From IMG/VR virus record IMGVR_UViG_3300002460_000002, positions 2,247-66,246 of that record: DNA of 64,000 bases; one strand, 5' to 3'. This document shows, piece after piece, positions 1 through 64,000 of the stretch (position 1 is the stretch's first letter; every line of letters begins with the position of its first letter). Below the pieces are notes generated by a model that was given only the letters and a program-made list of their open reading frames with translations, was not told where the DNA came from and searched no databases. Source of the stretch: a virus. The translations under genes and the position numbers were made by a program.

Positions 1-242
1 CCTGCCGTCACGAGGCCGGCGATGCCGATCCCGCGCGTGCTCTTGCGAGCGGCCAGGATGCCGGAGACGATTCCCCCCAGCACGAAGCCGATCGTCGGCG
101 CCCACTTGTTGATCGCGGGACGTGTCTTCCCGAAGATCAACCTGGCCGCCAGAGTGCCCACCTGTGTGACGCCACCGCCGACCAGAGGCCCTGCCAGGCC
201 TTCGGACAGCGAGCCGTCGAATCCGAAATCGTGATACCGCAT
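1..242 (-). CDS. Small membrane protein, C-terminus cut by window edge
   Basis: The reading frame starts at an ATG preceded by AAAGGAA about 8 bases upstream and runs off the low-coordinate edge, so only the first 80 residues are visible. They contain a glycine-rich hydrophobic stretch and a second hydrophobic segment (IGFVLGGIVSGILAA) followed by basic residues, which is the layout of a small inner-membrane or virion membrane protein. It is the last visible gene of a minus-strand run of small phage genes. I do not recognise a family. Confidence 0.6.
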   Translation of the reverse strand, partial: MRYHDFGFDGSLSEGLAGPLVGGGVTQVGTLAARLIFGKTRPAINKWAPTIGFVLGGIVSGILAARKSTRGIGIAGLVTA

Positions 243-291
243 TTGCTGTTCCTTTGTTGGTGTTGAGAAAAATCTGTTGAGGTCTTCCGCC

Positions 292-390
292 TTATCGGCG
301 CTTGCGGGCTCGCTTGTGCTTCAAGCAGCCGCCCTTGCGACGACCCTTCTTCACGATCCCGTGCTTGCAGTGACGCTTTCGACGTGCCAT
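292..390 (-). CDS. Protamine-like 32-residue basic protein
   Basis: A 32-residue frame with ATG start and a good ribosome-binding site (AAAAGGAC). More than half of the residues are Arg, Lys or His, with two Cys. The composition resembles small nucleic-acid condensing peptides such as viral core peptides or protamines, and is similar to the basic Cys-containing product of 8059-8244. DNA condensation in the virion is inference. Alternatively it could bind RNA or the ribosome, since its length and composition also resemble L36-type proteins, but I see no L36 zinc motif. Confidence 0.55.
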   Translation of the reverse strand: MARRKRHCKHGIVKKGRRKGGCLKHKRARKRR

Positions 391-420
391 GTTCCTTGTC
401 CTTTTGTTGGGGTTTCGATC

Positions 421-915
421 CTACAGAGAAGCTCCGACCTGAATTCCGTTCGGCCATCGCAGGATGACGGCCTCGCCGCGCGCGAGAGACGCGAGCGGGC
501 CGCCGACCAGAGCCGACGGAAGATTGGTGAGGCCCATCGCGCGCATATTTTGGGCGACCTGTCGCGCGCCGGCTGCGACGGCCTGTGCCTGGACGGTGTT
601 CGGATTGCCGTCGATGTTGAATTGCCTGACGGGACGACCATCGGGGGCCTGTCCAAGGAGCACGCCCGCGGTCGGCACCGACGCGGCCGGTACGTTCGGA
701 GTGAACGCATTCCCGCTCGGAATTCCACCCGGCGCCATGCCGACCGGAATTCGGACCATGTCCTGCACGTAGTTGGCTTTGATATCGTGCCGGACACCCA
801 TCGGGTCGAACGGCGCGACGGCACCCGTCGACATGATGTTGTACGGGAGTGAGCCGCCGCCGGGCCCGTATCCACCGTATCCCCACTTCGGTTTTTGTTG
901 CTGTCCCAACATCAT
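421..915 (-). CDS. Gly/Pro/Ala-rich hypothetical protein, possibly virion
   Basis: 164 residues from the ATG-ATG start (MMLGQQQ), which has GGGGGT about 10 bases upstream. The in-frame ATG 8 codons earlier is less likely because it lies against the terminator at 938-974. The N-terminus is rich in Gln, Gly, Tyr and Pro, followed by small-residue-rich segments with few charges. No known domain is recognised. It resembles in style 51399-51830 (Pro/Gly/Met-rich, similar size), which sits in the other cluster of small genes. A structural role is inference. Confidence 0.55.
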   Translation of the reverse strand: MMLGQQQKPKWGYGGYGPGGGSLPYNIMSTGAVAPFDPMGVRHDIKANYVQDMVRIPVGMAPGGIPSGNAFTPNVPAASVPTAGVLLGQAPDGRPVRQFNIDGNPNTVQAQAVAAGARQVAQNMRAMGLTNLPSALVGGPLASLARGEAVILRWPNGIQVGASL

Positions 916-937
916 TTTTGTCTGACCCCCAAAATGC

Positions 938-974
938 AAAAAGGCGCTTTCACCGCCATCGCGGTAAAAGCGCC
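938..974 (-). terminator. Intrinsic terminator, minus strand
   Basis: A 14-bp stem (GGCGCTTT...AAAGCGCC, one mismatch) with a 4-base loop is followed on the minus strand by TTTTT. It sits downstream of the glycan operon that ends at 1067 and upstream of 421-915, so it should separate these two transcription units. Confidence 0.85.
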
Positions 975-1066
975 AGTTGTCTGGTAGCCCTGAGCGGGAT
1001 TCCGACGAATCCCTATTTCGAGATCACAAGGTACAGGAGACGCTGAGCGGCGTCAAGAGGGGGTCT

Positions 1067-1408
1067 CTACTTGACCATCGAATGGTTGTAGATGATCTCG
1101 AACTCAGCTGCTGTGCTCGCTGCTGTGACCACTAGATCGATGCTGTTCGCGTCGTTATCCGCGACTTGTGCCAAACCTGAAGTACCCGGCAAACTCCTGC
1201 AGTTGACTGAAATATTCATGTTGAAATTGGTGAACCCGGTCATGGAAGCAAGTGCCCTCAAATAGGCCTTGAGCGGACCAGCGGCGCAGTCACCGATCAT
1301 CTGCGTCCGTGTTCGGTTTTGTGTGCCGCCACCGGCACCGTCCGCGGTCAACCGATAACGGAGCCGGTGCGGACTGGTTCCAATAACCACGAAATTTCCG
1401 ACGGCCAT
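1067..1408 (-). CDS. Hypothetical protein, possible small beta-rich virion protein
   Basis: 113 residues, last gene before the terminator at 938-974, starting 13 bases after the stop of the glycosyltransferase gene 1422-3044. No strong ribosome-binding site is visible, so it may depend on coupling to the upstream gene. The sequence alternates short hydrophobic stretches with Thr/Asn/Ser-rich turns and has two Cys; it shows no signal peptide or membrane segment. I do not recognise a family. Confidence 0.5.
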   Translation of the reverse strand: MAVGNFVVIGTSPHRLRYRLTADGAGGGTQNRTRTQMIGDCAAGPLKAYLRALASMTGFTNFNMNISVNCRSLPGTSGLAQVADNDANSIDLVVTAASTAAEFEIIYNHSMVK

Positions 1409-1421
1409 GCGCCGAAGTGTA

Positions 1422-3044
1422 CTACGAGAACACCTTCCGCCACAACGGAGCTACGGCTTCCCACGTGTTCTCGACGAGAGTCCGGCGCCGGCCTTCTTCA
1501 GCTACGGCAAGACGATCCGACTCGTGCATGAGTAAATGTACGATCCGCTTGGCCGCGGCGTCGATAAAGGCTTCTGAAGTAACGGGAGGTCGGATGCAGT
1601 ACCCACCTTTGACAAGCTCTGGGAGACAACCGACCGCGGCCACGACCGGAACGGCGCCTACGGCCTGGGCCTGGAGAACAACCTCGCAGCGGTACGGTTC
1701 GTCGAGGGGGACGTGCAAGAAGATCCTGCTGCGCTCTAGGTAGTGATCTTCACCAGGACCGCGAACATCATCACCAACACCGGCACGATCTATGATCTCT
1801 TGCTCGACCTCGTTCGGCGCATCACTAACCGCTACCCACGGCATTTTTCCGATGTCCTTGTCAAGCTTCATGTTGAAACCGAGCGGACACACCTTGATGA
1901 AGTCCGCTGACAGAAATGGGTACGCGCGCCGGTACTGTTCAGCCTGGAATTCAGAAACGGCGATCAAACCCCGGGCACGATGCAGGCCTGCAAGCTCCAC
2001 CGGGTCCAGGGACGGGCGTCGGTCGAGGGGGAGGACGCACGAAAACTGTGCCCCTACCTTCGGAATGCTTGCAGCCGTGGCGTAGATCCTCTCATGACTC
2101 AAAATACTTTTCTTCGGTGGCGGATCGAACACCTCCGACAAGGGTACGACGATTTCCTGCGGCACCTCGGTATCGAAACCGACGATCGACCGACGCTGAA
2201 GCGCCTCTTGCGTCTGTATCCTCATGGAGTACCGCGGCAAAGCAGTATCCGTCGGACTCGCCTGTTCCAGTATCCGCAAAAACTTCTTCGCTTTTTCTAG
2301 ATCTGGAGGCTCGGATTGCAAACAGATGTCAAGACCAAGGAGAGCCGGACGCACAAAACGCGCTCTTTTATCCCACGGAAGAATGCTCAAAATCTCCTCG
2401 GCGGCAAGAAAACCGCGTTCGAGATGCTGGAGCGACTGGAACGACGACTCATACCGAGCGCACGAAGCGAGTCCGAAAAAGGCATCCGGCAGCGCTGCCA
2501 CAAGACTCGCCTGCGCGAACGCAGCGAACGCTTTATCATCGGCAGAATCCAAAAGCGCGTTCCCCTCCCGCACCAACTTCGCCGCCAACAACACTCCACT
2601 CTCCTCATGCGGCGGTCGATGCTGAACGACCGGTCCCCCCGACGTGAACACGTTCGACGCCACGAAGCCGTGATAGTTCACGAGCCCCATCAACTTCGAC
2701 GGGTCCACGGTCGGCCAAAGAAAGTCTTCCAACCGCTCGGGAAGAGGCTTCCGGGCGAAACGCAACCGGTACGTGGTCTCGACTCGCTCATGGGGCATGA
2801 GGACGACGCGCTTGTTCTCTGAGATCATCTTGGCGAGCGCGTCACCCAGGGGGCCATTGATCTTCTCGTGGAGGCAAAAGAACCCGACGATGTCCGCATC
2901 GGTCTTCGCCGCGGCTTCCTTCCACTTCTCTATTTCGTGAGGCTCCCCAAAAAGATAAACGACTTCGTCGAAACTCAAATACTCCTCGGGAAAATTCTCG
3001 TCGAAGAAGCCTTCCAACCCCATCACCAGCGCGATGGTCTTCAT
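1422..3044 (-). CDS. GT4-like glycosyltransferase with large N-terminal region
   Basis: 540 residues. The C-terminal part, from about residue 438, has the nucleotide-sugar-binding half typical of GT-B enzymes: a strand and turn (IFLHVPLDEPY), a Glu followed by a helix (EVVLQAQAVGAVPVVAAVGCLPELV) and a final helix. This is the E-x7-E-like region of GT4 transferases. The middle carries Ala-rich helical repeats that may be a diverged copy of the TPR-like module of 10500-20584. It probably transfers a sugar from an activated donor in the cytoplasm. It overlaps 3041-3598 by 4 bases. Confidence 0.7.
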   Translation of the reverse strand: MKTIALVMGLEGFFDENFPEEYLSFDEVVYLFGEPHEIEKWKEAAAKTDADIVGFFCLHEKINGPLGDALAKMISENKRVVLMPHERVETTYRLRFARKPLPERLEDFLWPTVDPSKLMGLVNYHGFVASNVFTSGGPVVQHRPPHEESGVLLAAKLVREGNALLDSADDKAFAAFAQASLVAALPDAFFGLASCARYESSFQSLQHLERGFLAAEEILSILPWDKRARFVRPALLGLDICLQSEPPDLEKAKKFLRILEQASPTDTALPRYSMRIQTQEALQRRSIVGFDTEVPQEIVVPLSEVFDPPPKKSILSHERIYATAASIPKVGAQFSCVLPLDRRPSLDPVELAGLHRARGLIAVSEFQAEQYRRAYPFLSADFIKVCPLGFNMKLDKDIGKMPWVAVSDAPNEVEQEIIDRAGVGDDVRGPGEDHYLERSRIFLHVPLDEPYRCEVVLQAQAVGAVPVVAAVGCLPELVKGGYCIRPPVTSEAFIDAAAKRIVHLLMHESDRLAVAEEGRRRTLVENTWEAVAPLWRKVFS

Positions 3045-3598
3045 CGGCCCCTGATCGGCCCGAGGTTTCGGACCACGGCGATCTCGATGTTCGTTTCGAG
3101 CGGCGTAGCCGGGGTTCGGGTGATGAGGGTCTCGATCGAGACCTTGCCTTCAACTTGTTCAACGACAAGATGCTGAACAGTTCGACCATGTGCCTGCACG
3201 AGAACTAGACTGCCTGGATCTCGTGGCTGTACGATCGTCTTGAGACCATCACGCCAGGTCGGCGCTGCTGAATCTCCGCTTCCACCAACCTTGCCTTTCT
3301 CATCAAGCACAATACTCGAAAGCAGATCTGGCTCCCCCTCACGGTACACGCGTACTTTCAGATCTGACCCCGGGTGGTACCCGTTCAAGGTGTTGAAGGT
3401 CCGGATGTCGAACACCAAACCCGTGAGCCCCCGATCGACGACCGCAACCCGATTCGGCGTCACTGTCTCGACGAACACGAACGGTCGTGGACCGGGCTCT
3501 ACCACCAATTGGTAGACGTTCATGCCGACCTTGTCGATCACGCAACCTTGGGGCTCGCGCTTTCGGTCTCCGTAGCGACTGATGACGGCGGTGATCAT
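3041..3598 (-). CDS. Hypothetical protein of the glycan operon
   Basis: 185 residues, overlapping both neighbours by 4 bases, so translation is coupled within the operon. The sequence is beta-strand-like throughout (alternating Val/Ile and polar residues) with no Cys-rich, membrane or obvious catalytic motif. It starts with an ATG. I do not recognise it. Position between glycosyltransferase genes suggests a role in the same surface-sugar process, but that is only context. Confidence 0.55.
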   Translation of the reverse strand: MITAVISRYGDRKREPQGCVIDKVGMNVYQLVVEPGPRPFVFVETVTPNRVAVVDRGLTGLVFDIRTFNTLNGYHPGSDLKVRVYREGEPDLLSSIVLDEKGKVGGSGDSAAPTWRDGLKTIVQPRDPGSLVLVQAHGRTVQHLVVEQVEGKVSIETLITRTPATPLETNIEIAVVRNLGPIRGR

Positions 3599-3825
3599 CG
3601 GGTCGGCTCTAGAGCATGCAACAATTTCTCGGGTGACTTCGCAGATACCGCATTCTTCTTGAAGCTTTCATCCCCGTGTGAAACCACCGTCCAATCTTGA
3701 TTCAACGCCACGATTTCAACACAGATTAAACAAACAAGACCAAGCCCGTCATCGACCGCGTACTCCGCTGGTGCACCAACAAACTCGCTAAGAACAAGAC
3801 TCAACTGCTTGGCGGTAAACCTCAT
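3595..3825 (-). CDS. Hypothetical 76-residue protein
   Basis: Short frame coupled to both neighbours by 4-base overlaps. It has a hydrophobic central stretch (LGLVCLICVEIVAL) with two Cys, possibly a buried strand-helix rather than a membrane span because acidic residues flank it. No family recognised. It is kept as real because the tight overlaps extend the operon without a gap. Confidence 0.5.
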   Translation of the reverse strand: MRFTAKQLSLVLSEFVGAPAEYAVDDGLGLVCLICVEIVALNQDWTVVSHGDESFKKNAVSAKSPEKLLHALEPTR

Positions 3826-4538
3826 TCCCGCCTCCGAATCGCGGCCTCGATGCGCGGCAACCTCTCCAGATCGTCTGGACCGTCGATGTCGTCGATGTAG
3901 TCCCAGAGATCCACATCGACCACGGTCGCCCCGAGATTATCCTCGGCCATGTGCATGAACCGCCAAAGCCGCGCGTTCTTCTCGACGATGTCCGCGATCC
4001 GATCAGGGTCATCTACTCCGCCGCGGTGCAACGTCTCCTTAAGCGTTTCTACTTCAGCGAGCACGATCTCAAGCTGGTGAACGACCAGGCCGCGTTTGCT
4101 GGCCGAAAACGAGAACCCGTACAGCTCCCCGGCCGGCCGCCCGGTATGGATGTTCGGCGAAAATCGCCCGGCGAACGTGATCGGGACCGACGGGTCGATC
4201 AACTTGGTGAGGATGGTCGGCGAGAAGACGACGTCCCCACACAGCACGAGGTACCGGTCGATCGCGTGAGATTCGAGCGGAAGCGCCCCGGCGACGGCCG
4301 CGAGGAAAAGCGGGTCCACGCTGTCCACGCGTTCGGCTCTTGCGTCAGACGCGAACATGATCCAGTCGGGCGTTGGTGGCGCCACAACGCGCACAATCAC
4401 CCGGTTGACCTCACGCAACATCCGTACCGTTCGGTCCACATTCGGTTCACCGTTCACCGGAACCAGCTGCTTCGCGCCCTCGTAGGATCCCATACGGGTC
4501 TGCTTCCCGCCGCACATGAGGAGAACGAAGAGGTTCAC
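3822..4538 (-). CDS. Sugar/polyol nucleotidyltransferase
   Basis: 238 residues from a GTG start; a TTG 12 codons upstream is the other option. The N-terminus has the nucleotidyltransferase signature LMCGGKQTRMG followed by a Lys (K23) and the PVNGEP segment, as in GlmU/IspD-type enzymes. A later LCGDVVF supplies the metal-binding Asp. It should activate a sugar phosphate to an NDP-sugar in the cytoplasm. The upstream overlapping gene is a ROK-like sugar kinase (4571-5347), so the two may form a kinase-nucleotidyltransferase salvage route feeding the glycosyltransferases. The GTG choice is supported by a promoter with its -10 seven bases upstream. Substrate unknown. Confidence 0.75.
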   Translation of the reverse strand: MNLFVLLMCGGKQTRMGSYEGAKQLVPVNGEPNVDRTVRMLREVNRVIVRVVAPPTPDWIMFASDARAERVDSVDPLFLAAVAGALPLESHAIDRYLVLCGDVVFSPTILTKLIDPSVPITFAGRFSPNIHTGRPAGELYGFSFSASKRGLVVHQLEIVLAEVETLKETLHRGGVDDPDRIADIVEKNARLWRFMHMAEDNLGATVVDVDLWDYIDDIDGPDDLERLPRIEAAIRRRE

Positions 4539-4574
4539 TGCTAGTTTGCTAACATAGTAGCAAAGCCCGGTCAA
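4536..4574 (-). promoter_or_regulatory. Leaderless promoter overlapped by tandem 8-bp boxes
   Basis: On the minus strand TTGACC (4574-4569), a 17-bp spacer, then TAGCAA and 7 bases to the GTG start of the nucleotidyltransferase. The -10 overlaps the boxes GTTAGCAA and ACTAGCAG (4553-4538), the same 8-bp repeat found at the RHH gene 33714-33848. The promoter lies inside the end of the upstream gene, so it would be an internal, possibly repressible start. Confidence 0.4.
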
Positions 4575-5347
4575 GTCTCAATCAACGCCGCCCCCGGCCC
4601 GAGCCCGAGCGTCAACACCAGCACCTTCCGGCCTTCGGGAAGGTGGGCCCTGGCGCACTCGGCCGCCAGCTCGGCGTCGTTGATGACGTAGACCTGGGTG
4701 TCCGCCGGCACATCCGCCAACACTTCATCCACGAAAGTCTTGTGCCCGGCCACTCCGTACGTGCTTTCACCCGGCACCAGGTCATCCCCAATCGGAAACG
4801 GCAGGCTCAAAAGCAGCGGCACGTTCGGAAGCATCGTCGAAGCCTCTCGAACCGCATCCCGAATGAACCAAATCGACCGCTCTTGCTTCCCAAGCACGTC
4901 TTCAATCGGAATGGTTGAAAAATCCCGAGCGACGACGAAGCTGGCGCCGGGCGACGCGTAACACTTCACCGAAGTCTGTCCCACATCGACCACGACCATC
5001 AGATCCTTGTTCGCAAAAAGCGCCTCTTTCGCGGTCCAGGCGTAGTTTCGACCGGCGAACATCCAGACTGGTGGCGCTCGCAGCATGTCCTGCAGCCCGA
5101 GCATCTCGGCACCGCCGCCTGCCAGGAACACGGTGTCAAACTCATGCTCCCGCTGAATAACCCCACACCCGCGAATAATACCGCTGGCGACGATACTCGC
5201 GGCTTCGGTTCTTGAATACTTGCGCGACAGGTCTTCGGTCAGACGCGCTCCGACTACTTCCCAAAACTTCTGCCCGCTGCCGACATCCAGATCCCAGACC
5301 TGCAGCGGTCGGACACCCGGGCACGAAAGCCGAACGATCCGGCTCAC
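4571..5347 (-). CDS. ROK-like sugar kinase, apparently circularly permuted
   Basis: 258 residues from a GTG that overlaps the stop of 5344-6039. The C-terminal half reads like the first half of a ROK/ASKHA kinase: VVVDVGQTSVK (phosphate-1 loop, about residue 118), YVINDAELAAE with the catalytic-type Asn-Asp, then LVLTLGLGPGAALI (phosphate-2 loop), after which the protein ends. The N-terminal half has FLAGGGAEML (about residue 71), resembling the adenosine-binding element normally found at the C-terminus. The order therefore looks swapped. ATP-dependent phosphorylation of a sugar is likely but the substrate is unknown. Coupled to a nucleotidyltransferase gene. Confidence 0.6.
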   Translation of the reverse strand: MSRIVRLSCPGVRPLQVWDLDVGSGQKFWEVVGARLTEDLSRKYSRTEAASIVASGIIRGCGVIQREHEFDTVFLAGGGAEMLGLQDMLRAPPVWMFAGRNYAWTAKEALFANKDLMVVVDVGQTSVKCYASPGASFVVARDFSTIPIEDVLGKQERSIWFIRDAVREASTMLPNVPLLLSLPFPIGDDLVPGESTYGVAGHKTFVDEVLADVPADTQVYVINDAELAAECARAHLPEGRKVLVLTLGLGPGAALIET

Positions 5348-6039
5348 AACGTCAGGGCATCGAAGCCCTCTCCTCGAAATGAAGTCGCCTTCCGGTTGAC
5401 CTTCGGCACCCATGAAAACACCGACGAGACTTCACCCACGTGCTCGACGAGATTCGGAACATGCAGCGCGTACTCGGTCCAGGGTGAATAGAGGAGCTGG
5501 TGCGAGAAGAGCGCGTCGGCTGAATGCTTGTTCGGGACCTCGTCGACCCAGTAGCGCGCGTTCTCGACGAGATACTTCATCGTGCGCTGCGGGAACATGA
5601 CTGCCTGGGTTCCCCAGAAGCCTCGCCCGTCGGCTCCCATCACAGGGACTTTTCGCAGGCCGTCCGCTGCGCCGTACGGGCAGTCCTTCATGTCGAAGAA
5701 ACTGATGAACGCGCAGTCGTCGGGGACGCCGATCTGGCGCATGCGGTGAACGGCGCTCTTGCAGGCGACCACGTCATCCTCGAAGAAGAGCATGCGGTCG
5801 AACTCGGCGCCGAAACGAAACGCCGCAAAAACCGCCTTAAGATTTCCAACAGGTCCACCCGGTATCGGAACAATTCCCCAACCAGTAGACAAAGCAGTAC
5901 TACGAATCGTCTCATCCGGCTCGCCGTCGACAATCACGATCTTCTGATCTGCCCCCGCACGATCGAGCGACGCCAATGTGTCCTTCAGATAAGACTTCCC
6001 GCGGTTCGGGGTGGTCAGGACGACAAGGACATCGCGCAT
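5344..6039 (-). CDS. Glycosyltransferase (GT25/GT2-like), FEDDV motif
   Basis: 231 residues. An N-terminal nucleotide-sugar fold (VLVVLTTPNRGKSYLKDTLASL, then VIVDGEPDE) is followed by LFFEDDVV, the metal-binding motif of GT25-type transferases. The closing segment (VEHVGEVSSV, ATSFRGEGFDALTL) matches the C-terminal domain of 13899-15740 (VQHMGDESLVG, STFIGVDADAMTLI), so the two genes share one domain family. It probably adds a hexose to a phage or host glycan in the cytoplasm. It begins 5 bases after the stop of 6045-7043. Confidence 0.7.
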   Translation of the reverse strand: MRDVLVVLTTPNRGKSYLKDTLASLDRAGADQKIVIVDGEPDETIRSTALSTGWGIVPIPGGPVGNLKAVFAAFRFGAEFDRMLFFEDDVVACKSAVHRMRQIGVPDDCAFISFFDMKDCPYGAADGLRKVPVMGADGRGFWGTQAVMFPQRTMKYLVENARYWVDEVPNKHSADALFSHQLLYSPWTEYALHVPNLVEHVGEVSSVFSWVPKVNRKATSFRGEGFDALTL

Positions 6040-6044
6040 CGAGG

Positions 6045-7043
6045 TTACCGGCGTCGGCGACGCTTGCGCTTGTAGATGAAAAAGGCACCGGTGCCGGCGA
6101 TGACCGCAAGACCTGTAAGCAATGCGCCGGTTTTGAAATTGGACTGTCCTGCGACCGCTCCGTACATCTCTTCCGAATACTCGGCTTGCGGCTCGAACTG
6201 TGGTACGGCTTCAGGAACGTAAGAAGCAGCGGCTGGCGGAATATAAGCCGAAGCCTCTGGAGGAACGTAAGCTGAAGCGGCTTGCTGCGCGTATTGTGCC
6301 GCCGACGGAACCGGTGCACCCGGTTGGTAGCCAGGCACGTTACTGGCCGCGTACGCCTGTACGGTCTGAGATGCGATCTCCCCAGCCGCCCCCGCCTTCT
6401 TAAGAACGTTGTTCAAGAGAAGCGTCAGCGGTGGAAGTGAAGCCGCGATCAAACTCATCGTTGCCGGATCCACGCCAAGATTCGTCGACATTCCAAGACC
6501 GTTCACACAAAACGGCGTGTCCGCCCCGGCGAAGAGCGCCAACAGATAACCCTGTGGACCTCCGCTCTTGAGCTTTGCTTTTGTCCAGCCTGCGGCTTCG
6601 TTGTTTTCGGCGGCGGTCGGAACGTTCGACTTTCGCCGCAACTGAGCCAGCTTGAGCGCGCGCCCCTTCTTCAACGAAGTGACGCGATTCCTGAGCGGCG
6701 AAACCAGCTTGTTGAAGACGGCCGCCGAAACAGCCACGATCGGTTTGGTGACGACCTTTGCAACGGTCTTCGCACCGGAAGCGACCTTTTGCAACGCGCT
6801 CTTCTCCGGCATGTGGCAGATCCACTTGCGTTGAGCCGGATTCCAATACTGTGTCTTCGGAGACTTGCACTGCGCCGATGGCGGACAGTAATAGGAGCCG
6901 TACTGCGGAAAAGGGGCTCTCCCGTCCGGGCAACGTGTCCCAGGCGGGGGAGCACGTTTCGCCGCTTGAGCCGCCAGATCTCGTTCAAATCGAGTGGGTG
7001 GCGCAACACCGAACCCGTTGATCGAAACTAGCCCCGTGTCCAC
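6045..7043 (-). CDS. Membrane-anchored Ala/Pro-rich protein with Arg-rich tail, likely virion
   Basis: About 332 residues if started at the GTG that has a -10 seven bases upstream; ATGs at 7055 and 7112 are alternatives. The first third has paired Cys (GTRCPDG, YYCPPSAQC, WICH) and a basic stretch; the middle has a hydrophobic segment (LIAASLPPLTLLLNNVL). Then come repeats of the type SAYVPPEASAYIPPA. The end is a membrane span (GALLTGLAVIAGTGAFFI) followed by ten residues that are almost all Arg or Lys. The architecture parallels 8254-9921, which also ends in a Pro-rich region, a span and a basic tail. Function unknown; a membrane-linked structural role is inference. Confidence 0.6.
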   Translation of the reverse strand: MDTGLVSINGFGVAPPTRFERDLAAQAAKRAPPPGTRCPDGRAPFPQYGSYYCPPSAQCKSPKTQYWNPAQRKWICHMPEKSALQKVASGAKTVAKVVTKPIVAVSAAVFNKLVSPLRNRVTSLKKGRALKLAQLRRKSNVPTAAENNEAAGWTKAKLKSGGPQGYLLALFAGADTPFCVNGLGMSTNLGVDPATMSLIAASLPPLTLLLNNVLKKAGAAGEIASQTVQAYAASNVPGYQPGAPVPSAAQYAQQAASAYVPPEASAYIPPAAASYVPEAVPQFEPQAEYSEEMYGAVAGQSNFKTGALLTGLAVIAGTGAFFIYKRKRRRRR

Positions 7044-7050
7044 GGGCTTC

Positions 7051-7117
7051 ATCATGCCGAATCGCGGCGTCTGGGTCAACCGACCTTGACGGATCGGGCA
7101 TTTACGGCGCATTCTAT
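7051..7117. promoter_or_regulatory. Divergent promoter pair
   Basis: Plus strand: TTGACG (7086-7091), 18 bp, CATTCT, then 7 bases to the ATG at 7123. Minus strand: TTGACC (7079-7074), 17 bp, CATGAT (7056-7051), then 7 bases to the GTG at 7043. Both would produce leaderless transcripts in opposite directions. The -10 boxes are poor matches, so this rests mainly on the repeated spacing seen elsewhere in the window. Confidence 0.4.
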
Positions 7118-7122
7118 CGAGG

Positions 7123-7635
7123 ATGTCTGCGCCGCAACTCCGCGCCCACACCGTCTACACGCTGGAAGATCGCGTGAAGATTCTGCGGCGGTTGGTCTGG
7201 GCACCGGAAGGTGGACTGAGAGACCCGCTCATGCGCCGGCTCGGGCTCGCGGTCACTCAAGGCGTGAAAGCTCGCGACGACATGGGTGAACTCGGCGCGA
7301 TCTTCGATGCCGTCGTGAAAAATGTCCGCTACACCGGAGACATCGCAAGCAAAGACACGTTCCAGACCGCGCTTCGGACGCTACAGTTCGGTGGAGGTGA
7401 CTGTGATGATCATGCGACGCTTTGCGTCACTCTCGCGATGGAAAACGGATTTGAGAGTAAGTTCCGGATCACATCTAACACCGGCAACAGCTGGGACCAC
7501 ATCTACGCGATGTGTGGTGTTCCAAAACACAAGCCCTCTCGCTGGGTCGCGCTCGACACCACACTAGGTATCGGCAAGTTTGGACGCCAACCCCCGATGG
7601 CGAAATATCGTGACTTCGCAGTAGGTAGCGGATGA
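7123..7635 (+). CDS. Transglutaminase-like cysteine protease
   Basis: 170 residues carrying the transglutaminase-core triad in order: Cys94 in GGGDCDDHATL, His126 in WDHIYAM and Asp145 in VALDTTLG. Bacterial and phage proteins of this superfamily usually act as peptidases or amidases and often sit near virion or cell-wall genes. There is no signal peptide. It begins a plus-strand run with two small proteins and a peptidoglycan-binding-like protein (8254-9921), so cell-wall processing or virion maturation are both plausible. The start lacks a usable ribosome-binding site and is probably leaderless. Confidence 0.75.
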   Translation: MSAPQLRAHTVYTLEDRVKILRRLVWAPEGGLRDPLMRRLGLAVTQGVKARDDMGELGAIFDAVVKNVRYTGDIASKDTFQTALRTLQFGGGDCDDHATLCVTLAMENGFESKFRITSNTGNSWDHIYAMCGVPKHKPSRWVALDTTLGIGKFGRQPPMAKYRDFAVGSG

Positions 7636-7829
7636 ACTCAAACACTCGACGACTCATCCTCCCTACCGGAGACTTCTTCGATCTACCGATGCCCCGCGAC
7701 GGCGGCCGGTTCGTGCAGAAGCCTCAACTTCTCGGCGCCGTCGTCGCTACCGACATCATCATCCCCGTGGCGATCGGTCTCGCCATCGGCGGCATCGCAG
7801 CCTTCGCTCTCTACAAGGCTTTCAAGTGA
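7632..7829 (+). CDS. Small single-span membrane protein
   Basis: 65 residues, overlapping the protease gene by 4 bases. The C-terminal half is one hydrophobic span (IIIPVAIGLAIGGIAAFALYKAF) ending in Lys. The N-terminus is polar with several Arg. Likely anchored with its short basic end in the cytoplasm or virion interior. No family recognised; coupling to the transglutaminase-like gene suggests joint expression. Confidence 0.6.
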   Translation: MNSNTRRLILPTGDFFDLPMPRDGGRFVQKPQLLGAVVATDIIIPVAIGLAIGGIAAFALYKAFK

Positions 7830-7984
7830 CCTTTCCCGCGTTCTGGCAGTTGTTCACGAAGGTTGTCGGGCGTCTGATTAACGAGAAGGCGCACACCGAA
7901 GTCACCATCACCCTGCGCGACGGCCAGATCCAACTCGTGCGGATCAACCGCACGTACTCTCCGGAAAACCTGCCGAACGTGTAG
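7826..7984 (+). CDS. Hypothetical 52-residue protein
   Basis: GTG start overlapping the stop of 7632-7829 by 4 bases. The product begins with an amphipathic helix (TFPAFWQLFTKVVGRLINE) and continues with two beta-like strands (EVTITLRDG, IQLVRINR). No recognised domain. Translational coupling and clean codon use support it as real. Confidence 0.5.
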   Translation: MTFPAFWQLFTKVVGRLINEKAHTEVTITLRDGQIQLVRINRTYSPENLPNV

Positions 7985-7987
7985 TCG

Positions 7988-8017
7988 TTGACGGAAGCGC
8001 CCCGCCCGGGGTACTCT
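7988..8017 (+). promoter_or_regulatory. Promoter upstream of basic Cys-rich gene
   Basis: TTGACG, 18-bp spacer, TACTCT, about 35 bases before the ATG at 8059. The spacer holds CCCCGCCCGGGG, a short self-complementary stretch. Unlike most promoters in this window it leaves room for a leader with a strong ribosome-binding site (CAGGAGAA). Confidence 0.5.
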
Positions 8018-8058
8018 GTCTCTGTCCTCGGTCGAAACCAATCCCAGGAGAATTCACG

Positions 8059-8244
8059 ATGCCATCCAAAAGAGGCGGCGGAAGCGCCCCACAGCATTGC
8101 AAGACTGCGGTCAAGAGCTGCTTGAAGTCGGGCCCGGCGTTGAGCGCGTCGACCGGCCGCACCTGCTTCAAGGCGTTTAACCGCTGCCGCTCCTCGGGCC
8201 GCAAGCGGAAATCAACCAGCCGTCGCCGCAAGAGCCGCCGGTAA
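8059..8244 (+). CDS. Basic Cys-containing protein, possible DNA-condensing protein
   Basis: 61 residues with strong CAGGAGAA ribosome-binding site and its own promoter. It has four Cys spaced through the centre (HCKTAVKSCLKS, TCFKAFNRC) and ends in about 16 residues dominated by Arg, Lys and Ser. The profile suits a nucleic-acid-binding virion or nucleoid protein and parallels 292-390. The dedicated promoter suggests high expression. Function is inference. Confidence 0.6.
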   Translation: MPSKRGGGSAPQHCKTAVKSCLKSGPALSASTGRTCFKAFNRCRSSGRKRKSTSRRRKSRR

Positions 8245-8253
8245 CATCCCTTG

Positions 8254-9921
8254 ATGATGTCACCGTTCGGGTACCAACGGCTCGGGTATCCCGGCATGGG
8301 ATACCAGCAACTGGGCGCGAGCAGCCCAGCCGAAGCGGCCCTTCAACGGGCTGTCGTCGCCCTCGGCATGCTCACGAACGACGGCCGTCTGGCCCTGAAA
8401 GTTGACGGCATCGTCGGTCCGGGAACGGCCGCGGCCGTCAACCGGGCGCTGTCGGTCTACGCAACCACGGCCCCGGCAGCCGCGCGCACCGGCAAGCTCA
8501 CGGTCGCGACGATCAAGGCCCAGGTCGCCGCCCTGACGAACCTGATCGCGACCGAAGCCAACCGACGCCAGGCCGGCAAAGCCCCGGTGGCGAAAACCCC
8601 TGCCGCCGCAGCCCCGACCGCGAGCAAGGCCGCTGTCGCGACTCTTCAACGCGCGGTTGCCACGCTCGGTGCCCAGCGCAACGACGCAACCCTCAAGATC
8701 GCGACCGACGGTCTCATCGGACCAAAAACAGTCGCGGCCACCAACCGCGCTCTGACTCGCTACGTTTCAAGTGCACCGGCCAACATGCGCACGGGATCGC
8801 TCAACACCGCCCAGGTGCAGAGCAACGCCGCGATGATTGCCACCTACGTCGAGCGTGAGATCGCCGCGTTCAAGGCGAAGCCGGCCACGACACCAAAGGC
8901 TGCCCCGGCAATCTCCAAGACCGCTGGACTCGCGCTGCAGAATGCCCTTCGCTCGCTCGGAAACGCAACCAAGGACGCGGTTCTGAAGATCGCCGCGGAC
9001 GGGATCGTCGGCCCTCGTACCCTCACCGCCGTCAACCGTGCGCTGACTGCCTATCTGGGCAAGGCGCAGACGGACATGAACGGCATCAAGGCCAACATCG
9101 CCGCCCTCACATCGATGATCTCGTCCGAAGCCACGAAACGTGGATCCACTGCACCGGTGGCGGCGACCCCTGGTGCGAAAGCCGCTGTTCCCGGCGGCGT
9201 CGCCAACCTCACCGTCGCGCGCATGCAGCGGGCGCTGATCGATCTCGGTGCCCTGGTCGGTGACTCTGTCCTGCGGATCGCATCGGACGGCATCGTCGGC
9301 CCGAAGACGACCGCGGCCATCAACAAGGCAATCTCGTCCTACATCCCGAACGCGCCTGCCGGGCTCAAGCAGAAGCTCTCCGCCGGCCAGGTCTCGGCCA
9401 TGGCGGACGTCATCGCGTCCCAGGTCGAAGCCGCGGTCGCAGCGAAACGCGCGGTCGCTGCTCGAGAAGAAGCAAAGGGCAACGGCCCGGGGCCAACAGC
9501 AACACCGGAAGAGGCCCAGGCCCCGGTGCCGGACATCGGTCCCGCACCACGTATCCAAGAGCCCGCGTACACCGCGCCGACACCGGCTGCGGTTCCATCT
9601 GAACCTTCCTACACACCGTCGCCGTCCGAAGCCGCTTACGCACGGCAGACGCAACAGGCGCCGGCTCCCACATACGCTCCTTCATCTTCAACACCTGACT
9701 ACTCAGCGATGTTGCCACCGTCCGCTGTACCTGGCGGAGGTCAAGAAATCGCACCGACCCCGGGCGCCGATGTGCCCGCACCGGCCGAAAAGAAGAAATT
9801 CCCCTGGATGTGGGTTGGCGTCGGTGCCGGTGTGGCCGTTCTCGGCGGCATCGCCATCATCGCTTTCTCCAAAAAGCGAAGGCGCACGGCTCGACGTCGC
9901 CTGGTTCCGGCGCACGCCTAG
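8254..9921 (+). CDS. Membrane-anchored protein with four peptidoglycan-binding-like repeats
   Basis: About 555 residues. Four copies of a PG_binding_1-like motif occur near residues 27, 126, 225 and 322, each with the pattern LQ-A-LG...DG-(I/L)-GP-T--A-N-A. They are separated by Ala-rich helices. A Pro-rich linker (about 410-510) leads to one membrane span (FPWMWVGVGAGVAVLGGIAIIAF) and a KKRRR tail. The repeats should contact peptidoglycan or a glycan; the tail would face the cytoplasm or virion interior. A short gene with one similar repeat and a span lies at 52984-53454. No catalytic domain is present, so it is a binder or scaffold. The ATG at 8254 has TAACAT six bases upstream. Confidence 0.7.
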   Translation: MMSPFGYQRLGYPGMGYQQLGASSPAEAALQRAVVALGMLTNDGRLALKVDGIVGPGTAAAVNRALSVYATTAPAAARTGKLTVATIKAQVAALTNLIATEANRRQAGKAPVAKTPAAAAPTASKAAVATLQRAVATLGAQRNDATLKIATDGLIGPKTVAATNRALTRYVSSAPANMRTGSLNTAQVQSNAAMIATYVEREIAAFKAKPATTPKAAPAISKTAGLALQNALRSLGNATKDAVLKIAADGIVGPRTLTAVNRALTAYLGKAQTDMNGIKANIAALTSMISSEATKRGSTAPVAATPGAKAAVPGGVANLTVARMQRALIDLGALVGDSVLRIASDGIVGPKTTAAINKAISSYIPNAPAGLKQKLSAGQVSAMADVIASQVEAAVAAKRAVAAREEAKGNGPGPTATPEEAQAPVPDIGPAPRIQEPAYTAPTPAAVPSEPSYTPSPSEAAYARQTQQAPAPTYAPSSSTPDYSAMLPPSAVPGGGQEIAPTPGADVPAPAEKKKFPWMWVGVGAGVAVLGGIAIIAFSKKRRRTARRRLVPAHA

Positions 9922-9923
9922 AG

Positions 9924-10335
9924 CGTCCCGGTGTCAACCTGTTGAGCAAGGTTTTCTGCCTGCTACGCGTGCTTCTTCGACGACGCGAAGAGCCCCTGGT
10001 CTCAACTTCCAACCTGTTGAGCAAGGTTTTCTGCCACACCGATTGCTTGCACCCCTGAATTCCATCAAGGAACGGTCTCAACTTCCAACCTGTTGAGCAA
10101 GGTTTTCTGCAAAAGCTCACTCTCAAACAGGGTTCCAGGGATCGCCGTCTCAACTTCCAACCTGTTGAGCAAGGTTTTCTGCAACACCCAGTCAAGCCCC
10201 CATCGAGCCTCGTCGAGCAGGCGAGTCTCAACTTCCAACCTGTTGAGCAAGGTTTTCTGCTCTGCGCGCGAGTTCCAGGAACGGCTGGACAAGGCGCTCG
10301 TCTCAACTTCCAACCTGTTGAGCAAGGTTTTCTGC
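9924..10335 (-). CRISPR. Orphan CRISPR array, five spacers
   Basis: Five identical 36-bp repeats start at 9999, 10075, 10147, 10225 and 10300, and one degenerate copy occupies 9924-9959 with its first 11 bases diverged. Spacers are 39, 40, 36, 42 and 39 bp and all different. The repeat contains a perfect 6-bp inverted pair (CTCAAC and GTTGAG, 9-base loop). The minus strand is preferred because it ends repeats in GTTGAGAC, close to the usual AUUGAAAC handle, and puts the degenerate copy at the trailer end. No cas1, cas2 or effector gene is in the window; the only Cas4-like gene (38343-39707) is far away and looks replicative. Confidence 0.95.
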
Positions 10336-10499
10336 TGCCCCATTGATTTATGCCACAATTTCACGTCTTTGACTCCGGTCTTTCGAGCGCCTGTCTTTCA
10401 TGACCGTTACTTCTCTCCTCGTTCATCCAAAACCGCCGCAACATCTTGAAATCACTTATGCGAGCGCCTCCCGGGCTTTCGACACCACCGAACCGCTCG
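10336..10499 (-). promoter_or_regulatory. Probable CRISPR leader
   Basis: A 164-bp stretch without a credible gene between the intact end of the array and the convergent gene end at 10500. It is less GC-rich than its surroundings near the array and on the minus strand has GGCATAAAT about 20 bases before the first repeat, a possible -10. Leader identity is inferred from repeat polarity. Confidence 0.4.
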
Positions 10500-11300
10500 C
10501 TAGAGCACCCCGGTAAACGCGCCGAACTTGGCGCCTTCCGGCAACTGCTTCAAGAACGTAGATCGTGACGTGGCTTGGGCCGCGGCCTTGGCAGCTCTCG
10601 GCGAAAGCAACAGGACGTCCCCAAACTCAGGAACCTGGTGCACCGGCAGGACCCACATCGCGTGAGGCAGGTTCGGCTCATGCGGGAGCTTCAAGTCAGG
10701 CGCAAAAGAGATGAACTCGAGATCATCGTCGAGAACGACGGTACGGATGAAATCGAACGAAAGTTTTTTCTCTTCGTCAACTACAAGGATCTTGAGAGAA
10801 GCCGCAACCGAATCAGCGTCGTCATCCCGCTTCGACTCCACTACCTCCCCGAAGGTACAACGAGCGAAAAACCGCGCAGGCGCCTGAAAATTGATCTCCC
10901 GCAGCGGGATCCGGTGCTCCCACTCCTCGCGGATCTCTCGTCGAATGGCTTGAAGACGTGCCTGGCGGCCGGCCGCTACTTTGGAGTCGTCGAAGCGCCG
11001 GACCGCAGTACAAGCACACGCAAGCTCATACCAGTGCAGCGCGCTATCGAGATCTCCTGTATCTTGACAGATGTCCCCGAGAAGACAGAGTGCGTCGACG
11101 GAGGGACCGTCGTTCAGAGCGCGAATGGCCCAAACCTCGGCCAGCTCAAACTCTCCACGCGCGACTGCATCTCTTGAAAGTCGAACCGCTTGATGCTGCC
11201 GCTCGTCTGAGAAGACCATCCGAGGCCCGATGATCTTCCGAAACTCCATCGTCTTTTCTTCGTCTCCGAGTGCAGCCTTGTACGTGTCGTAATCCATCAC
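10500..11300 (-). CDS. TPR-like module protein of the glycan operon
   Basis: 266 residues, last gene of its operon. Its N-terminal half contains the 40-residue helical module shared with four neighbouring proteins (AEVWAIRALNDGPSVDALCLLGD...ALHWYELAC). The C-terminal half has a phosphoacceptor-like strand pattern (LKILVVDEE, IRTVVLDDDLEFISF) and ends in a polar segment, but no DxD transferase motif. It may be a protein-binding partner for the transferases or a degenerate transferase. The start GTG overlaps the stop of 11297-12247, with an ATG directly after. Confidence 0.6.
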   Translation of the reverse strand: MMDYDTYKAALGDEEKTMEFRKIIGPRMVFSDERQHQAVRLSRDAVARGEFELAEVWAIRALNDGPSVDALCLLGDICQDTGDLDSALHWYELACACTAVRRFDDSKVAAGRQARLQAIRREIREEWEHRIPLREINFQAPARFFARCTFGEVVESKRDDDADSVAASLKILVVDEEKKLSFDFIRTVVLDDDLEFISFAPDLKLPHEPNLPHAMWVLPVHQVPEFGDVLLLSPRAAKAAAQATSRSTFLKQLPEGAKFGAFTGVL

Positions 11301-12247
11301 TTGCTCCTCATCCTGTCTCGCTCGGGTGCGAACTCAACCGCCTTTGCCCATGTCTCGGCGGCGGTTGAATCCCCCCGAAGTTTCGCCAACTCCGTGAGCA
11401 GCGCGAACGCATCCGGGTGTGGGCCATCAAACAACGCCCGCACCGCCCACATCTCCGCCGCTAAGATCTCCCCCTCTTCCCCGTACCGCTGTCCGACAGC
11501 GACACACAACGTGGCGCGACTGTCCGAAAACTCTCCGTGTGCTAGCTGGGACGCCAGATACTTTTCCGCCCACTTCGCGCCTTGACCGAGGTTTCCAAGA
11601 AACGTGTCGTGCTTTGCTAGGTGGTAGATGGCGTTCTGATCACCTTCTTCCGCCAACGGCCGCAACAACTCCATACCAGCGTTGCGCTGCTCGTTCCGAC
11701 GCTGGTTGTCTTCTGTCGATCGCAAAGACGTGTCCTGAATGACCTTCGCCTCGATCGGAAAATCCGGTCTCGCGCCCGGCAACTGATTATGCGTTGGAGA
11801 CCGCCAACGCAAGTGCGCTCGGGCAAAGCGCGTCGGGTCACGAAACTCGAAATTCGCTGTCGCTCGCCACACCGAAAACGAATTGTACGGCGTGAACATG
11901 TAGCGGCCAGCTAACGCACGAAGATCGACCCGGCACTCCAGGTACTCGTCAGAATCGAAGTGCATGATCCAAGGGGATCTGACGCGGGCCCATCCAAGAT
12001 TCCTCGCGTTCGCGAAGTGAATCAGCCCGGCCTGCCACTGCTCCGCAGAAAGACCAACATCCGCGTGTCCAAACGTCCACACCGACGATGTGAACTTTTC
12101 CGCGACCTTCCGTGTGTCTGGGTCCGTTGTACGGTCATCGATGCCGATGTCGATCTCATCTACGTGCACCTTGGCCGACTCCAACGCACGTTCCAGACTT
12201 CGGGCGTCGTTCCGGACGATCATGCACAAGGCAATGAGCGGTTTCAT
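11297..12247 (-). CDS. GT2-like glycosyltransferase with TPR-like module
   Basis: 316 residues. The N-terminus is a GT-A fold: LIALCMIVRNDARSLERALES, a strand with DIGIDDRTTD, and the metal-binding HFDSDEYLE, followed by HNQLP. The C-terminal third carries the shared helical module (AEMWAVRALFDGPHPDAFALL). It is a close paralog of 12244-13236 and is coupled to it by a 4-base overlap. Expected reaction: transfer of a sugar from an NDP-sugar to a glycan acceptor. Confidence 0.75.
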   Translation of the reverse strand: MKPLIALCMIVRNDARSLERALESAKVHVDEIDIGIDDRTTDPDTRKVAEKFTSSVWTFGHADVGLSAEQWQAGLIHFANARNLGWARVRSPWIMHFDSDEYLECRVDLRALAGRYMFTPYNSFSVWRATANFEFRDPTRFARAHLRWRSPTHNQLPGARPDFPIEAKVIQDTSLRSTEDNQRRNEQRNAGMELLRPLAEEGDQNAIYHLAKHDTFLGNLGQGAKWAEKYLASQLAHGEFSDSRATLCVAVGQRYGEEGEILAAEMWAVRALFDGPHPDAFALLTELAKLRGDSTAAETWAKAVEFAPERDRMRSK

Positions 12248-13236
12248 CGTCGCAACTCGTCTCGGCGCAAGAACCGTTTGGTGACCAACTCAGGAATACC
12301 AAACTCCTCCGACGGTAGCGTGATGCACGCGATCTCGTGCCACGCCAGCGCGTCTTTTTTTCGTCCGCGCAGGTCCGCGATGTCACCGAGCAAATAGAAC
12401 GCTTCAAGACTCGGACCGTCCATCAGCGCCTTGACCGCCCACGTCTCGGCTGTCGCATAGTCCTTCTTGTCGAAGAAACCGCAAGCAACGAGGATCGCGA
12501 GTTGTCTACGCTCCTTCGCTGCAAGGCCGTGCACCTCTGTAGACAATCGAAACTCGTTCACCAAAGCGACGTGATCTTCGGATCCGGCATGCGTGGCGTG
12601 TTTCGCGACGTGGTACAGGGCGGCCAGATCTCCGGCCTTTGCATCGACTTTCAGATCTTCGTTGGCGGCATCACGCTGTTTTCGACGACGCTCTTGCTCT
12701 GCTTTAGATCGGAGATCGAGTTGCTGAAAGACGTGGGCTCCCTGGTAGACGGTGTATTGCCATTTTTCCGGAATCACGAGTTGATTGTGGGTATGTGCCC
12801 TCCAACAGAACTCAGACCTAGCGATGCGGTGGTGATCGAGCGTGATACTGTCTCCCAGGTGCACGGGAAGAGCAATGGCACCAACGATGTCCGGCAGGCT
12901 CTTAACAAACGCGCGCAGATCGACAACGCACTCGAGAAACTCGTCCGAGTCGATGACAAGGGTCCACGGCGTCTTCACCCGAGCGCGGCCGAGATTACGA
13001 GCCGCAGCGAAATTGATCTTGTCAACGGCCCAGGCTTCGTCTGAGAGCCCGATGTCTCCCTTCTCAAAGCCCCAAACTTCATCCGCCAATTGACCGGCCA
13101 TGATGACGGTCTCTGCGTCCGACCGGCCGTCAACACCGACGATCACTCGATCGACGTGAGGGCGGGCGCTCTTGATCGCGCGCTCCAGGCCGGCCGCGTC
13201 CGACCGAGCAATCATGTCGAGGGTGAGAAGGTCCAA
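12244..13236 (-). CDS. GT2-like glycosyltransferase with TPR-like module
   Basis: 330 residues from a TTG start chosen because MDLLTLDMIARSDA then lines up with the paralog 11297-12247; the ATG at 13215 is the alternative. It has VIVGVDGRSD, the metal site VIDSDEFLE and THNQLV of the same GT-A subfamily, then the shared module (AETWAVKALMDGPSLEAFYLLGD). A terminator ends only a few bases upstream of the start, and no ribosome-binding site is visible, so how this gene is expressed is unclear. It leads a three-gene operon. Confidence 0.7.
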   Translation of the reverse strand: MDLLTLDMIARSDAAGLERAIKSARPHVDRVIVGVDGRSDAETVIMAGQLADEVWGFEKGDIGLSDEAWAVDKINFAAARNLGRARVKTPWTLVIDSDEFLECVVDLRAFVKSLPDIVGAIALPVHLGDSITLDHHRIARSEFCWRAHTHNQLVIPEKWQYTVYQGAHVFQQLDLRSKAEQERRRKQRDAANEDLKVDAKAGDLAALYHVAKHATHAGSEDHVALVNEFRLSTEVHGLAAKERRQLAILVACGFFDKKDYATAETWAVKALMDGPSLEAFYLLGDIADLRGRKKDALAWHEIACITLPSEEFGIPELVTKRFLRRDELRR

Positions 13237-13239
13237 AGC

Positions 13240-13274
13240 AAAAAGGCCCGAGGTATTAATACCCCGAGCCTTTC
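13240..13274 (-). terminator. Intrinsic terminator after 13307-13804
   Basis: A GC-rich stem (GGCTCGGGG...CCTCGGGCC on the minus strand) with an AT-rich loop is followed by TTTTT. It ends the single-gene unit 13307-13804. The stem also works on the plus strand (CCTTTCT). Confidence 0.85.
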
Positions 13275-13280
13275 TACTTT

Positions 13281-13298
13281 GCTAGCAAAATAGCTAGC
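13281..13298. repeat. TAGC-containing 8-bp-spaced repeats
   Basis: GCTAGCAAAATAGCTAGC is nearly palindromic and has TAGC cores 8 bp apart, like the GTTAGCNN boxes at 33867-33890, 22875-22890 and 4538-4553. It lies between the stop of 13307-13804 and the terminator. It is the weakest member of the set and may be unrelated. Confidence 0.35.
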
Positions 13299-13306
13299 CC
13301 GAAGTC

Positions 13307-13804
13307 CTACGCGTCATAGCTGTGCACGCGCCGGGCGTACACCATGACCCGCGCGGTGGCCGCGGCCGAGCCGCGCTTGGTCGCACGCGCCGCGAAGTGC
13401 CGCGTGAGGATCGGCGTCGCACCGTCAGTGTCCAGCGTCGCGGCCGCACCGGTGATCGGATTGTTCGTCTTGATCAGCGACGTCTGCAGAATGGTCGCTG
13501 CTGCGGCCGCCGTGGTGGCGGTCACGAAGTCGAGCGCGATCCGCAACGAAGCGGTGCTGGTCGCAACCGCGCCAGTGGCCGCGATCAGACGCTCCCAAAG
13601 GGCAACGTCGTTCAACTGCTTCCGCCAGCCGGGCGAACCGACCGTCAACGGCGCCAGATCCTGGAGCACGTTGCCGAACATGTCACCGGTGTAGCTTCCG
13701 GTTGACCGAAACTGGGTCAACGGAAAAACCCGGATCGGGTTCAACGAGGCGTTGATGAAGTCGGCGTAGAAACAGAGCTTCTTGCGTTGCACAGCGCTGG
13801 CCAT
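13307..13804 (-). CDS. Singly transcribed hypothetical protein, candidate abundant virion protein
   Basis: 165 residues with a near-ideal ribosome-binding site (AAGGAG, 7 bases before ATG), a consensus-like promoter (13873-13902) and its own terminator, set between glycan operons. The sequence is Ala/Thr-rich with the N-terminal stretch KLCFYADFINASLNP and a C-terminal VMVYARRVHSYDA; no Cys cluster or membrane span. The expression signals suggest an abundant product such as a coat or minor capsid protein. No family was recognised, so the role is inference. Confidence 0.6.
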   Translation of the reverse strand: MASAVQRKKLCFYADFINASLNPIRVFPLTQFRSTGSYTGDMFGNVLQDLAPLTVGSPGWRKQLNDVALWERLIAATGAVATSTASLRIALDFVTATTAAAAATILQTSLIKTNNPITGAAATLDTDGATPILTRHFAARATKRGSAAATARVMVYARRVHSYDA

Positions 13805-13872
13805 GATGATCTCCTTGAGGATTCCCGACCACGGTTACGGGTACTCCCCGGAGCCGTCAAGTCGTCCCCGCA

Positions 13873-13902
13873 ACTAGACCACACCTCTGCCCGCTGTGTC
13901 AA
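13873..13902 (-). promoter_or_regulatory. Strong promoter for 13307-13804
   Basis: Minus strand TTGACA, 18-bp spacer, TCTAGT. The -35 is a perfect consensus hexamer. About 60 bases of leader precede the AAGGAG ribosome-binding site of 13307-13804, and the region also overlaps the last bases of the upstream gene. Confidence 0.6.
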
Positions 13903-15740
13903 ATCAGTGTCATCGCATCAGCGTCAACTCCTATAAATGTTGAAGACTTACGGATCTCGGTCTCACCCACCAACGATTCATCCCCCATGTGTTGAACCAA
14001 CCCAGGGAAGTGCAGCGCGGCCTTCGCACCCGGAAACGCCTTGGCATAGGCCATGTCTCCTGCATGGCGCTCGGACCAATTTTTGACGACACCAGAATCC
14101 AGAATCTTCTGGGCCGTTTCGCACGACATCGAGATCGCCACGTTGCGGATGAAGGCATCCGTGAACAGGTACATTGGCGGTCCCTGGCGAAACGGCGCAC
14201 CGAGTTCGCTCCACCAAACCGTGATCGGCGCATCTTCTGAAGGCACCACTCGCGCGATGTAATCGAGCGCGTTCTTCGCCAGGACGACATCGTCCTCGAA
14301 CAGGGTGAGGCGCTTGGCGCCGAGAGCGATCGCAGCACGAAGCCCACGAAAAAAAGTTTTGGCTTGGCCTTGATCCCGTACTCCCTCTGCAATCCATCCC
14401 GGGCTGGGCGCACCAACACCCGTACCATCCACTATCAAGATTCTTGGCCCTCTCCATCGCCCTGCACCGGCCGCGTCTAGGCTCGCGAGCGTCTGCTCCC
14501 GTAGCTTGTCTCGCCCTTCTGTTGTCTGCACCACCAACGCGTGACTCTCGTCGTCCGGCGGACCGAAACGAACCGGCCGCACGTTCTCAACAGACTCGCG
14601 CCGGATCTCTTCCAACCGGCCGGGCTCAGACGCCACCAAAGAGATCGGCGGCTCGTGCGTGATCGCGCCTGCGGCCTCGTACCATCCGATCGCGGACTCG
14701 TAGTCCATTCGATCCAAGGCAATCTCCCCGAGCAGCTTCAACGCGTCCGCCCGAAAATTTCCATGCAACGACCGAAGTGACCATTGCTCGGCCTCGGCCA
14801 GTTGTTCCTTGTTGTAGTAGGCCAACGCCAGGGTAAGCGCCGCCAAGCCCCGCTCAACCGCGCCTGCATCCGGTCGCAGACGAATCTCCTTCACCAAAGC
14901 CTCCGCCACCACAAGATCTCCAGCGTTGATGGCTTGACTCAAATTCATTCGCGTTTTCTCCTTCACCTGAAAATATCGCCGCGCGATGTAATCTTCCGGG
15001 ATCTCGTACTCCATCACCCGCTCAAAATTTTCTTGAATAGCTGGCAACATCGACTCGTACCGCTCACGGGACAACCCCTTCACAGTGAAGGTCTCATCTA
15101 ATTTGATGATCCCCGCTGGATTGAAGAAATCGCCGATGTCCGGTGCGCCGCAGTAGATCGGCACGGTACCGGTCGCGAAACAGTCGAGAATCTTCTCGGT
15201 GAAGTAACCGGCCGAAACCGCATTCTCCATCGCCACCGAAAACATGTAGTCACAGAGTCCCTCCTCTTTCATTCTGATACTGGAGTCGAGACCGAACACG
15301 TCGATCATATTCTGGTGTGCCCGCGCCCACCGAACCCGCTCCCGGTGCCCAGGCAACGCCGTCTTCGCTGACGTGATCATCGAACACAGCTTCGTCTTCG
15401 GATGAATCCGCATGTCCTTGATCCAGATTCCGGATGCTGGCGCCCAATAACACTTGATGCCGTTGTTGGCCATTACCGTCGAATGCGTGAAGATCTTTTC
15501 AAACCGGTTCATCAGCGGCGCGAGCTTCAACAACACACGATCCGTCCAGGCCGGAGTCTCCAACACCCAGGCGTAATGGGGACCGGCACCTTTCAGCTCC
15601 GGCTCCAACGCGTTCATGTCTACGTGAAACGTCGGCGCGGCTGACCTACATGAATGATCCCACGTTACTAGTTTGGCGCTCTTGCCGGCGCACGTGCTGG
15701 GGGCGCCTTTGAAAGCGACGCCGTCGACGTTCCAGATCAT
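13899..15740 (-). CDS. Fused GT10-like and GT25-like glycosyltransferase with TPR-like linker
   Basis: 613 residues with three parts. The N-terminal region has the fucosyltransferase (GT10) signature around residues 170-205: ENAVSAGYFTEKILDCFATG, TVPIYCGAPD. The middle (about 300-360) carries the shared helical module (AEQWSLRSLHGNFRADALKLLGE). The C-terminal 200 residues form a second transferase domain with VVQTTEGRDKLREQTLASL and LFEDDVVLAKNAL, paralogous to 5344-6039. One protein could thus add two different sugars. It overlaps 15737-16621 by 4 bases. Confidence 0.75.
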   Translation of the reverse strand: MIWNVDGVAFKGAPSTCAGKSAKLVTWDHSCRSAAPTFHVDMNALEPELKGAGPHYAWVLETPAWTDRVLLKLAPLMNRFEKIFTHSTVMANNGIKCYWAPASGIWIKDMRIHPKTKLCSMITSAKTALPGHRERVRWARAHQNMIDVFGLDSSIRMKEEGLCDYMFSVAMENAVSAGYFTEKILDCFATGTVPIYCGAPDIGDFFNPAGIIKLDETFTVKGLSRERYESMLPAIQENFERVMEYEIPEDYIARRYFQVKEKTRMNLSQAINAGDLVVAEALVKEIRLRPDAGAVERGLAALTLALAYYNKEQLAEAEQWSLRSLHGNFRADALKLLGEIALDRMDYESAIGWYEAAGAITHEPPISLVASEPGRLEEIRRESVENVRPVRFGPPDDESHALVVQTTEGRDKLREQTLASLDAAGAGRWRGPRILIVDGTGVGAPSPGWIAEGVRDQGQAKTFFRGLRAAIALGAKRLTLFEDDVVLAKNALDYIARVVPSEDAPITVWWSELGAPFRQGPPMYLFTDAFIRNVAISMSCETAQKILDSGVVKNWSERHAGDMAYAKAFPGAKAALHFPGLVQHMGDESLVGETEIRKSSTFIGVDADAMTLI

Positions 15741-16621
15741 CGGATGAGGCTCGCGTAGAACTTGGAGGCTTCTTCACAGGCACGCACGTGCGTCGGAATG
15801 CCGTCAGGTTGCTGAAACCGTTGCGTCCACGAGTGATCCTTGTACAGCAAATCGTTCTGAACTCGCTTCCCATTGAGAAAAGCCTGCGCCAAAACGTCCA
15901 GCTCCGTCTCAGGAACCGTCTTCCAGGGCGCACCGAATCTACCCGCTGTCGTGCTTTCCTTGTTCACCTGCCAGGTCATGCAACACGGTTTACTGGGCCC
16001 GACGTGCCGACGGTTTCGCCACAGATGAGGATGAGTGACTCCGATCGTCTCAAGATGATTCGGAGTCAGGCTCTGTTTTTTCCACTCGAGCCCTGCCTCG
16101 GCCGCGGCCGCGGCACCATCGAGAACACGAAGGTAGTCTTCACGACAGTAGAGGGCGCCGTCTGAGTGCCAAAGGTAACCATGATCTCGTCCGGGGCTGT
16201 TCTCACGAAGCCAGTAACCTCCGCGATGTGGATTTGGATGGTGCCAATCTGGATCACCGAGACGCCACGACCACACAAAGGCGTATCGTTCAACCAAAAC
16301 AGAAACAGCGTATCGAAAATCGGCAGGCCGGTAATAGATCTGGTCGTCGACGTTGATGCAAACGTACGAACCGTCCGGTGCAGTTCGGACCGTGTCCTCG
16401 AGCGCGGCCGCAAGACCAAAACCCCTCCCCTCTTGGATGAAAGTCGTCGAGACTTTCCGCTCTTCACTCATCAGTCTGGTGTACGCATCTTCATGTAACT
16501 GGCCCGTCGCTCGGCAGATGACCGTGATGTGGTTGATACCGGTGCACATATCGTCCATCGACCGCAGCAGTGACTCACACTGCATGGCCCGATCCATCGA
16601 GAAGATGATGGTTTCGATCAC
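15737..16621 (-). CDS. Putative GT-A glycosyltransferase
   Basis: 294 residues. It begins MIETIIFSMDRAMQCESLLRS, typical of the first strand-helix of GT-A enzymes, and has CINVDDQIYY at the position of the DxD metal site. The rest is rich in Trp and His (SWRLGDPDWHHPNP) and has no membrane span. It is embedded in an operon with overlaps on both sides. Exact family not assigned; sugar transfer to the same glycan is likely. Confidence 0.6.
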   Translation of the reverse strand: MIETIIFSMDRAMQCESLLRSMDDMCTGINHITVICRATGQLHEDAYTRLMSEERKVSTTFIQEGRGFGLAAALEDTVRTAPDGSYVCINVDDQIYYRPADFRYAVSVLVERYAFVWSWRLGDPDWHHPNPHRGGYWLRENSPGRDHGYLWHSDGALYCREDYLRVLDGAAAAAEAGLEWKKQSLTPNHLETIGVTHPHLWRNRRHVGPSKPCCMTWQVNKESTTAGRFGAPWKTVPETELDVLAQAFLNGKRVQNDLLYKDHSWTQRFQQPDGIPTHVRACEEASKFYASLIR

Positions 16622-17223
16622 AGATGGTCCTTCAACACTGAAAGCGCCGCTTGCATCACCTTTTGTGAAATGTGGTTTTCGTCGATGTAGAGATCCGGAT
16701 CAGACCCATCTCCAAAAGGAATCGACATGAACCATTCTCCCCACCGCTCTCGAAGACCAGCGTTGAAAGCGGCCGTGATAATGTTTCGCTCTCGACAGGT
16801 TCCAACAGCACGGCTCGCTGGCGCCGTGGGAGACGACGGCACCACGTTCCAGATCAACACCTGAACCCCGAGTTTCCAGATCTCGTCAATCACGCCGCAG
16901 TACCGATCAAGGCACGGCTCTACTGCAGCCTTCGGAGTCCCCCCACTCTCAAGCCAGCGGCGCGTGATGTGAACCCGGCAATCAATCTCCCCGGACACCA
17001 GCATCACCTTGCTACCCGGATTCAGTGTACCCAAAATCTTGAACAACTTCTCTCGACCCCCTGATGTACTGTTCGGCTTGCAAAGGTTGTACGCCAGCAC
17101 CGCACCCAGACGGTACGATCGAAACTGTGGAAGCCGATTCGATGCTGGCGTCGGCCACTCGGGTTGCACCGCGTCTTCACCAGAAAAGAAACTGGTGTGG
17201 CTGTCACCAATGCAGTGGATCAT
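16618..17223 (-). CDS. SGNH-hydrolase-like esterase
   Basis: 201 residues starting MIHCIGDSHTSFF: the GDS(H) block I carries the nucleophile Ser. VMLVSGEIDCR is a block III-like segment and YIDENHIS supplies the C-terminal Asp-x-x-His pair. Such enzymes remove or transfer acetyl groups on polysaccharides. It has no signal peptide, so it should act in the cytoplasm on a glycan precursor. Overlaps both neighbours in the glycan operon. Confidence 0.7.
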   Translation of the reverse strand: MIHCIGDSHTSFFSGEDAVQPEWPTPASNRLPQFRSYRLGAVLAYNLCKPNSTSGGREKLFKILGTLNPGSKVMLVSGEIDCRVHITRRWLESGGTPKAAVEPCLDRYCGVIDEIWKLGVQVLIWNVVPSSPTAPASRAVGTCRERNIITAAFNAGLRERWGEWFMSIPFGDGSDPDLYIDENHISQKVMQAALSVLKDHL

Positions 17224-18515
17224 ACCGACGCCTCTAAAATCCCGCGCCGAAGCGCGCCGTGGAGCCGGATTCGGTACTCGAGATTGACCCGCTTCACCAT
17301 CGCGACCAGCTCCTCAACAGTCGGGTAACCTTCCGCGCCGAAGCTCAATAGATCATCGATGAACAGTGTGTGGTCTCGTCGCGGCGCACCTATGAGCGCC
17401 TCCATCTCTGCCCTAATCGCCGTCGAAGTCGCGCCGGCCGAAGTCTTGCCGCCGGAATAGTGCGCATCAAGCCACAAGGTCGCGCGTCGGCCTTCTAGCC
17501 CGGCAAGAATCCCCGGCAATAATGCCCCAGAATCCCCATGAAGAATGTGGACACCTGAAACATCCGCAAACCGCTCGACCCCTTGCCGCCACAGTGACTC
17601 AGAAATCTCGACGGAGATCACGGTGTCAAACACGGCTCGCGCAACAGACGTTGACAAGCCTCGATAAAACCCAGTCTCGATGAACATCGTCGACGTCGCT
17701 GCGGCCTTCTTCAGGAGATGCAACGGCACGCTGTACGGCTCGAACGTGGTACCGAGCGGAGGCATCTCGGTTTCATCCGGTAGACCCCCAAACGACCGCG
17801 GGATTCCCCAGAAGAGCATGTAGTTGTTGGGACCGGTGAGTGGTACCTCTGGGTATCGCTGCACCCCCAACGGGCCGAACAAGCCCGGCAACAGGTCCGC
17901 CGCAGCGTTGGCCGAGATGTACCCGCGGGGGCAGTTCATGGCAACTCGAGAGACGTACAGCTTGATCACATCTGGCGGAAGTTCGCTCAGGGCGTAGTTG
18001 CTGATGAAAAGATCGGCTTCGATCTTCTGCGGCAACTCGAACGCGTTCACTAAATGCGCTTCGGTGCCGAGCGTGTGCAGGTACTTCTGGGCAAGAGCGA
18101 GCGGCTCCGGCAAGTCAATGATTGTGTAGTCACTACTCGGCCAACGGGCCTTCACGAGCCGAGCCAAGCCACCATACCCACCACCAACCTCCACGATTCG
18201 AGCCCCATTCAGGTCGCCAAAAAACCACGCTATGTCTGAAACATTCTTCGCGTATCGAAGCGTCGTCGGGGATACCCGTCCAGCTTGGAGATACTCTTGT
18301 CTAACTGGCGATCCGATCGAATCATTCGTCTGCCACACATCGGGACGAAACTCACCGGATGAAACACACTTTGCGTACTCAATACCCTGCTCCGGCGTCA
18401 CGTGCTCGAGAATCCGCGTGTACTCCGGTCGTTGTCGAAATGTCGCGAACACCGCCGGATCTGCGACGGCCTGCCGGCAAAGCTCGCAGTAGTCAGTGTA
18501 ATTGATGTCTGTCAT
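17220..18515 (-). CDS. Double methyltransferase-like protein
   Basis: 431 residues containing two Rossmann-type SAM-binding regions. The first has ARIVEVGGGYGGLARLVKARW (about 105-122) and a following TIIDLPEPLALAQKY, as in putative sugar O-methyltransferases. The second has FIETGFYRGLSTSVARAV (about 273), ISVEISESLW and LWLDAHYSGG, as in methyltransferases of the Methyltransf_24 type. Fusion suggests two methylations of the same glycan or a capping step. Coupled by 4-base overlaps. Confidence 0.7.
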   Translation of the reverse strand: MTDINYTDYCELCRQAVADPAVFATFRQRPEYTRILEHVTPEQGIEYAKCVSSGEFRPDVWQTNDSIGSPVRQEYLQAGRVSPTTLRYAKNVSDIAWFFGDLNGARIVEVGGGYGGLARLVKARWPSSDYTIIDLPEPLALAQKYLHTLGTEAHLVNAFELPQKIEADLFISNYALSELPPDVIKLYVSRVAMNCPRGYISANAAADLLPGLFGPLGVQRYPEVPLTGPNNYMLFWGIPRSFGGLPDETEMPPLGTTFEPYSVPLHLLKKAAATSTMFIETGFYRGLSTSVARAVFDTVISVEISESLWRQGVERFADVSGVHILHGDSGALLPGILAGLEGRRATLWLDAHYSGGKTSAGATSTAIRAEMEALIGAPRRDHTLFIDDLLSFGAEGYPTVEELVAMVKRVNLEYRIRLHGALRRGILEASV

Positions 18516-20584
18516 GGTCTCTCAAGCCTCGGATACGGCTTCCGCGAGAAGACCAGGTCACGCACGCGGGTCTGCCCCATCGGGTCAACCTTGTGGTCGT
18601 TGTCCGGCGTCTCCATGTTGTACCTATAGAGGATCTCCGGAATGTGGACCGCACGCTCACGGGCCATCTCCAACATCGGAATCATGAGCGCCACGTCGCC
18701 GCCAGTTGTGAACCATTCCCCGGCGTCGTCCTTGAAATCAACCAAGTCGATCTTGTCAAACAAGAACCGCTTGAACGTTTTCAAGTGCGAACCGGCCCAT
18801 GGAACCTGACGGTGAAGACCTTCGCGCGCGACCTTTGCCGGGTACGCGTTCATCCAGGTGAGCTTCCCCAAGGTGTCGCACCACGAGCCGTAGGTCATCC
18901 AGGCGCCGGCCTGGTACGCCTTCTCTACGTCCACTAGAACGCCGGGGTTCGCGAGCCAATCGTCGCCGTCGAGAACCACGCAGACATTCTCAGGATCATT
19001 CGCTCCGATGCTGGTCAAACCGTTTCGGATGTTGTGAAGAGACCCAAGCCGCATCCCGTTACCCATGAACATGAAACTGTGTCGAATCGGTCTCTTGTTG
19101 ATGAATGCTTGGATCTCTCTCACAGTGCCGTCGGTTGAAGCGTCATCAACCACAACGCAATTAACATCAACGCAGATCTGGCCCTCAACAGACTCCAGGC
19201 ACCGTCGAATCCACTTCTCCGCGTTCCTGACTGGAACAACCACGACGTACTTCGGTGGAGACTTCCCCGGCATCAACTTTGGGTCCAACTCCTTCTGGAT
19301 CTCCGCTAGACGTTCCTCTCGCTCATCCACTAGTTGTGAAATCTTGACCCGGGACCGCGTCTCGGGAACCACGCAAGCCAACTGATACCAGTCCCGCGCG
19401 ATCTCGTCGCTATCTTCAATTTCACCCAAGAGACACATCGCGTCCGTTCGTGGACCGTTCGCCATCGAAGCCAGCGCCCACTCTTTCGCCTTGGAAAAGT
19501 CTTCCCTCCCGTAGTACGTCGCCGCCAACTGGATCGCGGCGCCGGCAGCGACCTCGGGCTGCTCCGCCAAGGCTTGGACAGCGATCTCAGCCTTGTCCAG
19601 GTTGCCGCTGATCAAGGCCTGTTGAAACGCGGCGTGTACCTGATGAATCGTCGGTCCCTGTGGCTGGGCCTGAACGCGTGTGTTCGTGCTGTGAATGAGC
19701 CCCAGGATCAACGCCGTGAACTTCTTCGACTGCTCGGCACCGTCGAGGTGTCGTTCAACATACGCACGGTATTCCCCCGAATGATACGGGCTATCAATCA
19801 AGTCTCTTAACCGCTTGAAATCTCTCCACACCCAAAGTGGATTCCAGTTCGTCGTAGCCCCTGGGAAGTCGTGGATCAACGGCTTGATCCCAAGCGCCAT
19901 TGCTTCCGCGACCGTGTACGAGAGCGTCTCCCAGATCGACGGGAGCAGCAGAAAATTTGCGTCGATCGCGTCGAGCCAGGTCGCGGTGTCAACCATCCCG
20001 GTCAAGAAAACATTTGACGGTGCGGAGTGCTCCAGGTAGCGGACCAGCCTCGGATTCTGCTCTGCCAGGGCGAGCGTCACATGCAACTGATGTTGCGGAT
20101 TCTGCCTGGCCCACTCCATCGCGAGCTGGTAGCCCTTGTCGGATGTTGCCCTAGCCACGAGCGCAAAGACGTTGCCAGGTTTGCGCTCTTTCCACGGGAA
20201 CTTCGTCAGATCGATCCCCGCCGGCATCACATAGGTCAACATCTTGTTCTCGATGAGCGGGAACTGCTCCGCCGCCAACGTCTTCAACGTCTCACTCTCG
20301 TAAACCAGCGCGTCTACGTTCGCCCAGTTCAGTTGATTGAGCGGAAACCAGACGTCGTAACCACGCATCCTGAGCACGAGGCGCTTGCAGACACCTGACG
20401 CCGCGGCCTCGAACGCAATCTCGTTGCACCACTCAGACCACACCAGATCTGCTGCCGCGCACTTCCGGGCGTCGAAAACGTGGAGGATCTCAACCTCATG
20501 CCCGTTGTTGCGTAGGTGTGCGATGACCGGCTGTGAGAAATAGGCCGGGGAGATCGAGCCGATGTCGAGAACGATGAACTTCAT
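18512..20584 (-). CDS. Bifunctional GT4-GT2 glycosyltransferase
   Basis: 690 residues from the ATG (MKFIVLDIGS) that overlaps the upstream stop by 4 bases; a TTG 5 codons earlier is less likely. The N-terminal 290 residues form a GT-B enzyme with FALVARATSDKGYQLAMEWA and LPSIWETLSYTVAEAMALG (GT4). The middle has the shared module (AKEWALASMANGPRTDAMCLLGE). The C-terminal part is GT2: YVVVVPVRNAEKWIRRCLES, VVVDDASTDGT and VLDGDDWLANPG with the DxD site. It could add two consecutive sugars. Confidence 0.85.
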   Translation of the reverse strand: MKFIVLDIGSISPAYFSQPVIAHLRNNGHEVEILHVFDARKCAAADLVWSEWCNEIAFEAAASGVCKRLVLRMRGYDVWFPLNQLNWANVDALVYESETLKTLAAEQFPLIENKMLTYVMPAGIDLTKFPWKERKPGNVFALVARATSDKGYQLAMEWARQNPQHQLHVTLALAEQNPRLVRYLEHSAPSNVFLTGMVDTATWLDAIDANFLLLPSIWETLSYTVAEAMALGIKPLIHDFPGATTNWNPLWVWRDFKRLRDLIDSPYHSGEYRAYVERHLDGAEQSKKFTALILGLIHSTNTRVQAQPQGPTIHQVHAAFQQALISGNLDKAEIAVQALAEQPEVAAGAAIQLAATYYGREDFSKAKEWALASMANGPRTDAMCLLGEIEDSDEIARDWYQLACVVPETRSRVKISQLVDEREERLAEIQKELDPKLMPGKSPPKYVVVVPVRNAEKWIRRCLESVEGQICVDVNCVVVDDASTDGTVREIQAFINKRPIRHSFMFMGNGMRLGSLHNIRNGLTSIGANDPENVCVVLDGDDWLANPGVLVDVEKAYQAGAWMTYGSWCDTLGKLTWMNAYPAKVAREGLHRQVPWAGSHLKTFKRFLFDKIDLVDFKDDAGEWFTTGGDVALMIPMLEMARERAVHIPEILYRYNMETPDNDHKVDPMGQTRVRDLVFSRKPYPRLERP

Positions 20585-21231
20585 AGAGTTACCCACCAAG
20601 ACCGTACTCCTAATTCGCCAAGAAAAAGACGAGGCTCACAACCGAAAAAATCATTGACCGCTTTAGCAACACCGTTGACTGACGGTCGAAGCGGCGGAAA
20701 CTCAGGGTAATAATCGTGCCCTGCAAGAACTCCTCCAGAACGAATCTTAGTACTTGCAACAGAAAGCTCCAGCATGACGTGTTCATACGAATGATTTCCA
20801 TCAAGAAACACGAACCCCAGAGAACCGTCACGGTACTGATTTAATGCCTCTACTGAGTCCTTTCGACACACATTCACGTTTTGCCAAGCACCATGCCGCT
20901 TCATAAAGAACTCGAACGCAGCAAAAAACCCTTCGGCCTGCTCACACAACTCGAACAAGATCGGGATTTGGGTCGAGGGCCATGCTGGATCCCATAGGTC
21001 AATTGCATCGATCTTGACCTTCTTATTTGCTTCAGTACAAGCGTCTACGAAAAACGCGATCGAAGCACCAAAAAGAGACCCGACCTCTACTACATGATCA
21101 CCGTCTCTCAATTGTACAACCGCTTCACGGTACAGATTTTGAAAATCAAACCGACCAGGAATCCCCTTGTAGAACGTGACTGTTTTTTCTGGTCTTTCTT
21201 CGTAACGCTTGAGGTCTTCAAGATCAATCAT
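20581..21231 (-). CDS. Class I SAM-dependent methyltransferase
   Basis: 216 residues. HVVEVGSLFGASIAFFVDAC is the SAM-binding glycine loop, VKIDAIDLWDP the acidic end of strand 2, GFVFLDGNHSYEHVMLE the post-I metal or catalytic segment, and GGVLAGHDYY motif of the Methyltransf_24 type found with glycan genes. Ribosome-binding site GGAAAGGG precedes the ATG. The gene is visibly more AT-rich than its neighbours, suggesting a recent separate origin. It is the first gene of the long minus-strand glycan operon. Confidence 0.75.
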   Translation of the reverse strand: MIDLEDLKRYEERPEKTVTFYKGIPGRFDFQNLYREAVVQLRDGDHVVEVGSLFGASIAFFVDACTEANKKVKIDAIDLWDPAWPSTQIPILFELCEQAEGFFAAFEFFMKRHGAWQNVNVCRKDSVEALNQYRDGSLGFVFLDGNHSYEHVMLELSVASTKIRSGGVLAGHDYYPEFPPLRPSVNGVAKAVNDFFGCEPRLFLGELGVRSWWVTL

Positions 21232-21294
21232 TGATACCCTTTCCTGTTACAGTCATTCCAGAACTCCGCCAAACAACTAGCGAGAGGATGGCTG

Positions 21295-21852
21295 TCACTG
21301 TTGCTTTGCGCACAAACGCGTTCCAAGATTTTCCATAGGTCCGGCACCAGTGCCGTCGCAGTGGTAGCGGACGGTCCCTATGTTACGGTACGAGGCCGAT
21401 CGTGTTCCGTCGCCATTTGTAACGATCTCATCATCAATGCAGCCCAGACACGGACCGTTCCAATCAGAAGCCATCGCAACCGCGACATCGAACGGACACT
21501 TGACGTTGACGCCGTTGAGCCGCCCTTTTATACATTCCCATCCCGGATATGCCATCGGTGCGCACCACTTCACGTCGAGAAGCTTGACACCTCCACCAGT
21601 ACATGAAGGTAGACACGAACCGCCGTAGTACTCCCCACCAGAACACGGCGTCCAGTCATCCTGAGAACCACTGACCCCACCAGTCCCACCGCTTCCTACC
21701 GCGCCAAGATCCACCTCCTGCACAGCATCGGACACCTGCTTGCCCCCTTTGATGACGTGTCCGACATCATCGACACCGCTGTCAGAACCACCAGCCAGGC
21801 CGGTCATGTCCATCCCACCACACCCAACCAAGAAAAGCACCAACCACTTCAT
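21295..21852 (-). CDS. Cys-rich lipoprotein
   Basis: 185 residues from the ATG with GGAGAAAG seven bases upstream. The N-terminus is a short lipoprotein signal (MKWLVLFLVGCGG) with the lipobox LVGC. The mature part starts with a Gly/Ser/Asp-rich linker and continues with a Cys-rich domain (CSGGEYYGGSCLPSC, CAPMAYPGWEC) likely held by disulfides. It should sit at the outer or inner membrane surface. Phage lipoproteins can block superinfection; that role is only a suggestion. Confidence 0.7.
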   Translation of the reverse strand: MKWLVLFLVGCGGMDMTGLAGGSDSGVDDVGHVIKGGKQVSDAVQEVDLGAVGSGGTGGVSGSQDDWTPCSGGEYYGGSCLPSCTGGGVKLLDVKWCAPMAYPGWECIKGRLNGVNVKCPFDVAVAMASDWNGPCLGCIDDEIVTNGDGTRSASYRNIGTVRYHCDGTGAGPMENLGTRLCAKQQ

Positions 21853-22112
21853 TTGACTTTCTCCGTCTTGAACTCGAACCCGGCACCGTAGCAATCCTTG
21901 AAAACATTTTGAGCAGTCACGGCCTCCACAGCCGACATCTTGTCACCTTCGAGATACGCCCAACCCTGACCGCCAGCAGTTACACCGGCCCACATCCCCT
22001 TCGGCCACTTTCGGAACCGGGGGTGGGTCGCGCTGCGCGGCCTGACGTAGAGGAGGTACTGGACCTTCTGGGCGCGCTTCCGACGGCGAAGTGGGGTCAG
22101 CTTAGATGTCAT
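21849..22112 (-). CDS. Basic hypothetical protein
   Basis: 87 residues from the ATG at 22112, with AGAGG about 10 bases upstream; a GTG two codons earlier is equally placed. The N-terminal third is strongly basic (LRRRKRAQKVQYLLYVRPRS), the rest neutral with a Gly/Trp-rich strand pair and one Cys. The end overlaps the lipoprotein start. No family recognised. Confidence 0.5.
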   Translation of the reverse strand: MTSKLTPLRRRKRAQKVQYLLYVRPRSATHPRFRKWPKGMWAGVTAGGQGWAYLEGDKMSAVEAVTAQNVFKDCYGAGFEFKTEKVK

Positions 22113-22266
22113 CAGCACACGCCTCTTGGCACTTCGTACAGCAGTTGCACTTGAAATTAGGATCGTTGTTGACGTCTGACTGGTACGGACACTCGTGTAA
22201 CTTAGTGCCGATATTTTCGCAGTACGTTTTTTGACACCGTGGAAGCGACTTCTTTTTCTTCGGCAT
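22102..22266 (-). CDS. Small Cys-rich, zinc-binding-like protein
   Basis: 54 residues from the ATG that touches the stop of 22266-22538. After a Lys-rich start (PKKKKS) there are eight Cys, including CQKTYC, CPYQ and CNCCTKCQEAC, a spacing consistent with one or two zinc sites. Acidic C-terminus. Function unknown; overlap with both neighbours supports expression. Confidence 0.55.
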   Translation of the reverse strand: MPKKKKSLPRCQKTYCENIGTKLHECPYQSDVNNDPNFKCNCCTKCQEACADDI

Positions 22267-22538
22267 CAGTTCACCATCCCTGTCCACGACTCATCCACCG
22301 GCGTGTCAACCGTCTTCCGCCCGGTCCGGATCGCTTCGGCAATTGCGAACGCATAAAACGCGTTGTCGGAAAACTCGAGATCGTCCAGCTTCGCGTCGTA
22401 CGCGGCGAACGCAGCCCCGATCAAGAGCGCCTGTCCAACCACGTCGCTCCGGAGACCGCGGCGGACGAAGCGGTTGATCAAGACCTTGACGTCGTGGAAG
22501 GCGTCTGCCACGGCTCGCTCTTTCTCTCGACGTTTCAC
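22266..22538 (-). CDS. Hypothetical helical protein
   Basis: 90 residues from a GTG with GAGGTGA six bases upstream and a 4-base overlap with 22535-22720. The longer frame that starts at 22715 is rejected because it would overlap that gene entirely. The product is mostly helical (KRREKERAVADAFHDVKVLINRF, ALLIGAAFAAYDAK) with alternating charge and no membrane span. Not recognised. Confidence 0.55.
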   Translation of the reverse strand: MKRREKERAVADAFHDVKVLINRFVRRGLRSDVVGQALLIGAAFAAYDAKLDDLEFSDNAFYAFAIAEAIRTGRKTVDTPVDESWTGMVN

Positions 22539-22720
22539 GGTGTCACCTCGGTCTGGTCTGCCTCGATCTCCGGCGGGCTTCCACCGTTCCCCATCAACAC
22601 CAGGACGCACAACGCTGCGATGGAAACTGCGACGGCAACCAGGGAAAGGTTCCGTCGCTCGACAGAGCACTGCCGGCAAAGACGGTCGGAGCCGAGCGGG
22701 GAGCAGTTGAAGCAATTCAT
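22535..22720 (-). CDS. Zinc-ribbon plus membrane-span protein
   Basis: 61 residues. MNCFNC and CRQC form a CxxC-x11-CxxC zinc ribbon, followed directly by a hydrophobic span (LSLVAVAVSIAALCVLVLM) and a short acidic tail. Such proteins are common as small membrane proteins with a cytoplasmic zinc ribbon. The start overlaps the stop of 22717-22851 and the stop overlaps the next start. Confidence 0.6.
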   Translation of the reverse strand: MNCFNCSPLGSDRLCRQCSVERRNLSLVAVAVSIAALCVLVLMGNGGSPPEIEADQTEVTP

Positions 22721-22851
22721 CGCAAAATCTCGTAGATGCCGAAGACCGTTGCCGTCAGGGTGACCATGAACAACATCCAGGCTGCGGGCTCCTTGCGAAG
22801 CTCCTGGACCAAAATCCAGCGGTTGATTCGGTCGAGAGGGGGGATCAACAT
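22717..22851 (-). CDS. Small membrane protein
   Basis: 44 residues, ATG with AAAGGAAG nine bases upstream. A polar, amphipathic first half (PPLDRINRWILVQELRKE) is followed by one span (AAWMLFMVTLTATVFGIYEIL). First gene after the operator-bearing promoter at 22862-22890, so it heads the minus-strand run down to 21295. Confidence 0.6.
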   Translation of the reverse strand: MLIPPLDRINRWILVQELRKEPAAWMLFMVTLTATVFGIYEILR

Positions 22852-22861
22852 CGGTTCTTCC

Positions 22862-22890
22862 TTTCTATCAAAACGTTAGCTTGTTAGCAA
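22862..22890 (-). promoter_or_regulatory. Promoter overlapped by GTTAGCNN boxes
   Basis: Minus strand TTGCTA (22890-22885), 17-bp spacer, TAGAAA (22867-22862). Two tandem 8-bp boxes, GTTAGCTT and GTTAGCAA, occupy 22875-22890 on the plus strand and cover the -35 and part of the spacer. The same boxes lie at the RHH gene 33714-33848, so that protein may repress the 22851-21295 operon. Confidence 0.5.
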
Positions 22891-22894
22891 ATAT

Positions 22895-23113
22895 TCATGT
22901 GCGCCAAAAATCCAGCCGATCCTGCATCTGATCAACCGCACTCCGCTGTGGAACGCCTCGGGCCGCGCCTTCGGCCGCGTACAACGCCACCCACGCTTCA
23001 ATTAGATAGCGCTCGACGGCACACTTGCCATCCTGGCACCCATGCTCCCGTTGGTGTCTCTCTACAAGTTTGTTGAGGCGCCACCGAAAAGCAGAAATAG
23101 GATGCGGCTTCAT
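22895..23113 (-). CDS. Hypothetical 72-residue protein
   Basis: ATG chosen because GAGGAAGAC stands just upstream and the codon overlaps the stop of 23110-23517 by 4 bases. The product is helical and basic at first (FRWRLNKLVERHQREH) with a Cys pair (CQDGKC). No recognised domain. Last gene of the 25287-22895 run. Confidence 0.5.
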   Translation of the reverse strand: MKPHPISAFRWRLNKLVERHQREHGCQDGKCAVERYLIEAWVALYAAEGAARGVPQRSAVDQMQDRLDFWRT

Positions 23114-23517
23114 GTCTTCCTCGACACCGTCGTCCCGCACCCGCGGCACAAGCCAAGTTCCAACACAACACCAGGCTCGCCGGTTTCCTGGATCCCGATC
23201 GCGAGCGTCTGGTAAAATAGATCGGTCTTGATGCGATCGTGGTAGGTCGTATCAGCCTTGCATCGATCGTCGTGCTTGAACGCTTTCCAGCAGTACCGCG
23301 CTTTCGGATAGGCTGCGGCATCGGGAAACCACCGGTTGTTCCCGCACCACACCCACCACACACCATCGCGCAATTCCGTGTGTTCGACGCGTGCACCGCG
23401 GTGTGAACTCGGCCGCCACATTTCGATCAAGGCACCGACCATCGGCTCGACCGATTCACCTGGACCGCGGGGGCCTGGGTCGACGAAGTACCCGTAGTCA
23501 GACGCAGGGCGGGTCAC
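23110..23517 (-). CDS. Hypothetical protein with Trp-rich centre and CxxC tail
   Basis: 135 residues from a GTG that overlaps the preceding stop by 4 bases. The centre reads DGVWWVWCGNNRWFPD and the C-terminus has CRGCG, a possible half zinc site. One segment (YHDRIKTDLFYQTLAIGIQETGEPG) is helical. Not recognised. The longer ATG frame upstream is rejected because it overlaps 23514-23912. Confidence 0.5.
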   Translation of the reverse strand: MTRPASDYGYFVDPGPRGPGESVEPMVGALIEMWRPSSHRGARVEHTELRDGVWWVWCGNNRWFPDAAAYPKARYCWKAFKHDDRCKADTTYHDRIKTDLFYQTLAIGIQETGEPGVVLELGLCRGCGTTVSRKT

Positions 23518-23912
23518 GACGACACCACCGAGATCTCGAACGCCCTTCGCACTCGTGCCGCGTCCCCATCTTCGGCCGCGTTCATGGCCTCTGTCCACAC
23601 CCAAGGCGGCAAATTGTCCGTCAGGGCCTCCCTGAAAGTCTCGATCACCGTGGGCGATGGTGCGTCGTAGATCCAGCCTTCAACGTCATCAACGTTGCCG
23701 GAGAACTCGACAAGATCTTTGGCCAGCCCTTCCGCGTCTTCAAGCGCCCGGCGGATCACGTCTTCGTCAAACTCGACCTTGCGCGGGTTTTTCTTGTGCT
23801 GCAGCATGTGCGAGAGCGCCTCGATGATCAGGTCCAGGCTCTTTCCGTTGACGCCGGGGTTGATGTCGGTGCCAAAATTCCACGGTTTTCTCTTCGTTTC
23901 AGGCTTTGACAT
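23514..23912 (-). CDS. Hypothetical acidic helical protein
   Basis: 132 residues starting MSKPETKRKPWNFG. It overlaps the end of 23899-24831 by 14 bases. Mostly helical and acidic after the basic start (DEDVIRRALEDAEGLAKDLVEF), no Cys, no span. Not recognised. Expressed with DUF3560-like and zinc-ribbon genes upstream. Confidence 0.55.
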   Translation of the reverse strand: MSKPETKRKPWNFGTDINPGVNGKSLDLIIEALSHMLQHKKNPRKVEFDEDVIRRALEDAEGLAKDLVEFSGNVDDVEGWIYDAPSPTVIETFREALTDNLPPWVWTEAMNAAEDGDAARVRRAFEISVVSS

Positions 23913-24831
23913 TGGCCGCCCCCGCGATCTCACGCGCGACCGCGATCGAATTCTGATTTCTGTATCCCTGCCATGCTCCGGAAGTCGGCGACCACCTGAA
24001 CCCGCACGACTTGAGACGGGTTCGGATCTCGACCGCGGGCTTGCCCGGGAAGTAGAGCCGCACACGGTTGTCGGCCGGGGCGTCTTCAAAGCGCGCGTTC
24101 GTCCCCTCGACCGAGCTGTCGGAAATCGCCTGATTCCGCTCGACGATCGCAACGCGGCCCTTCAACCGGCGGATGTTCGCCGCGTTGTTGGTCAACTCGT
24201 AGGCCGGGAAGCCGATGCGCCCGGCGAAATCCGGCTTCAGCAACGCGTACGCGATCTGTTCACTCAGGCCGAGAGCCTGCAACGCGGCGACCTGTGAATC
24301 GTGGCCCTTGTGTCGGCGGATCGCGGCGTTGACGAGACGCATGTGCTCTTGTTTCGCTTCCAGCTTCGCGATCTTGTCGGTCAGGCGCTCGCCTGCGTCC
24401 GCGTCACCGGTCATGATCGGCTGTAGTTCAGGCTGCAAGATCTTCCGGATCGCGGCCAGCGCGCGCTCGCGGAATTCGATTAGTTCTTGCGTGCGTTTGT
24501 CGGCCGAGTCGCCGGACTTCGCGTGTCTACGCGTGTTGAAGTTCGACGGGCCCGCGATCATGGTCGAGACGCACCGAGACTTCGCGGCCAGCATCGCCAC
24601 GTACCGTTGACGGTAGCCCTGCCGATACCTGTCGAACTCCGCCGGGAACGCGGCGCGCTTCTCGTCCGTGTCGGCCAGGGCCAAAAGCCGGTTGAAGTCC
24701 TGGGTGAGAGTGGCCTCGTAGCCAGCGCGCTCTTGGGCACCGCGCTCGCGGGGGGAGAAGGATGTCCCCTGGTGGGCGTGTTCGGCCAGATCGACCGGGA
24801 TGTCGTCACAGAAGTCAGGACAGGTCAGCAT
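23899..24831 (-). CDS. DUF3560-like phage/plasmid protein
   Basis: 310 residues, ATG with GAGAGGAG upstream. The N-terminal GTSFSPRERGAQERAGYEATL and long coiled helices are typical of a phage and plasmid family; the C-terminal RLKSCGFRWSPTSGAWQGYRN is a short motif I associate with DUF3560-type proteins. The function of such proteins is not established; they often travel with DUF932 and anti-restriction genes, as here (25477-26610). Family assignment is from memory of the motif only. Confidence 0.55.
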   Translation of the reverse strand: MLTCPDFCDDIPVDLAEHAHQGTSFSPRERGAQERAGYEATLTQDFNRLLALADTDEKRAAFPAEFDRYRQGYRQRYVAMLAAKSRCVSTMIAGPSNFNTRRHAKSGDSADKRTQELIEFRERALAAIRKILQPELQPIMTGDADAGERLTDKIAKLEAKQEHMRLVNAAIRRHKGHDSQVAALQALGLSEQIAYALLKPDFAGRIGFPAYELTNNAANIRRLKGRVAIVERNQAISDSSVEGTNARFEDAPADNRVRLYFPGKPAVEIRTRLKSCGFRWSPTSGAWQGYRNQNSIAVAREIAGAANVKA

Positions 24832-24858
24832 GGGCGGGACTCCTCTCAGGTTCAGGGT

Positions 24859-25287
24859 TTACGTACCAGCACAAACGGGTCCAAGCCCCGTCAAAATCGA
24901 CTCCGGAACGGTCAACTTCCGGCCACACTTGCCGCACCGGCCTGAATGGTAAATCTCCACCGGACTGATATCAGCACCGGTGCACACCCGGGCCCACACC
25001 CACGCAAAGACGCGGGCGGACGGCGCGTCCGGCGAGATCCGACTCTTGGCAGTCACCCGGAACGTCACACCGTCGAAGATGCACCCCAGATAGGTAAAAT
25101 CCCCCTCGTTGTCCTGACCAGTCAGCACTTTGACGAAGTGTGGCGCACCCTCTTTTTTGCCCTTCATGATCTTGTAGGTGAATCGGTTACCTGTGATCGG
25201 GTTTTGAAAAGTCGCGGTCGCGTTACCGGCCAGCAAGTAAGCCTTTACCGCTGAAACAGATTCGATCTTCTTGCCATCTTGCGTCAT
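24859..25287 (-). CDS. Zinc-ribbon protein (DUF6011-like)
   Basis: 142 residues with a C-terminal CGKCGRKLTVPESILTGLGPVC, a compact Cys4 zinc knuckle frequent in phage and plasmid proteins. The N-terminal part is beta-rich (ATATFQNPITGNRFTYKIM). ATG preceded by AGGAAGGATAG. It is first in the run 25287-22895 and divergent from the DUF932 gene. Role unknown; probably nucleic-acid related. Confidence 0.6.
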   Translation of the reverse strand: MTQDGKKIESVSAVKAYLLAGNATATFQNPITGNRFTYKIMKGKKEGAPHFVKVLTGQDNEGDFTYLGCIFDGVTFRVTAKSRISPDAPSARVFAWVWARVCTGADISPVEIYHSGRCGKCGRKLTVPESILTGLGPVCAGT

Positions 25288-25476
25288 GTTTATCTATCCT
25301 TCCTGTATCTGAGACTCTAGCGTCTTCCCAGGCATTCACCAAATAAAAACGTTTTATTTCAGCTTTTACGCGTTGTGATAGCGTTTCCTACGTGAATATC
25401 TCCCGCACCGTGCTAGTCTCATGAATAATAGACACACAACGGCCCACGCAAGTGGCCATATAAAAGGAAAGACCAA
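25288..25476. promoter_or_regulatory. Divergent regulatory region
   Basis: 189 bp between divergent genes, with an AT-rich block (AAATAAAAACGTTTTATTTC, itself an imperfect inverted repeat) near 25345 and TATAAAAGGAAAG just before the plus-strand start. The inverted block may be an operator. No single promoter is certain on either strand. Confidence 0.45.
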
Positions 25477-26610
25477 ATGAACACGGAAACCATCGCCCCC
25501 GCCACCTACATCCCCCCGACTTTCGGAGGCGTTCGCGCCAACGATCCACGGTCGCGGGCTTTCGCACAGGACCGGCTGCAGCAGTACATCCAGACCGGTC
25601 TACCGGTCGCCCAGTCGATCGTCAACCGGGTGATGACGCAGGTCCCCAGCGACGCGGTCGTGCGCGCGCCTGCGCTGCGCTTCGCTCCCGGCACCGGTGG
25701 GGTGTCGATCGGCTTCGGCTCCGCGGAGCGCACCCTGCACCGCAACGCCCTCGGGCAGATGGCCGGCCGCGCCGGGATCCCGCTGGCCTACGTGGACGGT
25801 CTGGCCGCGGGTGACGCCTGGAAACGCGACCTGCTCGCCCACACCCTGACCCAGCACTTCGGCCACGATGACGGCCGCTACCTGATCCGGTCGATCGGCT
25901 CGGACGTGCGCGGCTTCATGAGCGATCGGTACCGCCGGATCGACTGCCGCCCGGTCCTGGAGACCCTGATCCAGGCCGCGAGCAAGGCCGGCGCGCTGGT
26001 GGTGAACGGCACCGCATCGGACACCCGGGCCAGCCTGAAGATCATCCTCCCAGAGATCTTTGAGGCGGTCCCCGGCGAATTCGTCGCGTGGGGGCTCTCG
26101 TGGACCAACAGCGACTTCGGCAAGGGCGCGAACCAGCTCGAGGTCTTCGGCGTCCGTCTCGTGTGCTGGAACGGCATGGTGGCGGAAAAGGCCGTGCGCC
26201 AGATCCATCTCGGTCGCCAGATCGACGACGCGATCGAGTTTTCGGAACGCACGCTGCGTCTCGACACCGCAACTGCGGTCTCGGCCGTCAACGACGTCGC
26301 GGGTCACTACCTGTCACGCGACACGGTCAAGGGCTACCTCGGCGCCATCGTGGCGGCGAACGCGGCCCAGGTCGACGGCAAAGCGGCCGAGGCAGCGCTG
26401 GCCAAGCGCACCACGAAGGGGATCGCGGCCACGGTCGTCAAGGCCTTCAACGGCGCCGACGTGGTCGAGTTGCCCCCGGGCAACACCGATTGGCGCTGGT
26501 CGAACGCGATCTCGCTGGTCGCGCGCGACACCGCGGACGCGGACACGAAGATCGACCTGGAAAGGCTCGCGGGCGATGTGCTCTCGCGACACGGGTTGAA
26601 GGCGGCGTAG
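25477..26610 (+). CDS. DUF932 family protein
   Basis: 377 residues, ATG with AGGAAAGA upstream. The central region (RYLIRSIGSDVRGFMSDRYRRID, SLKIILPEIFEAVPGEFVAWGLSWTNSDFG, LEVFGVRLVCWNGM) matches the plasmid and phage DUF932 family. DUF932 proteins are widespread on mobile elements and of unproven function. The gene stands alone with its own terminator, often the sign of strong early expression. Confidence 0.75.
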   Translation: MNTETIAPATYIPPTFGGVRANDPRSRAFAQDRLQQYIQTGLPVAQSIVNRVMTQVPSDAVVRAPALRFAPGTGGVSIGFGSAERTLHRNALGQMAGRAGIPLAYVDGLAAGDAWKRDLLAHTLTQHFGHDDGRYLIRSIGSDVRGFMSDRYRRIDCRPVLETLIQAASKAGALVVNGTASDTRASLKIILPEIFEAVPGEFVAWGLSWTNSDFGKGANQLEVFGVRLVCWNGMVAEKAVRQIHLGRQIDDAIEFSERTLRLDTATAVSAVNDVAGHYLSRDTVKGYLGAIVAANAAQVDGKAAEAALAKRTTKGIAATVVKAFNGADVVELPPGNTDWRWSNAISLVARDTADADTKIDLERLAGDVLSRHGLKAA

Positions 26611-26627
26611 ACCTACATCACCATCAG

Positions 26628-26665
26628 AAAAAGACCGGGCTCCTAAAGGGGTCCGGTCTTTTTTC
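26628..26665 (+). terminator. Intrinsic terminator after DUF932 gene
   Basis: AAGACCGG and CCGGTCTT form an 8-bp stem, extended by a TCC/GGG inner helix, followed by TTTTTT. It lies 18 bases after the stop codon. Confidence 0.9.
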
Positions 26666-26685
26666 GTTGTGGTATACCTACAAGC

Positions 26686-26757
26686 TGCGGGGTCGCCAAG
26701 TAGCAAGGCACCGGGCTCATAACCCGGCACGCGGCGGTGCAAATCCGTCTCCCGCTA
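26686..26757 (+). tRNA. Atypical tRNA with CAT anticodon
   Basis: A cloverleaf fits: acceptor (TGCGGGG with TCCCGCT, six pairs), D arm GCC/GGC, anticodon stem CCGGG/CCCGG with loop CTCATAA (anticodon CAT), 5-base variable loop, T stem GGCGG/CCGTC with loop TGCAAAT. Three G-C pairs flank the anticodon loop and position 1-72 is a T-T mismatch, both reminiscent of initiator tRNA. The invariant G18 reads A and T55 reads G. CCA is not encoded. Met, initiator Met or lysidine-modified Ile are all possible. Confidence 0.75.
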
Positions 26758-27015
26758 CTAACCTGACACGATCTTGTGCAGCTGCAGCGCCTGCACGTTC
26801 GACAAGATCGGGTGCAGACCGGCCGCCATGCGCGCCGCGACTCCGGGCGCCAACTTTTTGATCTTCATCCGCTGCCAGAGCGACAACGATCGACCCTTGC
26901 TCCGGACTCCGAGATCTTCCAGCAGTGTGCGCGCCTGTGCCACTTGCGCCGCACTCACTCTCGACACGGGAACCGTCGGGTCACTGACCGATCGTACCGG
27001 AGCCCCGAGGATCAC
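26758..27015 (-). CDS. Hypothetical basic protein
   Basis: 85 residues; its TAG stop abuts the last base of the tRNA on the opposite strand. The sequence is helical and basic in the centre (RSLSLWQRMKIKKLAPGVAARMAAGLHPI), without Cys or a membrane span. Coupled by 4 bases to 27012-27359. Not recognised; likely part of a small structural operon. Confidence 0.5.
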   Translation of the reverse strand: MILGAPVRSVSDPTVPVSRVSAAQVAQARTLLEDLGVRSKGRSLSLWQRMKIKKLAPGVAARMAAGLHPILSNVQALQLHKIVSG

Positions 27016-27359
27016 TTCTTGGCCCTCGCACCGTCGATGAACGCCCGCACGCTCTGATTCGTACCGGGCCAGGTCTCATCCGTCGGCAGTGGATACACGG
27101 TTGCCGGATAGGCCATGGCCAAGATCCCGGCCGCCGTCTTCGGCAATCCGAGCGCTCTCGCCCCTTCCGCTGCAAATTTCGCTTGCGTGTTCATCGCTCC
27201 TGCGTTTTGCGTACCGAAGATCGCGAGAATCCTGTGCAACAACACTGTAGGCGTTATCCCGACAGCGCCCGCCGGCACGACCCGGTTCTTGTAGCCTACA
27301 AGTGCCCCGAAACCCGCAATTCCGGCGATGACGCCGAGAGCGGTCAGAATGGCCTTCAT
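27012..27359 (-). CDS. Hypothetical protein with N-terminal membrane segment
   Basis: 115 residues. MKAILTALGVIAGIAGFGALVGY is a signal anchor or single span; a second hydrophobic stretch follows (ITPTVLLHRILAIFG). The remainder is Ala-rich and polar. Its start is 6 bases from a -10 box, so the mRNA is probably leaderless. Virion or membrane role is inference. Confidence 0.55.
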   Translation of the reverse strand: MKAILTALGVIAGIAGFGALVGYKNRVVPAGAVGITPTVLLHRILAIFGTQNAGAMNTQAKFAAEGARALGLPKTAAGILAMAYPATVYPLPTDETWPGTNQSVRAFIDGARAKK

Positions 27360-27365
27360 GACCGC

Positions 27366-27395
27366 AGACTAAACCAAATGGTGGTTGGACGTCAA
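27366..27395 (-). promoter_or_regulatory. Leaderless promoter for 27359-26758
   Basis: Minus strand TTGACG, 18-bp spacer, TAGTCT, then 6 bases to the ATG. It lies between the stop of 27404-29251 and the next gene, and follows the spacing rule seen at 33921, 51399, 52984, 57167 and 60036. Confidence 0.55.
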
Positions 27396-27403
27396 CCCCG
27401 TCA

Positions 27404-29251
27404 CTAACCCGGCAATCTCTTCTGCAACGCCTCGACCACTTCCTCGATAAATTCGTCGTCTTCTTCCGGCAAAAGCCGCTCGACCAGGACCTCGAACTGC
27501 CGCACCTTCAGCAACTCCATGGCCTGGGGAAACTCGTTTTTCTTGTGCAGGTCTGCCTGCGCACCCAGAATCGCATTCGCGACGTCGTTGGCATCAAGTT
27601 GATCAGCCGCGACCGCCATACGTAACGGTCCGATCGACGGAAAAACACTGCCAAAGAATACGCCGTCGGGCGTGTCTTGCACCAAGCCGCGGACCGCATC
27701 CGGTGTCGCTTGCGCCATTTCTGTGTAGGCCGCCGACACTTCTGCGGCCGTGATCCCAGCCGGGATAACAGCATCCGGCTCGACGGAAATCGGCTTCACA
27801 ATCGGATACACTCGCGCTGCGGCCGCCTCCCGCAACGCGTTCGGATCGTTCGGGTCAATTGGCTTCGCCGGTGTCACCGGTGTAGCAGGCTCGGCCGCCC
27901 GAAATTGTTGCCCTGGAGGTGCAACCGCCGCATCTCGTACCGGCGAAGAAACCGCGACAGGACGCCGCGGCGGTTGGTACTGCGGCTGTTGCTGCTGTCG
28001 AGTCAAGTACGCCTGACCGAGACCTCCGATCTGGTCGATGCCTCGCTGGATCATGCCGACCCAAGCCGGTTCACCCTGGTCACCGGCCTCGCGCTGCAGC
28101 TTGACGATGTCCTGCATCATCCCCCACATACTCCGCATGCCTTCAAGCATTATGCTTTGTTCAGGGCCCTTGTCTTTCGCGAGGGTGAGCAACTCCATGA
28201 TCTTCTCGGGCGGCATGATCCGATCCGCCAGCGCGCGAGTTGATTCCTGACTCGCGTGAGCCTGGACCGACGTCGCCTTGTCCATGGCCGACATCAGCGC
28301 GGTCGTACCTTGCTGGTTCGTTGACATGATCTGCGTGAGCAGGGCTGACAACGGCGCGATCGGGTCCGGCTTGTGGCTGGTCGCCTCCCGCATCATGTTT
28401 TCAAGCCGGTTGTTGGTCGCCGTGATCTCGGCCCGCAGTGTGTCGTCGCGGTGCCTGGCCGCCGCTTCCCGTTTCTCGTCCTCGAGCCGGCGCTCGGTCG
28501 TGGCCAGCTGCGCCTTCAGCATCTCCATCTCAGGGCTCGGGCCCGCAGGCTTTGCCGACAACTTCTCGAGCAGATCCTCGTAGCGCTTCGCCTGGGCTTC
28601 CTGCGCGAGACGAAACTCGGTCCGCAGATCTTGTTCTCGTCGTTGCTCGCGCTCGCTGCGCAACATGTCCATGACCGCGCTCTCCCCCGGGGCCGGCGTC
28701 ATCGAGATCCCCATGCTGCCGACGGGCGAGGCCGGCGCGGCACCGAAGCCTCCCAACCCCGGCAACGGCATGCCCTGGCTCCACTCCATCATGGTGCGTT
28801 GAGGCGTTGTGAGAATGCCCTTCGTCGGATCGTGGGGAAACAACGTCAACCAGAAACCGTTGCCGATCTGCATCGGTTGACCCGGTGTCGCGCCGAAAGC
28901 CGTCCCGTTGCTCGGTGCCTGTGTTCCTGGATTCATCACGTCTGAGACCATCCCTTCATCCACCTGGTTTCCGAAAATCACGGCCCACTTGTCTTGTTCC
29001 CCGCCCTCCATGTCGGCGACGGTGAACTCGAACGCACCGGGCCCGTCTGTCCGCGCGACCTCGTCCATCATCTTGAACACGTCGTCAACCTTCTCAACCT
29101 TGACGCCGTTGCGGATCATTTTGTTGTTGCCGACGCCCTTCTGGCGCTTCACACAAGTGAGACGAGGATCCGCCATCGGAATGATCTTGGCGGGATCCGG
29201 CAACGACTTCAGTTTGATTGGTTCGGCGCTCATCACCGTAAACTCTTGCAT
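27404..29251 (-). CDS. Large coiled-coil protein, candidate structural protein
   Basis: 615 residues. The N-terminal 190 residues are mixed alpha-beta with Gly/Pro/Met-rich segments; residues about 200-290 form a long charged coiled coil (MLRSEREQRREQDLRTEFRL and onward); then helical bundles, a Gln/Pro-rich linker (QQQQPQYQPPRRP) and an acidic C-terminal helical domain. No enzyme motif is visible. Size and mix of coiled coil and linkers suggest a scaffold, portal-associated or internal virion protein. ATG at 29251 or the ATG 6 codons later are both possible. Not recognised. Confidence 0.6.
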   Translation of the reverse strand: MQEFTVMSAEPIKLKSLPDPAKIIPMADPRLTCVKRQKGVGNNKMIRNGVKVEKVDDVFKMMDEVARTDGPGAFEFTVADMEGGEQDKWAVIFGNQVDEGMVSDVMNPGTQAPSNGTAFGATPGQPMQIGNGFWLTLFPHDPTKGILTTPQRTMMEWSQGMPLPGLGGFGAAPASPVGSMGISMTPAPGESAVMDMLRSEREQRREQDLRTEFRLAQEAQAKRYEDLLEKLSAKPAGPSPEMEMLKAQLATTERRLEDEKREAAARHRDDTLRAEITATNNRLENMMREATSHKPDPIAPLSALLTQIMSTNQQGTTALMSAMDKATSVQAHASQESTRALADRIMPPEKIMELLTLAKDKGPEQSIMLEGMRSMWGMMQDIVKLQREAGDQGEPAWVGMIQRGIDQIGGLGQAYLTRQQQQPQYQPPRRPVAVSSPVRDAAVAPPGQQFRAAEPATPVTPAKPIDPNDPNALREAAAARVYPIVKPISVEPDAVIPAGITAAEVSAAYTEMAQATPDAVRGLVQDTPDGVFFGSVFPSIGPLRMAVAADQLDANDVANAILGAQADLHKKNEFPQAMELLKVRQFEVLVERLLPEEDDEFIEEVVEALQKRLPG

Positions 29252-29281
29252 GAGAGAACGTTTTTTGGCAAGGTCTCAATT

Positions 29282-29707
29282 GTGAGCGGCAACGGCGATG
29301 ACGTCCCAGACGACAAAAACCCGAAGGAGCGCGAGCTTCTCAACTCCGGCTGGAAACCGATCACGGTCACCGGCGGCGGAGGCCCCGACGGCGTCAAGGG
29401 CCTGGTTCAGCAGGTCACAGGGATCCAGACGAAGCCGTGCAACATGTGCCGGTCATGGGAAAAAAACGATCGTCGCATCCGAGAGGTCGTGCACGCGGCG
29501 AAGAACATTGTGCTTCTTCCCGACGGCACGATGAAGCACAAGATCGATCTCGATGTACCCGATCGTCAGACACAGACTTTCAACATCAACGATTTCGGTT
29601 GGTGTCGGTACTGGACCCAGCTCGCGCAGCAGCTTGCCAGTTGCGAGATGTGGACCCCAACGCGCACCGTTTCCGACCTCATGAGGAAACTACCATCTCA
29701 ACGTTGA
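29282..29707 (+). CDS. Hypothetical zinc-binding-like protein
   Basis: 141 residues from a GTG with AAGG nine bases upstream. It contains CNMCRSWEKND, then FGWCRYWTQLAQQLASC: four Cys that could form one zinc site. The N-terminus is acidic and the middle is basic-polar. It starts the 29282-32950 run and overlaps the next gene by 4 bases. Longer upstream frames run antisense over 27404-29251 and are rejected. Confidence 0.55.
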   Translation: MSGNGDDVPDDKNPKERELLNSGWKPITVTGGGGPDGVKGLVQQVTGIQTKPCNMCRSWEKNDRRIREVVHAAKNIVLLPDGTMKHKIDLDVPDRQTQTFNINDFGWCRYWTQLAQQLASCEMWTPTRTVSDLMRKLPSQR

Positions 29708-30063
29708 GATTAAACATCGAGCACTTGGTGATCCTGGGACTGCTGTGCGCCTCGGTGCATTGGCTGATCGCGCGCTCTCTGATCTTCGAGTGGCTTTGGT
29801 CGCGTGTGACGGGGTGGGGCCAGAGGTTGTTGAGCTGCCCAGCCTGCTGCGGGTTCTGGATTGCTCTCGCGCTAGGGGTAGCAGGGGTGCGGCCGGTGAC
29901 GGGGTTGAGATGGTGGGTGGAAGTGACTGCGGCCGGGCTCTTGGGGGTGTACCTGACGCCAGTAGTAGAGGGTACGCTGTTGTGGGGCCTTGCAAGGTCA
30001 TCTATGGTCATGACTACCGATGACACTACACCGGTAGTCACATATGGCAATGACGATACGTGA
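29704..30063 (+). CDS. DUF1360-like membrane protein
   Basis: 119 residues from a TTG overlapping the preceding stop by 4 bases. It has two or three spans (HLVILGLLCASVHWLIARSL, and the later ALALGVAG and TAAGLLGVYL segments) around LSCPACCGFWIA, the Cys-Cys motif typical of DUF1360 phage membrane proteins. Function of that family is unknown. The 3' end of the gene contains an inverted repeat (30012-30039) that may be regulatory. Confidence 0.6.
   Translation: MRLNIEHLVILGLLCASVHWLIARSLIFEWLWSRVTGWGQRLLSCPACCGFWIALALGVAGVRPVTGLRWWVEVTAAGLLGVYLTPVVEGTLLWGLARSSMVMTTDDTTPVVTYGNDDT
30012..30039. repeat. Inverted repeat GACTACCG / CGGTAGTC
   Basis: Perfect 8-bp arms separated by 12 bases, inside the end of 29704-30063 and about 40 bp before the HTH gene. 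The core GTAGTC recurs twice at 30337-30361 on the other side of the HTH gene, which suggests binding sites for its product. Confidence 0.45.
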
Positions 30064-30079
30064 CCATCGGGGGTAAAGC

Positions 30080-30328
30080 GTGCCTATTCGGTCACCGGCC
30101 TGCTTTGAAATGCTCGCGACGCTAGAAGAGCACCAAGTCCTCACGGCGCGTGAAATGGCCGACATCCTCGACATCCCCATACGCGCCGTCGCAAGACGTT
30201 TTTGGCGCGCGCGTCGCTACGGGCATCCACTAGTGAAGCGAAACCGAAAAACCGGCCGCCACTGGTTAACTGAAGCTGGCGCCATCCGTCTGGCTTGGTA
30301 CCGTCTCAACTCTGAGAACGATAATTGA
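30080..30328 (+). CDS. Winged-helix/HTH regulator
   Basis: 82 residues from a GTG with GGGGGTAAAG upstream. LATLEEHQVLTAREMADILDIPIRAVARRFWRARRYGHPLVKR reads as a helix-turn-helix followed by a wing (KRNRKTGRHWLTEAG). It lies between two sets of GTAGTC repeats, the second of which overlaps the promoter of the HerA-like ATPase, so it may control that gene and itself. Confidence 0.65.
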   Translation: MPIRSPACFEMLATLEEHQVLTAREMADILDIPIRAVARRFWRARRYGHPLVKRNRKTGRHWLTEAGAIRLAWYRLNSENDN

Positions 30329-30361
30329 CACATCTGTAGTCGCTCTGCTACAGGTGTAGTC
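30325..30361 (+). promoter_or_regulatory. Promoter with dyad operator
   Basis: TTGACA (30325-30330), 18-bp spacer, TACAGG, then 7 bases to the GTG of the ATPase gene. A perfect dyad CTGTAG...CTACAG (30334-30353) fills the spacer, and TGTAGTCG occurs twice (30336 and 30356). The -10 is weak, as expected for a regulated site. Confidence 0.5.
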
Positions 30362-32089
30362 GTGAAGACGATCCACCTCGCCGATGGGCTTGATCTGCCG
30401 GCTGCGCAGGCCGCGGCCCAGCGCTACAGCTTTTTCGGCAAACCCGGATCCGGGAAATCAAACGCGCTCGGGGTGCTGATTGAAGGCCTCCTCGATGCCG
30501 GCGAGCAGGTCATCATCTTCGACCCGGCATCGATCCATTGGTCGTATCGCGTCGGGCGCGACGGGAAAAAACCTGCCCACAACATCGCCGTCATCGGTGG
30601 CGAACACGGCGACATGCCCCTGGTCCCGTCTTCTGGTGGACTCTTGGCCGACGCTCTTGCCGCTAGCTCGACATCAGCCGTCATTGATTCGTCCGACCTG
30701 ACACTCGGGGATCAACGTCGTCTCGTCACTGACTTTTTCGAGCGGTTCTTCCAGGCCAAGAAGCGACACCGAACACCGGTGCTGGTCGTTCTTGAAGAAG
30801 CGCATGAGTACATCCCGCAGAACGTCCAACCCGGCGAAGCGCGAATGTTCGGCGCGATCCAACGCGCAGCAAAGATCGGCCGCAACTACGGCATCGGCCT
30901 TGCCACTGTTGACCACCGGCCGCAGGAGGTCAACAAATCGATCGTAAACCTCTCCGAGTTCATGGCCAACTTCCAGCTGGTCGGCGCGCACGAGCGTAAA
31001 GCCGTGAAGGAATGGATCACAAACAACGATCCAGAGCGTGCCGGGCTCGAGAACGAGTTACCGACGTTGCCCCGCGGCACCGCACAGGTCTACTCCCCGA
31101 CGTGGTTGAAGGTGTACGGAAAATTCGCGTTTCCTCTCAAGCAAACCTTCGATGCTGGCAAGACTCCCGAACGTGGCGCAGCCCAGGTCAAGCTCAAACC
31201 GATCGACATCGCGGGGTTGCGCACGTCGATGGAGACCGTCGAGAAAGAAGCTGAAGCCAACAATCCAAAGGTGCTGCAGAAGCGCATCGTCGAGCTAGAA
31301 AAGCAACTGGCCGCGAAACCTACCGCCGCAACAAAAACCGTCGAAGTCATCAAGGAGGTGCACGTGATTCCCCCGAAACTGAAAGCTGATCTAAAGGCGG
31401 TTCGCGCGAGTCTCATCAAGATCACGCACAATCTTGAGCAGACGATGACCGTCATCCACGAAAGTGCGGCGAAGCTCGAAAAAATCGACGGCGGAAGTTT
31501 CGGTGGTGAATACTTAGAGACGCGACCGCATCCGGCCCAGGTCTCGCCACAGAAACGTTTCGTGGCACCGGTACGACGTCCTGAATCTACTGACGGAGTG
31601 AAGCTGAAGTACGGTTGTATCAAGATGATCAACGCCATCGCCACCAGCAAGACTGGCACTCGCACCGCCTCTCAGATCGCGACACTCACCGGAATCAAAG
31701 TCACCGGTAGTACGTTCGCGAACTACAAGTCGTCCCTGGTAACCGGTGGTTACGTCGAAATCCTCGGAAATGAATGGGTACTGACTACGGCCGGTGACCG
31801 GCTCAAAAACACTGAACACGTTCCTGAAACCAACGAAGACCTCCTCACCTATTGGCGCCCTAAACTTAAAGCTGGTGCGCACAAGCTTCTCCATTACATC
31901 GTGCAAGAGGTTGGCGCCGGAAAAACCATCGAAAAAGAGGAATGGGCTTCGGCAGTTTCCAAACACGACGGTGAACCGCTCAACCCCGACGGCAGCACGC
32001 TGGCAAACTACATCTCGTTGCTGGTCACGAACGGCTTGGTCGTCAAAACCGGCCGTGGTGAGTTCACGCCCGGGGACGTGTTCACATGA
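30362..32089 (+). CDS. HerA/FtsK-like P-loop ATPase
   Basis: 575 residues. Walker A GKPGSGKS lies at residues 26-33 and Walker B VLVVLEEAHEYIP near 140. IGLATVDHRPQEVNKSIVNLSEFMANFQLVGAHERKAV follows, as in HerA/VirB4-type hexameric ATPases. A coiled coil spans about 290-385 and two winged-helix-like domains end the protein. Such motors pump DNA: genome packaging in membrane-containing phages, end resection or conjugation. No terminase is seen in the window, so packaging is an attractive but unproven role. Three small coupled genes follow. Confidence 0.8.
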   Translation: MKTIHLADGLDLPAAQAAAQRYSFFGKPGSGKSNALGVLIEGLLDAGEQVIIFDPASIHWSYRVGRDGKKPAHNIAVIGGEHGDMPLVPSSGGLLADALAASSTSAVIDSSDLTLGDQRRLVTDFFERFFQAKKRHRTPVLVVLEEAHEYIPQNVQPGEARMFGAIQRAAKIGRNYGIGLATVDHRPQEVNKSIVNLSEFMANFQLVGAHERKAVKEWITNNDPERAGLENELPTLPRGTAQVYSPTWLKVYGKFAFPLKQTFDAGKTPERGAAQVKLKPIDIAGLRTSMETVEKEAEANNPKVLQKRIVELEKQLAAKPTAATKTVEVIKEVHVIPPKLKADLKAVRASLIKITHNLEQTMTVIHESAAKLEKIDGGSFGGEYLETRPHPAQVSPQKRFVAPVRRPESTDGVKLKYGCIKMINAIATSKTGTRTASQIATLTGIKVTGSTFANYKSSLVTGGYVEILGNEWVLTTAGDRLKNTEHVPETNEDLLTYWRPKLKAGAHKLLHYIVQEVGAGKTIEKEEWASAVSKHDGEPLNPDGSTLANYISLLVTNGLVVKTGRGEFTPGDVFT

Positions 32090-32283
32090 GCGACACCTTC
32101 ACCACCGTCAGGATCAAGATCGGCAGCCATGAAAAAGCCCGGGAGATCGCCCAGTACGCGATGAAGAACGGTTGGGCCTCCCTCAACGCGACTTCCGACG
32201 ATCGCGCTTCAATCTCCTCGGTGATCGCCGTCGCGATCGAGTGTCTGCACGAGCGCTTGAAGAAAGGACCGACCGCACCATGA
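32086..32283 (+). CDS. Small hypothetical protein, possibly RHH-like
   Basis: 65 residues overlapping the ATPase stop by 4 bases. TTVRIKIGSHEKAREIAQYAM and SSVIAVAIECLHERLKK give a strand-helix-helix profile that could be a diverged ribbon-helix-helix. Tight coupling suggests it works with the ATPase. Uncertain. Confidence 0.5.
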   Translation: MSDTFTTVRIKIGSHEKAREIAQYAMKNGWASLNATSDDRASISSVIAVAIECLHERLKKGPTAP

Positions 32284-32693
32284 CCGACCCCGTCGACAAC
32301 CTACTTTCTCAACCGGTCACGATCCTGAATTCGTTTCTCGCCCAGGCGAAGGCCGCGCACATGGCCGTGGTGGTCTTCGCCGGCTTCGTGGAGAACAACG
32401 CAGCCAGGTTCATCTCTAAACACACCTTGAACGAAGGAACCGAAAAAGCCTTCCTCGGGAAGTTCCTGGCGACGGACGAGCACGCGGTGGACGCCGCGGC
32501 GATTGCCATCGCCAAAAGCTTCGGCGGCATACTTGGCAAGATGGGACCACCGCTAGGAGGTGATTTTGTTTGGAGCGACCTCAGCGACGACCAAAAAGAG
32601 CGCCTTCAAGCAGCCGCCCGCGCCGCCATCGAAGCCGCCCGCAGTCCTGAGCGCTCGAAAATTATCGGGCCTGGGGGTAAAGTACCATCATGA
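32280..32693 (+). CDS. Hypothetical protein
   Basis: 137 residues from the ATG overlapping the preceding stop. Helical throughout, with a hydrophobic helix AKAAHMAVVVFAGFVENNAA and a C-terminal Ala/Arg helix. No Cys and no obvious catalytic motif. Not recognised; coupled within the ATPase operon. Confidence 0.5.
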   Translation: MTDPVDNLLSQPVTILNSFLAQAKAAHMAVVVFAGFVENNAARFISKHTLNEGTEKAFLGKFLATDEHAVDAAAIAIAKSFGGILGKMGPPLGGDFVWSDLSDDQKERLQAAARAAIEAARSPERSKIIGPGGKVPS

Positions 32694-32950
32694 TCTCCCC
32701 CGAACTCACCCAGCTCCTCGGCATGATCGAAGCCGAATTTCAGAAACGCGGCTTGGTCTCCTACGTCCTCGCCGTGCACGACACGCCGGTTGATCTCGCA
32801 GGCAAGCGCAAGATCGATCCAACCACGACCAAGCCGTTCAACGAAGTTGCATTCCGCTCCAGCAACCCCGGCGTCATGCGGCCGTTCGTCGCGCAGAAAC
32901 TCGAACTCGAAGATCCGTCGAACACGGTGCAGTGGGGCGGCGGGCGCTAG
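32690..32950 (+). CDS. Hypothetical 86-residue protein
   Basis: Last gene of the ATPase operon, coupled by 4 bases. It starts with an amphipathic helix (PELTQLLGMIEAEFQKRGLV) followed by polar strands. No recognised motif. Confidence 0.5.
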   Translation: MISPELTQLLGMIEAEFQKRGLVSYVLAVHDTPVDLAGKRKIDPTTTKPFNEVAFRSSNPGVMRPFVAQKLELEDPSNTVQWGGGR

Positions 32951-32971
32951 ATCGGCGCAACGTTGATGCCC

Positions 32972-33256
32972 CTAAATGTCTTTCGTTAACCCGTACAAAA
33001 CCTCACCCGCGCGCAGCATGGCATCTGCGCAAACAGCCTCTTTCCCGTTAACGCGCATCATTCCATCTCGACGAATCTCCCAGATGCCGTCCTGCCACAC
33101 GCAAAGGCGCCAGCGGTTGACAACGGCGCACAGGTGCCAGGGATCAGCGTAGGTATCCCATTTAATTGTAATGCCGTGTAATCGGGTGTACGTGCTGATG
33201 GCGCCCGGCATTTTTCGTTTTCGTGCCGGCGCCTTTTTGGTCTTGTCTTTGCTCAT
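32972..33256 (-). CDS. Hypothetical basic protein
   Basis: 94 residues, ATG with AAGGAAAAA upstream. A Lys/Arg-rich N-terminus (KDKTKKAPARKRK) leads to a Trp-rich beta section (WDTYADPWHLCAVVNRWRLCVWQDGIWEIRRDG). No family recognised. Final gene of the minus-strand RHH operon. Confidence 0.55.
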   Translation of the reverse strand: MSKDKTKKAPARKRKMPGAISTYTRLHGITIKWDTYADPWHLCAVVNRWRLCVWQDGIWEIRRDGMMRVNGKEAVCADAMLRAGEVLYGLTKDI

Positions 33257-33280
33257 CTGTTTTTCCTTCTCATCGTCGCA

Positions 33281-33517
33281 TCAAACAGGCTTCGCCCACT
33301 TCTCCCACAACTCGACCATGAACGCCGAGATCTCCTCGCGCTCGGCCTGGGTCAGCAACGGCTCGCGCCGATCCACGTCCGGGTCGAAGATTTCAACCTC
33401 GCCGTCGTACCCCTGAAACAGATCGCGGCTTCCGTCCGCCGAGATGCCGAGGATCCCACGGTTGGCTTTGATCTCGCGACCGGTCGCCAACTCGAAAACA
33501 CCTTTTCGGGATTTCAT
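33281..33517 (-). CDS. Hypothetical acidic protein
   Basis: 78 residues, start overlapping the previous stop by 4 bases. Begins with beta-like GVFELATGREIKANRGILGI and ends with an acidic helix (TQAEREEISAFMVELWEKW). Not recognised. Confidence 0.55.
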   Translation of the reverse strand: MKSRKGVFELATGREIKANRGILGISADGSRDLFQGYDGEVEIFDPDVDRREPLLTQAEREEISAFMVELWEKWAKPV

Positions 33518-33717
33518 GTGTGAAACTCCTTCAACTCCTCATACGCACGAATCATCGCCACAAGATCTCCCTCGACCAACGCCTTCGTTGCGTCATCGAG
33601 CGCCTTACGCATCATCGTGAGTGCGAATGTGCCTGCGAGACCGATCTCCATGTAGGCCGGCATGACCTTGTCGCGAACCCGCGCCATCTCGGCCGGAAGA
33701 GCTTCACCCAGGTTCAT
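33514..33717 (-). CDS. Hypothetical helical protein
   Basis: 67 residues directly coupled to the RHH gene by an ATGA overlap. All-helical with a hydrophobic centre (YMEIGLAGTFALTMMRKAL). Could be a partner of the RHH protein, as in small two-gene control units, but no toxin motif is visible. Confidence 0.5.
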   Translation of the reverse strand: MNLGEALPAEMARVRDKVMPAYMEIGLAGTFALTMMRKALDDATKALVEGDLVAMIRAYEELKEFHT

Positions 33718-33848
33718 GCCTTCTTGACCTTCTGCTTCGGGATCGCCTTGTCTAGCGCCACTTCCACGACGTCCTGGATCGTCTGCCCTGACTCGGCCGC
33801 GTGCACCCGGATGCGGTGGTGCAGCTCGGGGTCGACCCGCACGGCCAT
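33714..33848 (-). CDS. Ribbon-helix-helix DNA-binding protein
   Basis: 44 residues, too short for most gene callers. MAVRVDPELHHRIRVHAAESGQTIQ and DVVEVALDKAI fit the strand-helix-helix fold of Arc/CopG/MetJ repressors. ATG with GGAAAAG upstream; an in-frame GTG 5 codons earlier would extend the strand (EKKIMAVRV). Its promoter contains three tandem 8-bp GTTAGCNN boxes; RHH dimers typically bind such short direct repeats cooperatively, so autorepression is likely. Confidence 0.7.
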   Translation of the reverse strand: MAVRVDPELHHRIRVHAAESGQTIQDVVEVALDKAIPKQKVKKA

Positions 33849-33866
33849 GATTTTCTTTTCCACTGG

Positions 33867-33914
33867 GTTAGCTTGTTAGCATGTTAGACGCCTGCGTGTC
33901 AACCGTGGTACCTT
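33867..33914. promoter_or_regulatory. Operator of three tandem 8-bp boxes with two promoters
   Basis: Boxes GTTAGCTT, GTTAGCAT and GTTAGACG fill 33867-33890 without gaps. Leftward promoter for the RHH gene: TTGACA (33902-33897), 18 bp, TAACAA (33878-33873), inside the boxes. Rightward promoter for the endolysin: TAGACG (33885-33890, in box 3), 18 bp, TACCTT (33909-33914), 6 bases to the ATG. One bound protein could block both. Confidence 0.65.
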
Positions 33915-33920
33915 CCCCAC

Positions 33921-34526
33921 ATGCGAACCACCGACCTCTCGCTCCTACACCCGATGATGCGCGCGGCCTCACTCGAACTTGAGTCTGCCCTCGCCCGCGA
34001 AAAGATCCCGATGCGCCGTTTCGAGGGCTGGCGCGCGCCGCGGGACCAGGCCGACATCTACTTCTCCGGCCGCGTCCCTGGCTTCGGTGTGCCGGGCAAG
34101 TTCAAGACCTTCGCCAAACCCTGGAACGGCCGGCACCAGTATGGTCTCGCGGAAGACTGGGTTTTCTTCGTCCACGGCGTTTGGACCTGGGTTGAGCCCG
34201 AAAAAAGCATGTGGGACCGGTACCACGTGATCGCCCAGACCCTCGACCTGACGCCCCTAAAGTTCGAGCAACCCCACGTTCAGATTTCCGGCCTACAGAC
34301 ATCCGAGCTTCGCGCCGGCCACTACCCTCCGCTCGGGGACCACACCTGGGAAGCCAACTTGACGGCCGCGATCCGGCTCTGGGGCCCGGAGACCCGGCTC
34401 GAGCACGGAATCACGTTTCAAGGGGCCCCGCCTGCACCAGAAGGCGACGATGCGGAGCGGCCGGACATCGAGGTGCCCGCGGGTCTGGTCTACGACGAAG
34501 AGGCAGGGGTTTGTAGGCCAGCGTAG
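33921..34526 (+). CDS. M15-family peptidase, probable endolysin
   Basis: 201 residues. RRFEGWRAPRDQADIYFSGR, then RHQYGLAEDW (His72, Asp79) and QPHVQI (His119) match the zinc-binding HxxxxxxD...H pattern of LAS/M15 L,D- or D,D-peptidases such as phage L-alanoyl-D-glutamate endopeptidases. No signal peptide, so release would need a holin or similar. The C-terminal tail is acidic. Its promoter overlaps the RHH operator, implying repression until late infection. Confidence 0.8.
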   Translation: MRTTDLSLLHPMMRAASLELESALAREKIPMRRFEGWRAPRDQADIYFSGRVPGFGVPGKFKTFAKPWNGRHQYGLAEDWVFFVHGVWTWVEPEKSMWDRYHVIAQTLDLTPLKFEQPHVQISGLQTSELRAGHYPPLGDHTWEANLTAAIRLWGPETRLEHGITFQGAPPAPEGDDAERPDIEVPAGLVYDEEAGVCRPA

Positions 34527-34592
34527 GTTCTAAGGCTTCTATGTCGCCGTCTCGGCAAAAAGATACGGTGCGCGCGCTGTTTCTCGAAGATT

Positions 34593-34946
34593 TCAGCAAT
34601 TCGTGACTTCCCCAGCACGAATGAAGCCGTGCCAACCCGGCCCCCACGTGCCGCCCGGCTCTAAACACTCTCCCTTCAACAACACGCTGCTCGACCCCGC
34701 GACCAGCGTCAGGTCATCGAAGCCGGTGCCTTGAAACTCCCAGCGGCCCGGCACCGGCGTGGTCGTCTGCGGCACGTGCGGTCGCCAGCAGATCACGGAG
34801 TGCGTTCCTACAGGGCCTTTGTTCGCGAGGATACACTTCGGGCACAAGAAGATGATTCCGTCAGCCTCGGTGAAGGTGACGCCTCTCTGGAAAGTCTTGT
34901 CGTCGAGACGCTTGAGGAAGCTGGGCTCAAGAGCGGTGAGGCGCAT
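34593..34946 (-). CDS. DUF6527-like phage protein
   Basis: 117 residues from the ATG (MRLTALEPSFLKRL). FLCPKCILANKGPVGTHSVICW, GRWEFQGTGFDDLTLV, VLLKGECLEP and WHGFIRAGEVTNC form the conserved Cys/His core I associate with DUF6527, a common phage protein of unknown function that probably binds zinc. The frame stays open upstream into GC-rich repeats, but that extension is low-complexity and is rejected. A -10-like TACCCT is 5 bases before the ATG. Confidence 0.7.
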   Translation of the reverse strand: MRLTALEPSFLKRLDDKTFQRGVTFTEADGIIFLCPKCILANKGPVGTHSVICWRPHVPQTTTPVPGRWEFQGTGFDDLTLVAGSSSVLLKGECLEPGGTWGPGWHGFIRAGEVTNC

Positions 34947-34980
34947 GAGGTAGGGTACCACTGCGGTGACGGTGAAGGCT

Positions 34981-35195
34981 AACGTCGGCCCACCACGCCG
35001 CGCCGCGCTCGGCGGCGACGGCGGCGGTCCAGTACGGGCTCTAGCGCGCGGCGACGGCGGTCCAGTACGGGCTCTAGCGCTCGGCGCCGACGGCGGTCTA
35101 GGTAGTTGGCTGGCGCCGACGGCGCACCGGTGTGGGTAGTAGGCCCGGCCCAGCCCAGCCCGGCCCAGCCCGGCCCGGCCCAGCGCCCGCCAACT
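34981..35195. repeat. GC-rich tandem repeats beside the origin
   Basis: Two copies of a roughly 30-bp unit (GGCGGTCCAGTACGGGCTCT core) at 35022-35047 and 35055-35080, further CGCCGACGGCG copies near 35084 and 35108, then about 40 bp of 5-mer GGCCC/AGCCC repeats (35152-35193). Frames crossing it encode only Arg/Gly/Ala low complexity, so I read it as non-coding. It borders the iteron region. Confidence 0.7.
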
Positions 35196-35218
35196 TACCC
35201 ACACCCCGTTACCAAAGA

Positions 35219-35249
35219 AAAAGGCCCATCACTTTCGTGTGGGCCTTCC
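35219..35249 (-). terminator. Hairpin terminator between repeats and origin
   Basis: AAGGCCCA and TGGGCCTT form an 8-bp stem, with CAC/GTG extending inward, followed on the minus strand by TTTTTC. No minus-strand gene is seen just upstream of it, so it may guard the region from transcription out of the origin. Confidence 0.65.
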
Positions 35250-35315
35250 CCTTACCCTTGCCAGAGTGAGGTCAACCTAACGCACCTCTACTGGGCTTGC
35301 AACCACAAAAATTGT

Positions 35316-35773
35316 TAACGCAGTACAACGATCGCATAACGCAGTACAATGATCGTAACGCGGTACAATAGCGCAGTACAACATAAAATCGAAATAGCCC
35401 TGCCTGATCAGGAGACCTGCACCTATCTCAATTGAGTTAACCTTACGCAGTACAGCAGGTAACACGGTACAGGGGGGGTGTGCCAATATTACTTAGAAGG
35501 ATCGTTGTTTAAAAAATTTATGTACCACCGTAGCTTGTTGACTACCTAAAGTTGTACTGCGTTAAATTTTCCCTTATTCTTCAATGATATTCTATATTGA
35601 CTCGGTACAACACAATTTCTTATGTTGTACTGAGTTAATTTATTAGATAATAAAATCATAGAGTTAACGCGGTAAACCTTCTCAGTGCATTAATGGTACC
35701 GGCAGAGTAAAGCTGTACTGCGTTATCGTTAGCACCTATCTGAATTGAGTTCGCCCTGGTTAACGCGGTACAC
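35316..35773. repeat. Iteron array, probable replication origin
   Basis: Twelve copies of a 13-bp element, consensus TAACGCRGTACAA, begin at 35316, 35337, 35356, 35369, 35443, 35460, 35598, 35665 and 35761 (plus) and 35552, 35625 and 35713 (inverted). Several have one or two changes. Between them are AT-rich stretches (near 35510 and 35636-35660) suited to unwinding. Two longer direct repeats occur: ACCTATCTSAATTGAGTT at 35421 and 35734, and about 21 bp around 35663 and 35759. There is no gene here, and the primase gene starts 107 bp later. Confidence 0.75.
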
Positions 35774-35835
35774 CTTCTCAACGTGTTAACTGAATTGTAC
35801 AGGTGTCACGCCTAAAAGCAGTTTTTCTGTTTTTC

Positions 35836-35863
35836 TTGACTCGTTTACGGGCTTGAGTGTACT
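35836..35863 (+). promoter_or_regulatory. Promoter of the replication operon
   Basis: TTGACT, 16-bp spacer, TGTACT, about 16 bases before the primase ATG, immediately after the last iteron. Its closeness to the iterons would let an initiator protein regulate it. Confidence 0.5.
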
Positions 35864-35879
35864 TTCTGCTGCCCTTGCC

Positions 35880-36389
35880 ATGAAAATCAGCTTTTTTCCC
35901 GAGATCACCAACAATGAGCCCGTGCCCTTGGAAATCACCTGGGACGGGTTCGTGGAGAGCCTTAAAAAGCACACTTTTACCTACACTGACAAGCTCAAGG
36001 TCCCGGCCTTCTCGCCAGCCGAGTACCCAGACGGCGCGCGGCGCGCGCGGGCCAACGTCAAGTGCGTGCACTTCGGGGTGCTGGACCTCGACAAGCTCAC
36101 GGACGCGCAGATGGACGTGCTGCGTGGGAAGCTGGATGGTACCGAGTACGTCTACTACACGACGTGGTCCCACCAGAAGAATTTTCCGCTCTGGTGTGGC
36201 CGATTGATCGTGCCTTTTTCCCGTCCGGTTCTGTTGTCTGAGTGGGACCTTTTCTGGCCGCGGTTGAACCGGCGATTTGGTGGTCTAGGGGATTCTGCGT
36301 GCAAAGATCCTTCGCGTCTCTACTTCTATCCCGCGGCGCCGGATGGAACTCAGGGGATGGAAATTTTTGATCACCAGGTGGAGCAGTGA
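35880..36389 (+). CDS. Primase-polymerase (AEP-like) domain protein
   Basis: 169 residues from the ATG MKISFFPEI; no ribosome-binding site is evident. VHFGVLDLDKL gives the hDhD metal motif; YVYYTTWSHQKNFPLWCGRLIVPFSRPV is the strand with Ser-His followed by the R-h-h-h-P-hSRPV segment typical of primases paired with D5-type helicases; DSACKDPSRLYFYP completes the core. It should lay down primers at the iteron origin. It is coupled by a GTGA overlap to the helicase gene. The fold assignment is from motif order only. Confidence 0.7.
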   Translation: MKISFFPEITNNEPVPLEITWDGFVESLKKHTFTYTDKLKVPAFSPAEYPDGARRARANVKCVHFGVLDLDKLTDAQMDVLRGKLDGTEYVYYTTWSHQKNFPLWCGRLIVPFSRPVLLSEWDLFWPRLNRRFGGLGDSACKDPSRLYFYPAAPDGTQGMEIFDHQVEQ

Positions 36390-38263
36390 TCAATGTTGAC
36401 GAGTTGCTGCGAGAGCAGCTACGGGTTGACGACGTTGCGGTCGAGAGCGTGTCGCGCAAAGAGGTAGAGGCGCAGGTCAAGAGCTTGAAGCGGCGCAAGT
36501 CCGTGCATTACCAGAAAATGGGCTGGTGCCTGGAGCAGGTTCTTGCGGGAGAGCCGTTCGCGGAAGAAGGGGACCGAGACGAAACGATTTTTCAGTTGAC
36601 CAGCATCTTGGTCGAGACCTGGCCCCGCGCGGACGCGCATGGCTTGGCGGGGTATTTCACCCAATCGATCGCGAAGATGATGGTGGCGGCACCGAAGTGT
36701 CCGACGGTGGACGAAGTAGAAAAGAAGATCCGAAGGCACCAAGAGTCGCAACTAGAAACAGAAGCTGCAAAAGAAAATGAGTACACCCAGGCCAGGGCCC
36801 TGGAGATCCGCCGAGCCTTCGCCAACGGAAGAAGTCATCCGTACACCGAAGAGGAGTTGAATGGCTTCGCGAGCGAGGCGGGGATCTCCCGCGATGCGTT
36901 CAATAGGAGATGGTTGGTGCAGCGAGGGCGGACTTTCTACCTGTACTTCAACGGGTCGTACCTACCGCCGGTGACGGATGCGGACGTGGCTGTGGCTGCG
37001 GTTCGAGACTTGGCGCCTGCGCATTCGGCCGGCGTGGATTTGTTCAAGGTTGGCGCCCGTGGGGAGATCTCTCTCAAGAACTCGGCGGACATGATGAGGG
37101 ATTACGGCACCGTCGCGTCGAACATCGTTGTGGACATGACTGCTCAGGTCGCGCACTTCGATGACGCGACCAGGACGTTCATCGAGGCGCCGTGTCCGTT
37201 GCGGAAATTGAAACCGACGTACGATCCCGAGGTGGATGAGTGGATGACCTGGATGGCCGGTCCTCAAAACTACGAGACGCTGGTGAACTGGATCGCGGTT
37301 GTGACGAAGCTGGAGGAGGCGTGCGCGGCCTTGTACTTGTGCGGGGTGCCGGGCTCAGGGAAAACTTTGTTTGCTGAGGGGTTGGCGAGGTTGTGGACCG
37401 AAGAGAAGCCGACACCGCTGGAAGAAGCGATGGGGCCCTTCAATCAGACCATCATGACGTGTCCGTTGGTGTTGGCTGACGAAATGATCCCGCGGGATTT
37501 TCGAGGCAGGGCGCGGACAGCGGAGCTTAGGCAATTTATCCAAGCCCGAAGCAGGCCGCTGTCGCGCAAGCACATAGCGAATGCATCGCTGCGGGGGGCG
37601 GTGAGGTTGATCATCACGGCGAACAACCAAGACCTGCTCACGTCAAACGAATCTCTTACTACCAACGACATCCAGGCGATCGTCGACAGAATCATCTACA
37701 TCGAGTGCCCGGTGAATTCAGCGCGGTACTTGAAGACCGTGAACACCCGGAGCTTCGTGACGGAGAATCGGATCGCGAAGCATGCGTTGTGGTTGGCTGA
37801 AAACCGGGTTGTTCAAAGTGGTCGACGGTTTCTCGTAGAAGGTTCAGATTCGTCGCTGCACCGGACCTTGACGACGTCGTCGGGGCTGCGGTCGGCGGTG
37901 TGTAACTGGTTGGTGTCGTACTTGTTGTCACCAAAGAATGTGGATTCCACGAAGAAATTACTGGTGCGGAGACACGAAGGGATGCTGCTCGTGACGTCCC
38001 GCGGGGTTTCAACGGGGTGGAACACGTACCCAACTAACGAGCCGTCGCCGACCGCGGGTCGAGTGAGTCAGGCGTTAGCGGGGTTGAGTAAGGCTGCGAA
38101 AGTGAGCTTGCGGGATGGGGAGGGCCGGCGGACGCACTACTGGGTGATCGACCCACAGAATCTGATCACGTGGGCGGACCGGAACGGGTTCGCGACCGAT
38201 GAAGTCATCGTGGAGGCGCTGCAGGCGAAAGAAAGTTCGGGAGCGATGGCGGTTTTTCATTGA
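36386..38263 (+). CDS. SF3/D5-like replicative helicase
   Basis: 625 residues from a GTG. The ATPase domain has Walker A LCGVPGSGKT (about 318-327), Walker B CPLVLADEM (about 360) and a sensor-like LIITANNQDLL, as in phage D5/DUF5906 superfamily 3 helicases. The N-terminal 250 residues are helical, and the C-terminus looks winged-helix-like. It should unwind DNA as a hexamer with the preceding primase, replacing a DnaB-type helicase. Confidence 0.8.
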   Translation: MINVDELLREQLRVDDVAVESVSRKEVEAQVKSLKRRKSVHYQKMGWCLEQVLAGEPFAEEGDRDETIFQLTSILVETWPRADAHGLAGYFTQSIAKMMVAAPKCPTVDEVEKKIRRHQESQLETEAAKENEYTQARALEIRRAFANGRSHPYTEEELNGFASEAGISRDAFNRRWLVQRGRTFYLYFNGSYLPPVTDADVAVAAVRDLAPAHSAGVDLFKVGARGEISLKNSADMMRDYGTVASNIVVDMTAQVAHFDDATRTFIEAPCPLRKLKPTYDPEVDEWMTWMAGPQNYETLVNWIAVVTKLEEACAALYLCGVPGSGKTLFAEGLARLWTEEKPTPLEEAMGPFNQTIMTCPLVLADEMIPRDFRGRARTAELRQFIQARSRPLSRKHIANASLRGAVRLIITANNQDLLTSNESLTTNDIQAIVDRIIYIECPVNSARYLKTVNTRSFVTENRIAKHALWLAENRVVQSGRRFLVEGSDSSLHRTLTTSSGLRSAVCNWLVSYLLSPKNVDSTKKLLVRRHEGMLLVTSRGVSTGWNTYPTNEPSPTAGRVSQALAGLSKAAKVSLRDGEGRRTHYWVIDPQNLITWADRNGFATDEVIVEALQAKESSGAMAVFH

Positions 38264-38342
38264 CCGAGGAAATGAGATGGCGCATAGATGCAATCAACGA
38301 TCTCGTCTCGTGGGATTGATAGAAGGTAGAAGGACCTGACCT

Positions 38343-39707
38343 GTGCTAGGTGAAGATCTATTTCCAGACCCTGACGGCGATTACATCTCGCCGAGTCAGA
38401 TTGAATCCTGGCGACTGTGTCGCAGGAAGTGGGCATGGAACAAGATCGACAAGATCCAAGGCCTAGGGAACGTCGCGGCCGAGAAGGGGACCATCATCCA
38501 CGAGGTGTTGGAAGCCTGGTTGAAGGATGGGCGGGCTATCGATCCGGATGAAGTTCGGACGTTGAGTGATGGAACGATGTTTAAGCCGGGGCCGATCGCG
38601 GCTGCGGGGTTGAAGCATCTACCGATGCCGAAGACGTGCGGCACCGAGCGTTTCATCCATGTGAAAACGCAAAAGGCGAAGTACCACGGGTACATCGACT
38701 GGGACCTGAAGGGCGACGTGCCGGTGGTTGGTGATCACAAAAGCACGTCGGATTTCAAGTGGGCCAAGACCGAAGACGATCTGAGGAAAGACCCCCAGGC
38801 GACGATCTATGCGGCGGCGATCATGGCCGAGACCGGCGCCGTGCAGGTCGAGTTGCGGTGGGTGTACTACCAGACGAAGGGCGCCGCGAAGTCGAAGAAG
38901 GTGTCGTTGGTGGTGTTGAAGGAAGACGTCGAGCGGAACTTTGATGAGCTGGACGTGACCGCGTTGGAAATCAACGAGGCGCGGCGGACGGCGAAGACGG
39001 CGCTGGATCTCGAGCCGAACGTGCGCGCTTGTGACAACTTCGGCGGGTGTCAGTACCGGGAGAACTGCAATCTTTCGTCGACGGATCGGATCAAGGGTTT
39101 GATGGCCCAGGAGAGCCTGGCCGAGAAGATGGAAAAACGGAAACACGGGATTGAAACCAACGAAAAGGAGACAGACATGGAAACTCTGGCAGAGAAGATG
39201 AAACGACGGGCGGCGGAGAGTGCGGGGAAAACTCCTGCGCCGGTGAACGGGGCAAGTGCGAGCGGTGGGGCCGAGAAGATGGCCGGGGCGACTCTGGGGA
39301 AGGGGATCAACCCGCCCGAGGGCTCGACGACGCGGGAAGCGGTACCGCTGGCACTGGTGCCGCCCGCGGGTGAAGCAGTGGCAGTGCCTCCGGCGGCAAG
39401 GAAGAATCGTTTGTCGAGGCCGGCGGCGGTGGGGGCGACACCGGCGGGGACACTGGCAACGGGACCAGTGGTACCGACTTCGACCGCGCCGGTTGCGGGG
39501 GCGACGACAGATGCGTCGGCGAGGGCCGGGATCACGGTCATCGCGGTGGCGAAGCTGGGTATGGTGCCGTTCACATTGTACGTGAACTGCGTCCCGTCGA
39601 AGTTCAAGGGACTGATCATGTGCGTGAACACGCAGACGCCCGAAGGGGTGGCGGCGCTCGGGGTGTTGGAGTCGTTGGCGACCGACGTGGTGAGGGCGAT
39701 CGGGTAA
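38343..39707 (+). CDS. Cas4/RecB-like Fe-S exonuclease with C-terminal extension
   Basis: 454 residues from a GTG with AAGGA upstream. The nuclease core has His53 (IIHEVLE), Asp119 (GYIDW), Asp131-x-Lys133 (VGDHKS) and Gln152-Tyr156 (QATIY), the PD-(D/E)XK set. Cys26 with Cys230, Cys236 and Cys242 are placed to hold a 4Fe-4S cluster, as in Cas4 and AddB. After residue 270 follows a long Ala/Pro/Gly-rich linker and a small beta domain not found in Cas4. Position in the replication operon indicates phage recombination or end processing rather than CRISPR adaptation. Confidence 0.8.
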   Translation: MLGEDLFPDPDGDYISPSQIESWRLCRRKWAWNKIDKIQGLGNVAAEKGTIIHEVLEAWLKDGRAIDPDEVRTLSDGTMFKPGPIAAAGLKHLPMPKTCGTERFIHVKTQKAKYHGYIDWDLKGDVPVVGDHKSTSDFKWAKTEDDLRKDPQATIYAAAIMAETGAVQVELRWVYYQTKGAAKSKKVSLVVLKEDVERNFDELDVTALEINEARRTAKTALDLEPNVRACDNFGGCQYRENCNLSSTDRIKGLMAQESLAEKMEKRKHGIETNEKETDMETLAEKMKRRAAESAGKTPAPVNGASASGGAEKMAGATLGKGINPPEGSTTREAVPLALVPPAGEAVAVPPAARKNRLSRPAAVGATPAGTLATGPVVPTSTAPVAGATTDASARAGITVIAVAKLGMVPFTLYVNCVPSKFKGLIMCVNTQTPEGVAALGVLESLATDVVRAIG

Positions 39708-40024
39708 TGGCGTTACTACATTTTCATTCGGCGCATCTTCCTGTAGCAGAGTTTACTTATAGTGCAGGAGAGGCACGAAGGGCATTAGAACAGGGTTGTT
39801 TTTATTGCAGTAAGAAATTCAATCCTGAAGTAGCGGCGGTCTTGTGGAGTGGGAACGGGGCAGAATGCTTGTACCTACACGCTACTTGTGTGAGCCCTCT
39901 TTTCATACGTTTGGCGCGTGATGTTCTTGAATGGGAAAACGTTTTTGCTCATGGCACAAGGCGTTTAGACCAAACAGAAATGGCGGGATGCGTAGATTTA
40001 CGAGACGGGAATCCTGTTTATTAA
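39707..40024 (+). CDS. AT-richer small Cys/His protein
   Basis: 105 residues, ATG sharing a base with the preceding TAA. It has GCFYCSKKFN and CLYLHATCV, a CxxC plus HxxC pattern that could be a treble-clef zinc site. Codon use is clearly more AT-rich than its GC-rich neighbours, suggesting recent acquisition. Not recognised; an HNH-type fold was considered but the HNH residues are not clear. Confidence 0.6.
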   Translation: MALLHFHSAHLPVAEFTYSAGEARRALEQGCFYCSKKFNPEVAAVLWSGNGAECLYLHATCVSPLFIRLARDVLEWENVFAHGTRRLDQTEMAGCVDLRDGNPVY

Positions 40025-40027
40025 CAA

Positions 40028-41881
40028 ATGAGCATCCTCGCGAACATGCTCTCCCGTGTGGGTAAGTCCGAGCAGGACTTCAAGCCCAACACGCACATGG
40101 GCAAGATCTTCCGCCGACGCGGCGTGACCCGGTCGAGTGAACTCGATCGCGTTCACAATCTGCCGCGTCGGCAGTGGGAAGATTCGCAGTCAATCCACGC
40201 GGAGTTGACGGCGTGGTTGAAGAGACCAAGGGGAACGATGGAGTTGCGACCGGTGCAGGCCGCGGCGTTGTCGGACCTGCACGACTTCGGGGGGTTGTTG
40301 GCCCCCGTTCGCGTGGGTGGTGGCAAGACCCTCTGCAGCTTGCTCGCGGCCGAAGTGGTGGGAGCGAAGCGGCCGTTGCTTTTGATCCCGGCGAAGTTGA
40401 AGCGCAAGACCCAGATCGAGATCCGACGGTACGCAGAGCACTGGCGCTTCAAACCCCCGGAGATCGTGACCTATGAGTGGCTCGGTCGTGTCCAGGCCGA
40501 CGATGAAAAAGATGAAGACGGAGAGGTTACGAAATCCGGATTTCTCCGACGGTACGCGCCGGACCTGATTATCGCTGATGAAGTTCACAAACTCCGAGGG
40601 AAAAAAAGTGCGGTGACCCGGCGCGTGTCCCGGTACATGGACGAATTTAGTCCGAAGTTCGTCGCGATGTCCGGCACGATCACGAAGCGGTCGATCAAAG
40701 ACTACGCCCACATCGCGGAGTGGTGCCTGCGGCGGGTCGCACCGGTGCCGTTGACCTGGCCGGTCTTGTCTGAGTGGGCGGATGCTCTCGATGAGAAGGT
40801 CAGGCCGGAGAATCGTCTGGCGCCGGGGGCGTTGCTATTGCTCTGCAACCCGGAAGAGATTAGCACCATCCAGAAAGATTCGCTTGGGTCGCTCCGCAAG
40901 GCGTACCGGCGCCGGCTCGTGGAAACCCCCGGGGTTATCGCGACCAGCGAGACATTCGTGGACTGTTCCCTGGTGATCTCGGCGGTGGAGCTGGTGTTGG
41001 GCCCGAAGATCGACGCCGCGTTCGATCACATGAAGATGTACTGGGAGACGCCCGACGGCTGGCCGATTTCAGATGCTGTCTCATTGTGGAGACATGCTAG
41101 AGAAATGGCTTGTGGTTTCTGCTATCGATGGGACCCTTATGCGCCACAACTGTGGCTGTCTGCACGCAAGGAGTGGTGCGCGGCGGTGCGGGAGATCATC
41201 AAGCACAAGGACCTCGACAGTGAGTTGCAAGTCGCGAACGCGATCGTGCAGGGGCGTGTTGAAGATCCCGAGTCGAAGCGTCTGGACAAGGAAGGTCGGT
41301 TCATCGGCGGCACCGTCTACGAGAACTGGATTGCGATCAAGAACACGTTCGTGCCGAACACCGTGCCGGTTTGGATCGACGACGGCACACTGAAGTTCTG
41401 TGCAAACTGGATGAAGACCCACAACGGCATCGTCTGGGTGGAGCACGTCGTGTTCGGCGAGCGGCTCGCAGAGATGACCGGACGACCATTTTTCCATCGT
41501 AAGGGGGAAGATAACCAGCGGCGTTTGATCGACGAGACGACGCCGGCAGAGGGCTCCATCATCGCGTCGATTGCGAGCAATTGTGAAGGCCGAAACCTGC
41601 AAGCCTGGTCGGAGAATCTGATCGTGTCCCTGCCCCCGACGGGGAGCACTTTCGAGCAGCTCTTGGGTCGGGAGCATCGAGACGGCCAGCTTGCGGACGA
41701 AGTCTCGTTCGACGTGATCTTGGCCTGCATCCAGCAGTGGAGCGGGTTTCAGCAGGCCCTGGCGGATTCCAAGTACATTCAGGATTCGACGGGGCAGTTG
41801 CAAAAACTTCAGTATGCGGACGTGGACGTTCCAAGTCCGTCGGAAATGGCCACCCGCACTGGTGCGCGGTGGACCGCGTAG
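40028..41881 (+). CDS. SF2 helicase (SNF2/DEAD-like)
   Basis: 617 residues. ELRPVQAAALSDL is a Q-like motif, VRVGGGKT the Walker A (about 95-102), IIADEVHKL the DExH box (about 180), AMSGT motif III. In the second lobe NCEGRNLQAW and LLGREHRDGQ supply motif V and the arginine finger of motif VI. It may remodel replication forks or recombination intermediates beside the polymerase and nuclease genes. The region between lobes holds a large insertion. Confidence 0.8.
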   Translation: MSILANMLSRVGKSEQDFKPNTHMGKIFRRRGVTRSSELDRVHNLPRRQWEDSQSIHAELTAWLKRPRGTMELRPVQAAALSDLHDFGGLLAPVRVGGGKTLCSLLAAEVVGAKRPLLLIPAKLKRKTQIEIRRYAEHWRFKPPEIVTYEWLGRVQADDEKDEDGEVTKSGFLRRYAPDLIIADEVHKLRGKKSAVTRRVSRYMDEFSPKFVAMSGTITKRSIKDYAHIAEWCLRRVAPVPLTWPVLSEWADALDEKVRPENRLAPGALLLLCNPEEISTIQKDSLGSLRKAYRRRLVETPGVIATSETFVDCSLVISAVELVLGPKIDAAFDHMKMYWETPDGWPISDAVSLWRHAREMACGFCYRWDPYAPQLWLSARKEWCAAVREIIKHKDLDSELQVANAIVQGRVEDPESKRLDKEGRFIGGTVYENWIAIKNTFVPNTVPVWIDDGTLKFCANWMKTHNGIVWVEHVVFGERLAEMTGRPFFHRKGEDNQRRLIDETTPAEGSIIASIASNCEGRNLQAWSENLIVSLPPTGSTFEQLLGREHRDGQLADEVSFDVILACIQQWSGFQQALADSKYIQDSTGQLQKLQYADVDVPSPSEMATRTGARWTA

Positions 41882-41915
41882 AAGACCAAACAAAAGAAAG
41901 AAGAGGGTAGAAGTC

Positions 41916-42347
41916 ATGGGTTTGTTTTCAGGCATTCGGGACGCGAAGGTTGGCGCCGGGGGGGTGTACTTCCTGGCGGGTTTGTACAAGGTCGAGATCA
42001 TCAAGGTCATGACCTTGAACAGCAGGAAGAAGGAAGATCTGTTCATCGTTGAAGCCAAGATCTTGGAGAGCGACAACAACGAGCGTCGTGCGGGGTCACA
42101 GTGTTCCTGGGTCGTGAACCTCAAGCAGGACGCGGCGCTGGGCAACATCAAGGGCTTCATCGCGGCGTCAAACGATATCGACCCGAGCAATGAAGATGAG
42201 GTCAACAACGAGGTGACGGAGGACGCGGTCGAGTTCGCTTGCTCGAACGATAATCCGTTGAAGGGCGCGGTTCTGCGACTGGAGTGTGTCGCGATCAAGA
42301 CCCGTGCCGGTGGAGATTTCACGCTGCACAAGTGGGCACCGCTGTAG
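41916..42347 (+). CDS. Putative single-stranded DNA-binding protein
   Basis: 143 residues from an ATG with AGAGGG upstream. GVYFLAGLYKVEIIKVMTLNSRKKEDLFIVEAKILES reads as OB-fold-like strands, similar to DUF669-type phage SSBs, and it lies between helicase and polymerase genes where SSB genes are usual. The C-terminus lacks the acidic tip of classical SSB. Function inferred from context and strand pattern. Confidence 0.55.
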   Translation: MGLFSGIRDAKVGAGGVYFLAGLYKVEIIKVMTLNSRKKEDLFIVEAKILESDNNERRAGSQCSWVVNLKQDAALGNIKGFIAASNDIDPSNEDEVNNEVTEDAVEFACSNDNPLKGAVLRLECVAIKTRAGGDFTLHKWAPL

Positions 42348-42366
42348 TCAACCTGGAGTCCTGTCC

Positions 42367-44349
42367 TTGACCCCTCTGGCCCTCGACACCGAAACCGCTC
42401 TGATCAAGATCGGTTTGCTCGCGCCGCCGTTGACTTGCGTCAGCTGGGCGGACGGCGAGCATGTTGGGCTGGAGTGGGTCGGGGATACAGGGCCTTGTTA
42501 TAGGCTCGTTCGAGAGAGTTTGGAAACGGACACGCTCTTCATCGGTCTCAACATCGCGTACGACTTCGGCGTGATCGGGGCAGAGTGGCCGAACCTGCTC
42601 CCGTTGATCTTCGCGGCGTACGAGAGCGACCGAGTGACGGACGTCGGTCTTCGGCAGAAGTTGATCGACATCGCGAAGGGCCAGTTTCGAGGCTACACCG
42701 ACGGAATGACGGAGGTGTACACCTCGCACGAATACTCCCTGGCGAAGCTGGTCGAGCGACATTTCAAGATGCAGATGGACAAGTCCACGCATCGGCTCGG
42801 TTTCGGTGAACTCAGAAACGTTCACCCGAACCAGTGGCCGGCAGGTGCTGCAGAGTACGCGATGGGGGACGCGCAGATGACCATGAAGCTGTGGCAGTTG
42901 CAGGAGTCAACAGATGCCGGACTTCTGCAAGACCAGTTTAGGCAGGCGCGTGCGGCCTGGGGCCTGCACTTGATCTCGTGCTGGGGCATCAAGACATCGG
43001 CGCCGAACATCGAGAGATTCAAGATCAAAACGGTGGCGGATCACGCAGCGGCCTTGAAGGTTTGCAAAGAGAAGGGGTTGGTACGGCCTGGAGGAACACG
43101 AGACACGAAGAAGGCCCGGACGCTCATGGTCCAGGTCATGGAGCAGCTGGGAGAGCCGACGAAGAAGACCGAAGCCTTCATCGATCTTCGCCGGAAACGA
43201 GACAAGCACGAGTTGTTGACTCCGAAGGATGAAAAAAATCTGGAGGATCCGTTGTTCGGGATCTCCGTCGATGAAGAGGCGTGCGAGGCGTCGTTGGATC
43301 CGACGTTGGTCGCGTACTCCAAGGTCACGAGCTTGACGACGGTCGTGGACACGCACATCCCCGCACTCGAGAACGGGATCAAGTACCCAATTCAGCCGCG
43401 GTTCGATTCGTTGGTGGAGACCGGTCGAACGTCGTGCAAGGGCCACGACGGGCGCCAGCCGACGAACGGCTACCAGCTCCAGAACGTCCGCCGGCTTCCG
43501 GGCATCCGGGAGTGCTTCGAGGCCCGACCAGGAACCGTGTACGTCGAGGCGGATTTTTCCGGTCTGGAACTTCACACCTGGGCGCAGACGTGCTTGTGGG
43601 CGGTCGGAGAAAGCCGGATGGCGGCGGCGTTGAACGCCAAGATTGACCCGCATCTGGTGATCGCCTCGACCATGCTCGGGACTTCGTATGACGAAGCGAA
43701 GGCGAGGTACAAGGCCGGAGATGAAGAGGTGGCCGGGCCTGACGGGACTCGGCAGTTCGGCAAGATCGGGAACTTCGGTTTCCAGGGCGGCATGGGAGAG
43801 AAAACTTTCCGGGCATGGGCGCGGGTCCAGTACAAGACCAATTTTTCGGAAGAGCAGACGCACTTCATCAAAGAGTCGTGGAAGCAGACCTGGCCGGAGC
43901 AAGAGGCGTATTTCAAGTGGATCCAAGTTCAATGTGAGCAAGGCGGTGGGTACGCGACGATCGAGCAGTGGTTGAGCAAGCGCGTGCGCGGTTTAGTTTC
44001 GTTCACGGTCGCGGCCAACGGGTATTTTCAGGCGCTCGGTGCAGACGCAGCCAAGGCGGCATTGTTTGCGGTGCAGAGGGAATGCTACGTCGATGAATCG
44101 TCGCCGCTGTTCGGGAGCAGAGCGGTTAACTTTGTCCACGATTCTGTGTGTCTAGAAGTTGAAGATGACCTGCACAAGTACAACGCCGCAGCGAAACGAC
44201 TCGTCGAGGTGATGATCGAAGAAGGTACGAAGTGGCTACCGGATGTGCCGCCGCGGGCCGAGGTGACGGTTTCACGTAATTGGAGCAAGTTAGCCAAGCA
44301 GGTGAAGAACGCGGAGGGGTTGTTGATCCCGTGGGAGTACACGCCTTGA
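42367..44349 (+). CDS. Family A DNA polymerase with 3'-5' exonuclease
   Basis: 660 residues from a TTG with GGAG upstream. LALDTET at the start and FIGLNIAYDFG (about 64) are exonuclease motifs I and II. The polymerase domain shows motif A YVEADFSGLELHTWAQ (near 395), motif B RQFGKIGNFGFQGGMGEKTF (near 463) and motif C NFVHDSVCLEVED (near 590), with the catalytic Asp residues intact. It should replicate the phage genome. The upstream in-frame ATG at 42286 would overlap the SSB-like gene and is rejected. Confidence 0.93.
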   Translation: MTPLALDTETALIKIGLLAPPLTCVSWADGEHVGLEWVGDTGPCYRLVRESLETDTLFIGLNIAYDFGVIGAEWPNLLPLIFAAYESDRVTDVGLRQKLIDIAKGQFRGYTDGMTEVYTSHEYSLAKLVERHFKMQMDKSTHRLGFGELRNVHPNQWPAGAAEYAMGDAQMTMKLWQLQESTDAGLLQDQFRQARAAWGLHLISCWGIKTSAPNIERFKIKTVADHAAALKVCKEKGLVRPGGTRDTKKARTLMVQVMEQLGEPTKKTEAFIDLRRKRDKHELLTPKDEKNLEDPLFGISVDEEACEASLDPTLVAYSKVTSLTTVVDTHIPALENGIKYPIQPRFDSLVETGRTSCKGHDGRQPTNGYQLQNVRRLPGIRECFEARPGTVYVEADFSGLELHTWAQTCLWAVGESRMAAALNAKIDPHLVIASTMLGTSYDEAKARYKAGDEEVAGPDGTRQFGKIGNFGFQGGMGEKTFRAWARVQYKTNFSEEQTHFIKESWKQTWPEQEAYFKWIQVQCEQGGGYATIEQWLSKRVRGLVSFTVAANGYFQALGADAAKAALFAVQRECYVDESSPLFGSRAVNFVHDSVCLEVEDDLHKYNAAAKRLVEVMIEEGTKWLPDVPPRAEVTVSRNWSKLAKQVKNAEGLLIPWEYTP

Positions 44350-44834
44350 ACCTTCTCTCGATCGATCCCGGGCTCGTGTGCTGTGGCTGGGCAATCTGGC
44401 GGGACAGTCAGCTTTTTCGGTGCGGCCTCTCACGCACGAAAGGGAAAACACTCGAATTCCGAATCCAAGTTCATGCGAAGACGTTTCACAGAATGAGTCT
44501 AATGGCTCATGTATTGGTGATTGAGAAGCCGGAGATCTACCAGCAGCGGTTCTTGAAGGGAGACCCGAGAGATCTAGCCAATCTCGCAGCCGTGGTCGGG
44601 GGCATCGTCGCTGCGTTTCCTTCAGGTGACGCGCGCATGGTCTACCCAAAGGCTTGGAAGGGACAAATTCCGAAAGAAGTGTCCGAGCGGCGGACTCTAT
44701 CGAAGCTGTCCGAAATAGAAAAACAGGTTTTGAAAAAACCGCAGGTTTTCGGGGCGCCAACCACGGCGCCGTCGAGCCTGCTTCACAACATGATGGATGC
44801 AGTCGGTCTTGGTCTCTATTTTCTTCAACGGTAG
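44346..44834 (+). CDS. RuvC-like Holliday junction resolvase
   Basis: 162 residues from a TTG overlapping the polymerase stop. LLSIDPGLVCCGWAIW (Asp7), LVIEKPEIY (Glu near 59) and HNMMDAVGLGLY (Asp near 151) give the acidic residues of the RNase H-fold RuvC family. It should resolve recombination junctions before packaging. Length fits phage RuvC-like enzymes. Confidence 0.75.
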   Translation: MNLLSIDPGLVCCGWAIWRDSQLFRCGLSRTKGKTLEFRIQVHAKTFHRMSLMAHVLVIEKPEIYQQRFLKGDPRDLANLAAVVGGIVAAFPSGDARMVYPKAWKGQIPKEVSERRTLSKLSEIEKQVLKKPQVFGAPTTAPSSLLHNMMDAVGLGLYFLQR

Positions 44835-44843
44835 AGGGAGCAC

Positions 44844-45704
44844 ATGGAATTCAAACACAACAATCACAGGATAGCGGGAAAGTGTCACGTCTCAACTTGT
44901 GCCGCAGCGACGGCCGCAATCGCGGACGGTAAGACTTTCTTCTCGAAGAGGGCTCCGATGATTGAGCTTTGCGAGGAGCACTTGTTCACGGCCCAGGACA
45001 TGGCCAAGCAGCAAGGGCAAGAGCTGGTGTGGAAAGAGTATGTAGCGGCAGTCGTAGGTGTAGATCTGACAGGGGTTACTGAAAAGACGCCAGATACCTC
45101 TCTCGTCCCCGTCGAGAAGGTCAAGGCCGAGCTGGTCCAGGAAGTCACTCAGGCGGAGCAGGCCTTGACCCAGATCCGGACCTTCACGATCGAAACCAAG
45201 GAAGATCTCGAGTTCGCCGCGGAGATCCTCACCGACACCAAGCAGAGCATCAAGCGTCTGGACGACAAGCGGAAAGAGATCACGGACCCGATGAACAAGG
45301 CCCTGAAGGCAGCCAACGCGCTCTTCAAGCCGGCCATCACGTTCTACGAGGAGTGTGAGAGGCTCATCAAGTCTAAGATCGTCGAGGCCCACAAGAAAGC
45401 CGAGGATGCAGCCCGGATCGCGCTCGAAAGCGCGGGCGCTGCGGCAGTTGAAGGGGACGCAGGGGCGTTGACGACTGCGTTGCAGGTGCACGATGCCGCG
45501 GTGGAGTTTCCGGCCGCCGATGGTCTCCAGTACCGCACGTCGTGGAAGTTCGAGATCATGGACGAGGCGTTGATCCCGCGCGAGTACATGACGCCGAACC
45601 TGGCGTTGATCAAGGGCGTGGTTACACACAAGAAGGGCGCGACCGAGATCCCAGGCGTCCGGGTGTACGAGGACAAGATCGTGGCGAGTGTAGGGTCGGC
45701 ATGA
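44844..45704 (+). CDS. Coiled-coil phage protein
   Basis: 286 residues, ATG with GAGGGAGC upstream. A short N-terminal part with Cys and His (CHVSTC, CEEHLF) may bind zinc. Residues about 95-190 form a strong coiled coil (KQSIKRLDDKRKEITDPMNK and onward), a pattern common in phage proteins adjacent to recombination genes. The C-terminal part is beta-rich (QYRTSWKFEIMDEALIPREYM). Possibly a recombination accessory factor; not assigned. Confidence 0.6.
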   Translation: MEFKHNNHRIAGKCHVSTCAAATAAIADGKTFFSKRAPMIELCEEHLFTAQDMAKQQGQELVWKEYVAAVVGVDLTGVTEKTPDTSLVPVEKVKAELVQEVTQAEQALTQIRTFTIETKEDLEFAAEILTDTKQSIKRLDDKRKEITDPMNKALKAANALFKPAITFYEECERLIKSKIVEAHKKAEDAARIALESAGAAAVEGDAGALTTALQVHDAAVEFPAADGLQYRTSWKFEIMDEALIPREYMTPNLALIKGVVTHKKGATEIPGVRVYEDKIVASVGSA

Positions 45705-46261
45705 TCCCCCAGCATTCCTCTGTCTCGAACGAGCACTATACTCCGGCGCATGTCGTGGAGGCGGCCCGGGGTTTGCTCGGAAGGTTTGATCTTGACCCGG
45801 CGTCGTGCTTGGCCGCGAACGAAACCGTGCAGGCTGAGAAGATCTTCACGATCGAGGACGACGGTCTGAATCAGCCTTGGTTCGGAAAGGTTTTCCTGAA
45901 TCCTCCAGGGGGCAAGTTGAAGCTGGTTGACGGCCGGTGGGTGCCCGTCGCCAAGGGGCCAGGGACATCCAGCATGCAGGTGTGGTGGAACAAGTTAGCA
46001 ACCGAGTGGGAGAGTGGAAACGTCAAGGAAGCATTCTTCGTCGGGTTTACTCTCGAAGTTTTGCGATTGTCCCAGCGGTGCCTTCGACCCGTTCAAGACT
46101 TTCCGCGGTGCTACCCGGTGGAGCGGCTTTGTTTCGTCGGTGCTGACCCGACGCATGCAAACGTGCTCGTGTACCTGCCGCCGGATGAAGATGAAACGCA
46201 TGTTGAGAGAATGGACGAAGCCTTTTCAGGAATCGGTGTTTGCGAAGGAGGACGACGGTGA
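45701..46261 (+). CDS. Phage adenine-specific DNA methyltransferase (Dam-like)
   Basis: 186 residues. HYTPAHVVEAARGLLG, FDLDPASCLAANETVQA and VFLNPPGG (residues 65-71, catalytic NPPG) match the phage N6-adenine methyltransferase group. It probably methylates phage DNA to evade restriction. The target sequence cannot be predicted. Overlaps both neighbours by 4 bases. Confidence 0.75.
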   Translation: MIPQHSSVSNEHYTPAHVVEAARGLLGRFDLDPASCLAANETVQAEKIFTIEDDGLNQPWFGKVFLNPPGGKLKLVDGRWVPVAKGPGTSSMQVWWNKLATEWESGNVKEAFFVGFTLEVLRLSQRCLRPVQDFPRCYPVERLCFVGADPTHANVLVYLPPDEDETHVERMDEAFSGIGVCEGGRR

Positions 46262-46848
46262 CTTCAATCCTAGGCCCAGGGCGCTTCTGGTCCATCCACA
46301 GAAAAGTGTTTGATGCTCTTCATCCAGAGCTTTCAGATCTCGATGTACTGAACCTGGAAGACATCGCGATCAGCCTCGGGAACATCTGCCGGTTCGGGGG
46401 TCATCTCAGAATTTTTTATTCGGTAGCTTGTCATTCTCGTTTTGTCGCGCGCATCCTCCAGGCCCGTCGTTTTCCGAACGAGGTTGCGTTCGCAGGCCTG
46501 GTTCACGACGTCGTCGAAATCATTACAGGGGATGTGATCAGCCCCATGAAACCGGTGTTCGGGGAGGGCCTGAAAGAAGTTGAAAACTTGTGGACACCTG
46601 TCGTCGAGAAGTGGTTTGGTCTGCCGGAGGGAGCGACGAAGGCCCCTGAAGTGAAGGATGCTGACCTGACCGCGTACTACATCGAGAACAAGATCTTGCG
46701 TGGTTGGGAGGGGCAGCACGTCGATCATCTGGAAGACATTGCTCTTCCGATAGCAGCTCTGGCGTATGCCGATCTGTTGCACACTCCGCTGCTACCGCAA
46801 CCTGCAGGTCAAGAGTGGTACCTGGAAGTTAAGAGGCGCAGATCATGA
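46258..46848 (+). CDS. HD-domain nucleotidase-like phosphohydrolase
   Basis: 196 residues from a GTG with a strong AAGGAGG site. AISLGNICRFGGHLRIFYSVACHS (His59), FAGLVHDVVEII (His83-Asp84) and KDADLTAYYIE (Asp near 134) form the H...HD...D metal site of YfbR-type 5'-deoxynucleotidases. It likely hydrolyses deoxynucleoside monophosphates and adjusts the dNTP pool along with ThyX and dCMP deaminase downstream. Confidence 0.75.
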   Translation: MTSILGPGRFWSIHRKVFDALHPELSDLDVLNLEDIAISLGNICRFGGHLRIFYSVACHSRFVARILQARRFPNEVAFAGLVHDVVEIITGDVISPMKPVFGEGLKEVENLWTPVVEKWFGLPEGATKAPEVKDADLTAYYIENKILRGWEGQHVDHLEDIALPIAALAYADLLHTPLLPQPAGQEWYLEVKRRRS

Positions 46849-47030
46849 TCCCCTCCACCTGGCTCAACATCGGCCGTGTCATCCAAACTGTGCGCAAGGG
46901 CGACCTCATCTCCATCGAGGTCCAGGGCGGCTTCGTCCGCAAACCCGCGCCGTGCGCCGGCCTCATGATCGAAGACAGAAACCAAATCACGATGTTCGTC
47001 CCGGACGAACTAGGAGTTTTGAAAAAGTGA
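46845..47030 (+). CDS. Hypothetical 61-residue protein
   Basis: Coupled to the HD gene by a 4-base overlap. Beta-strand-like throughout (GDLISIEVQGGFV, NQITMFVPDEL), single Cys. Not recognised. Confidence 0.5.
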   Translation: MIPSTWLNIGRVIQTVRKGDLISIEVQGGFVRKPAPCAGLMIEDRNQITMFVPDELGVLKK

Positions 47031-47146
47031 CGCCCCGAAGGTCTGTTAAACCGGGAAAGGCGCCCGACGGAGGCTGCGTCATTGTTGGCGTGGTCGGAGT
47101 TCCGTCGGGTGCCGGGCGACTTTGCAAGAAAAAGGAATCTACATGA
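47027..47146 (+). CDS. Hypothetical 39-residue protein
   Basis: GTG start overlapping the preceding stop by 4 bases, and its end overlaps the start of 47143-48294. Basic at both ends with a Gly/Val-rich hydrophobic centre (CVIVGVVGVPSGAG). Too short to classify; kept because of double coupling. Confidence 0.4.
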   Translation: MTPRRSVKPGKAPDGGCVIVGVVGVPSGAGRLCKKKEST

Positions 47147-48294
47147 CCACCATCCCCATCGAAGACGAAAAAGATCTCCGGTTGATCGCCGACATGGAGT
47201 TCGCCAACGACACGTCGCCGGAGGAAAAAACACTCCTACGGAAGTGGACGAAGATGTTCGAGGAGGTTCGAGACGTCCGGCTCGAAATCACTCGCTGCAA
47301 GGAAATGATCCAGGACAAGACTCTTCCGGGAGTGTTGTCTTCATGGCTAACAGATCCGTCGCTCGCCGCACACATCAAAGGCGAAGAAGTCCGCGCCGAC
47401 AAGATCGACGCCGAGATGAAGCCGTTGTGGGCCGAGTACGAGGTGTTGCGTGACAGGATGGTGCCGGTGCGGAGGGAGAAAGCAGAGCGGGTACAGAAGT
47501 TGTTGATGAATCACGGGGTTCAAAGAGCACAAGAGATCATCGACAACGGTTGTACAGGGTTGTTTCGTCTGTTTTTGCCTTCTGATGAGGAAGGACCAAT
47601 CGGATTTGCGAGTGGTATCCATTCAAGTCTTCAAGAAGGGAAAGAAGAGACCGCGATCGAAACCGTCAGATTCGTCCGCGAGAACATGGGTGGCGCCCGC
47701 GTTTCTCTCCCGTGTTACGTTGGTCCCGATCGTTACTGCTTGATCCACCAGACGATCGGCGGTCTTCAGTTTGGACAGAAGGCGTTGCACGCGGACCAAG
47801 TTCGCTACATCTCTCGCGACCTGACCCCGGAGGAAAAAGGCCACGTTAACCTGGTTGAGAACGTGCGACGGCGCGAGGGGAACATGCGCGACGGCAAGGC
47901 GATCTTGACCGGGCAACGGGTTCCTGATGATCTCGGCATCGAGAGTCTGTCGCCTCAAGACGCGGCCTTCAAGAGACAGATGGATGCCGCGGGTGTTTCG
48001 TCTCCGGGGGTGGTCGTACCAGAAGTTCCACCTTTCACCTGCCCCGAGCACGGCGCAATCTCGTGGGGGTGTCGGTACTGTCTCGCCCAGGCGTTGGTCA
48101 ACGGGCCGTTGGAGGTTGAAATTACCGCGCAGGCCACGATCGCGACGATTGAGGGCCAAGGCACAGGCCCGCTTCAGACCGTGGCCGCGAGTGGTATGGC
48201 CGCATACCTGGAGAATCTCGATGCCGGCGGCGCCCACGAGGTCAAGGTCTACGCCAAGGTGGCATCGTTCCGACGCAAGCTCGCGATGGACTGA
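47143..48294 (+). CDS. Hypothetical protein with helical N-terminus and zinc-like motif
   Basis: 383 residues, ATG with AAAGGAATC upstream. The first 150 residues are charged helices; the centre is beta-rich (RVSLPCYVGPDRYCLIHQT). FTCPEHGAISWGCRYC near residue 310 is a Cys/His cluster that could bind zinc. No enzyme motif recognised. Sits in the nucleotide-metabolism run. Confidence 0.6.
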   Translation: MTTIPIEDEKDLRLIADMEFANDTSPEEKTLLRKWTKMFEEVRDVRLEITRCKEMIQDKTLPGVLSSWLTDPSLAAHIKGEEVRADKIDAEMKPLWAEYEVLRDRMVPVRREKAERVQKLLMNHGVQRAQEIIDNGCTGLFRLFLPSDEEGPIGFASGIHSSLQEGKEETAIETVRFVRENMGGARVSLPCYVGPDRYCLIHQTIGGLQFGQKALHADQVRYISRDLTPEEKGHVNLVENVRRREGNMRDGKAILTGQRVPDDLGIESLSPQDAAFKRQMDAAGVSSPGVVVPEVPPFTCPEHGAISWGCRYCLAQALVNGPLEVEITAQATIATIEGQGTGPLQTVAASGMAAYLENLDAGGAHEVKVYAKVASFRRKLAMD

Positions 48295-48295
48295 C

Positions 48296-48466
48296 GTGAA
48301 ATCAACTTGCTCTGTCTTCTCGTCCTCTCTTCTGGAATTCGCGCGTTGCGCGTCTCCGGCGGATTGGACGTTATTGCTCTTGATCGTGTTGATCACGACT
48401 GGACCCATCATTGCTTTGTGCGTGCGGATTGCGCGGAAAGGGAGCACCGGTGGAACTGACCGCTGA
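48296..48466 (+). CDS. Small membrane protein
   Basis: 56 residues from a GTG one base after the preceding stop. One span (WTLLLLIVLITTGPIIALCVRI) with basic residues after it. No ribosome-binding site, so termination-reinitiation is likely. Not recognised; could be a holin-type protein but nothing proves that. Confidence 0.45.
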   Translation: MKSTCSVFSSSLLEFARCASPADWTLLLLIVLITTGPIIALCVRIARKGSTGGTDR

Positions 48467-48563
48467 AGGCTACCCCGCGTCAGGGTCGTGCAATTCGTGG
48501 TTGTCGGCGGGGAGAACAAACAAAATGTGGAAGGAGCAACATGGGCATCACTATCACGGTTAA
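48450..48563 (+). CDS. Possible 37-residue protein
   Basis: GTG with GGGAGC upstream opens a short frame rich in Ser, Gly, Trp and His. It overlaps the start of 48541-48753 by 23 bases and may simply carry that gene's ribosome-binding site (AAGGAG). Listed as uncertain. Confidence 0.25.
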   Translation: MELTAEGYPASGSCNSWLSAGRTNKMWKEQHGHHYHG

Positions 48564-48753
48564 GGGACCGCATAACTCAGGCAAGACGACGGCGGCCAAC
48601 CTCATCAAGATGTTTCTGGAGGAGAATGGCTACCAGGACGTGAAAGTGGAAGACGTGCCGCCGATGCCGGTAGATCAGAAGCCGCAGTTCTGGGATCGGT
48701 TCACGAAGAATCGAGAGCGGTCGGTGCGGATCAAAGTTGAGCTGGAGGAATAG
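48541..48753 (+). CDS. Minimal P-loop protein
   Basis: 70 residues, strong AAGGAG site. ITITVKGPHNSGKTTAANLIK is a complete Walker A motif with the preceding strand, but the protein ends soon after (VRIKVELEE) without a Walker B or the rest of a kinase. It may be a truncated nucleotide-binding protein or work as a partner. Precedes thyX. Confidence 0.6.
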   Translation: MGITITVKGPHNSGKTTAANLIKMFLEENGYQDVKVEDVPPMPVDQKPQFWDRFTKNRERSVRIKVELEE

Positions 48754-48755
48754 TC

Positions 48756-49754
48756 ATGGCTTTTGAATGCAAGATCGCGGCTGACAGCTTGGCACCTTGC
48801 GGGGCGCGCTTGACGACATTCATCGTCACGTACCCCCGAGCAATTCACTCAGAGATCATGACGCACAGGATCTTGACGAAGTCGTCGGCGTCATCGCGCG
48901 CGATTCCGACGGAGAAGCTAATCGAGCGTGTGAAGATGGATCCCTGGATTCCAGACTACATCGGAGCGAATCAAAAGGGCATGCAGCCGGGTGAAGAGTT
49001 GAGCGGAATTGATCGAACGGCAGCGGTAGTGGAATGGTTGCAGGCGCGCAACCGTGCGGTCGAGCATGCGCGCAATCTAATCACGCTGAAGGTTCACAAG
49101 GGAGTCATCAACCGCCTGCTCGAACCCTGGATGTGGATCACGGTCATCATCTCTGGCACCGAGTGGGAAAATTTCTTCGGCCTGCGTTGTCACGAAGCTG
49201 CCGAGCCGCATTTTCAGCACATCGCTCGGATGATGAAAACTGCGCGGGACGCGTCGGTGCCGAAGAAACTTGGTCTAGAAGAGTGGCACTTGCCGTTGAT
49301 TTTTCAGGAAGACTGGGATGCGGTGTTGTCTCAGGAGACGGAAAAAAGAACGAAACGAGAAGAAATGACGGAAAAAGCAGAAGCGTTATTGATCAAGGTC
49401 TCCGTCGGTCGTTGTGCTCGCGTCTCGTATCTGAACCACGAAGGCAAGCGCGACCTACAAGCCGACATCGAGCTTCACGATCGTCTGATGGTCCAGCGAC
49501 CGTTGCACGCCGCGCCGGCAGAACACGTTGTGCAGGCGATGGATTGGCCGGAGTGGTTCCGAAGGTCTTCGCTCGGTGATTTCACACCCGCAGAGGTTCG
49601 GACTCGGTATCTCAAGCAGGACGCGACCTTTGGACATCTTGAAAAAGCACAGGTTGCCGTCGTGCTTGATGAGATGCAGTCCGGCAACTATCTAGGCTTC
49701 AAGCAGTACCGCAAGACCCTGGTCGACGAACACATCGGAGGCTTGATGCCATGA
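48756..49754 (+). CDS. thyX: Flavin-dependent thymidylate synthase
   Basis: 332 residues, ATG with GGAGGAAT upstream. THRILTKSSASSRAIP corresponds to the ThyX RHR...S motif region in the divergent phage form, and IISGTEWENFFGLRCHEAAEPHFQHIARMM is the helix that binds flavin and substrate. It converts dUMP to dTMP using FAD, NADPH and methylenetetrahydrofolate. Longer than typical ThyX (about 220-250), with insertions around residues 190-215. Coupled to DUF1653 and deaminase genes. Confidence 0.75.
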   Translation: MAFECKIAADSLAPCGARLTTFIVTYPRAIHSEIMTHRILTKSSASSRAIPTEKLIERVKMDPWIPDYIGANQKGMQPGEELSGIDRTAAVVEWLQARNRAVEHARNLITLKVHKGVINRLLEPWMWITVIISGTEWENFFGLRCHEAAEPHFQHIARMMKTARDASVPKKLGLEEWHLPLIFQEDWDAVLSQETEKRTKREEMTEKAEALLIKVSVGRCARVSYLNHEGKRDLQADIELHDRLMVQRPLHAAPAEHVVQAMDWPEWFRRSSLGDFTPAEVRTRYLKQDATFGHLEKAQVAVVLDEMQSGNYLGFKQYRKTLVDEHIGGLMP

Positions 49755-49993
49755 AAACAGAATTCAAGATAGGTGTGTACGAGCACTATAAGGGAGGCAA
49801 GTACCTGGTACTCGGCCTTGCTGGCTCTTCTGATGAGGCGACGGACGGTCAATTGATGGTCGTCTACGTCTGTCTGTACACCGACAAGGGAGGACCGTAC
49901 ATGCGGGTGCGGTCGTTTAAAGAATTTACCGAGCCGGTTAGTACCGAGAAATATTTTGGGCCGCGCTTTCGGTACATCGGAGACGGGACATGA
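49751..49993 (+). CDS. DUF1653 family protein
   Basis: 80 residues. GVYEHYKGGKYLVLGLAGSSDEATDGQLMVVYVCLYTDKG and the closing RVRSFKEFTEPV match DUF1653, a small beta-barrel family of unknown function common in phages and bacteria. Overlaps both neighbours by 4 bases. Confidence 0.7.
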   Translation: MKTEFKIGVYEHYKGGKYLVLGLAGSSDEATDGQLMVVYVCLYTDKGGPYMRVRSFKEFTEPVSTEKYFGPRFRYIGDGT

Positions 49994-50412
49994 CCCGTCC
50001 TTCCTTCGAGCACATCCACATGGAGATGGCGAAGCTCATCGCCAGGCGGTCGACGTGCGCCCGTCTCCAGGTTGGTTGCGTGATCACGTCGTCTGACTAC
50101 TGGAAAGTGCTTGCTGTGGGGTACAACGGCAACGCTGCCGGTCTTCCGAACGGTTGCGATTCCGAAACTCCTGGCTCTTGTGGTTGCGTACATTCAGAAA
50201 CGAACGCACTCGTAAAATGTGACTGCCCCCGGTCGACGGAGAAGATCATCTTCGTTACCGACCTCCCGTGCAAGATGTGCGCGAAGTTGATCGTGAACCT
50301 CGGCAACGTCAAGAAGGTGTACTACGGCCGAGACTACCGACTGCGTGAGGGTGAAGAGGTTTTGAAACAGGCAGGAATTTCAATCGAGAAATTTGAGGGA
50401 GATCCAACATGA
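49990..50412 (+). CDS. dCMP deaminase-like enzyme
   Basis: 140 residues. CGCVHSETNAL (His68, Glu70) and DLPCKMCAK (Cys94, Cys97) form the zinc site of the cytidine/dCMP deaminase fold. It should convert dCMP to dUMP, the substrate of the ThyX encoded upstream. Overlaps neighbours by 4 bases. Confidence 0.85.
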   Translation: MTRPSFEHIHMEMAKLIARRSTCARLQVGCVITSSDYWKVLAVGYNGNAAGLPNGCDSETPGSCGCVHSETNALVKCDCPRSTEKIIFVTDLPCKMCAKLIVNLGNVKKVYYGRDYRLREGEEVLKQAGISIEKFEGDPT

Positions 50413-50825
50413 ATGAGCAAGAGCGAACGTTCGTAAGAGAAGCGGCACCCCGAGGCGAGTTGATGATTCTTCCGCACATCTCAGCAGACCGCGACTTCCG
50501 CGCCTGCATGGAGGCGTGTGACAAGCTGTTGACCCAGAAAGGCGCCGACTACGAAGTGAAGGCGTTGACCGCGAAGGAGCAGGAAGATCGCGACCGGCAG
50601 CGTGTGAGCAACTTCTACGCCGAGGCCGCGTCCCTTGGGCTCACGCCGTTCCAGGTGCTTGGGGTGTACATGCACAAGCACCAGCGTGCGATCGATAAGT
50701 TTCTCGCGACGGGCTCGGTTGCGAGTGAGCCGATCGAAACGCGAATTTTCGACAACATAAATTACCTGTTGCTGGCTTACAAACTTTGCAAGGTTGAGGA
50801 GCGTGCGAAGGCCGGCACTCCGTGA
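50409..50825 (+). CDS. MazG-like/nucleotide-modification-associated protein
   Basis: 138 residues. DKLLTQKGADYEV, RVSNFYAEAASLGLTPFQVLGVYMHKH and FDNINYLLLAYKL resemble the all-helical DUF1599/nucleotide-modification-associated proteins related to MazG-type pyrophosphatases. Likely handles a noncanonical or excess nucleotide with the deaminase and ThyX. Family from motif memory only. Confidence 0.6.
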   Translation: MNEQERTFVREAAPRGELMILPHISADRDFRACMEACDKLLTQKGADYEVKALTAKEQEDRDRQRVSNFYAEAASLGLTPFQVLGVYMHKHQRAIDKFLATGSVASEPIETRIFDNINYLLLAYKLCKVEERAKAGTP

Positions 50826-51097
50826 CCCGCGCTCTCGTCCGCTACATCCCCCCACCGAAAGGTCCCATCATGCCCGTCCAAGTCTGTACCCACTGCAAGC
50901 GCCCGACCGGGGCGCACTACCGGGTGACCCGGTTCGACGCCTCTTCAAATGAGAAGGGCTCGGTGGTAGTCTGTTCGTTGCTTTGCCTCCTCAACTGGGT
51001 GTACGCATACAGCACGGCTCAGGGTCTGCAGTTGGCCCAGGGGGTCAGCAACGCCTTCCAGCAGGTGGTAGAGGCTTTCCGAGGGCTGAAAAAGTGA
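50822..51097 (+). CDS. Small zinc-finger-like protein
   Basis: 91 residues from a GTG overlapping the preceding stop; an ATG at 50870 with AAAGGTCCC upstream is the alternative. CTHCKRPTGAHYRV and CSLLC could form a Cys4 zinc site, followed by a helix. Not recognised. Coupled to the RRM gene. Confidence 0.5.
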   Translation: MTRALVRYIPPPKGPIMPVQVCTHCKRPTGAHYRVTRFDASSNEKGSVVVCSLLCLLNWVYAYSTAQGLQLAQGVSNAFQQVVEAFRGLKK

Positions 51098-51336
51098 CCC
51101 GGCTCTTCGTCGGCAACCTGCACTACGACGCCACGGAGAAAGACTTGCAGGAGTATTTCGAGTCGTTGACCTGCACCGTTGCCAGCGTGAAGATCATCAT
51201 CGACAAGGAGACCACTCGCAGCAAGGGTTACGGCTTCGTCGAGGTGAAGGAAACCTTGGAAGAGGCGCTCCGGTTGACCGAAAACACGGTCTTCTTCAAT
51301 CGGCCGCTCCGGGTCGAGGCTGGCAACCGGAAGTAA
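51094..51336 (+). CDS. RNA-recognition-motif (RRM) protein
   Basis: 80 residues from a GTG overlapping the preceding stop. LFVGNL (RNP2, residues 4-9) and KGYGFVEV (RNP1, 44-51) with the aromatic residues in place form a complete single RRM, like the small glycine-poor RNA-binding proteins of cyanobacteria and some other bacteria. It should bind single-stranded RNA. RRM proteins are unusual in phages. Last gene of the long replication run. Confidence 0.85.
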   Translation: MTRLFVGNLHYDATEKDLQEYFESLTCTVASVKIIIDKETTRSKGYGFVEVKETLEEALRLTENTVFFNRPLRVEAGNRK

Positions 51337-51363
51337 GGCGCGACGCCTACATATAGTGCGTGC

Positions 51364-51392
51364 TTGACGGCGTGAAGCATTGGACCTAGGAT
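51364..51392 (+). promoter_or_regulatory. Leaderless promoter of the small-gene cluster
   Basis: TTGACG, 17-bp spacer, TAGGAT, then 6 bases to the ATG at 51399. No ribosome-binding site precedes the ATG, which fits a leaderless mRNA. It opens the run of tiny coupled genes. Confidence 0.6.
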
Positions 51393-51398
51393 GGCTGC

Positions 51399-51830
51399 AT
51401 GATCTTGGGCCAGACAGCGAATCGAATGTCCGATTTTACGCGTCCTCAAGACGCCAATTTCTACAACCCGACGCTGATGAAGACGGCTTTTTACAGCCAC
51501 TTCACCCCGTTCCGACAGCACTTGCTGCCGATGGCGTCGTTCCGGCCGAACCTGCCGGGGTTGCCGGGAAGGATGCGGCCGGTGCCGACGCAACAGTCGT
51601 TCGCGCCGGGTGTTCCATCCGCACCGACGATGCTGAAGGGCTTCGGTCATGCTCCGGGCGTTTCACCGTTCGCGTTCATGGACACCGACCCATCGCGCAC
51701 GATGCGCTCGGGTGCCTGGATGTCGGTGACTCCCGGTGGTGTTCGTCAGGGCGTCACGCAGTCCGGTCAGTTCCTGACTCGCCAGATGACCGGGTACGGC
51801 CCCGGCTTCCGCCCCGCCGGTCAGTTTTAG
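51399..51830 (+). CDS. Pro/Gly/Met-rich hypothetical protein
   Basis: 143 residues. The sequence is rich in Pro, Phe, Met and Gly (FRQHLLPMASFRPNLPGLPG, GYGPGFRPAGQF), low in charge and without Cys, similar in style to 421-915. First gene of the small-gene cluster. A structural role is inference. Confidence 0.6.
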   Translation: MILGQTANRMSDFTRPQDANFYNPTLMKTAFYSHFTPFRQHLLPMASFRPNLPGLPGRMRPVPTQQSFAPGVPSAPTMLKGFGHAPGVSPFAFMDTDPSRTMRSGAWMSVTPGGVRQGVTQSGQFLTRQMTGYGPGFRPAGQF

Positions 51831-51838
51831 GAGCCGCT

Positions 51839-52093
51839 TTGCGGTATCCGAATCCCGACAACATCGTACGGTACGGCGGCGGAATGCCGCAATACGTGCC
51901 TTATTTGACGACGCAGGCCGGGGCGCCTGGTGTTCCGATCCACGACCACCGCGGGTACATCGACGTGAACAAGAACGGCGTGACCGACACCGTGGCGTCG
52001 CACTACCACAACATCCGAGCCGGCCGAATCGTGCCGAGCGACCGCGACGGGCACACACACAAGATGACCTGGTTGCCGACGGGAGCTGGGTGA
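51839..52093 (+). CDS. Hypothetical His/Tyr-rich protein
   Basis: 84 residues from a TTG with an ideal AGGAGC eight bases upstream. Contains several His (IHDHRGYID, SHYHNIRAG, DGHTHKM) that could bind metal, and a calcium-loop-like DVNKNGVTD. No membrane span. Not recognised. Confidence 0.55.
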   Translation: MRYPNPDNIVRYGGGMPQYVPYLTTQAGAPGVPIHDHRGYIDVNKNGVTDTVASHYHNIRAGRIVPSDRDGHTHKMTWLPTGAG

Positions 52094-52311
52094 TGGCGAA
52101 GTGGTACGCGGTCTCCACGGGTAGCGGATTCGTTGTCGGGAAGACAAGTCGTCCCGCAGGCGGCCGGTACGCCTTCGGTCCGTACCGCAGCAAGAAAAAA
52201 GCGTGTGAGGTCGGTTGTTATCAGGGTCAGGCTCGTACGCCGCGGGGATGTCCGGTAAATGCGTGCGCGCATCCGACGTTTTCAGGTGCTCGTCGCCGGA
52301 GGAAACGTTGA
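52093..52311 (+). CDS. Small Cys-containing protein with Arg-rich tail
   Basis: 72 residues. WYAVSTGSGFVVGKTSRPAGGRYAFGPYRSKKKACEVGCYQ then CPVNAC and a tail of six Arg/Lys residues. The tail codons include CGGAGGAAACG, which is also the ribosome-binding site of the next gene. The WYAV...K segment recurs in 54490-54702 (CRWVVEAD...ARSKKKAQ), so these may be distant paralogs. Confidence 0.6.
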   Translation: MAKWYAVSTGSGFVVGKTSRPAGGRYAFGPYRSKKKACEVGCYQGQARTPRGCPVNACAHPTFSGARRRRKR

Positions 52312-52505
52312 TGAAAAAACGCCGTCGCCGTCGAATCCACCTGGGTGAAGTCTCCAAAAAGGACTTCATCTCGATCGCCGACGTTCTCTGCCGGAACAGC
52401 GCTTCGTCGGCCGTCGTCAGCGGGCTTGCACACTACTTCGGCAGCCAGAATCCGCGCTTCGACCAGAATCGTTTCGTCGCTGCCACATCGAAGTGCCGAG
52501 CGTAA
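52311..52505 (+). CDS. Basic-headed small protein
   Basis: 64 residues starting MKKRRRRRIHLGEVSKKDF, then a neutral helix (ISIADVLCRNSASSAVVSGLAHYFG). GGAGGAAACG upstream. Here the basic cluster is N-terminal. Could bind nucleic acid. Not recognised. Confidence 0.55.
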   Translation: MKKRRRRRIHLGEVSKKDFISIADVLCRNSASSAVVSGLAHYFGSQNPRFDQNRFVAATSKCRA

Positions 52506-52508
52506 TCC

Positions 52509-52946
52509 ATGTCCGCCAACCTTTTTAGAAATCAGCCTCTGACGGTCAGCTTCGTCGCGTCGAAGCCGTTTTCGATCGTCGGCAACAAGATCGTCCTCGA
52601 TTGGACGTTGGTTGTGGCGACCGGTACCACTCAGGTCAGGTGGTACTTCGAGTTCTGTGGTCCGCGCCAGGACGCCGACGATCCGAATGATGCCGCGACG
52701 ACGTGGTTCCGTGAGGTTGACGAAGTTGATGCCGGCAACGGTGTAGTGAGCATGGCCCAGGTCATTCGGTCGTTGCATGTCAACGGCGGAACCACGGGCT
52801 TGACCGTCGGGACGCACAACATCCACATGGAGTTCGAGCGGATCGCAGCCTTCGGTCGGATCCAGCTCGAGTTGATCACCGGTGCCGGTACTGTCATCGC
52901 GACGGTAGATGAAGAGCTTGGAAGCACGCCGCAGTCGTCCTCGTAG
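52509..52946 (+). CDS. Beta-rich hypothetical protein
   Basis: 145 residues alternating beta strands (PLTVSFVASKPFSIVG, KIVLDWTLVVATGTTQVRWYFEF, NIHMEFERIAAFGRIQLEL), suggesting a jelly-roll or immunoglobulin-like fold. It starts 3 bases after the previous stop. A virion surface or capsid role fits the fold pattern but is unproven. Confidence 0.55.
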   Translation: MSANLFRNQPLTVSFVASKPFSIVGNKIVLDWTLVVATGTTQVRWYFEFCGPRQDADDPNDAATTWFREVDEVDAGNGVVSMAQVIRSLHVNGGTTGLTVGTHNIHMEFERIAAFGRIQLELITGAGTVIATVDEELGSTPQSSS

Positions 52947-52976
52947 TTGACCGGGACGGCCTCGGGGGCGTATCGT
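52947..52976 (+). promoter_or_regulatory. Leaderless promoter for 52984
   Basis: TTGACC, 18-bp spacer, TATCGT,7 bases to the ATG. It starts one base after the previous stop codon, and there is no ribosome-binding site at the ATG. Confidence 0.6.
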
Positions 52977-52983
52977 AGCCCTC

Positions 52984-53454
52984 ATGGAAGTCTTCTCGAT
53001 CTCCGGCTGGGGTGGCGGTCTTGGTGCCGCGTCCTGCCCGGCCGGCTGGGTCGTGACCCCGAACGGGAATTGTGGAGGCTCTGCAGCCGCCGGCTACAAG
53101 CACCCGCAGGCGACGGCACTGCAACAGGCGCTCAACACGAAAGGCGCCGGTCTCGTCGTCGACGGTGTGATCGGACCGCTGACAGCCACCGCAGTCAACC
53201 GCGCGCTGGGTGTGAATTTGGCGTTGTCGGATGTCGCCGCCCAGGCCGCGCTTCTCACCAACCGGGTGTTGACCACAGGCGCGACTTCGATCGCACCCGT
53301 GATCAAACCTTCGGTGGCGATCGGCCCGGCGGTAATCACACCGCTGCCGGTCCAGGTCATGCCCGGGGAGTTGCCGCGCGGCGGGGGCTGGGCCCTGGTC
53401 GCGTTGAACGCGATGGTAGCCGGTGTCGGAGCGTACTTCATCACCACGAGGTAA
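52984..53454 (+). CDS. Peptidoglycan-binding-like membrane protein
   Basis: 156 residues. An N-terminal Cys pair (CPAGWVVTPNGNC) precedes one copy of the same repeat as 8254-9921 (ALQQALNTKG...VVDGVIGPLTATAVNRAL), then a Pro-rich linker and a membrane span (GWALVALNAMVAGVGAYFI) at the C-terminus. It is a one-repeat relative of the large four-repeat protein. Likely membrane anchored and contacting cell wall. Confidence 0.65.
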   Translation: MEVFSISGWGGGLGAASCPAGWVVTPNGNCGGSAAAGYKHPQATALQQALNTKGAGLVVDGVIGPLTATAVNRALGVNLALSDVAAQAALLTNRVLTTGATSIAPVIKPSVAIGPAVITPLPVQVMPGELPRGGGWALVALNAMVAGVGAYFITTR

Positions 53455-53457
53455 AAC

Positions 53458-53892
53458 ATGGCGAAGCGTCGTCGGACAAATTTCGGCTCATCAAGTGTTG
53501 GTAGTTGGCTGTTGTGGATTGGCGGCGGTATCGCAGCGGTTGTTGTTGTTGGATTGGCGATGGTGGCCAGAGCCAAAGCCAGTACGCGATCTGCCGCGAT
53601 TGCGCCGACAGTTCCATCGCAGAGCCCGTATCTCCGGAAAGACGTCGGGTTCAACCAAGTCTGGCAACTGCCGCCGATCCCGGGACAAGCGATGACCACG
53701 GCGTGTTTCTCGACGCCCGATGGCATCACATCGTCGTGTGTGGTGCATCAAGCGGGACAGGGAATCGCCGCGGCGAACGTCCCGCCCGGGATGGGCCCGA
53801 ACACGCGGCACACGAACGAGGTTCTTGTAGTCCAGGCCGCGGCGCTCGGGTTCAAGCCCGATCCGTTGCAGCCGGGATGGATTCGCGCGTGA
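53458..53892 (+). CDS. Single-span membrane protein
   Basis: 144 residues, ATG with GAGGTAAAAC upstream. Basic start (AKRRRTNFG), span (VGSWLLWIGGGIAAVVVVGLAMVA), then a polar domain with two Cys (TTACFSTPDGITSSCVV). Orientation with the basic end inside is expected. Not recognised. Confidence 0.6.
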   Translation: MAKRRRTNFGSSSVGSWLLWIGGGIAAVVVVGLAMVARAKASTRSAAIAPTVPSQSPYLRKDVGFNQVWQLPPIPGQAMTTACFSTPDGITSSCVVHQAGQGIAAANVPPGMGPNTRHTNEVLVVQAAALGFKPDPLQPGWIRA

Positions 53893-54188
53893 AGCGTCAG
53901 CGAAAAACATCGCTCGGGCACTCACCGAAAGAGCACGCGCGCAGGGCGAAGCTCACAGGCCGTCGCGTGATCGAGTACGCGACCCAGGCCACGTACTACG
54001 CCAAGCAGCAGAATTGCTCGACGGCGTTCAAGAAGTACGAGACCGCCCTCGAAATGACCGGCGCCATGACGGCCAACATGCTCGCCGTGGGTAGGGGCTT
54101 GTCGTTCAATCGCTCGCGCGCGGCGGTCAAGTTGGCCGAAGCGCGCCGCGCGCTCGGGGACAAGTGCATTTACTTGGGAGGCCGATGA
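53889..54188 (+). CDS. Basic helical protein
   Basis: 99 residues from a GTG overlapping the previous stop. Basic N-terminus (KRQRKTSLGHSPKEHARRAKLTGRR) and long helices (TQATYYAKQQNCSTAFKKYETALEMTG). Resembles a short TPR-like hairpin. May bind DNA or a structural partner; not recognised. Confidence 0.55.
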   Translation: MKRQRKTSLGHSPKEHARRAKLTGRRVIEYATQATYYAKQQNCSTAFKKYETALEMTGAMTANMLAVGRGLSFNRSRAAVKLAEARRALGDKCIYLGGR

Positions 54189-54490
54189 TGGCTCTCGGCT
54201 CTGGTCGCATCTATCACGCCAAGGGTGCGCGTGCGGTGTACAAACTCGCGATGAAGGGCTTCGACGACACGATTGCAGAAGCCACGTCGGGGGCTTGCAT
54301 GAAGGCTCATGATGCGTTGGCGGTCGCGAACCAGGATTTCGGGTCGTTCTTCACCGAGTTCAAGCATGCCGTGGGATCGGCGACTCGTCACAGTTTTAGC
54401 CCCATGGGCGCACCCCGTATGCGTGCGGCGCTTTCCAGCAAACGCTCACAGGCGCAGAATGTGTTCGCGAAGAAATGCGTGGTGCGGTGA
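54185..54490 (+). CDS. Helical hypothetical protein
   Basis: 101 residues, ATG-ATG start with GGGAGG upstream. Helical and mildly basic (YHAKGARAVYKLAMKGFDDTIAEA, SSKRSQAQNVFAKKC). Coupled on both sides. Not recognised. Confidence 0.55.
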   Translation: MMALGSGRIYHAKGARAVYKLAMKGFDDTIAEATSGACMKAHDALAVANQDFGSFFTEFKHAVGSATRHSFSPMGAPRMRAALSSKRSQAQNVFAKKCVVR

Positions 54491-54702
54491 TGCCCAAGCG
54501 CAAGTCTCGTCGTGATCCTGCCGTGGCCTGCCGCTGGGTAGTCGAAGCCGATTACAGCACCGGCGTGAATCTCGGTACGCGTCGAGGCTGGCAGAGAATT
54601 TATTGCGCACGTTCCAAAAAGAAGGCTCAGGGCGACGCGCGCAAGTGGCATGGCGACACCAAGATGGTTACACGAGTGTCGCGCAATCCGGAGGGGCGTT
54701 GA
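54490..54702 (+). CDS. Small basic protein
   Basis: 70 residues sharing its first base with the previous stop. PKRKSRRDPAVACRWVVEADY and RIYCARSKKKAQGDARKW are similar in layout to 52093-52311. The C-terminal codons contain CCGGAGGGGCG, the ribosome-binding site of the next gene. Confidence 0.55.
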   Translation: MPKRKSRRDPAVACRWVVEADYSTGVNLGTRRGWQRIYCARSKKKAQGDARKWHGDTKMVTRVSRNPEGR

Positions 54703-55079
54703 TGTCATCTTTCCGCACACCGAAAGGTTGTGTCGTGAAATGGGTCGAGCTTCACGCCAAGGGGGAGCACGTGGACTTGAGCATGGACTGCGGCGGTGGT
54801 GGTCGTGGATCTTTTCCGTCACCGGATGGGGGCACGAGCAACTATCCGAAGGCGCGCGTGAAAGGTGTCCGGCGTGTTCATGTTCCAGGTACGAGCGTCA
54901 GCATCGGCGGCAACTTCATGGGAAATTGGGGTCATCTTCCCGACGTCGGTGTCGTGCGTCTCGATTTCGTGTTGAGCCCGCGGCATGTGACATGTCGGAA
55001 GAAAGAGAAGGATACCGAGTTGTCGTGTGTGATTCATGACGGCAAGACGGTGTTGTCCGGCGGCCGGAGGAAGCGCTGA
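54702..55079 (+). CDS. Beta-rich protein with basic tail
   Basis: 125 residues. Gly-rich strands (MDCGGGGRGSFPSPDGG, VPGTSVSIGGNFMGNWGHL) and Cys near the end (TCRKKEKDTELSCVI), then GGRRKR. The tail codons form CGGAGGAAGCG before the next ATG. Not recognised. Confidence 0.55.
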   Translation: MSSFRTPKGCVVKWVELHAKGEHVDLSMDCGGGGRGSFPSPDGGTSNYPKARVKGVRRVHVPGTSVSIGGNFMGNWGHLPDVGVVRLDFVLSPRHVTCRKKEKDTELSCVIHDGKTVLSGGRRKR

Positions 55080-55354
55080 TGGCCAAGGATCTTCGTTGGG
55101 GGCATTTAGTACAGCCTCGCGAGCTTGTTTGTATCCGCAAAGGAACTTCGGTCATCCGTAAAGTTCGCGGAAGATGGGTCAAAACCAAGCCCGTGGTTCT
55201 GGAAAAAACTGTGTGCGGTCGTGCGCACGGCGAAGCAGTAAGCTATTCGTGGGGCGGTCAGGGAATGGGCGTGGTTACAGTGAAGCGCCAGCAGTACGCT
55301 GTGCGGCCTAAAGATCTTTTCGTAGCTGGTCGAATTCCTGGAAGGCGTCGGTGA
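55079..55354 (+). CDS. Small protein, paralog of 55849-56103
   Basis: 91 residues. LEKTVCGRAHGEAVSYSWGGQGMGVVTVKRQQYAVRPKDLF aligns with LPKAVCGQARSGFIRGGWGGMSVAVIKVRGKEYAVRPGKSLF of 55849-56103. Ends GRRR. The conserved Cys and Gly/Trp turn suggest one compact beta fold. Function unknown. Confidence 0.6.
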   Translation: MAKDLRWGHLVQPRELVCIRKGTSVIRKVRGRWVKTKPVVLEKTVCGRAHGEAVSYSWGGQGMGVVTVKRQQYAVRPKDLFVAGRIPGRRR

Positions 55355-55548
55355 TGGCCTACCTCGTTTTCAAGAACGGCAAGAAGATCTCCTCCGGTGT
55401 TTCAGGCCGGGCGGCTCCGTACGTCTGGACGAAGCGTGAGGTCGATCGCCTGCGGCGTGGTTCGGGCTGCTTCAAAGTCGCGAACACGCGCACGCAGCGG
55501 GTTTTTCACGTCGGCGCCTCGTGCAAGCGCCGTCGGAGGTCGCGTTAG
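55354..55548 (+). CDS. Small protein with Arg-rich tail
   Basis: 64 residues. YLVFKNGKKISSGVSGRAAPYVWTKREVDRL then a Cys pair around FKVANTRTQRVFHVGASC and KRRRRSR. Start overlaps the previous stop region (GTGATG). Tail codons carry CGGAGG before the next ATG. Confidence 0.55.
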   Translation: MAYLVFKNGKKISSGVSGRAAPYVWTKREVDRLRRGSGCFKVANTRTQRVFHVGASCKRRRRSR

Positions 55549-55549
55549 C

Positions 55550-55849
55550 ATGACCATCCGTCTCATCGCCAAAGGCCCGTTGAAGTCTGTCAAGCGCGCG
55601 GCCAGCCGTTATGGCGTTGCAGCGCGCTGCCGAAACTACGGCGGCCAGATCAATCCACCGTACCTGGGACAGCGCAACGAGGTTTCTTGTGAAGCACCCT
55701 GCACGGCCGCGATCAAGGTGAACCACTGGTACGCGGAGCGTGCTACCACCAAAAGAGGCCGTGGGAACACACCCGGCACGTTGCTTTATTTTGATGTGCG
55801 GCAGTGTGCGACTTTGGGTGGCGCTAGTCGTCGTCGGAGGAAACGCTAA
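55550..55849 (+). CDS. Small Cys-containing protein with Arg-rich tail
   Basis: 99 residues. TIRLIAKGPLKSVKRAASRYGVAARC, then CEAPCTAAIKVNHWYAER and CATLGGASRRRRKR. Four Cys may form disulfides or a zinc site. The tail is encoded by CGTCGGAGGAAACG, the clearest case of tail and ribosome-binding site overlapping. Confidence 0.6.
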   Translation: MTIRLIAKGPLKSVKRAASRYGVAARCRNYGGQINPPYLGQRNEVSCEAPCTAAIKVNHWYAERATTKRGRGNTPGTLLYFDVRQCATLGGASRRRRKR

Positions 55850-56103
55850 TGCCTGTTCAGTTCTTCTGCATCCGGCCGGGCCCGGCGTTCGAGAGATCGC
55901 ACGGCCGATGGAAGCACGTGACGCTGCCAAAAGCAGTCTGCGGTCAAGCACGCTCAGGTTTCATCCGTGGTGGCTGGGGAGGAATGTCCGTGGCCGTGAT
56001 CAAGGTGCGAGGGAAAGAGTACGCGGTACGGCCGGGAAAATCACTCTTCGCTCCGAAGCGCGGTTTGTCAGGCGCCGGTCGACGTCGTCGGAGGGCACGC
56101 TGA
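55849..56103 (+). CDS. Small protein, paralog of 55079-55354
   Basis: 84 residues; see 55079-55354 for the shared core. Ends GRRRRRAR. Two unrelated small genes separate the paralogs, so duplication was followed by insertion or shuffling of cassettes. Confidence 0.6.
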   Translation: MPVQFFCIRPGPAFERSHGRWKHVTLPKAVCGQARSGFIRGGWGGMSVAVIKVRGKEYAVRPGKSLFAPKRGLSGAGRRRRRAR

Positions 56104-56381
56104 TGGCCAAAACCAAAAAAGATCCGCCCGACTGCCGTATCTCCTCCGGTTTTCCGGATCAGAGACTCATTTTCAAATCTCGATCTGGCAATCACGCTTT
56201 GTGGGCGTACCGGCGTTCTGATACTGGAAAGGAGAGTGTAGTGGCCCTCAACTGCCTATCCGGCTTCACAGATTATCCGATTAGATATGATGACGGGGGC
56301 GTAGGCTGGGATCGTCCAGAGGCGTTTCCTGCGTCTTTTCGTAAGAGCGTCCAGAGGTTGTTCGGCCGGAGGCGACGCTAA
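56103..56381 (+). CDS. Small hypothetical protein with basic tail
   Basis: 92 residues. Basic start (AKTKKDPPD), beta-rich middle (LIFKSRSGNHALWAYRRSD, ESVVALNCLSGF) and tail FGRRRR. The single-base ATG/stop overlap typical of this cluster is present at both ends. Confidence 0.55.
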   Translation: MAKTKKDPPDCRISSGFPDQRLIFKSRSGNHALWAYRRSDTGKESVVALNCLSGFTDYPIRYDDGGVGWDRPEAFPASFRKSVQRLFGRRRR

Positions 56382-56569
56382 TGGCCAAACCCACTTGCAA
56401 AGTAGTCTTCGGCCACGACAGGGTTGGTCCGTTCGCGATGAGCGTCAGGGTGTGGCCATCGGGTGTCATTCAACGCGAGACCAGCAACGCGATCAACTTC
56501 CCGCGCGGGACTCGTCTGACGGTGCGGAAGCGCCAGGCCGCGCGTCGGGCGTTGTGTGGAGGTCGGTGA
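56381..56569 (+). CDS. Small hypothetical protein
   Basis: 62 residues. CKVVFGHDRVGPFAMSVRVWPSGVIQRETSNAINFPRG is a likely beta sheet; C-terminus basic (VRKRQAARRALCGGR). Tail codons provide GTGGAGGTCGG for the next gene. Confidence 0.5.
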   Translation: MAKPTCKVVFGHDRVGPFAMSVRVWPSGVIQRETSNAINFPRGTRLTVRKRQAARRALCGGR

Positions 56570-56763
56570 TGAAGGGCAACCTGTCGCGTGCAGAAGTCCG
56601 AAAGCTTTCGCGCGCGTTGAAGTCACAAGGCTTGAAGTTGCCGCGTGCCGGTTGGTGCACACGATTGAATGCGCCGGTTGGTGATGTGCACGGACGCCTT
56701 CGTCCGGAAGTTTGCCGCGACAGGCACGGGTACTACTACGTCGGCGACAAGGGGTACGCGTGA
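56569..56763 (+). CDS. Small basic protein
   Basis: 64 residues, helical start (LSRAEVRKLSRALKSQGLKL) and a second half with two Cys (WCTRLNAP, EVCRDRHGYYYVG). Not recognised. Confidence 0.5.
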   Translation: MKGNLSRAEVRKLSRALKSQGLKLPRAGWCTRLNAPVGDVHGRLRPEVCRDRHGYYYVGDKGYA

Positions 56764-56798
56764 TGAAAAAATTCTGCGCGCCGTCGGAGGTGTCGTAG
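56763..56798 (+). other. 11-codon open frame carrying a ribosome-binding site
   Basis: ATG overlapping the previous stop, 11 codons (MKKFCAPSEVS), stop followed at once by the next ATG. It contains GTCGGAGG, which serves 56799-56909. It could be a decayed cassette gene kept only as a coupling element. Confidence 0.4.
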
Positions 56799-56909
56799 AT
56801 GAAGCGCATCGGCACCAACCTCCTCGCCGGTCTCGGCCTCTTCGCCGCCGGTGCGCTCGTGCACCTAGGCTGGGCCCTGGGTGGGTACCTCATCAAGCGG
56901 TTGTTCTGA
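56799..56909 (+). CDS. 36-residue membrane protein
   Basis: Single span (TNLLAGLGLFAAGALVHLGWALGGYLI) flanked by basic residues (MKR and KRLF). GGAGG 10 bases upstream. Short spans of this kind are seen in phage virion membranes and holins; no assignment. Confidence 0.55.
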   Translation: MKRIGTNLLAGLGLFAAGALVHLGWALGGYLIKRLF

Positions 56910-57133
56910 TGTCACAAGAAGACCCACCGCGGCTGTCAGCACCTCTCCCCGAGCGCCGGCAGGGCATGAACCGCGGCATGCACGTCGCGCTTTTTCTGGC
57001 GGGTGGTGCCTTCCAGGCGATCTCGGCGTTCGAGGCGCCTTGGGTCGCAGATTACCGGGCGGGGCTTCTCGTGTTCGCGGGCGTGCTGCTCTCGGCTGCC
57101 AACGTCCGCGGCGCTCTCGGCCGTCGTTCTTGA
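56909..57133 (+). CDS. Two-span small membrane protein
   Basis: 74 residues. Polar start, then two hydrophobic segments (HVALFLAGGAFQAISAF and LLVFAGVLLSAANV) and a basic end. It shares a base with the previous stop. Holin-like topology, but the endolysin is 22 kb away, so this is a weak suggestion. Confidence 0.55.
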   Translation: MSQEDPPRLSAPLPERRQGMNRGMHVALFLAGGAFQAISAFEAPWVADYRAGLLVFAGVLLSAANVRGALGRRS

Positions 57134-57159
57134 CACGCCGCACCGCGCGCAAGTATCAT
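57130..57159 (+). promoter_or_regulatory. Leaderless promoter for 57167
   Basis: TTGACA, 18-bp spacer, TATCAT: the best promoter match in the window, with the -10 seven bases before the ATG. Transcription should begin at or one base before the start codon. Confidence 0.7.
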
Positions 57160-57166
57160 CTATGAG

Positions 57167-57709
57167 ATGGATTCGTGGCCAAAACTCCGACCGCTTCTCG
57201 TCGTGACGGGGGCGCTTTCGTTTCGGCAGGTCGGTGAGGCCCAGAAGAGTGACCGCAACACAGCCACGGTCATCGTGGCCAAGTTCCGACGCCGACTCGC
57301 GCGGATCGCCTTGTTCGAGACCCCGTTCGGCACCATCGTGCTCGCGGCCCGGCTCAAGGAAGCGCGCAAACTGTTCCGGGACACGACCCACGAGGTCACC
57401 GGTTACAATACCGGCCGCACCTGCCAGCTCGACAATTTCCTCTTGTGGGAGCGCCTGGAAGGCAACCGCCGCGTCGCCGTCGAGGGTTGGGTGCTCGCGA
57501 ACAGAGATGTCGATCGTGTTGAAGAGGCGCTTGAGCCTACCGACAACGGCGCTAGTCTAGCGGCCGAGCCGACAACGATTGAACTGCCGCATGCACCCGC
57601 TGGCCTTGTTCCGGCCGCCCCGCCCCTTCATGCACTTGGAGAGGGAGGTCTTGCAGTGGCCGGGGGCCCTGGAAGCACCGAGAGCAGCACCGGAGAGACG
57701 ACGCTTTGA
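57167..57709 (+). CDS. Hypothetical protein
   Basis: 180 residues. The N-terminal half is alpha-beta and basic (LLVVTGALSFRQVGEAQKSD, IVAKFRRRLARIALF, ARLKEARKLFRD); the C-terminal third is Ala/Pro/Gly low complexity. No Cys cluster except one. Monocistronic with a strong leaderless promoter, so likely well expressed. Not recognised. Confidence 0.55.
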   Translation: MDSWPKLRPLLVVTGALSFRQVGEAQKSDRNTATVIVAKFRRRLARIALFETPFGTIVLAARLKEARKLFRDTTHEVTGYNTGRTCQLDNFLLWERLEGNRRVAVEGWVLANRDVDRVEEALEPTDNGASLAAEPTTIELPHAPAGLVPAAPPLHALGEGGLAVAGGPGSTESSTGETTL

Positions 57710-57733
57710 CATGGTCCGAGAGTAGCCCGGTCG

Positions 57734-58024
57734 TCAAGAAATTACCAGTACCTGCTCAAACATCTTGGTGATCTCGGCGTCGTTGACCGCACCTTCGAGT
57801 CGGATCATGCGCCCGCGGGAGGTGATGCCGATCGTGGTCGGTGTTGCGCGAACCCTGTATTGATTGGCGTAACGTCGGGCGTTCGCGTCTCGGGCAACAT
57901 CACCCAGGTGCACGGGGATCTTCCGGCCAGCGAGCCGTGAAGCGATCGGGCCGAAGCGCTTCTTGTACTCCTTGCAGAAGTGACAATTTTCAGCGACGAA
58001 GACCAGGACGCGGGGGCCGTTCAT
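57734..58024 (-). CDS. Thioredoxin-like protein
   Basis: 96 residues from the second ATG, which lies 6 bases after TAAACT; an ATG two codons earlier is the alternative. VLVFVAENCHFCKEY has the CxxC active site (Cys14, Cys17), VRATPTTIGI the cis-Pro and the following strand a Gly. It should be a cytoplasmic thiol-disulfide oxidoreductase, perhaps serving ribonucleotide reduction or the nearby Cys-rich proteins. Confidence 0.75.
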   Translation of the reverse strand: MNGPRVLVFVAENCHFCKEYKKRFGPIASRLAGRKIPVHLGDVARDANARRYANQYRVRATPTTIGITSRGRMIRLEGAVNDAEITKMFEQVLVIS

Positions 58025-58055
58025 ACTCATAGTTTACCGCAACTGAAGTGAAAAG

Positions 58056-58251
58056 TACCCCTGACGGGATTTGAACCCGCATCACACGCGCAAGAAAACT
58101 TCTTTGGAAACGCGCTTCCCTTCCAAACTCTCTCGAACCTGGTTCGGTGCATCCGCAACCACTGTTTTCTCCGACTCGTCAGTCGTCACGTGGGCCAGTT
58201 ACGGCGCCGGTTCCGTTTTTCCGGTGGATATCCTCTTTTTCCTACAGGGGT
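58056..58251 (-). ncRNA. tRNA-like structured RNA with expanded centre
   Basis: The two ends pair as a 7-bp acceptor (ACCCCTG with CAGGGGT). The 5' end continues with TA and a D-like arm (GGA, loop AAAAGAGGATA with GG, TCC). The 3' end has a canonical T arm (GCGGG, loop TTCAAAT, CCCGT) and discriminator A. Between them lie about 125 nt instead of an anticodon arm, with several hairpins (TTTGGAA/TTCCAAA, AAGAA/TTCTT, CGAAC/GTTCG). It could be an interrupted tRNA, a tmRNA-like RNA or a structured decoy. CCA is not encoded. Confidence 0.45.
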
Positions 58252-58255
58252 ATGA

Positions 58256-58477
58256 ATGACATTGTCACGACAAACTATTCGTGACAAGCTCTTTCTCATG
58301 CCCGCGAAACTCGCTCCTCATGAAGAGACTGTTGTGGTTCAGTTCAAGATCCCGGCGACGTTGAAGCGTAAGGCGGCGAAGCTGGCGAAGGAATCGGGCG
58401 ACGGGGACGTGTCGCACTGGATCCGTCGGCAGATTCACAACGCGTGGAAGGCTGCGGAAGCGCAAGAAGAGCGTTAA
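58256..58477 (+). CDS. Ribbon-helix-helix protein
   Basis: 73 residues from the ATG with AGGGG upstream; an ATG at 58298 would give 59 residues. TVVVQFKIPATLKRKAAKLAKESGDGDVSHWIRRQIHNAW fits the RHH fold. A perfect inverted repeat (58262-58287) lies over the first codons of the long form or just upstream of the short form, suggesting autoregulation. Confidence 0.6.
   Translation: MTLSRQTIRDKLFLMPAKLAPHEETVVVQFKIPATLKRKAAKLAKESGDGDVSHWIRRQIHNAWKAAEAQEER
58262..58287. repeat. Inverted repeat TTGTCACG / CGTGACAA
   Basis: Perfect 8-bp arms with a 10-base spacer at the 5' end of the RHH gene. Likely operator for its product; a different sequence from the GTTAGCNN boxes of the other RHH gene. Confidence 0.5.
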
Positions 58478-58734
58478 CGCCCGGTCCCGCACTTGTCGAC
58501 GGTATCGCAGTCCAGCGCCGTCGACATGCATTGTAGATCGAGAGTGATCATGCCGCTGCTACGGGCGTTCATACAGACGTCTTCGCAGCTAACCCCGTGT
58601 GGAGTTGGTTTTCCGGCTTCGCAGCCGAGAGCGCGCATGCGATCACAAGCCATCGCGCAGGTTGGACCCGGCGCGGTTTCCGGTCCGGTCTTGCACGTCG
58701 AAAGCAGAACGGCGATCAAGATGAACGACTTCAC
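58474..58734 (-). CDS. Small Cys-rich lipoprotein
   Basis: 86 residues. MKSFILIAVLLSTC is a lipoprotein signal with lipobox LSTC. The mature part has eight further Cys (CAMACDRMRALGC, CEDVC, LQC, LDC, KCG), probably disulfide-bonded outside the cytoplasm. Overlaps the protease gene by 4 bases. A role in superinfection exclusion or as a periplasmic inhibitor is possible but unproven. Confidence 0.65.
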   Translation of the reverse strand: MKSFILIAVLLSTCKTGPETAPGPTCAMACDRMRALGCEAGKPTPHGVSCEDVCMNARSSGMITLDLQCMSTALDCDTVDKCGTGR

Positions 58735-59480
58735 GCGCTGTACCTCGCGGCTTTTTCGACGATCCAGAGGTCACCGGTTTCTGACCACTTGATGTAGTCG
58801 GCCGAGAAGAGAATGAAGCCGGCGTTTCCGAAATTTTCGCCCCATGAGTTGACGATGCGAATCGCGTCTCCTGCGTGGTCTACGGCTGTCAGCAGGTGTC
58901 CACCTCCCCAGGCTTCACCAACCGGAGGATCGAGCGGAATGCCGAACGGAGCTGTGCCAAATGTTCTAGCGATCTGTGTGCCGAACACAACAAGATGACG
59001 TGTAGCCAGCGCGCGCTTCACGGCATCTACCCGGGCCGAGCCGGTCTCGAAAATGCGTCTGTAGCTCGTGGGGGCTTTCTGATCGTAGGCGGCTCTGAGT
59101 GCTCGCGCGCTTGGATCTGCATTTAGAGGTTCGTCGTATGGCCAGATCTCTTCAGGGCAGAATCCGATCTTGTTCAGCGCATCGAAGCAGGATCGGATGT
59201 ACGTGCCCTCGTCCGCGTCACCCTGATGATTTGCGTTTCGGGCGAGCCTGTAGAGCATCCGACGAGACAGAAGAGGCGGATTCAACGCCCCCTGCAAGAC
59301 GTGGTTGGCCCTGATAGCTTGGGCGATTCCGTTCGCGGTGCAGTCTTGATTGGTCTGGGCAAGAATGGAAAGGATCAAGTCGCCGTTGCTGGACGACGCC
59401 GGCACCGGTCCTGCACCAAACAGCTCCGAGGCTGAATGGTCCCGCGGGTCGTGCGGGTCTTTGAGCCAGCCTAACCTCAT
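58731..59480 (-). CDS. Papain-like (C1) cysteine protease
   Basis: 249 residues. TNQDCTANGIAQAI holds Gln45 and Cys47, WGGGHLLTAVD His195 and IRIVNSWGENFGNAGF Asn211: the full catalytic set of C1 peptidases. No signal peptide or prodomain is visible. Phage C1 proteases may process virion proteins. Coupled to the JAB protease gene upstream and a lipoprotein gene downstream. Confidence 0.85.
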   Translation of the reverse strand: MRLGWLKDPHDPRDHSASELFGAGPVPASSSNGDLILSILAQTNQDCTANGIAQAIRANHVLQGALNPPLLSRRMLYRLARNANHQGDADEGTYIRSCFDALNKIGFCPEEIWPYDEPLNADPSARALRAAYDQKAPTSYRRIFETGSARVDAVKRALATRHLVVFGTQIARTFGTAPFGIPLDPPVGEAWGGGHLLTAVDHAGDAIRIVNSWGENFGNAGFILFSADYIKWSETGDLWIVEKAARYSA

Positions 59481-60013
59481 GCGGGTACTTTACCACGGCG
59501 CTTGCGAGGCACACTACCTGGCGCAGCTTCACCAAAATCAACGAGACCGTGCAGACTCTTGCAGGATTCTCCCCCTACGATGACGTGATCAAGAACCGGG
59601 ATCCCGATGAGACGGCCTGCGTCGATCAAGCGCTTCGTCAAGGTGATGTCGCTAGAAGACGGTTCGGGATTTCCCGAGGGGTGATTATGCGACACTATTA
59701 CACTCGAAGCGTTGGAGAGAATCGCGCCTTTGAATAACTCCCGCGGGTTGACTTCGACCGATCCAACGGCACCTTTGGAGACCTCCTCGAATCCTACGAC
59801 GCGATGACTAACGTCCAGGTGAAGGGCGTAGAAACTCTCGCGGTCGGCCGCGCCGATCTTCTTTTCGCGGAAGAAAGCACAAGCGTCGTCTCCGTTTTTC
59901 ACTGTTTGTGAGAGGGGGGCCTGCTTGGTCATGCAGAGCCGAACTGTCGAGTTGGGCCCGACCGGGCCGCAGCTTGTCTCTGTTCCCGGGTCCGTCTTCT
60001 TGCGAGGCGCCAC
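59477..60013 (-). CDS. JAB/MPN (RadC-like) metalloprotease
   Basis: 178 residues from the GTG that has TATCCT six bases upstream; an ATG at 59932 would give 151. SVIVSHNHPSGNPEPSSSD is the JAMM zinc motif (HxHP...S...D), in the context of FKGAILSNASS and ITLTKRLIDAGRLIGIPVLDHVIVG typical of RadC-type JAB domains. It may cleave protein isopeptide or peptide links, or act on DNA-associated proteins. First gene of a three-gene unit with a C1 protease and lipoprotein. Confidence 0.8.
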   Translation of the reverse strand: MAPRKKTDPGTETSCGPVGPNSTVRLCMTKQAPLSQTVKNGDDACAFFREKKIGAADRESFYALHLDVSHRVVGFEEVSKGAVGSVEVNPRELFKGAILSNASSVIVSHNHPSGNPEPSSSDITLTKRLIDAGRLIGIPVLDHVIVGGESCKSLHGLVDFGEAAPGSVPRKRRGKVPA

Positions 60014-60029
60014 GGTGTCAGGATACCAT
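60000..60029. promoter_or_regulatory. Overlapping divergent leaderless promoters
   Basis: Rightward: TTGCGA (60000-60005), 18 bp, TACCAT (60024-60029), 6 bases to GTG 60036 of the deformylase. Leftward: TATCCT (60025-60020), 6 bases to GTG 60013 of the JAB gene, with a weak -35. The two -10 boxes share two bases. Confidence 0.5.
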
Positions 60030-60035
60030 GACCCA

Positions 60036-60518
60036 GTGGTCAGGAAAATCCTGCGGTACCCCGAAGCGCGGCTGAAGGAAGAATCGTGGCCGGTGACCGA
60101 TTTCGCGGCACTGCCTGCGCTGGTTATCGACTTGGTGGAAACGATGGGCTCTGTGAAAGGACTTGGGTTGGCTGCGATTCAGATCGGAATTCCGTTACGG
60201 GTGTTCGTGATTCACCCCGAGCTATCGCTGACCAATCAAGTATTCGTGAACCCTGAAATCGTGTCTGGTAACGGGGCTACTTTCGATGAAGAAGGCTGTC
60301 TTTCGTTCCCGAAAATTCGCGTGCAGATCCAGCGAAAAGAGCACGTGCGGATGAAGGCCAAGGATTCAATCGGCACGGAATTCGTGGTTGACGCCGATGG
60401 TCTGTTAGCTCGGGCGTTGCAGCACGAGATTGATCACCTGGATGGGCGCCTGTTGACCGACTACGTGAGTTCGTCACGATGTGGTCGAATCAGGCAACAG
60501 CTTTTGCGCGGCGGTTGA
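60036..60518 (+). CDS. def: Peptide deformylase
   Basis: 160 residues from a GTG supported by the promoter spacing; longer ATG frames would overlap the JAB promoter. All three signatures are intact: KGLGLAAIQIG (42-51), EEGCLSFP (Cys88) and QHEIDHLDG (His130, Glu131, His134). It removes the N-formyl group from nascent proteins, using a metal ion. Phage-encoded deformylases are known from marine phages. Nearby genes include an initiator-like tRNA in the same window. Confidence 0.92.
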   Translation: MVRKILRYPEARLKEESWPVTDFAALPALVIDLVETMGSVKGLGLAAIQIGIPLRVFVIHPELSLTNQVFVNPEIVSGNGATFDEEGCLSFPKIRVQIQRKEHVRMKAKDSIGTEFVVDADGLLARALQHEIDHLDGRLLTDYVSSSRCGRIRQQLLRGG

Positions 60519-60655
60519 GTCGAAGTTTTGGGACTCCTACGGGATTTTTGTGCCCTCGTGGTTTAGGGCAACGGGGTAGACGTCCGAGCCGTTTTGGGCG
60601 ACGCACCAGGGGAAGCTTGCCATCGGGGTAGAAAACCTGCAAGAATGCCTCCCAG

Positions 60656-62875
60656 ATGTCTCTCGCCAACCAGGTCGTAGAGTCCTTCAACAACGCTGCT
60701 GGCGTCACGTTGTCTCGCGGCATGATCGTGCGCGGAACGACCGGAGTCCGGCAGACGGTGCTGGCCCAGGCCGACACGTTGGCGCATCTGGCATCGATTA
60801 TCGGCGTCGCCAACAACGGGACGGGGCCGACCGGGCTTTACTTCGCGACCGTGGCTGGCGAGGTCGAGGTTTTGCTCGAGACTGGTCTGACACCTACAGC
60901 GACGCAGATCGTGTACGTGTCTGCTTCCGTAGCCGGACGTGGGACGACGGCGGCTCCGACTCTGGCAATTCCGATGGGAGTGATCACAGACGCGTCTTCA
61001 TACTCTCTCAGCGGCCGGGTGATGGTTTCGCTGTTCGCGTTATTTGCGTCTAACGCGACGCCAGCCCCACCGTGGGACCCGACCCTGGTCCGGTACTGGT
61101 TCATCGACAACGAGAACGGCAACGACGCGAATGTCGGCTACATCGATGCCGCGGCATTGACGATCTTCACACCAGCGCAAACCAGTCCGGTGGCACTCAG
61201 AACATCAGAAGAGATGCGGAAACGGCTCCCGCGCTTCGGACAGGCACTTAGTACGGTCGCACTCTACAAGCCGCGTTCCGACAACGGCAACTACCTGAAC
61301 AAGGCTGGAGCCAGTGACTACTTGGACACCGGGTATGCTGGGTACGCGTACATCGCGTTTCGCGCATCGGATCTCACAAACAGTGTGAATGATCGATCTG
61401 ACATGGCGGGCGTTACAAGCTCCGCCGGTCCGAATGCGGATGGTTCGTGGACAGCGACCGGTATGGTCGGCTATACGATCACGAATGGTGCAGGTGTCCT
61501 TCCCGCGACCGACACGGTTGCCGGACTCAAAGTCGAGTACCAAGGCAACGTCACGGCGGGTCTCCGCAATATCGGAAACACAGTTGTTGATCGAACCGGT
61601 GCTACGCTACTTGATACCGGTGTAGGTACGACACTGGCAGCCCTTGCCAACGGAGATCAATACTACCTTCGCGCGCCTGGTGTGAGGTTTACTCGTCCTG
61701 TGATTCCGTTCGGCGGCCTCAACGGGCCCAACAACTACAATGGGCAGTTTCCGGTGTGCGGGATGCGTTGGACGGGCACCATCGGCGTGTCTGGAAGTCC
61801 GGTCGGGGTGAATTTTCAACCGGTTTTCAACCGATTCGATGCTGATACGTATCTCGTTTCCGCACCGGAGTTTACTGCGCCGCTTTCTTATTATTTGGAG
61901 GATGGCGCTACCACCGTCTCGACTTTTTGCACGATCGACGCACGGGCAATCTTCAACGCGTACATCAACGGTAAATCGAATCTGTCGATGCCGGCGTTTC
62001 ACAGCACTACCGATCTGTTGTTCGGTAGCAGCGATTTCTCTATTTTCAATTCTGGATATTCGACGCTCGCGCCCACTGTTACAAATGTTCGAGGGTCAGT
62101 TGGGACAAACGCCAGCAACACGATAGGCGCGCAGTTTGCTGTTGCCGCCAATCTGTTCCGTCCAACACGATTTATTGCCGGTATTGCATTGAATGGGTAT
62201 GCAGGATTCGTGCTCTCGATCGATCATGGAGGGGCAACCAACGGGATTGTTTTCGGGCGCGATTGTAATTTTACGATTGGCTCCGGGGGCGCACAGCCGC
62301 AAGGAACTTCGGGAACTTCGGCTCTTGCGGGTGTGTCGTCTGTTGGATCAACGGTTGTCGTTGTAGGCACTGCCGCCGTCGGTACAACGCAAGATGTACT
62401 TTTGGCCGGTTCGGTAGTCGCGACGTTCGCGAGCCTTGCGACGTCACCACAGATGGATGCCCAGAACAACACGGTTCAAGGATCCGCTGGAGCGCCGGTC
62501 AAGAAGACCGTCTTGAAGTTTTCTGGTGTGTTCGTCGGTGCGGCTGGCGCCAAGACAGATTTTTTGGCCGATTCGGGTCCGTTCGCTGGTGCAGTTCTTG
62601 ATGCTGTTGTAGTCAACTATCCAATGCCGGCCTGCCGCGTGCGCAATTTGCGGATACAAGCAAGTTCAAACCCGCTCGGCGCCAATCTCGTCGTGAGGGT
62701 ACTCAAGAATGGTGCGGCCACCGGTATCACTGCGACCATCACAACCGGATCCACCGCACTTTTTTCAGACTTGACGAACGAGGGACAATTCGCCGCTGGT
62801 GACAGACTCGATATTGACATGACGGAGACCGGCGCCGGAACCGCGCTTCTCGCGGCATCGTTGGAGTGCTACTAG
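60656..62875 (+). CDS. Spike/fibre-like protein
   Basis: 739 residues. The first 130 residues (SLANQVVESFNNAAGVTLSRGM...SSYSLSGRVMVSLFA) are almost repeated at the start of 62892-64000, as expected of a common virion attachment domain. The remainder is beta-rich, Gly/Asn/Thr-rich, and varied, consistent with a trimeric beta-helix or receptor-binding region. No enzyme motif is recognised. No ribosome-binding site precedes the ATG. Confidence 0.7.
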   Translation: MSLANQVVESFNNAAGVTLSRGMIVRGTTGVRQTVLAQADTLAHLASIIGVANNGTGPTGLYFATVAGEVEVLLETGLTPTATQIVYVSASVAGRGTTAAPTLAIPMGVITDASSYSLSGRVMVSLFALFASNATPAPPWDPTLVRYWFIDNENGNDANVGYIDAAALTIFTPAQTSPVALRTSEEMRKRLPRFGQALSTVALYKPRSDNGNYLNKAGASDYLDTGYAGYAYIAFRASDLTNSVNDRSDMAGVTSSAGPNADGSWTATGMVGYTITNGAGVLPATDTVAGLKVEYQGNVTAGLRNIGNTVVDRTGATLLDTGVGTTLAALANGDQYYLRAPGVRFTRPVIPFGGLNGPNNYNGQFPVCGMRWTGTIGVSGSPVGVNFQPVFNRFDADTYLVSAPEFTAPLSYYLEDGATTVSTFCTIDARAIFNAYINGKSNLSMPAFHSTTDLLFGSSDFSIFNSGYSTLAPTVTNVRGSVGTNASNTIGAQFAVAANLFRPTRFIAGIALNGYAGFVLSIDHGGATNGIVFGRDCNFTIGSGGAQPQGTSGTSALAGVSSVGSTVVVVGTAAVGTTQDVLLAGSVVATFASLATSPQMDAQNNTVQGSAGAPVKKTVLKFSGVFVGAAGAKTDFLADSGPFAGAVLDAVVVNYPMPACRVRNLRIQASSNPLGANLVVRVLKNGAATGITATITTGSTALFSDLTNEGQFAAGDRLDIDMTETGAGTALLAASLECY

Positions 62876-62891
62876 CGAAAAGAGTTTTCGC
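62875..62891 (+). other. Hairpin between spike genes
   Basis: GCGAAAA-GAG-TTTTCGC is a perfect 7-bp stem with a 3-base loop just after the stop codon and ending next to the GTG of the following gene. It lacks a T tract; it may stabilise mRNA or affect initiation downstream. Confidence 0.4.
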
Positions 62892-64000
62892 GTGTCTCTC
62901 GCCAATCAGGTCGTAGAGTCCTTCAACAACGCTGCTGGCGTCACGTTATCCAGGGGCATGATCGTCCAAGGGACGACCGGTGCTCGACAGACGTTGTTGG
63001 CTCAAGCTAATACGTCAGCCAACTTGGCGTCGATCATCGGCGTCGCGAACAACCAGACCGGGCCGGGCGGGCGCTACTTCGCAACCATTGCGGGTGAAGT
63101 AGAGGTTTTGCTCGAGACTGGATTGACCCCGACCGCGACGCAGATCGTGTACGTGTCTGCTTCCGTGGCCGGACGTGGGACGACAGCGGCGCCGGTGCTG
63201 GCGGTTTCGATCGGCATGATCACGGACGCGTCTTCGTATTCGCTCAGCGGCCGGGTGATGGTTTCGTTGTTCGCGCCGAATGCGACGTCAAGCATGAATT
63301 GGGATCCGAATTCGGTTCGTTACATGGCGGTCAGCTATGCGAACGGAAGCGATTCCAATTTAGGTTACTCCGACGTTTCAATGGCTGCTGCAGGCGCTGT
63401 TGCACTCAAAACACTGACGGCGCTCACAACTAAGTTGCCCGTCATCGGGGCGGGTCGGAAAGTCGTCATTGCGATCGAATCACGTGCGGCCGGAGCCAAC
63501 TACCTCAAGCCAGACGGATTGACCAACGATGATTTGCTGCTGCTTGGCATCTACGGCTACGAAAAGATGTTAGTGCGCGGAACGATCACTGACGCGACCG
63601 CCGGATCGGTGGCCTTCGCCAATACCGCGGCCGACAAGCTCATGGCCGGGTTCATCCGTGCGCCGGGGACGAACACAGCTGGGTACAACGTCACCGTCAA
63701 CACATCAAATCGGCAGAAGACCGTCCAGCTTGCTGGTGGCGGCGCGGTGGCTCTTGCTACCAACTACACGTTCAGGTCGTTTCGGATCCGATTTGACTCG
63801 GCGACGACAACAGCGGGGCTCCGCAACGTCACGCGGCAGCTTTCGTTGGTGAGCGGCGCCGGAAACGTGTTTCATCTCGATGAGGATCTGCCAGCCGTGC
63901 CGGTGACCGGAAATTCCGGTGACGTTTTCTACATTGAGGCCGCAGGGGTTTCGGTAGCATCACTCAAGACCAGCATTCAGAACGTGCACAACTTCACAGT
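62892..64000 (+). CDS. Spike/fibre-like protein, C-terminus beyond window
   Basis: 369 residues visible from a GTG. The N-terminal domain is nearly identical to that of 60656-62875 (NQVVESFNNAAGVTLSRGMI, ETGLTPTATQIVYVSASVAG), including at the DNA level. After about residue 135 the two diverge, apart from scattered motifs such as GLRN near the end. This is a second spike with a different receptor-binding part, or an adaptor family. Confidence 0.7.
   Translation, partial: MSLANQVVESFNNAAGVTLSRGMIVQGTTGARQTLLAQANTSANLASIIGVANNQTGPGGRYFATIAGEVEVLLETGLTPTATQIVYVSASVAGRGTTAAPVLAVSIGMITDASSYSLSGRVMVSLFAPNATSSMNWDPNSVRYMAVSYANGSDSNLGYSDVSMAAAGAVALKTLTALTTKLPVIGAGRKVVIAIESRAAGANYLKPDGLTNDDLLLLGIYGYEKMLVRGTITDATAGSVAFANTAADKLMAGFIRAPGTNTAGYNVTVNTSNRQKTVQLAGGGAVALATNYTFRSFRIRFDSATTTAGLRNVTRQLSLVSGAGNVFHLDEDLPAVPVTGNSGDVFYIEAAGVSVASLKTSIQNVHNFT

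Follow-up and report, generated by a model that had tools for sequence, protein, structure and literature searches.

It is an open question how cytoplasmic transferases single out one protein from many others; in the cases of OGT, FlmG and GmaR, TPR domains are the suspected answer. The peptide S-glycosyltransferases SunS and ThuS consist of a GT-A GT2 domain followed by TPR helices. The TPR domain of SunS takes part in dimerisation, and sunA adjoins sunS. In viruses, the capsid glycosylation cluster of chlorovirus PBCV-1 encodes multi-domain transferases and methyltransferases that provide a glycan on a virion protein. It differs from the locus described here in its eukaryotic host, and we know of no shared TPR module in that cluster. 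In Listeria, GmaR combines a GT2 domain, a TPR array and an antirepressor, and its TPR was proposed to recognise flagellin (PMC9638930). SunS, ThuS and GmaR all glycosylate a polypeptide. The Caulobacter protein FlmG joins a TPR domain to a GT-B transferase. Its TPR domain alone binds flagellin acceptors in a two-hybrid assay, while the transferase domain without the TPR neither binds them nor restores glycosylation (PMC7591256). Here, a compact phage gene cluster is described in which one putative TPR dock is found on unrelated transferases, together with a good candidate acceptor.

Organization of the gene cluster

The analysed stretch of 64,000 nucleotides (the window) covers positions 2247-66246 of a 96,328-base IMG/VR virus record (IMGVR_UViG_3300002460_000002, termed G000). 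Six genes on the minus strand, I (20581), H (18512), G (17220), F (16618), E (15737) and D (13899), form a run in which the end of each overlaps the start of the next, E, F and G sharing 4 bases with their neighbours. A second overlapping run on the same strand comprises C (12244), B (11297) and A (10500), and gene K (13307-13804) lies between the two runs. The initial annotation had noted a common pattern in the five proteins at 10500, 11297, 12244, 13899 and 18512; all five genes are present at these coordinates on the minus strand. The features of the cluster are, in window coordinates:

5344..6039 (-), protein J (231 aa), module-less stand-alone paralog of D's C-terminal domain
10500..11300 (-), protein A (266 aa), module and C-terminal domain without transferase match (BLASTP, Pfam)
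10971..11234 (-), TPR module of A (G000 13217-13480; profile match)
11297..12247 (-), protein B (316 aa), GT2 (GmaR/SunS-like) and module (Pfam, PDB match)
11306..11551 (-), TPR module of B (G000 13552-13797; profile match)
12244..13236 (-), protein C (330 aa), GT2 and module, orthologs in 6/6 module-bearing viruses
12277..12546 (-), TPR module of C (profile match), with further helices towards the N-terminus as far as about residue 178
13307..13804 (-), protein K (165 aa), small conserved protein and acceptor candidate, encoded beside the GT2-TPR gene
13899..15740 (-), protein D (613 aa), GT10 (fucosyltransferase-like), module and GT-A-like domain (Pfam PF00852, E=1e-6)
14628..14879 (-), TPR module of D (G000 16874-17125; profile match)
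15737..18515 (-), genes E, F and G, without module (Pfam and ORF overlaps)
18512..20599 (-), protein H (695 aa), GT4, module and GT2 (PF00534, E=2e-7; PF00535, E=1.4e-11)
19325..19585 (-), TPR module of H, between the two catalytic domains (G000 21571-21831; profile match)
20581..21231 (-), gene I, methyltransferase (Methyltransf_24, Pfam E=1e-17), without module

Among the genes without the module, G matches a methyltransferase in Pfam. Neither E, which has an ortholog in the related record G004, nor F has a Pfam match; an N-terminal SGNH-like motif in F was judged by eye. Orthologs of protein J occur in G001 and G006. A 280-aa protein encoded at 4571-5413 (-) has a sugar-kinase-like look (VVVDVGQTSVKCYASPG) and no Pfam match; it is conserved in G001, as a neighbour of gene J and of a nucleotidyltransferase (3822-4574).

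A homologous TPR domain in five proteins

The common stretch aligns in all pairwise comparisons of the five proteins, with BLASTP E-values from 6e-13 to 0.007. Protein A aligns with C at E=6e-13, with H at 2e-11 and with both B and D at 5e-10, and protein C aligns with H at 7e-8 and with D at 9e-7. A profile of the five copies, searched against all six-frame ORFs of the 96-kb record, returned exactly these five proteins with 104.8-129.3 bits, compared to 5.9 bits for the next ORF and 8.5 bits for the best of 10 shuffled sets. The module is accordingly absent, in this record-wide search, from the cluster genes at 1422, 5344, 15737, 16618, 17220 and 20581. Leave-group-out profiles, built from one protein type and searched against the other types, mostly scored 37-106 bits; lower values were obtained for the truncated module of D in G004 and the very divergent module of H in G001. 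Judged by these comparisons, the five copies are true homologues, and the observation of the initial annotation was right and slightly understated.

The module was initially described as TPR-like and 40 residues long. The repeat unit is larger, spanning about 80-90 residues and up to about 130 with the flanking helices, and contains two canonical TPR repeats, preceded by extra helices and followed by a capping helix. Its assignment as a genuine TPR domain is borne out by profile matches, by the helices of the structure model and by the conserved positions of the 34-residue helix-turn-helix, namely small residues at 8, 20 and 27 and the aromatic positions. Pfam TPR models match protein A with E-values down to 1e-3, under the curated cut-offs, and the module profile matches consensus TPR proteins with E-values up to 6e-31. 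Natural TPR proteins in the PDB reach at most about 20 bits with the five-copy profile, all higher matches being designed consensus TPRs or constructs containing such TPRs. On these scores, the likeness among the modules exceeds generic TPR resemblance. No model for the module was found in PHROGs.

Two further features are shared by the modules. A Trp occupies approximately position 23 of each repeat, in 15/16 modules for the first repeat (listed there as 24, its numbering having begun one residue earlier) and in 16/16 for the second. An acidic residue is found at position 9 of the second repeat in 15/16 modules, a position which we take, from the TPR register, to belong to the ligand-lining helix. 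Position 23 of TPRs usually varies, and position 9 points into the ligand groove.

Catalytic domains associated with the module

The module is attached to four catalytic or domain contexts: GT2 (twice), GT10 with a GT-A-like domain, GT4 with GT2, and a domain without transferase motif. The enzyme types named in the initial annotation (GT2, GT10, GT4-GT2 and a protein without motif) are retained, while the C-terminal GT-A-like domain of D had been missed.

Proteins B and C, which are paralogs with 40% identity, show a GT-A GT2 domain with a DXD motif (D-x-D-E conserved in 7/7 aligned proteins) and the overall fold of GT2-TPR enzymes, with the TPR directly C-terminal of the GT2 domain. Protein B matches Glycos_transf_2 in Pfam (E=2.4e-5) and GmaR in the PDB (22ao, E=1.7e-7), while the Pfam GT2 match of protein C stays under the cut-off. 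In the AlphaFold2 model of C (pLDDT 90), residues 178-329 follow the GT2 domain as an array made up almost entirely of helices, and the model matches the ThuS/SunS fold over its whole length (7msk, E=8.1e-12, TM 0.67). Nevertheless, SunS and ThuS share only 11-12% identity with the phage protein, the SunS equivalog model TIGR04195 scores 17.4 bits against a cut-off of 350, and the phage TPR is also found on GT4, GT10 and GT-A-like enzymes. The nearest solved sequence for the phage GT2 catalytic domain is that of GmaR, with which the GT2-TPR family profile aligns at E=1.8e-14 (PDB 22ao). The phage proteins, however, have no antirepressor, their TPR array is much shorter, and they belong to a multi-enzyme cluster. 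FlmG resembles the phage enzymes in the joining of TPR and transferase, but is a single enzyme with an N-terminal TPR and a transferase domain of another family.

Similar GT2+TPR folds are common among predicted structures of tailed phages (Caudovirales) and giant viruses, with E-values down to 3e-16 and alignments of about 350 columns (for example A0A6J5ME55, A0A8S5PY38 and A0A879R2A6), although these proteins share only 13-17% identity with the phage protein. Some of them are long, with 600-800 residues. Consequently, the earlier impression of a design foreign to phages does not hold for the GT2+module unit, which is already known from SunS, ThuS and GmaR and is predicted widely in viruses. 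Being an ordinary part of one transferase family, which had been named as an outcome speaking against the original proposal, applies to the GT2 type only. What is new is the same putative docking domain on GT4, GT10/GT-A and non-transferase proteins of one cluster.

In protein D, the GT10 assignment follows from PF00852 (29.0 bits; cut-off 23.9) and from an ENS..YVTEK-like motif, seen as MENAVSAGYFTEKILDCF. Its C-terminal GT-A-like domain is homologous to protein J (BLASTP E=4e-14). Protein H carries a GT4 domain (PF00534, 31.2 bits; cut-off 26.4) in which both Glu of the E-x7-E motif are invariant (WETLSYTVAEAMALG). Its orthologs occur in G001, G002, G004 and G005, and in fused form in G003. 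Pfam matches of protein A are limited to the weak TPR hits. An ortholog is present in G001 (L008:5926-6828), and this protein type was restricted to G000 and G001, being absent from the ORFs of G002-G005 that were compared. Protein A might serve as adaptor or regulator, or be an inactive enzyme. Correspondence of its C-terminal domain to the N-terminal extension of GT2a proteins was considered and rejected (hhalign probability 0.4%).

Conservation in related viruses

Relatives were identified with a 252-aa putative capsid protein encoded outside the window (L004:1177-1935), probably the major capsid protein. This probe, a protein kept at 61-63% identity, retrieved six further records of 89-122 kb, including G001, which had been found earlier. 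When 2.9 million viral contigs were scanned for the GT2-module proteins and the module, with single proteins and with alignments, G001 was the sole relative obtained. Among 84,980 species genomes scanned, none was confirmed as a relative, such pattern scans being blind to distant TPRs. The putative capsid proteins (252-262 aa) have no Pfam match and no PDB sequence match. A HerA/DUF87-type packaging ATPase (window 30362-32089) is present in the virus family and tail genes were not found among the ORFs tested; the family may represent a large (89-122 kb) tailless lineage.

The module is carried by six of the seven records, that is, by 5/6 relatives in addition to G000. Five copies are present in G000, four in G001, three in G004 (one truncated), two each in G002 and G005, one in G003 and none in G006. 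The H type appears as GT4-module-GT2 in G000, G004 and G005 and as GT4-module in G001 and G002. The C type, GT2-module, is found in every module-bearing virus except G003, where a single 834-aa ORF joins GT4 and GT2a and contains one module. For the D type, the arrangement is GT10-module-GT-A in G000 and module-GT-A in both G001 and G004, as a remnant in the latter. Transferases without the module also occur in these clusters (J in G000 and two more in G002). Beside the transferases of G003, genes for a UDP-glucose/GDP-mannose dehydrogenase and a GFO/IDH/MocA oxidoreductase (L039:2976-4397 and 2200-3141) were observed, and the virus may produce sugar nucleotides itself.

Modules of the same type share 36% identity between viruses, as opposed to 27% for different types in one virus and 28% for different types in different viruses. 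Since orthologs are closer than the types within one genome, the copies were not recently made or homogenised. Recent duplication inside the G000 phage was rejected on the same grounds, although the tree is poorly resolved. These identities indicate that the module is old, was vertically kept, and was present on several enzyme types before these viruses diverged.

Possible functions of the module

We propose that the module would act as a TPR dock through which several transferases meet at a common protein acceptor of the phage, most likely a component of the virion. The GT2 enzymes B and C, as protein glycosyltransferases of the SunS/GmaR type, would probably attach the first sugar, H (GT4-TPR-GT2) and D (GT10-TPR-GT-A) would use a TPR of the same kind for docking and lengthen the glycan, and the two methyltransferases G and I may finish it. 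We infer the catalytic activities, the shared partner of the modules, the role of K as this partner and the order of steps; binding between TPR and acceptor would be comparable to that of FlmG.

The best acceptor candidate is K (13307-13804), because it lies beside the GT2-TPR gene in 6/6 module-bearing viruses, is doubled in G001, and is missing together with the module from G006. In all six viruses K is on the same strand as the GT2-TPR gene at a distance of 5 to about 210 bases, just upstream in five and just downstream in G003. K was not found in G006, the one module-less virus among these seven related and possibly incomplete records. The co-occurrence comes from a small sample of seven related records with one negative. 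A small candidate acceptor gene adjoining the transferase gene is reminiscent of SunS, but K, with 160-190 aa, is no bacteriocin precursor. Its alignment across viruses is highly divergent, and its virion role is putative in view of a structure model of low confidence (pLDDT 57). Another virion protein could be the true acceptor.

Several findings argue for acceptor docking: a homologous module on four catalytic architectures, the resemblance of GT2+TPR to the polypeptide glycosylators ThuS, SunS and GmaR, the acceptor binding by the TPR of FlmG and the same role proposed for that of GmaR, the co-occurrence of K and module (both in 6/6 viruses, neither in G006), and the retained Trp at about position 23 and acidic residue at position 9. 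The single module on the GT4-GT2a fusion of G003 would be expected if one dock serves both domains. On the other hand, about 27% identity between module types in one genome is low for binding one surface. On balance, that the TPR dock recruits several transferases to a common acceptor, probably a virion protein with K as best candidate, appears to us about evenly poised between right and wrong. The full version, in which four transferase types (GT2, GT4, GT10 and an unclassified GT-A-like type) and a non-enzymatic protein share one interchangeable TPR dock for a single virion protein, is more tentative, and we lean against it.

In the initial annotation, the enzymes were instead thought to be tethered into an assembly line, with the modules binding each other directly or via protein A. 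That the module is common to enzymes of one cluster and kept over deep divergence is upheld, and protein A, which is kept in G001, looks like a possible adaptor; the GT4 and GT2a fusion in G003 is a sign of joint work, and the TPR domain of SunS has a part in dimers. The specific form of tethering is nevertheless not supported by the single module of G003, the two of G002 and of G005, the lack of protein A in G002-G005, and the several cluster enzymes without module. Because the single-module fusion of G003 cannot tie separate enzymes together, docking or self-association fits better, so that an assembly line is possible, yet unlikely, and acceptor docking is preferred. Self-association could also mean that the module merely homodimerises or stabilises each enzyme, as a built-in part of the GT2-TPR fold that was copied onto others. 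The whole-length match to SunS/ThuS, in which the TPR contributes to dimerisation, would agree with this, as would modules that evolve with their own enzyme (36% among orthologs versus 27% between types in one genome). We consider it improbable, as it leaves unexplained why GT4, GT10 and GT-A-like enzymes took up the same domain and why most viruses retain a GT4-module beside a GT2-module. Finally, the modules might be left over from gene duplication and domain shuffling, with no common function. Duplication is frequent in phage gene clusters, B being a paralog of C (40%), and the module of D is truncated in G004 and that of H very divergent in G001. Retention in 6/7 records at about 36% ortholog identity, with invariant Trp, Ala and acidic positions, makes such a relic very unlikely.

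The natural domain swaps in this virus family (fusions, losses and single-module viruses) could show whether the TPR alone sets acceptor choice, and the modules are possible parts for protein glyco-engineering.

Additional features of the record

A CRISPR-like array is located just downstream of the cluster (window 9924-10341, +). It contains six copies of a 36-base repeat (GTCTCAACTTCCAACCTGTTGAGCAAGGTTTTCTGC), the first of which is degenerate, and five spacers of 36-42 bases, all different. A search of other viral contigs did not return the repeat core, no clear Cas protein was detected among ten large ORFs tested, and no spacer targets were found among the sequences compared. In G003, two exact copies of a 37-base repeat (L039:4574-4682), spaced 72 bases apart, immediately precede the fused GT4-GT2 gene and are possibly another minimal CRISPR-like array near the glycan cluster. 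A 556-aa protein encoded at 8251-9921 (+) combines several peptidoglycan-binding repeats with a membrane segment at the C-terminus and a basic tail, and is adjoined by a transglutaminase-like protein (7123-7635). A 739-aa protein (window 60656-62875) and the next ORF, neither with a Pfam match, match the same two or three G001 proteins and therefore constitute a paralogous family, perhaps spike or fibre-like.
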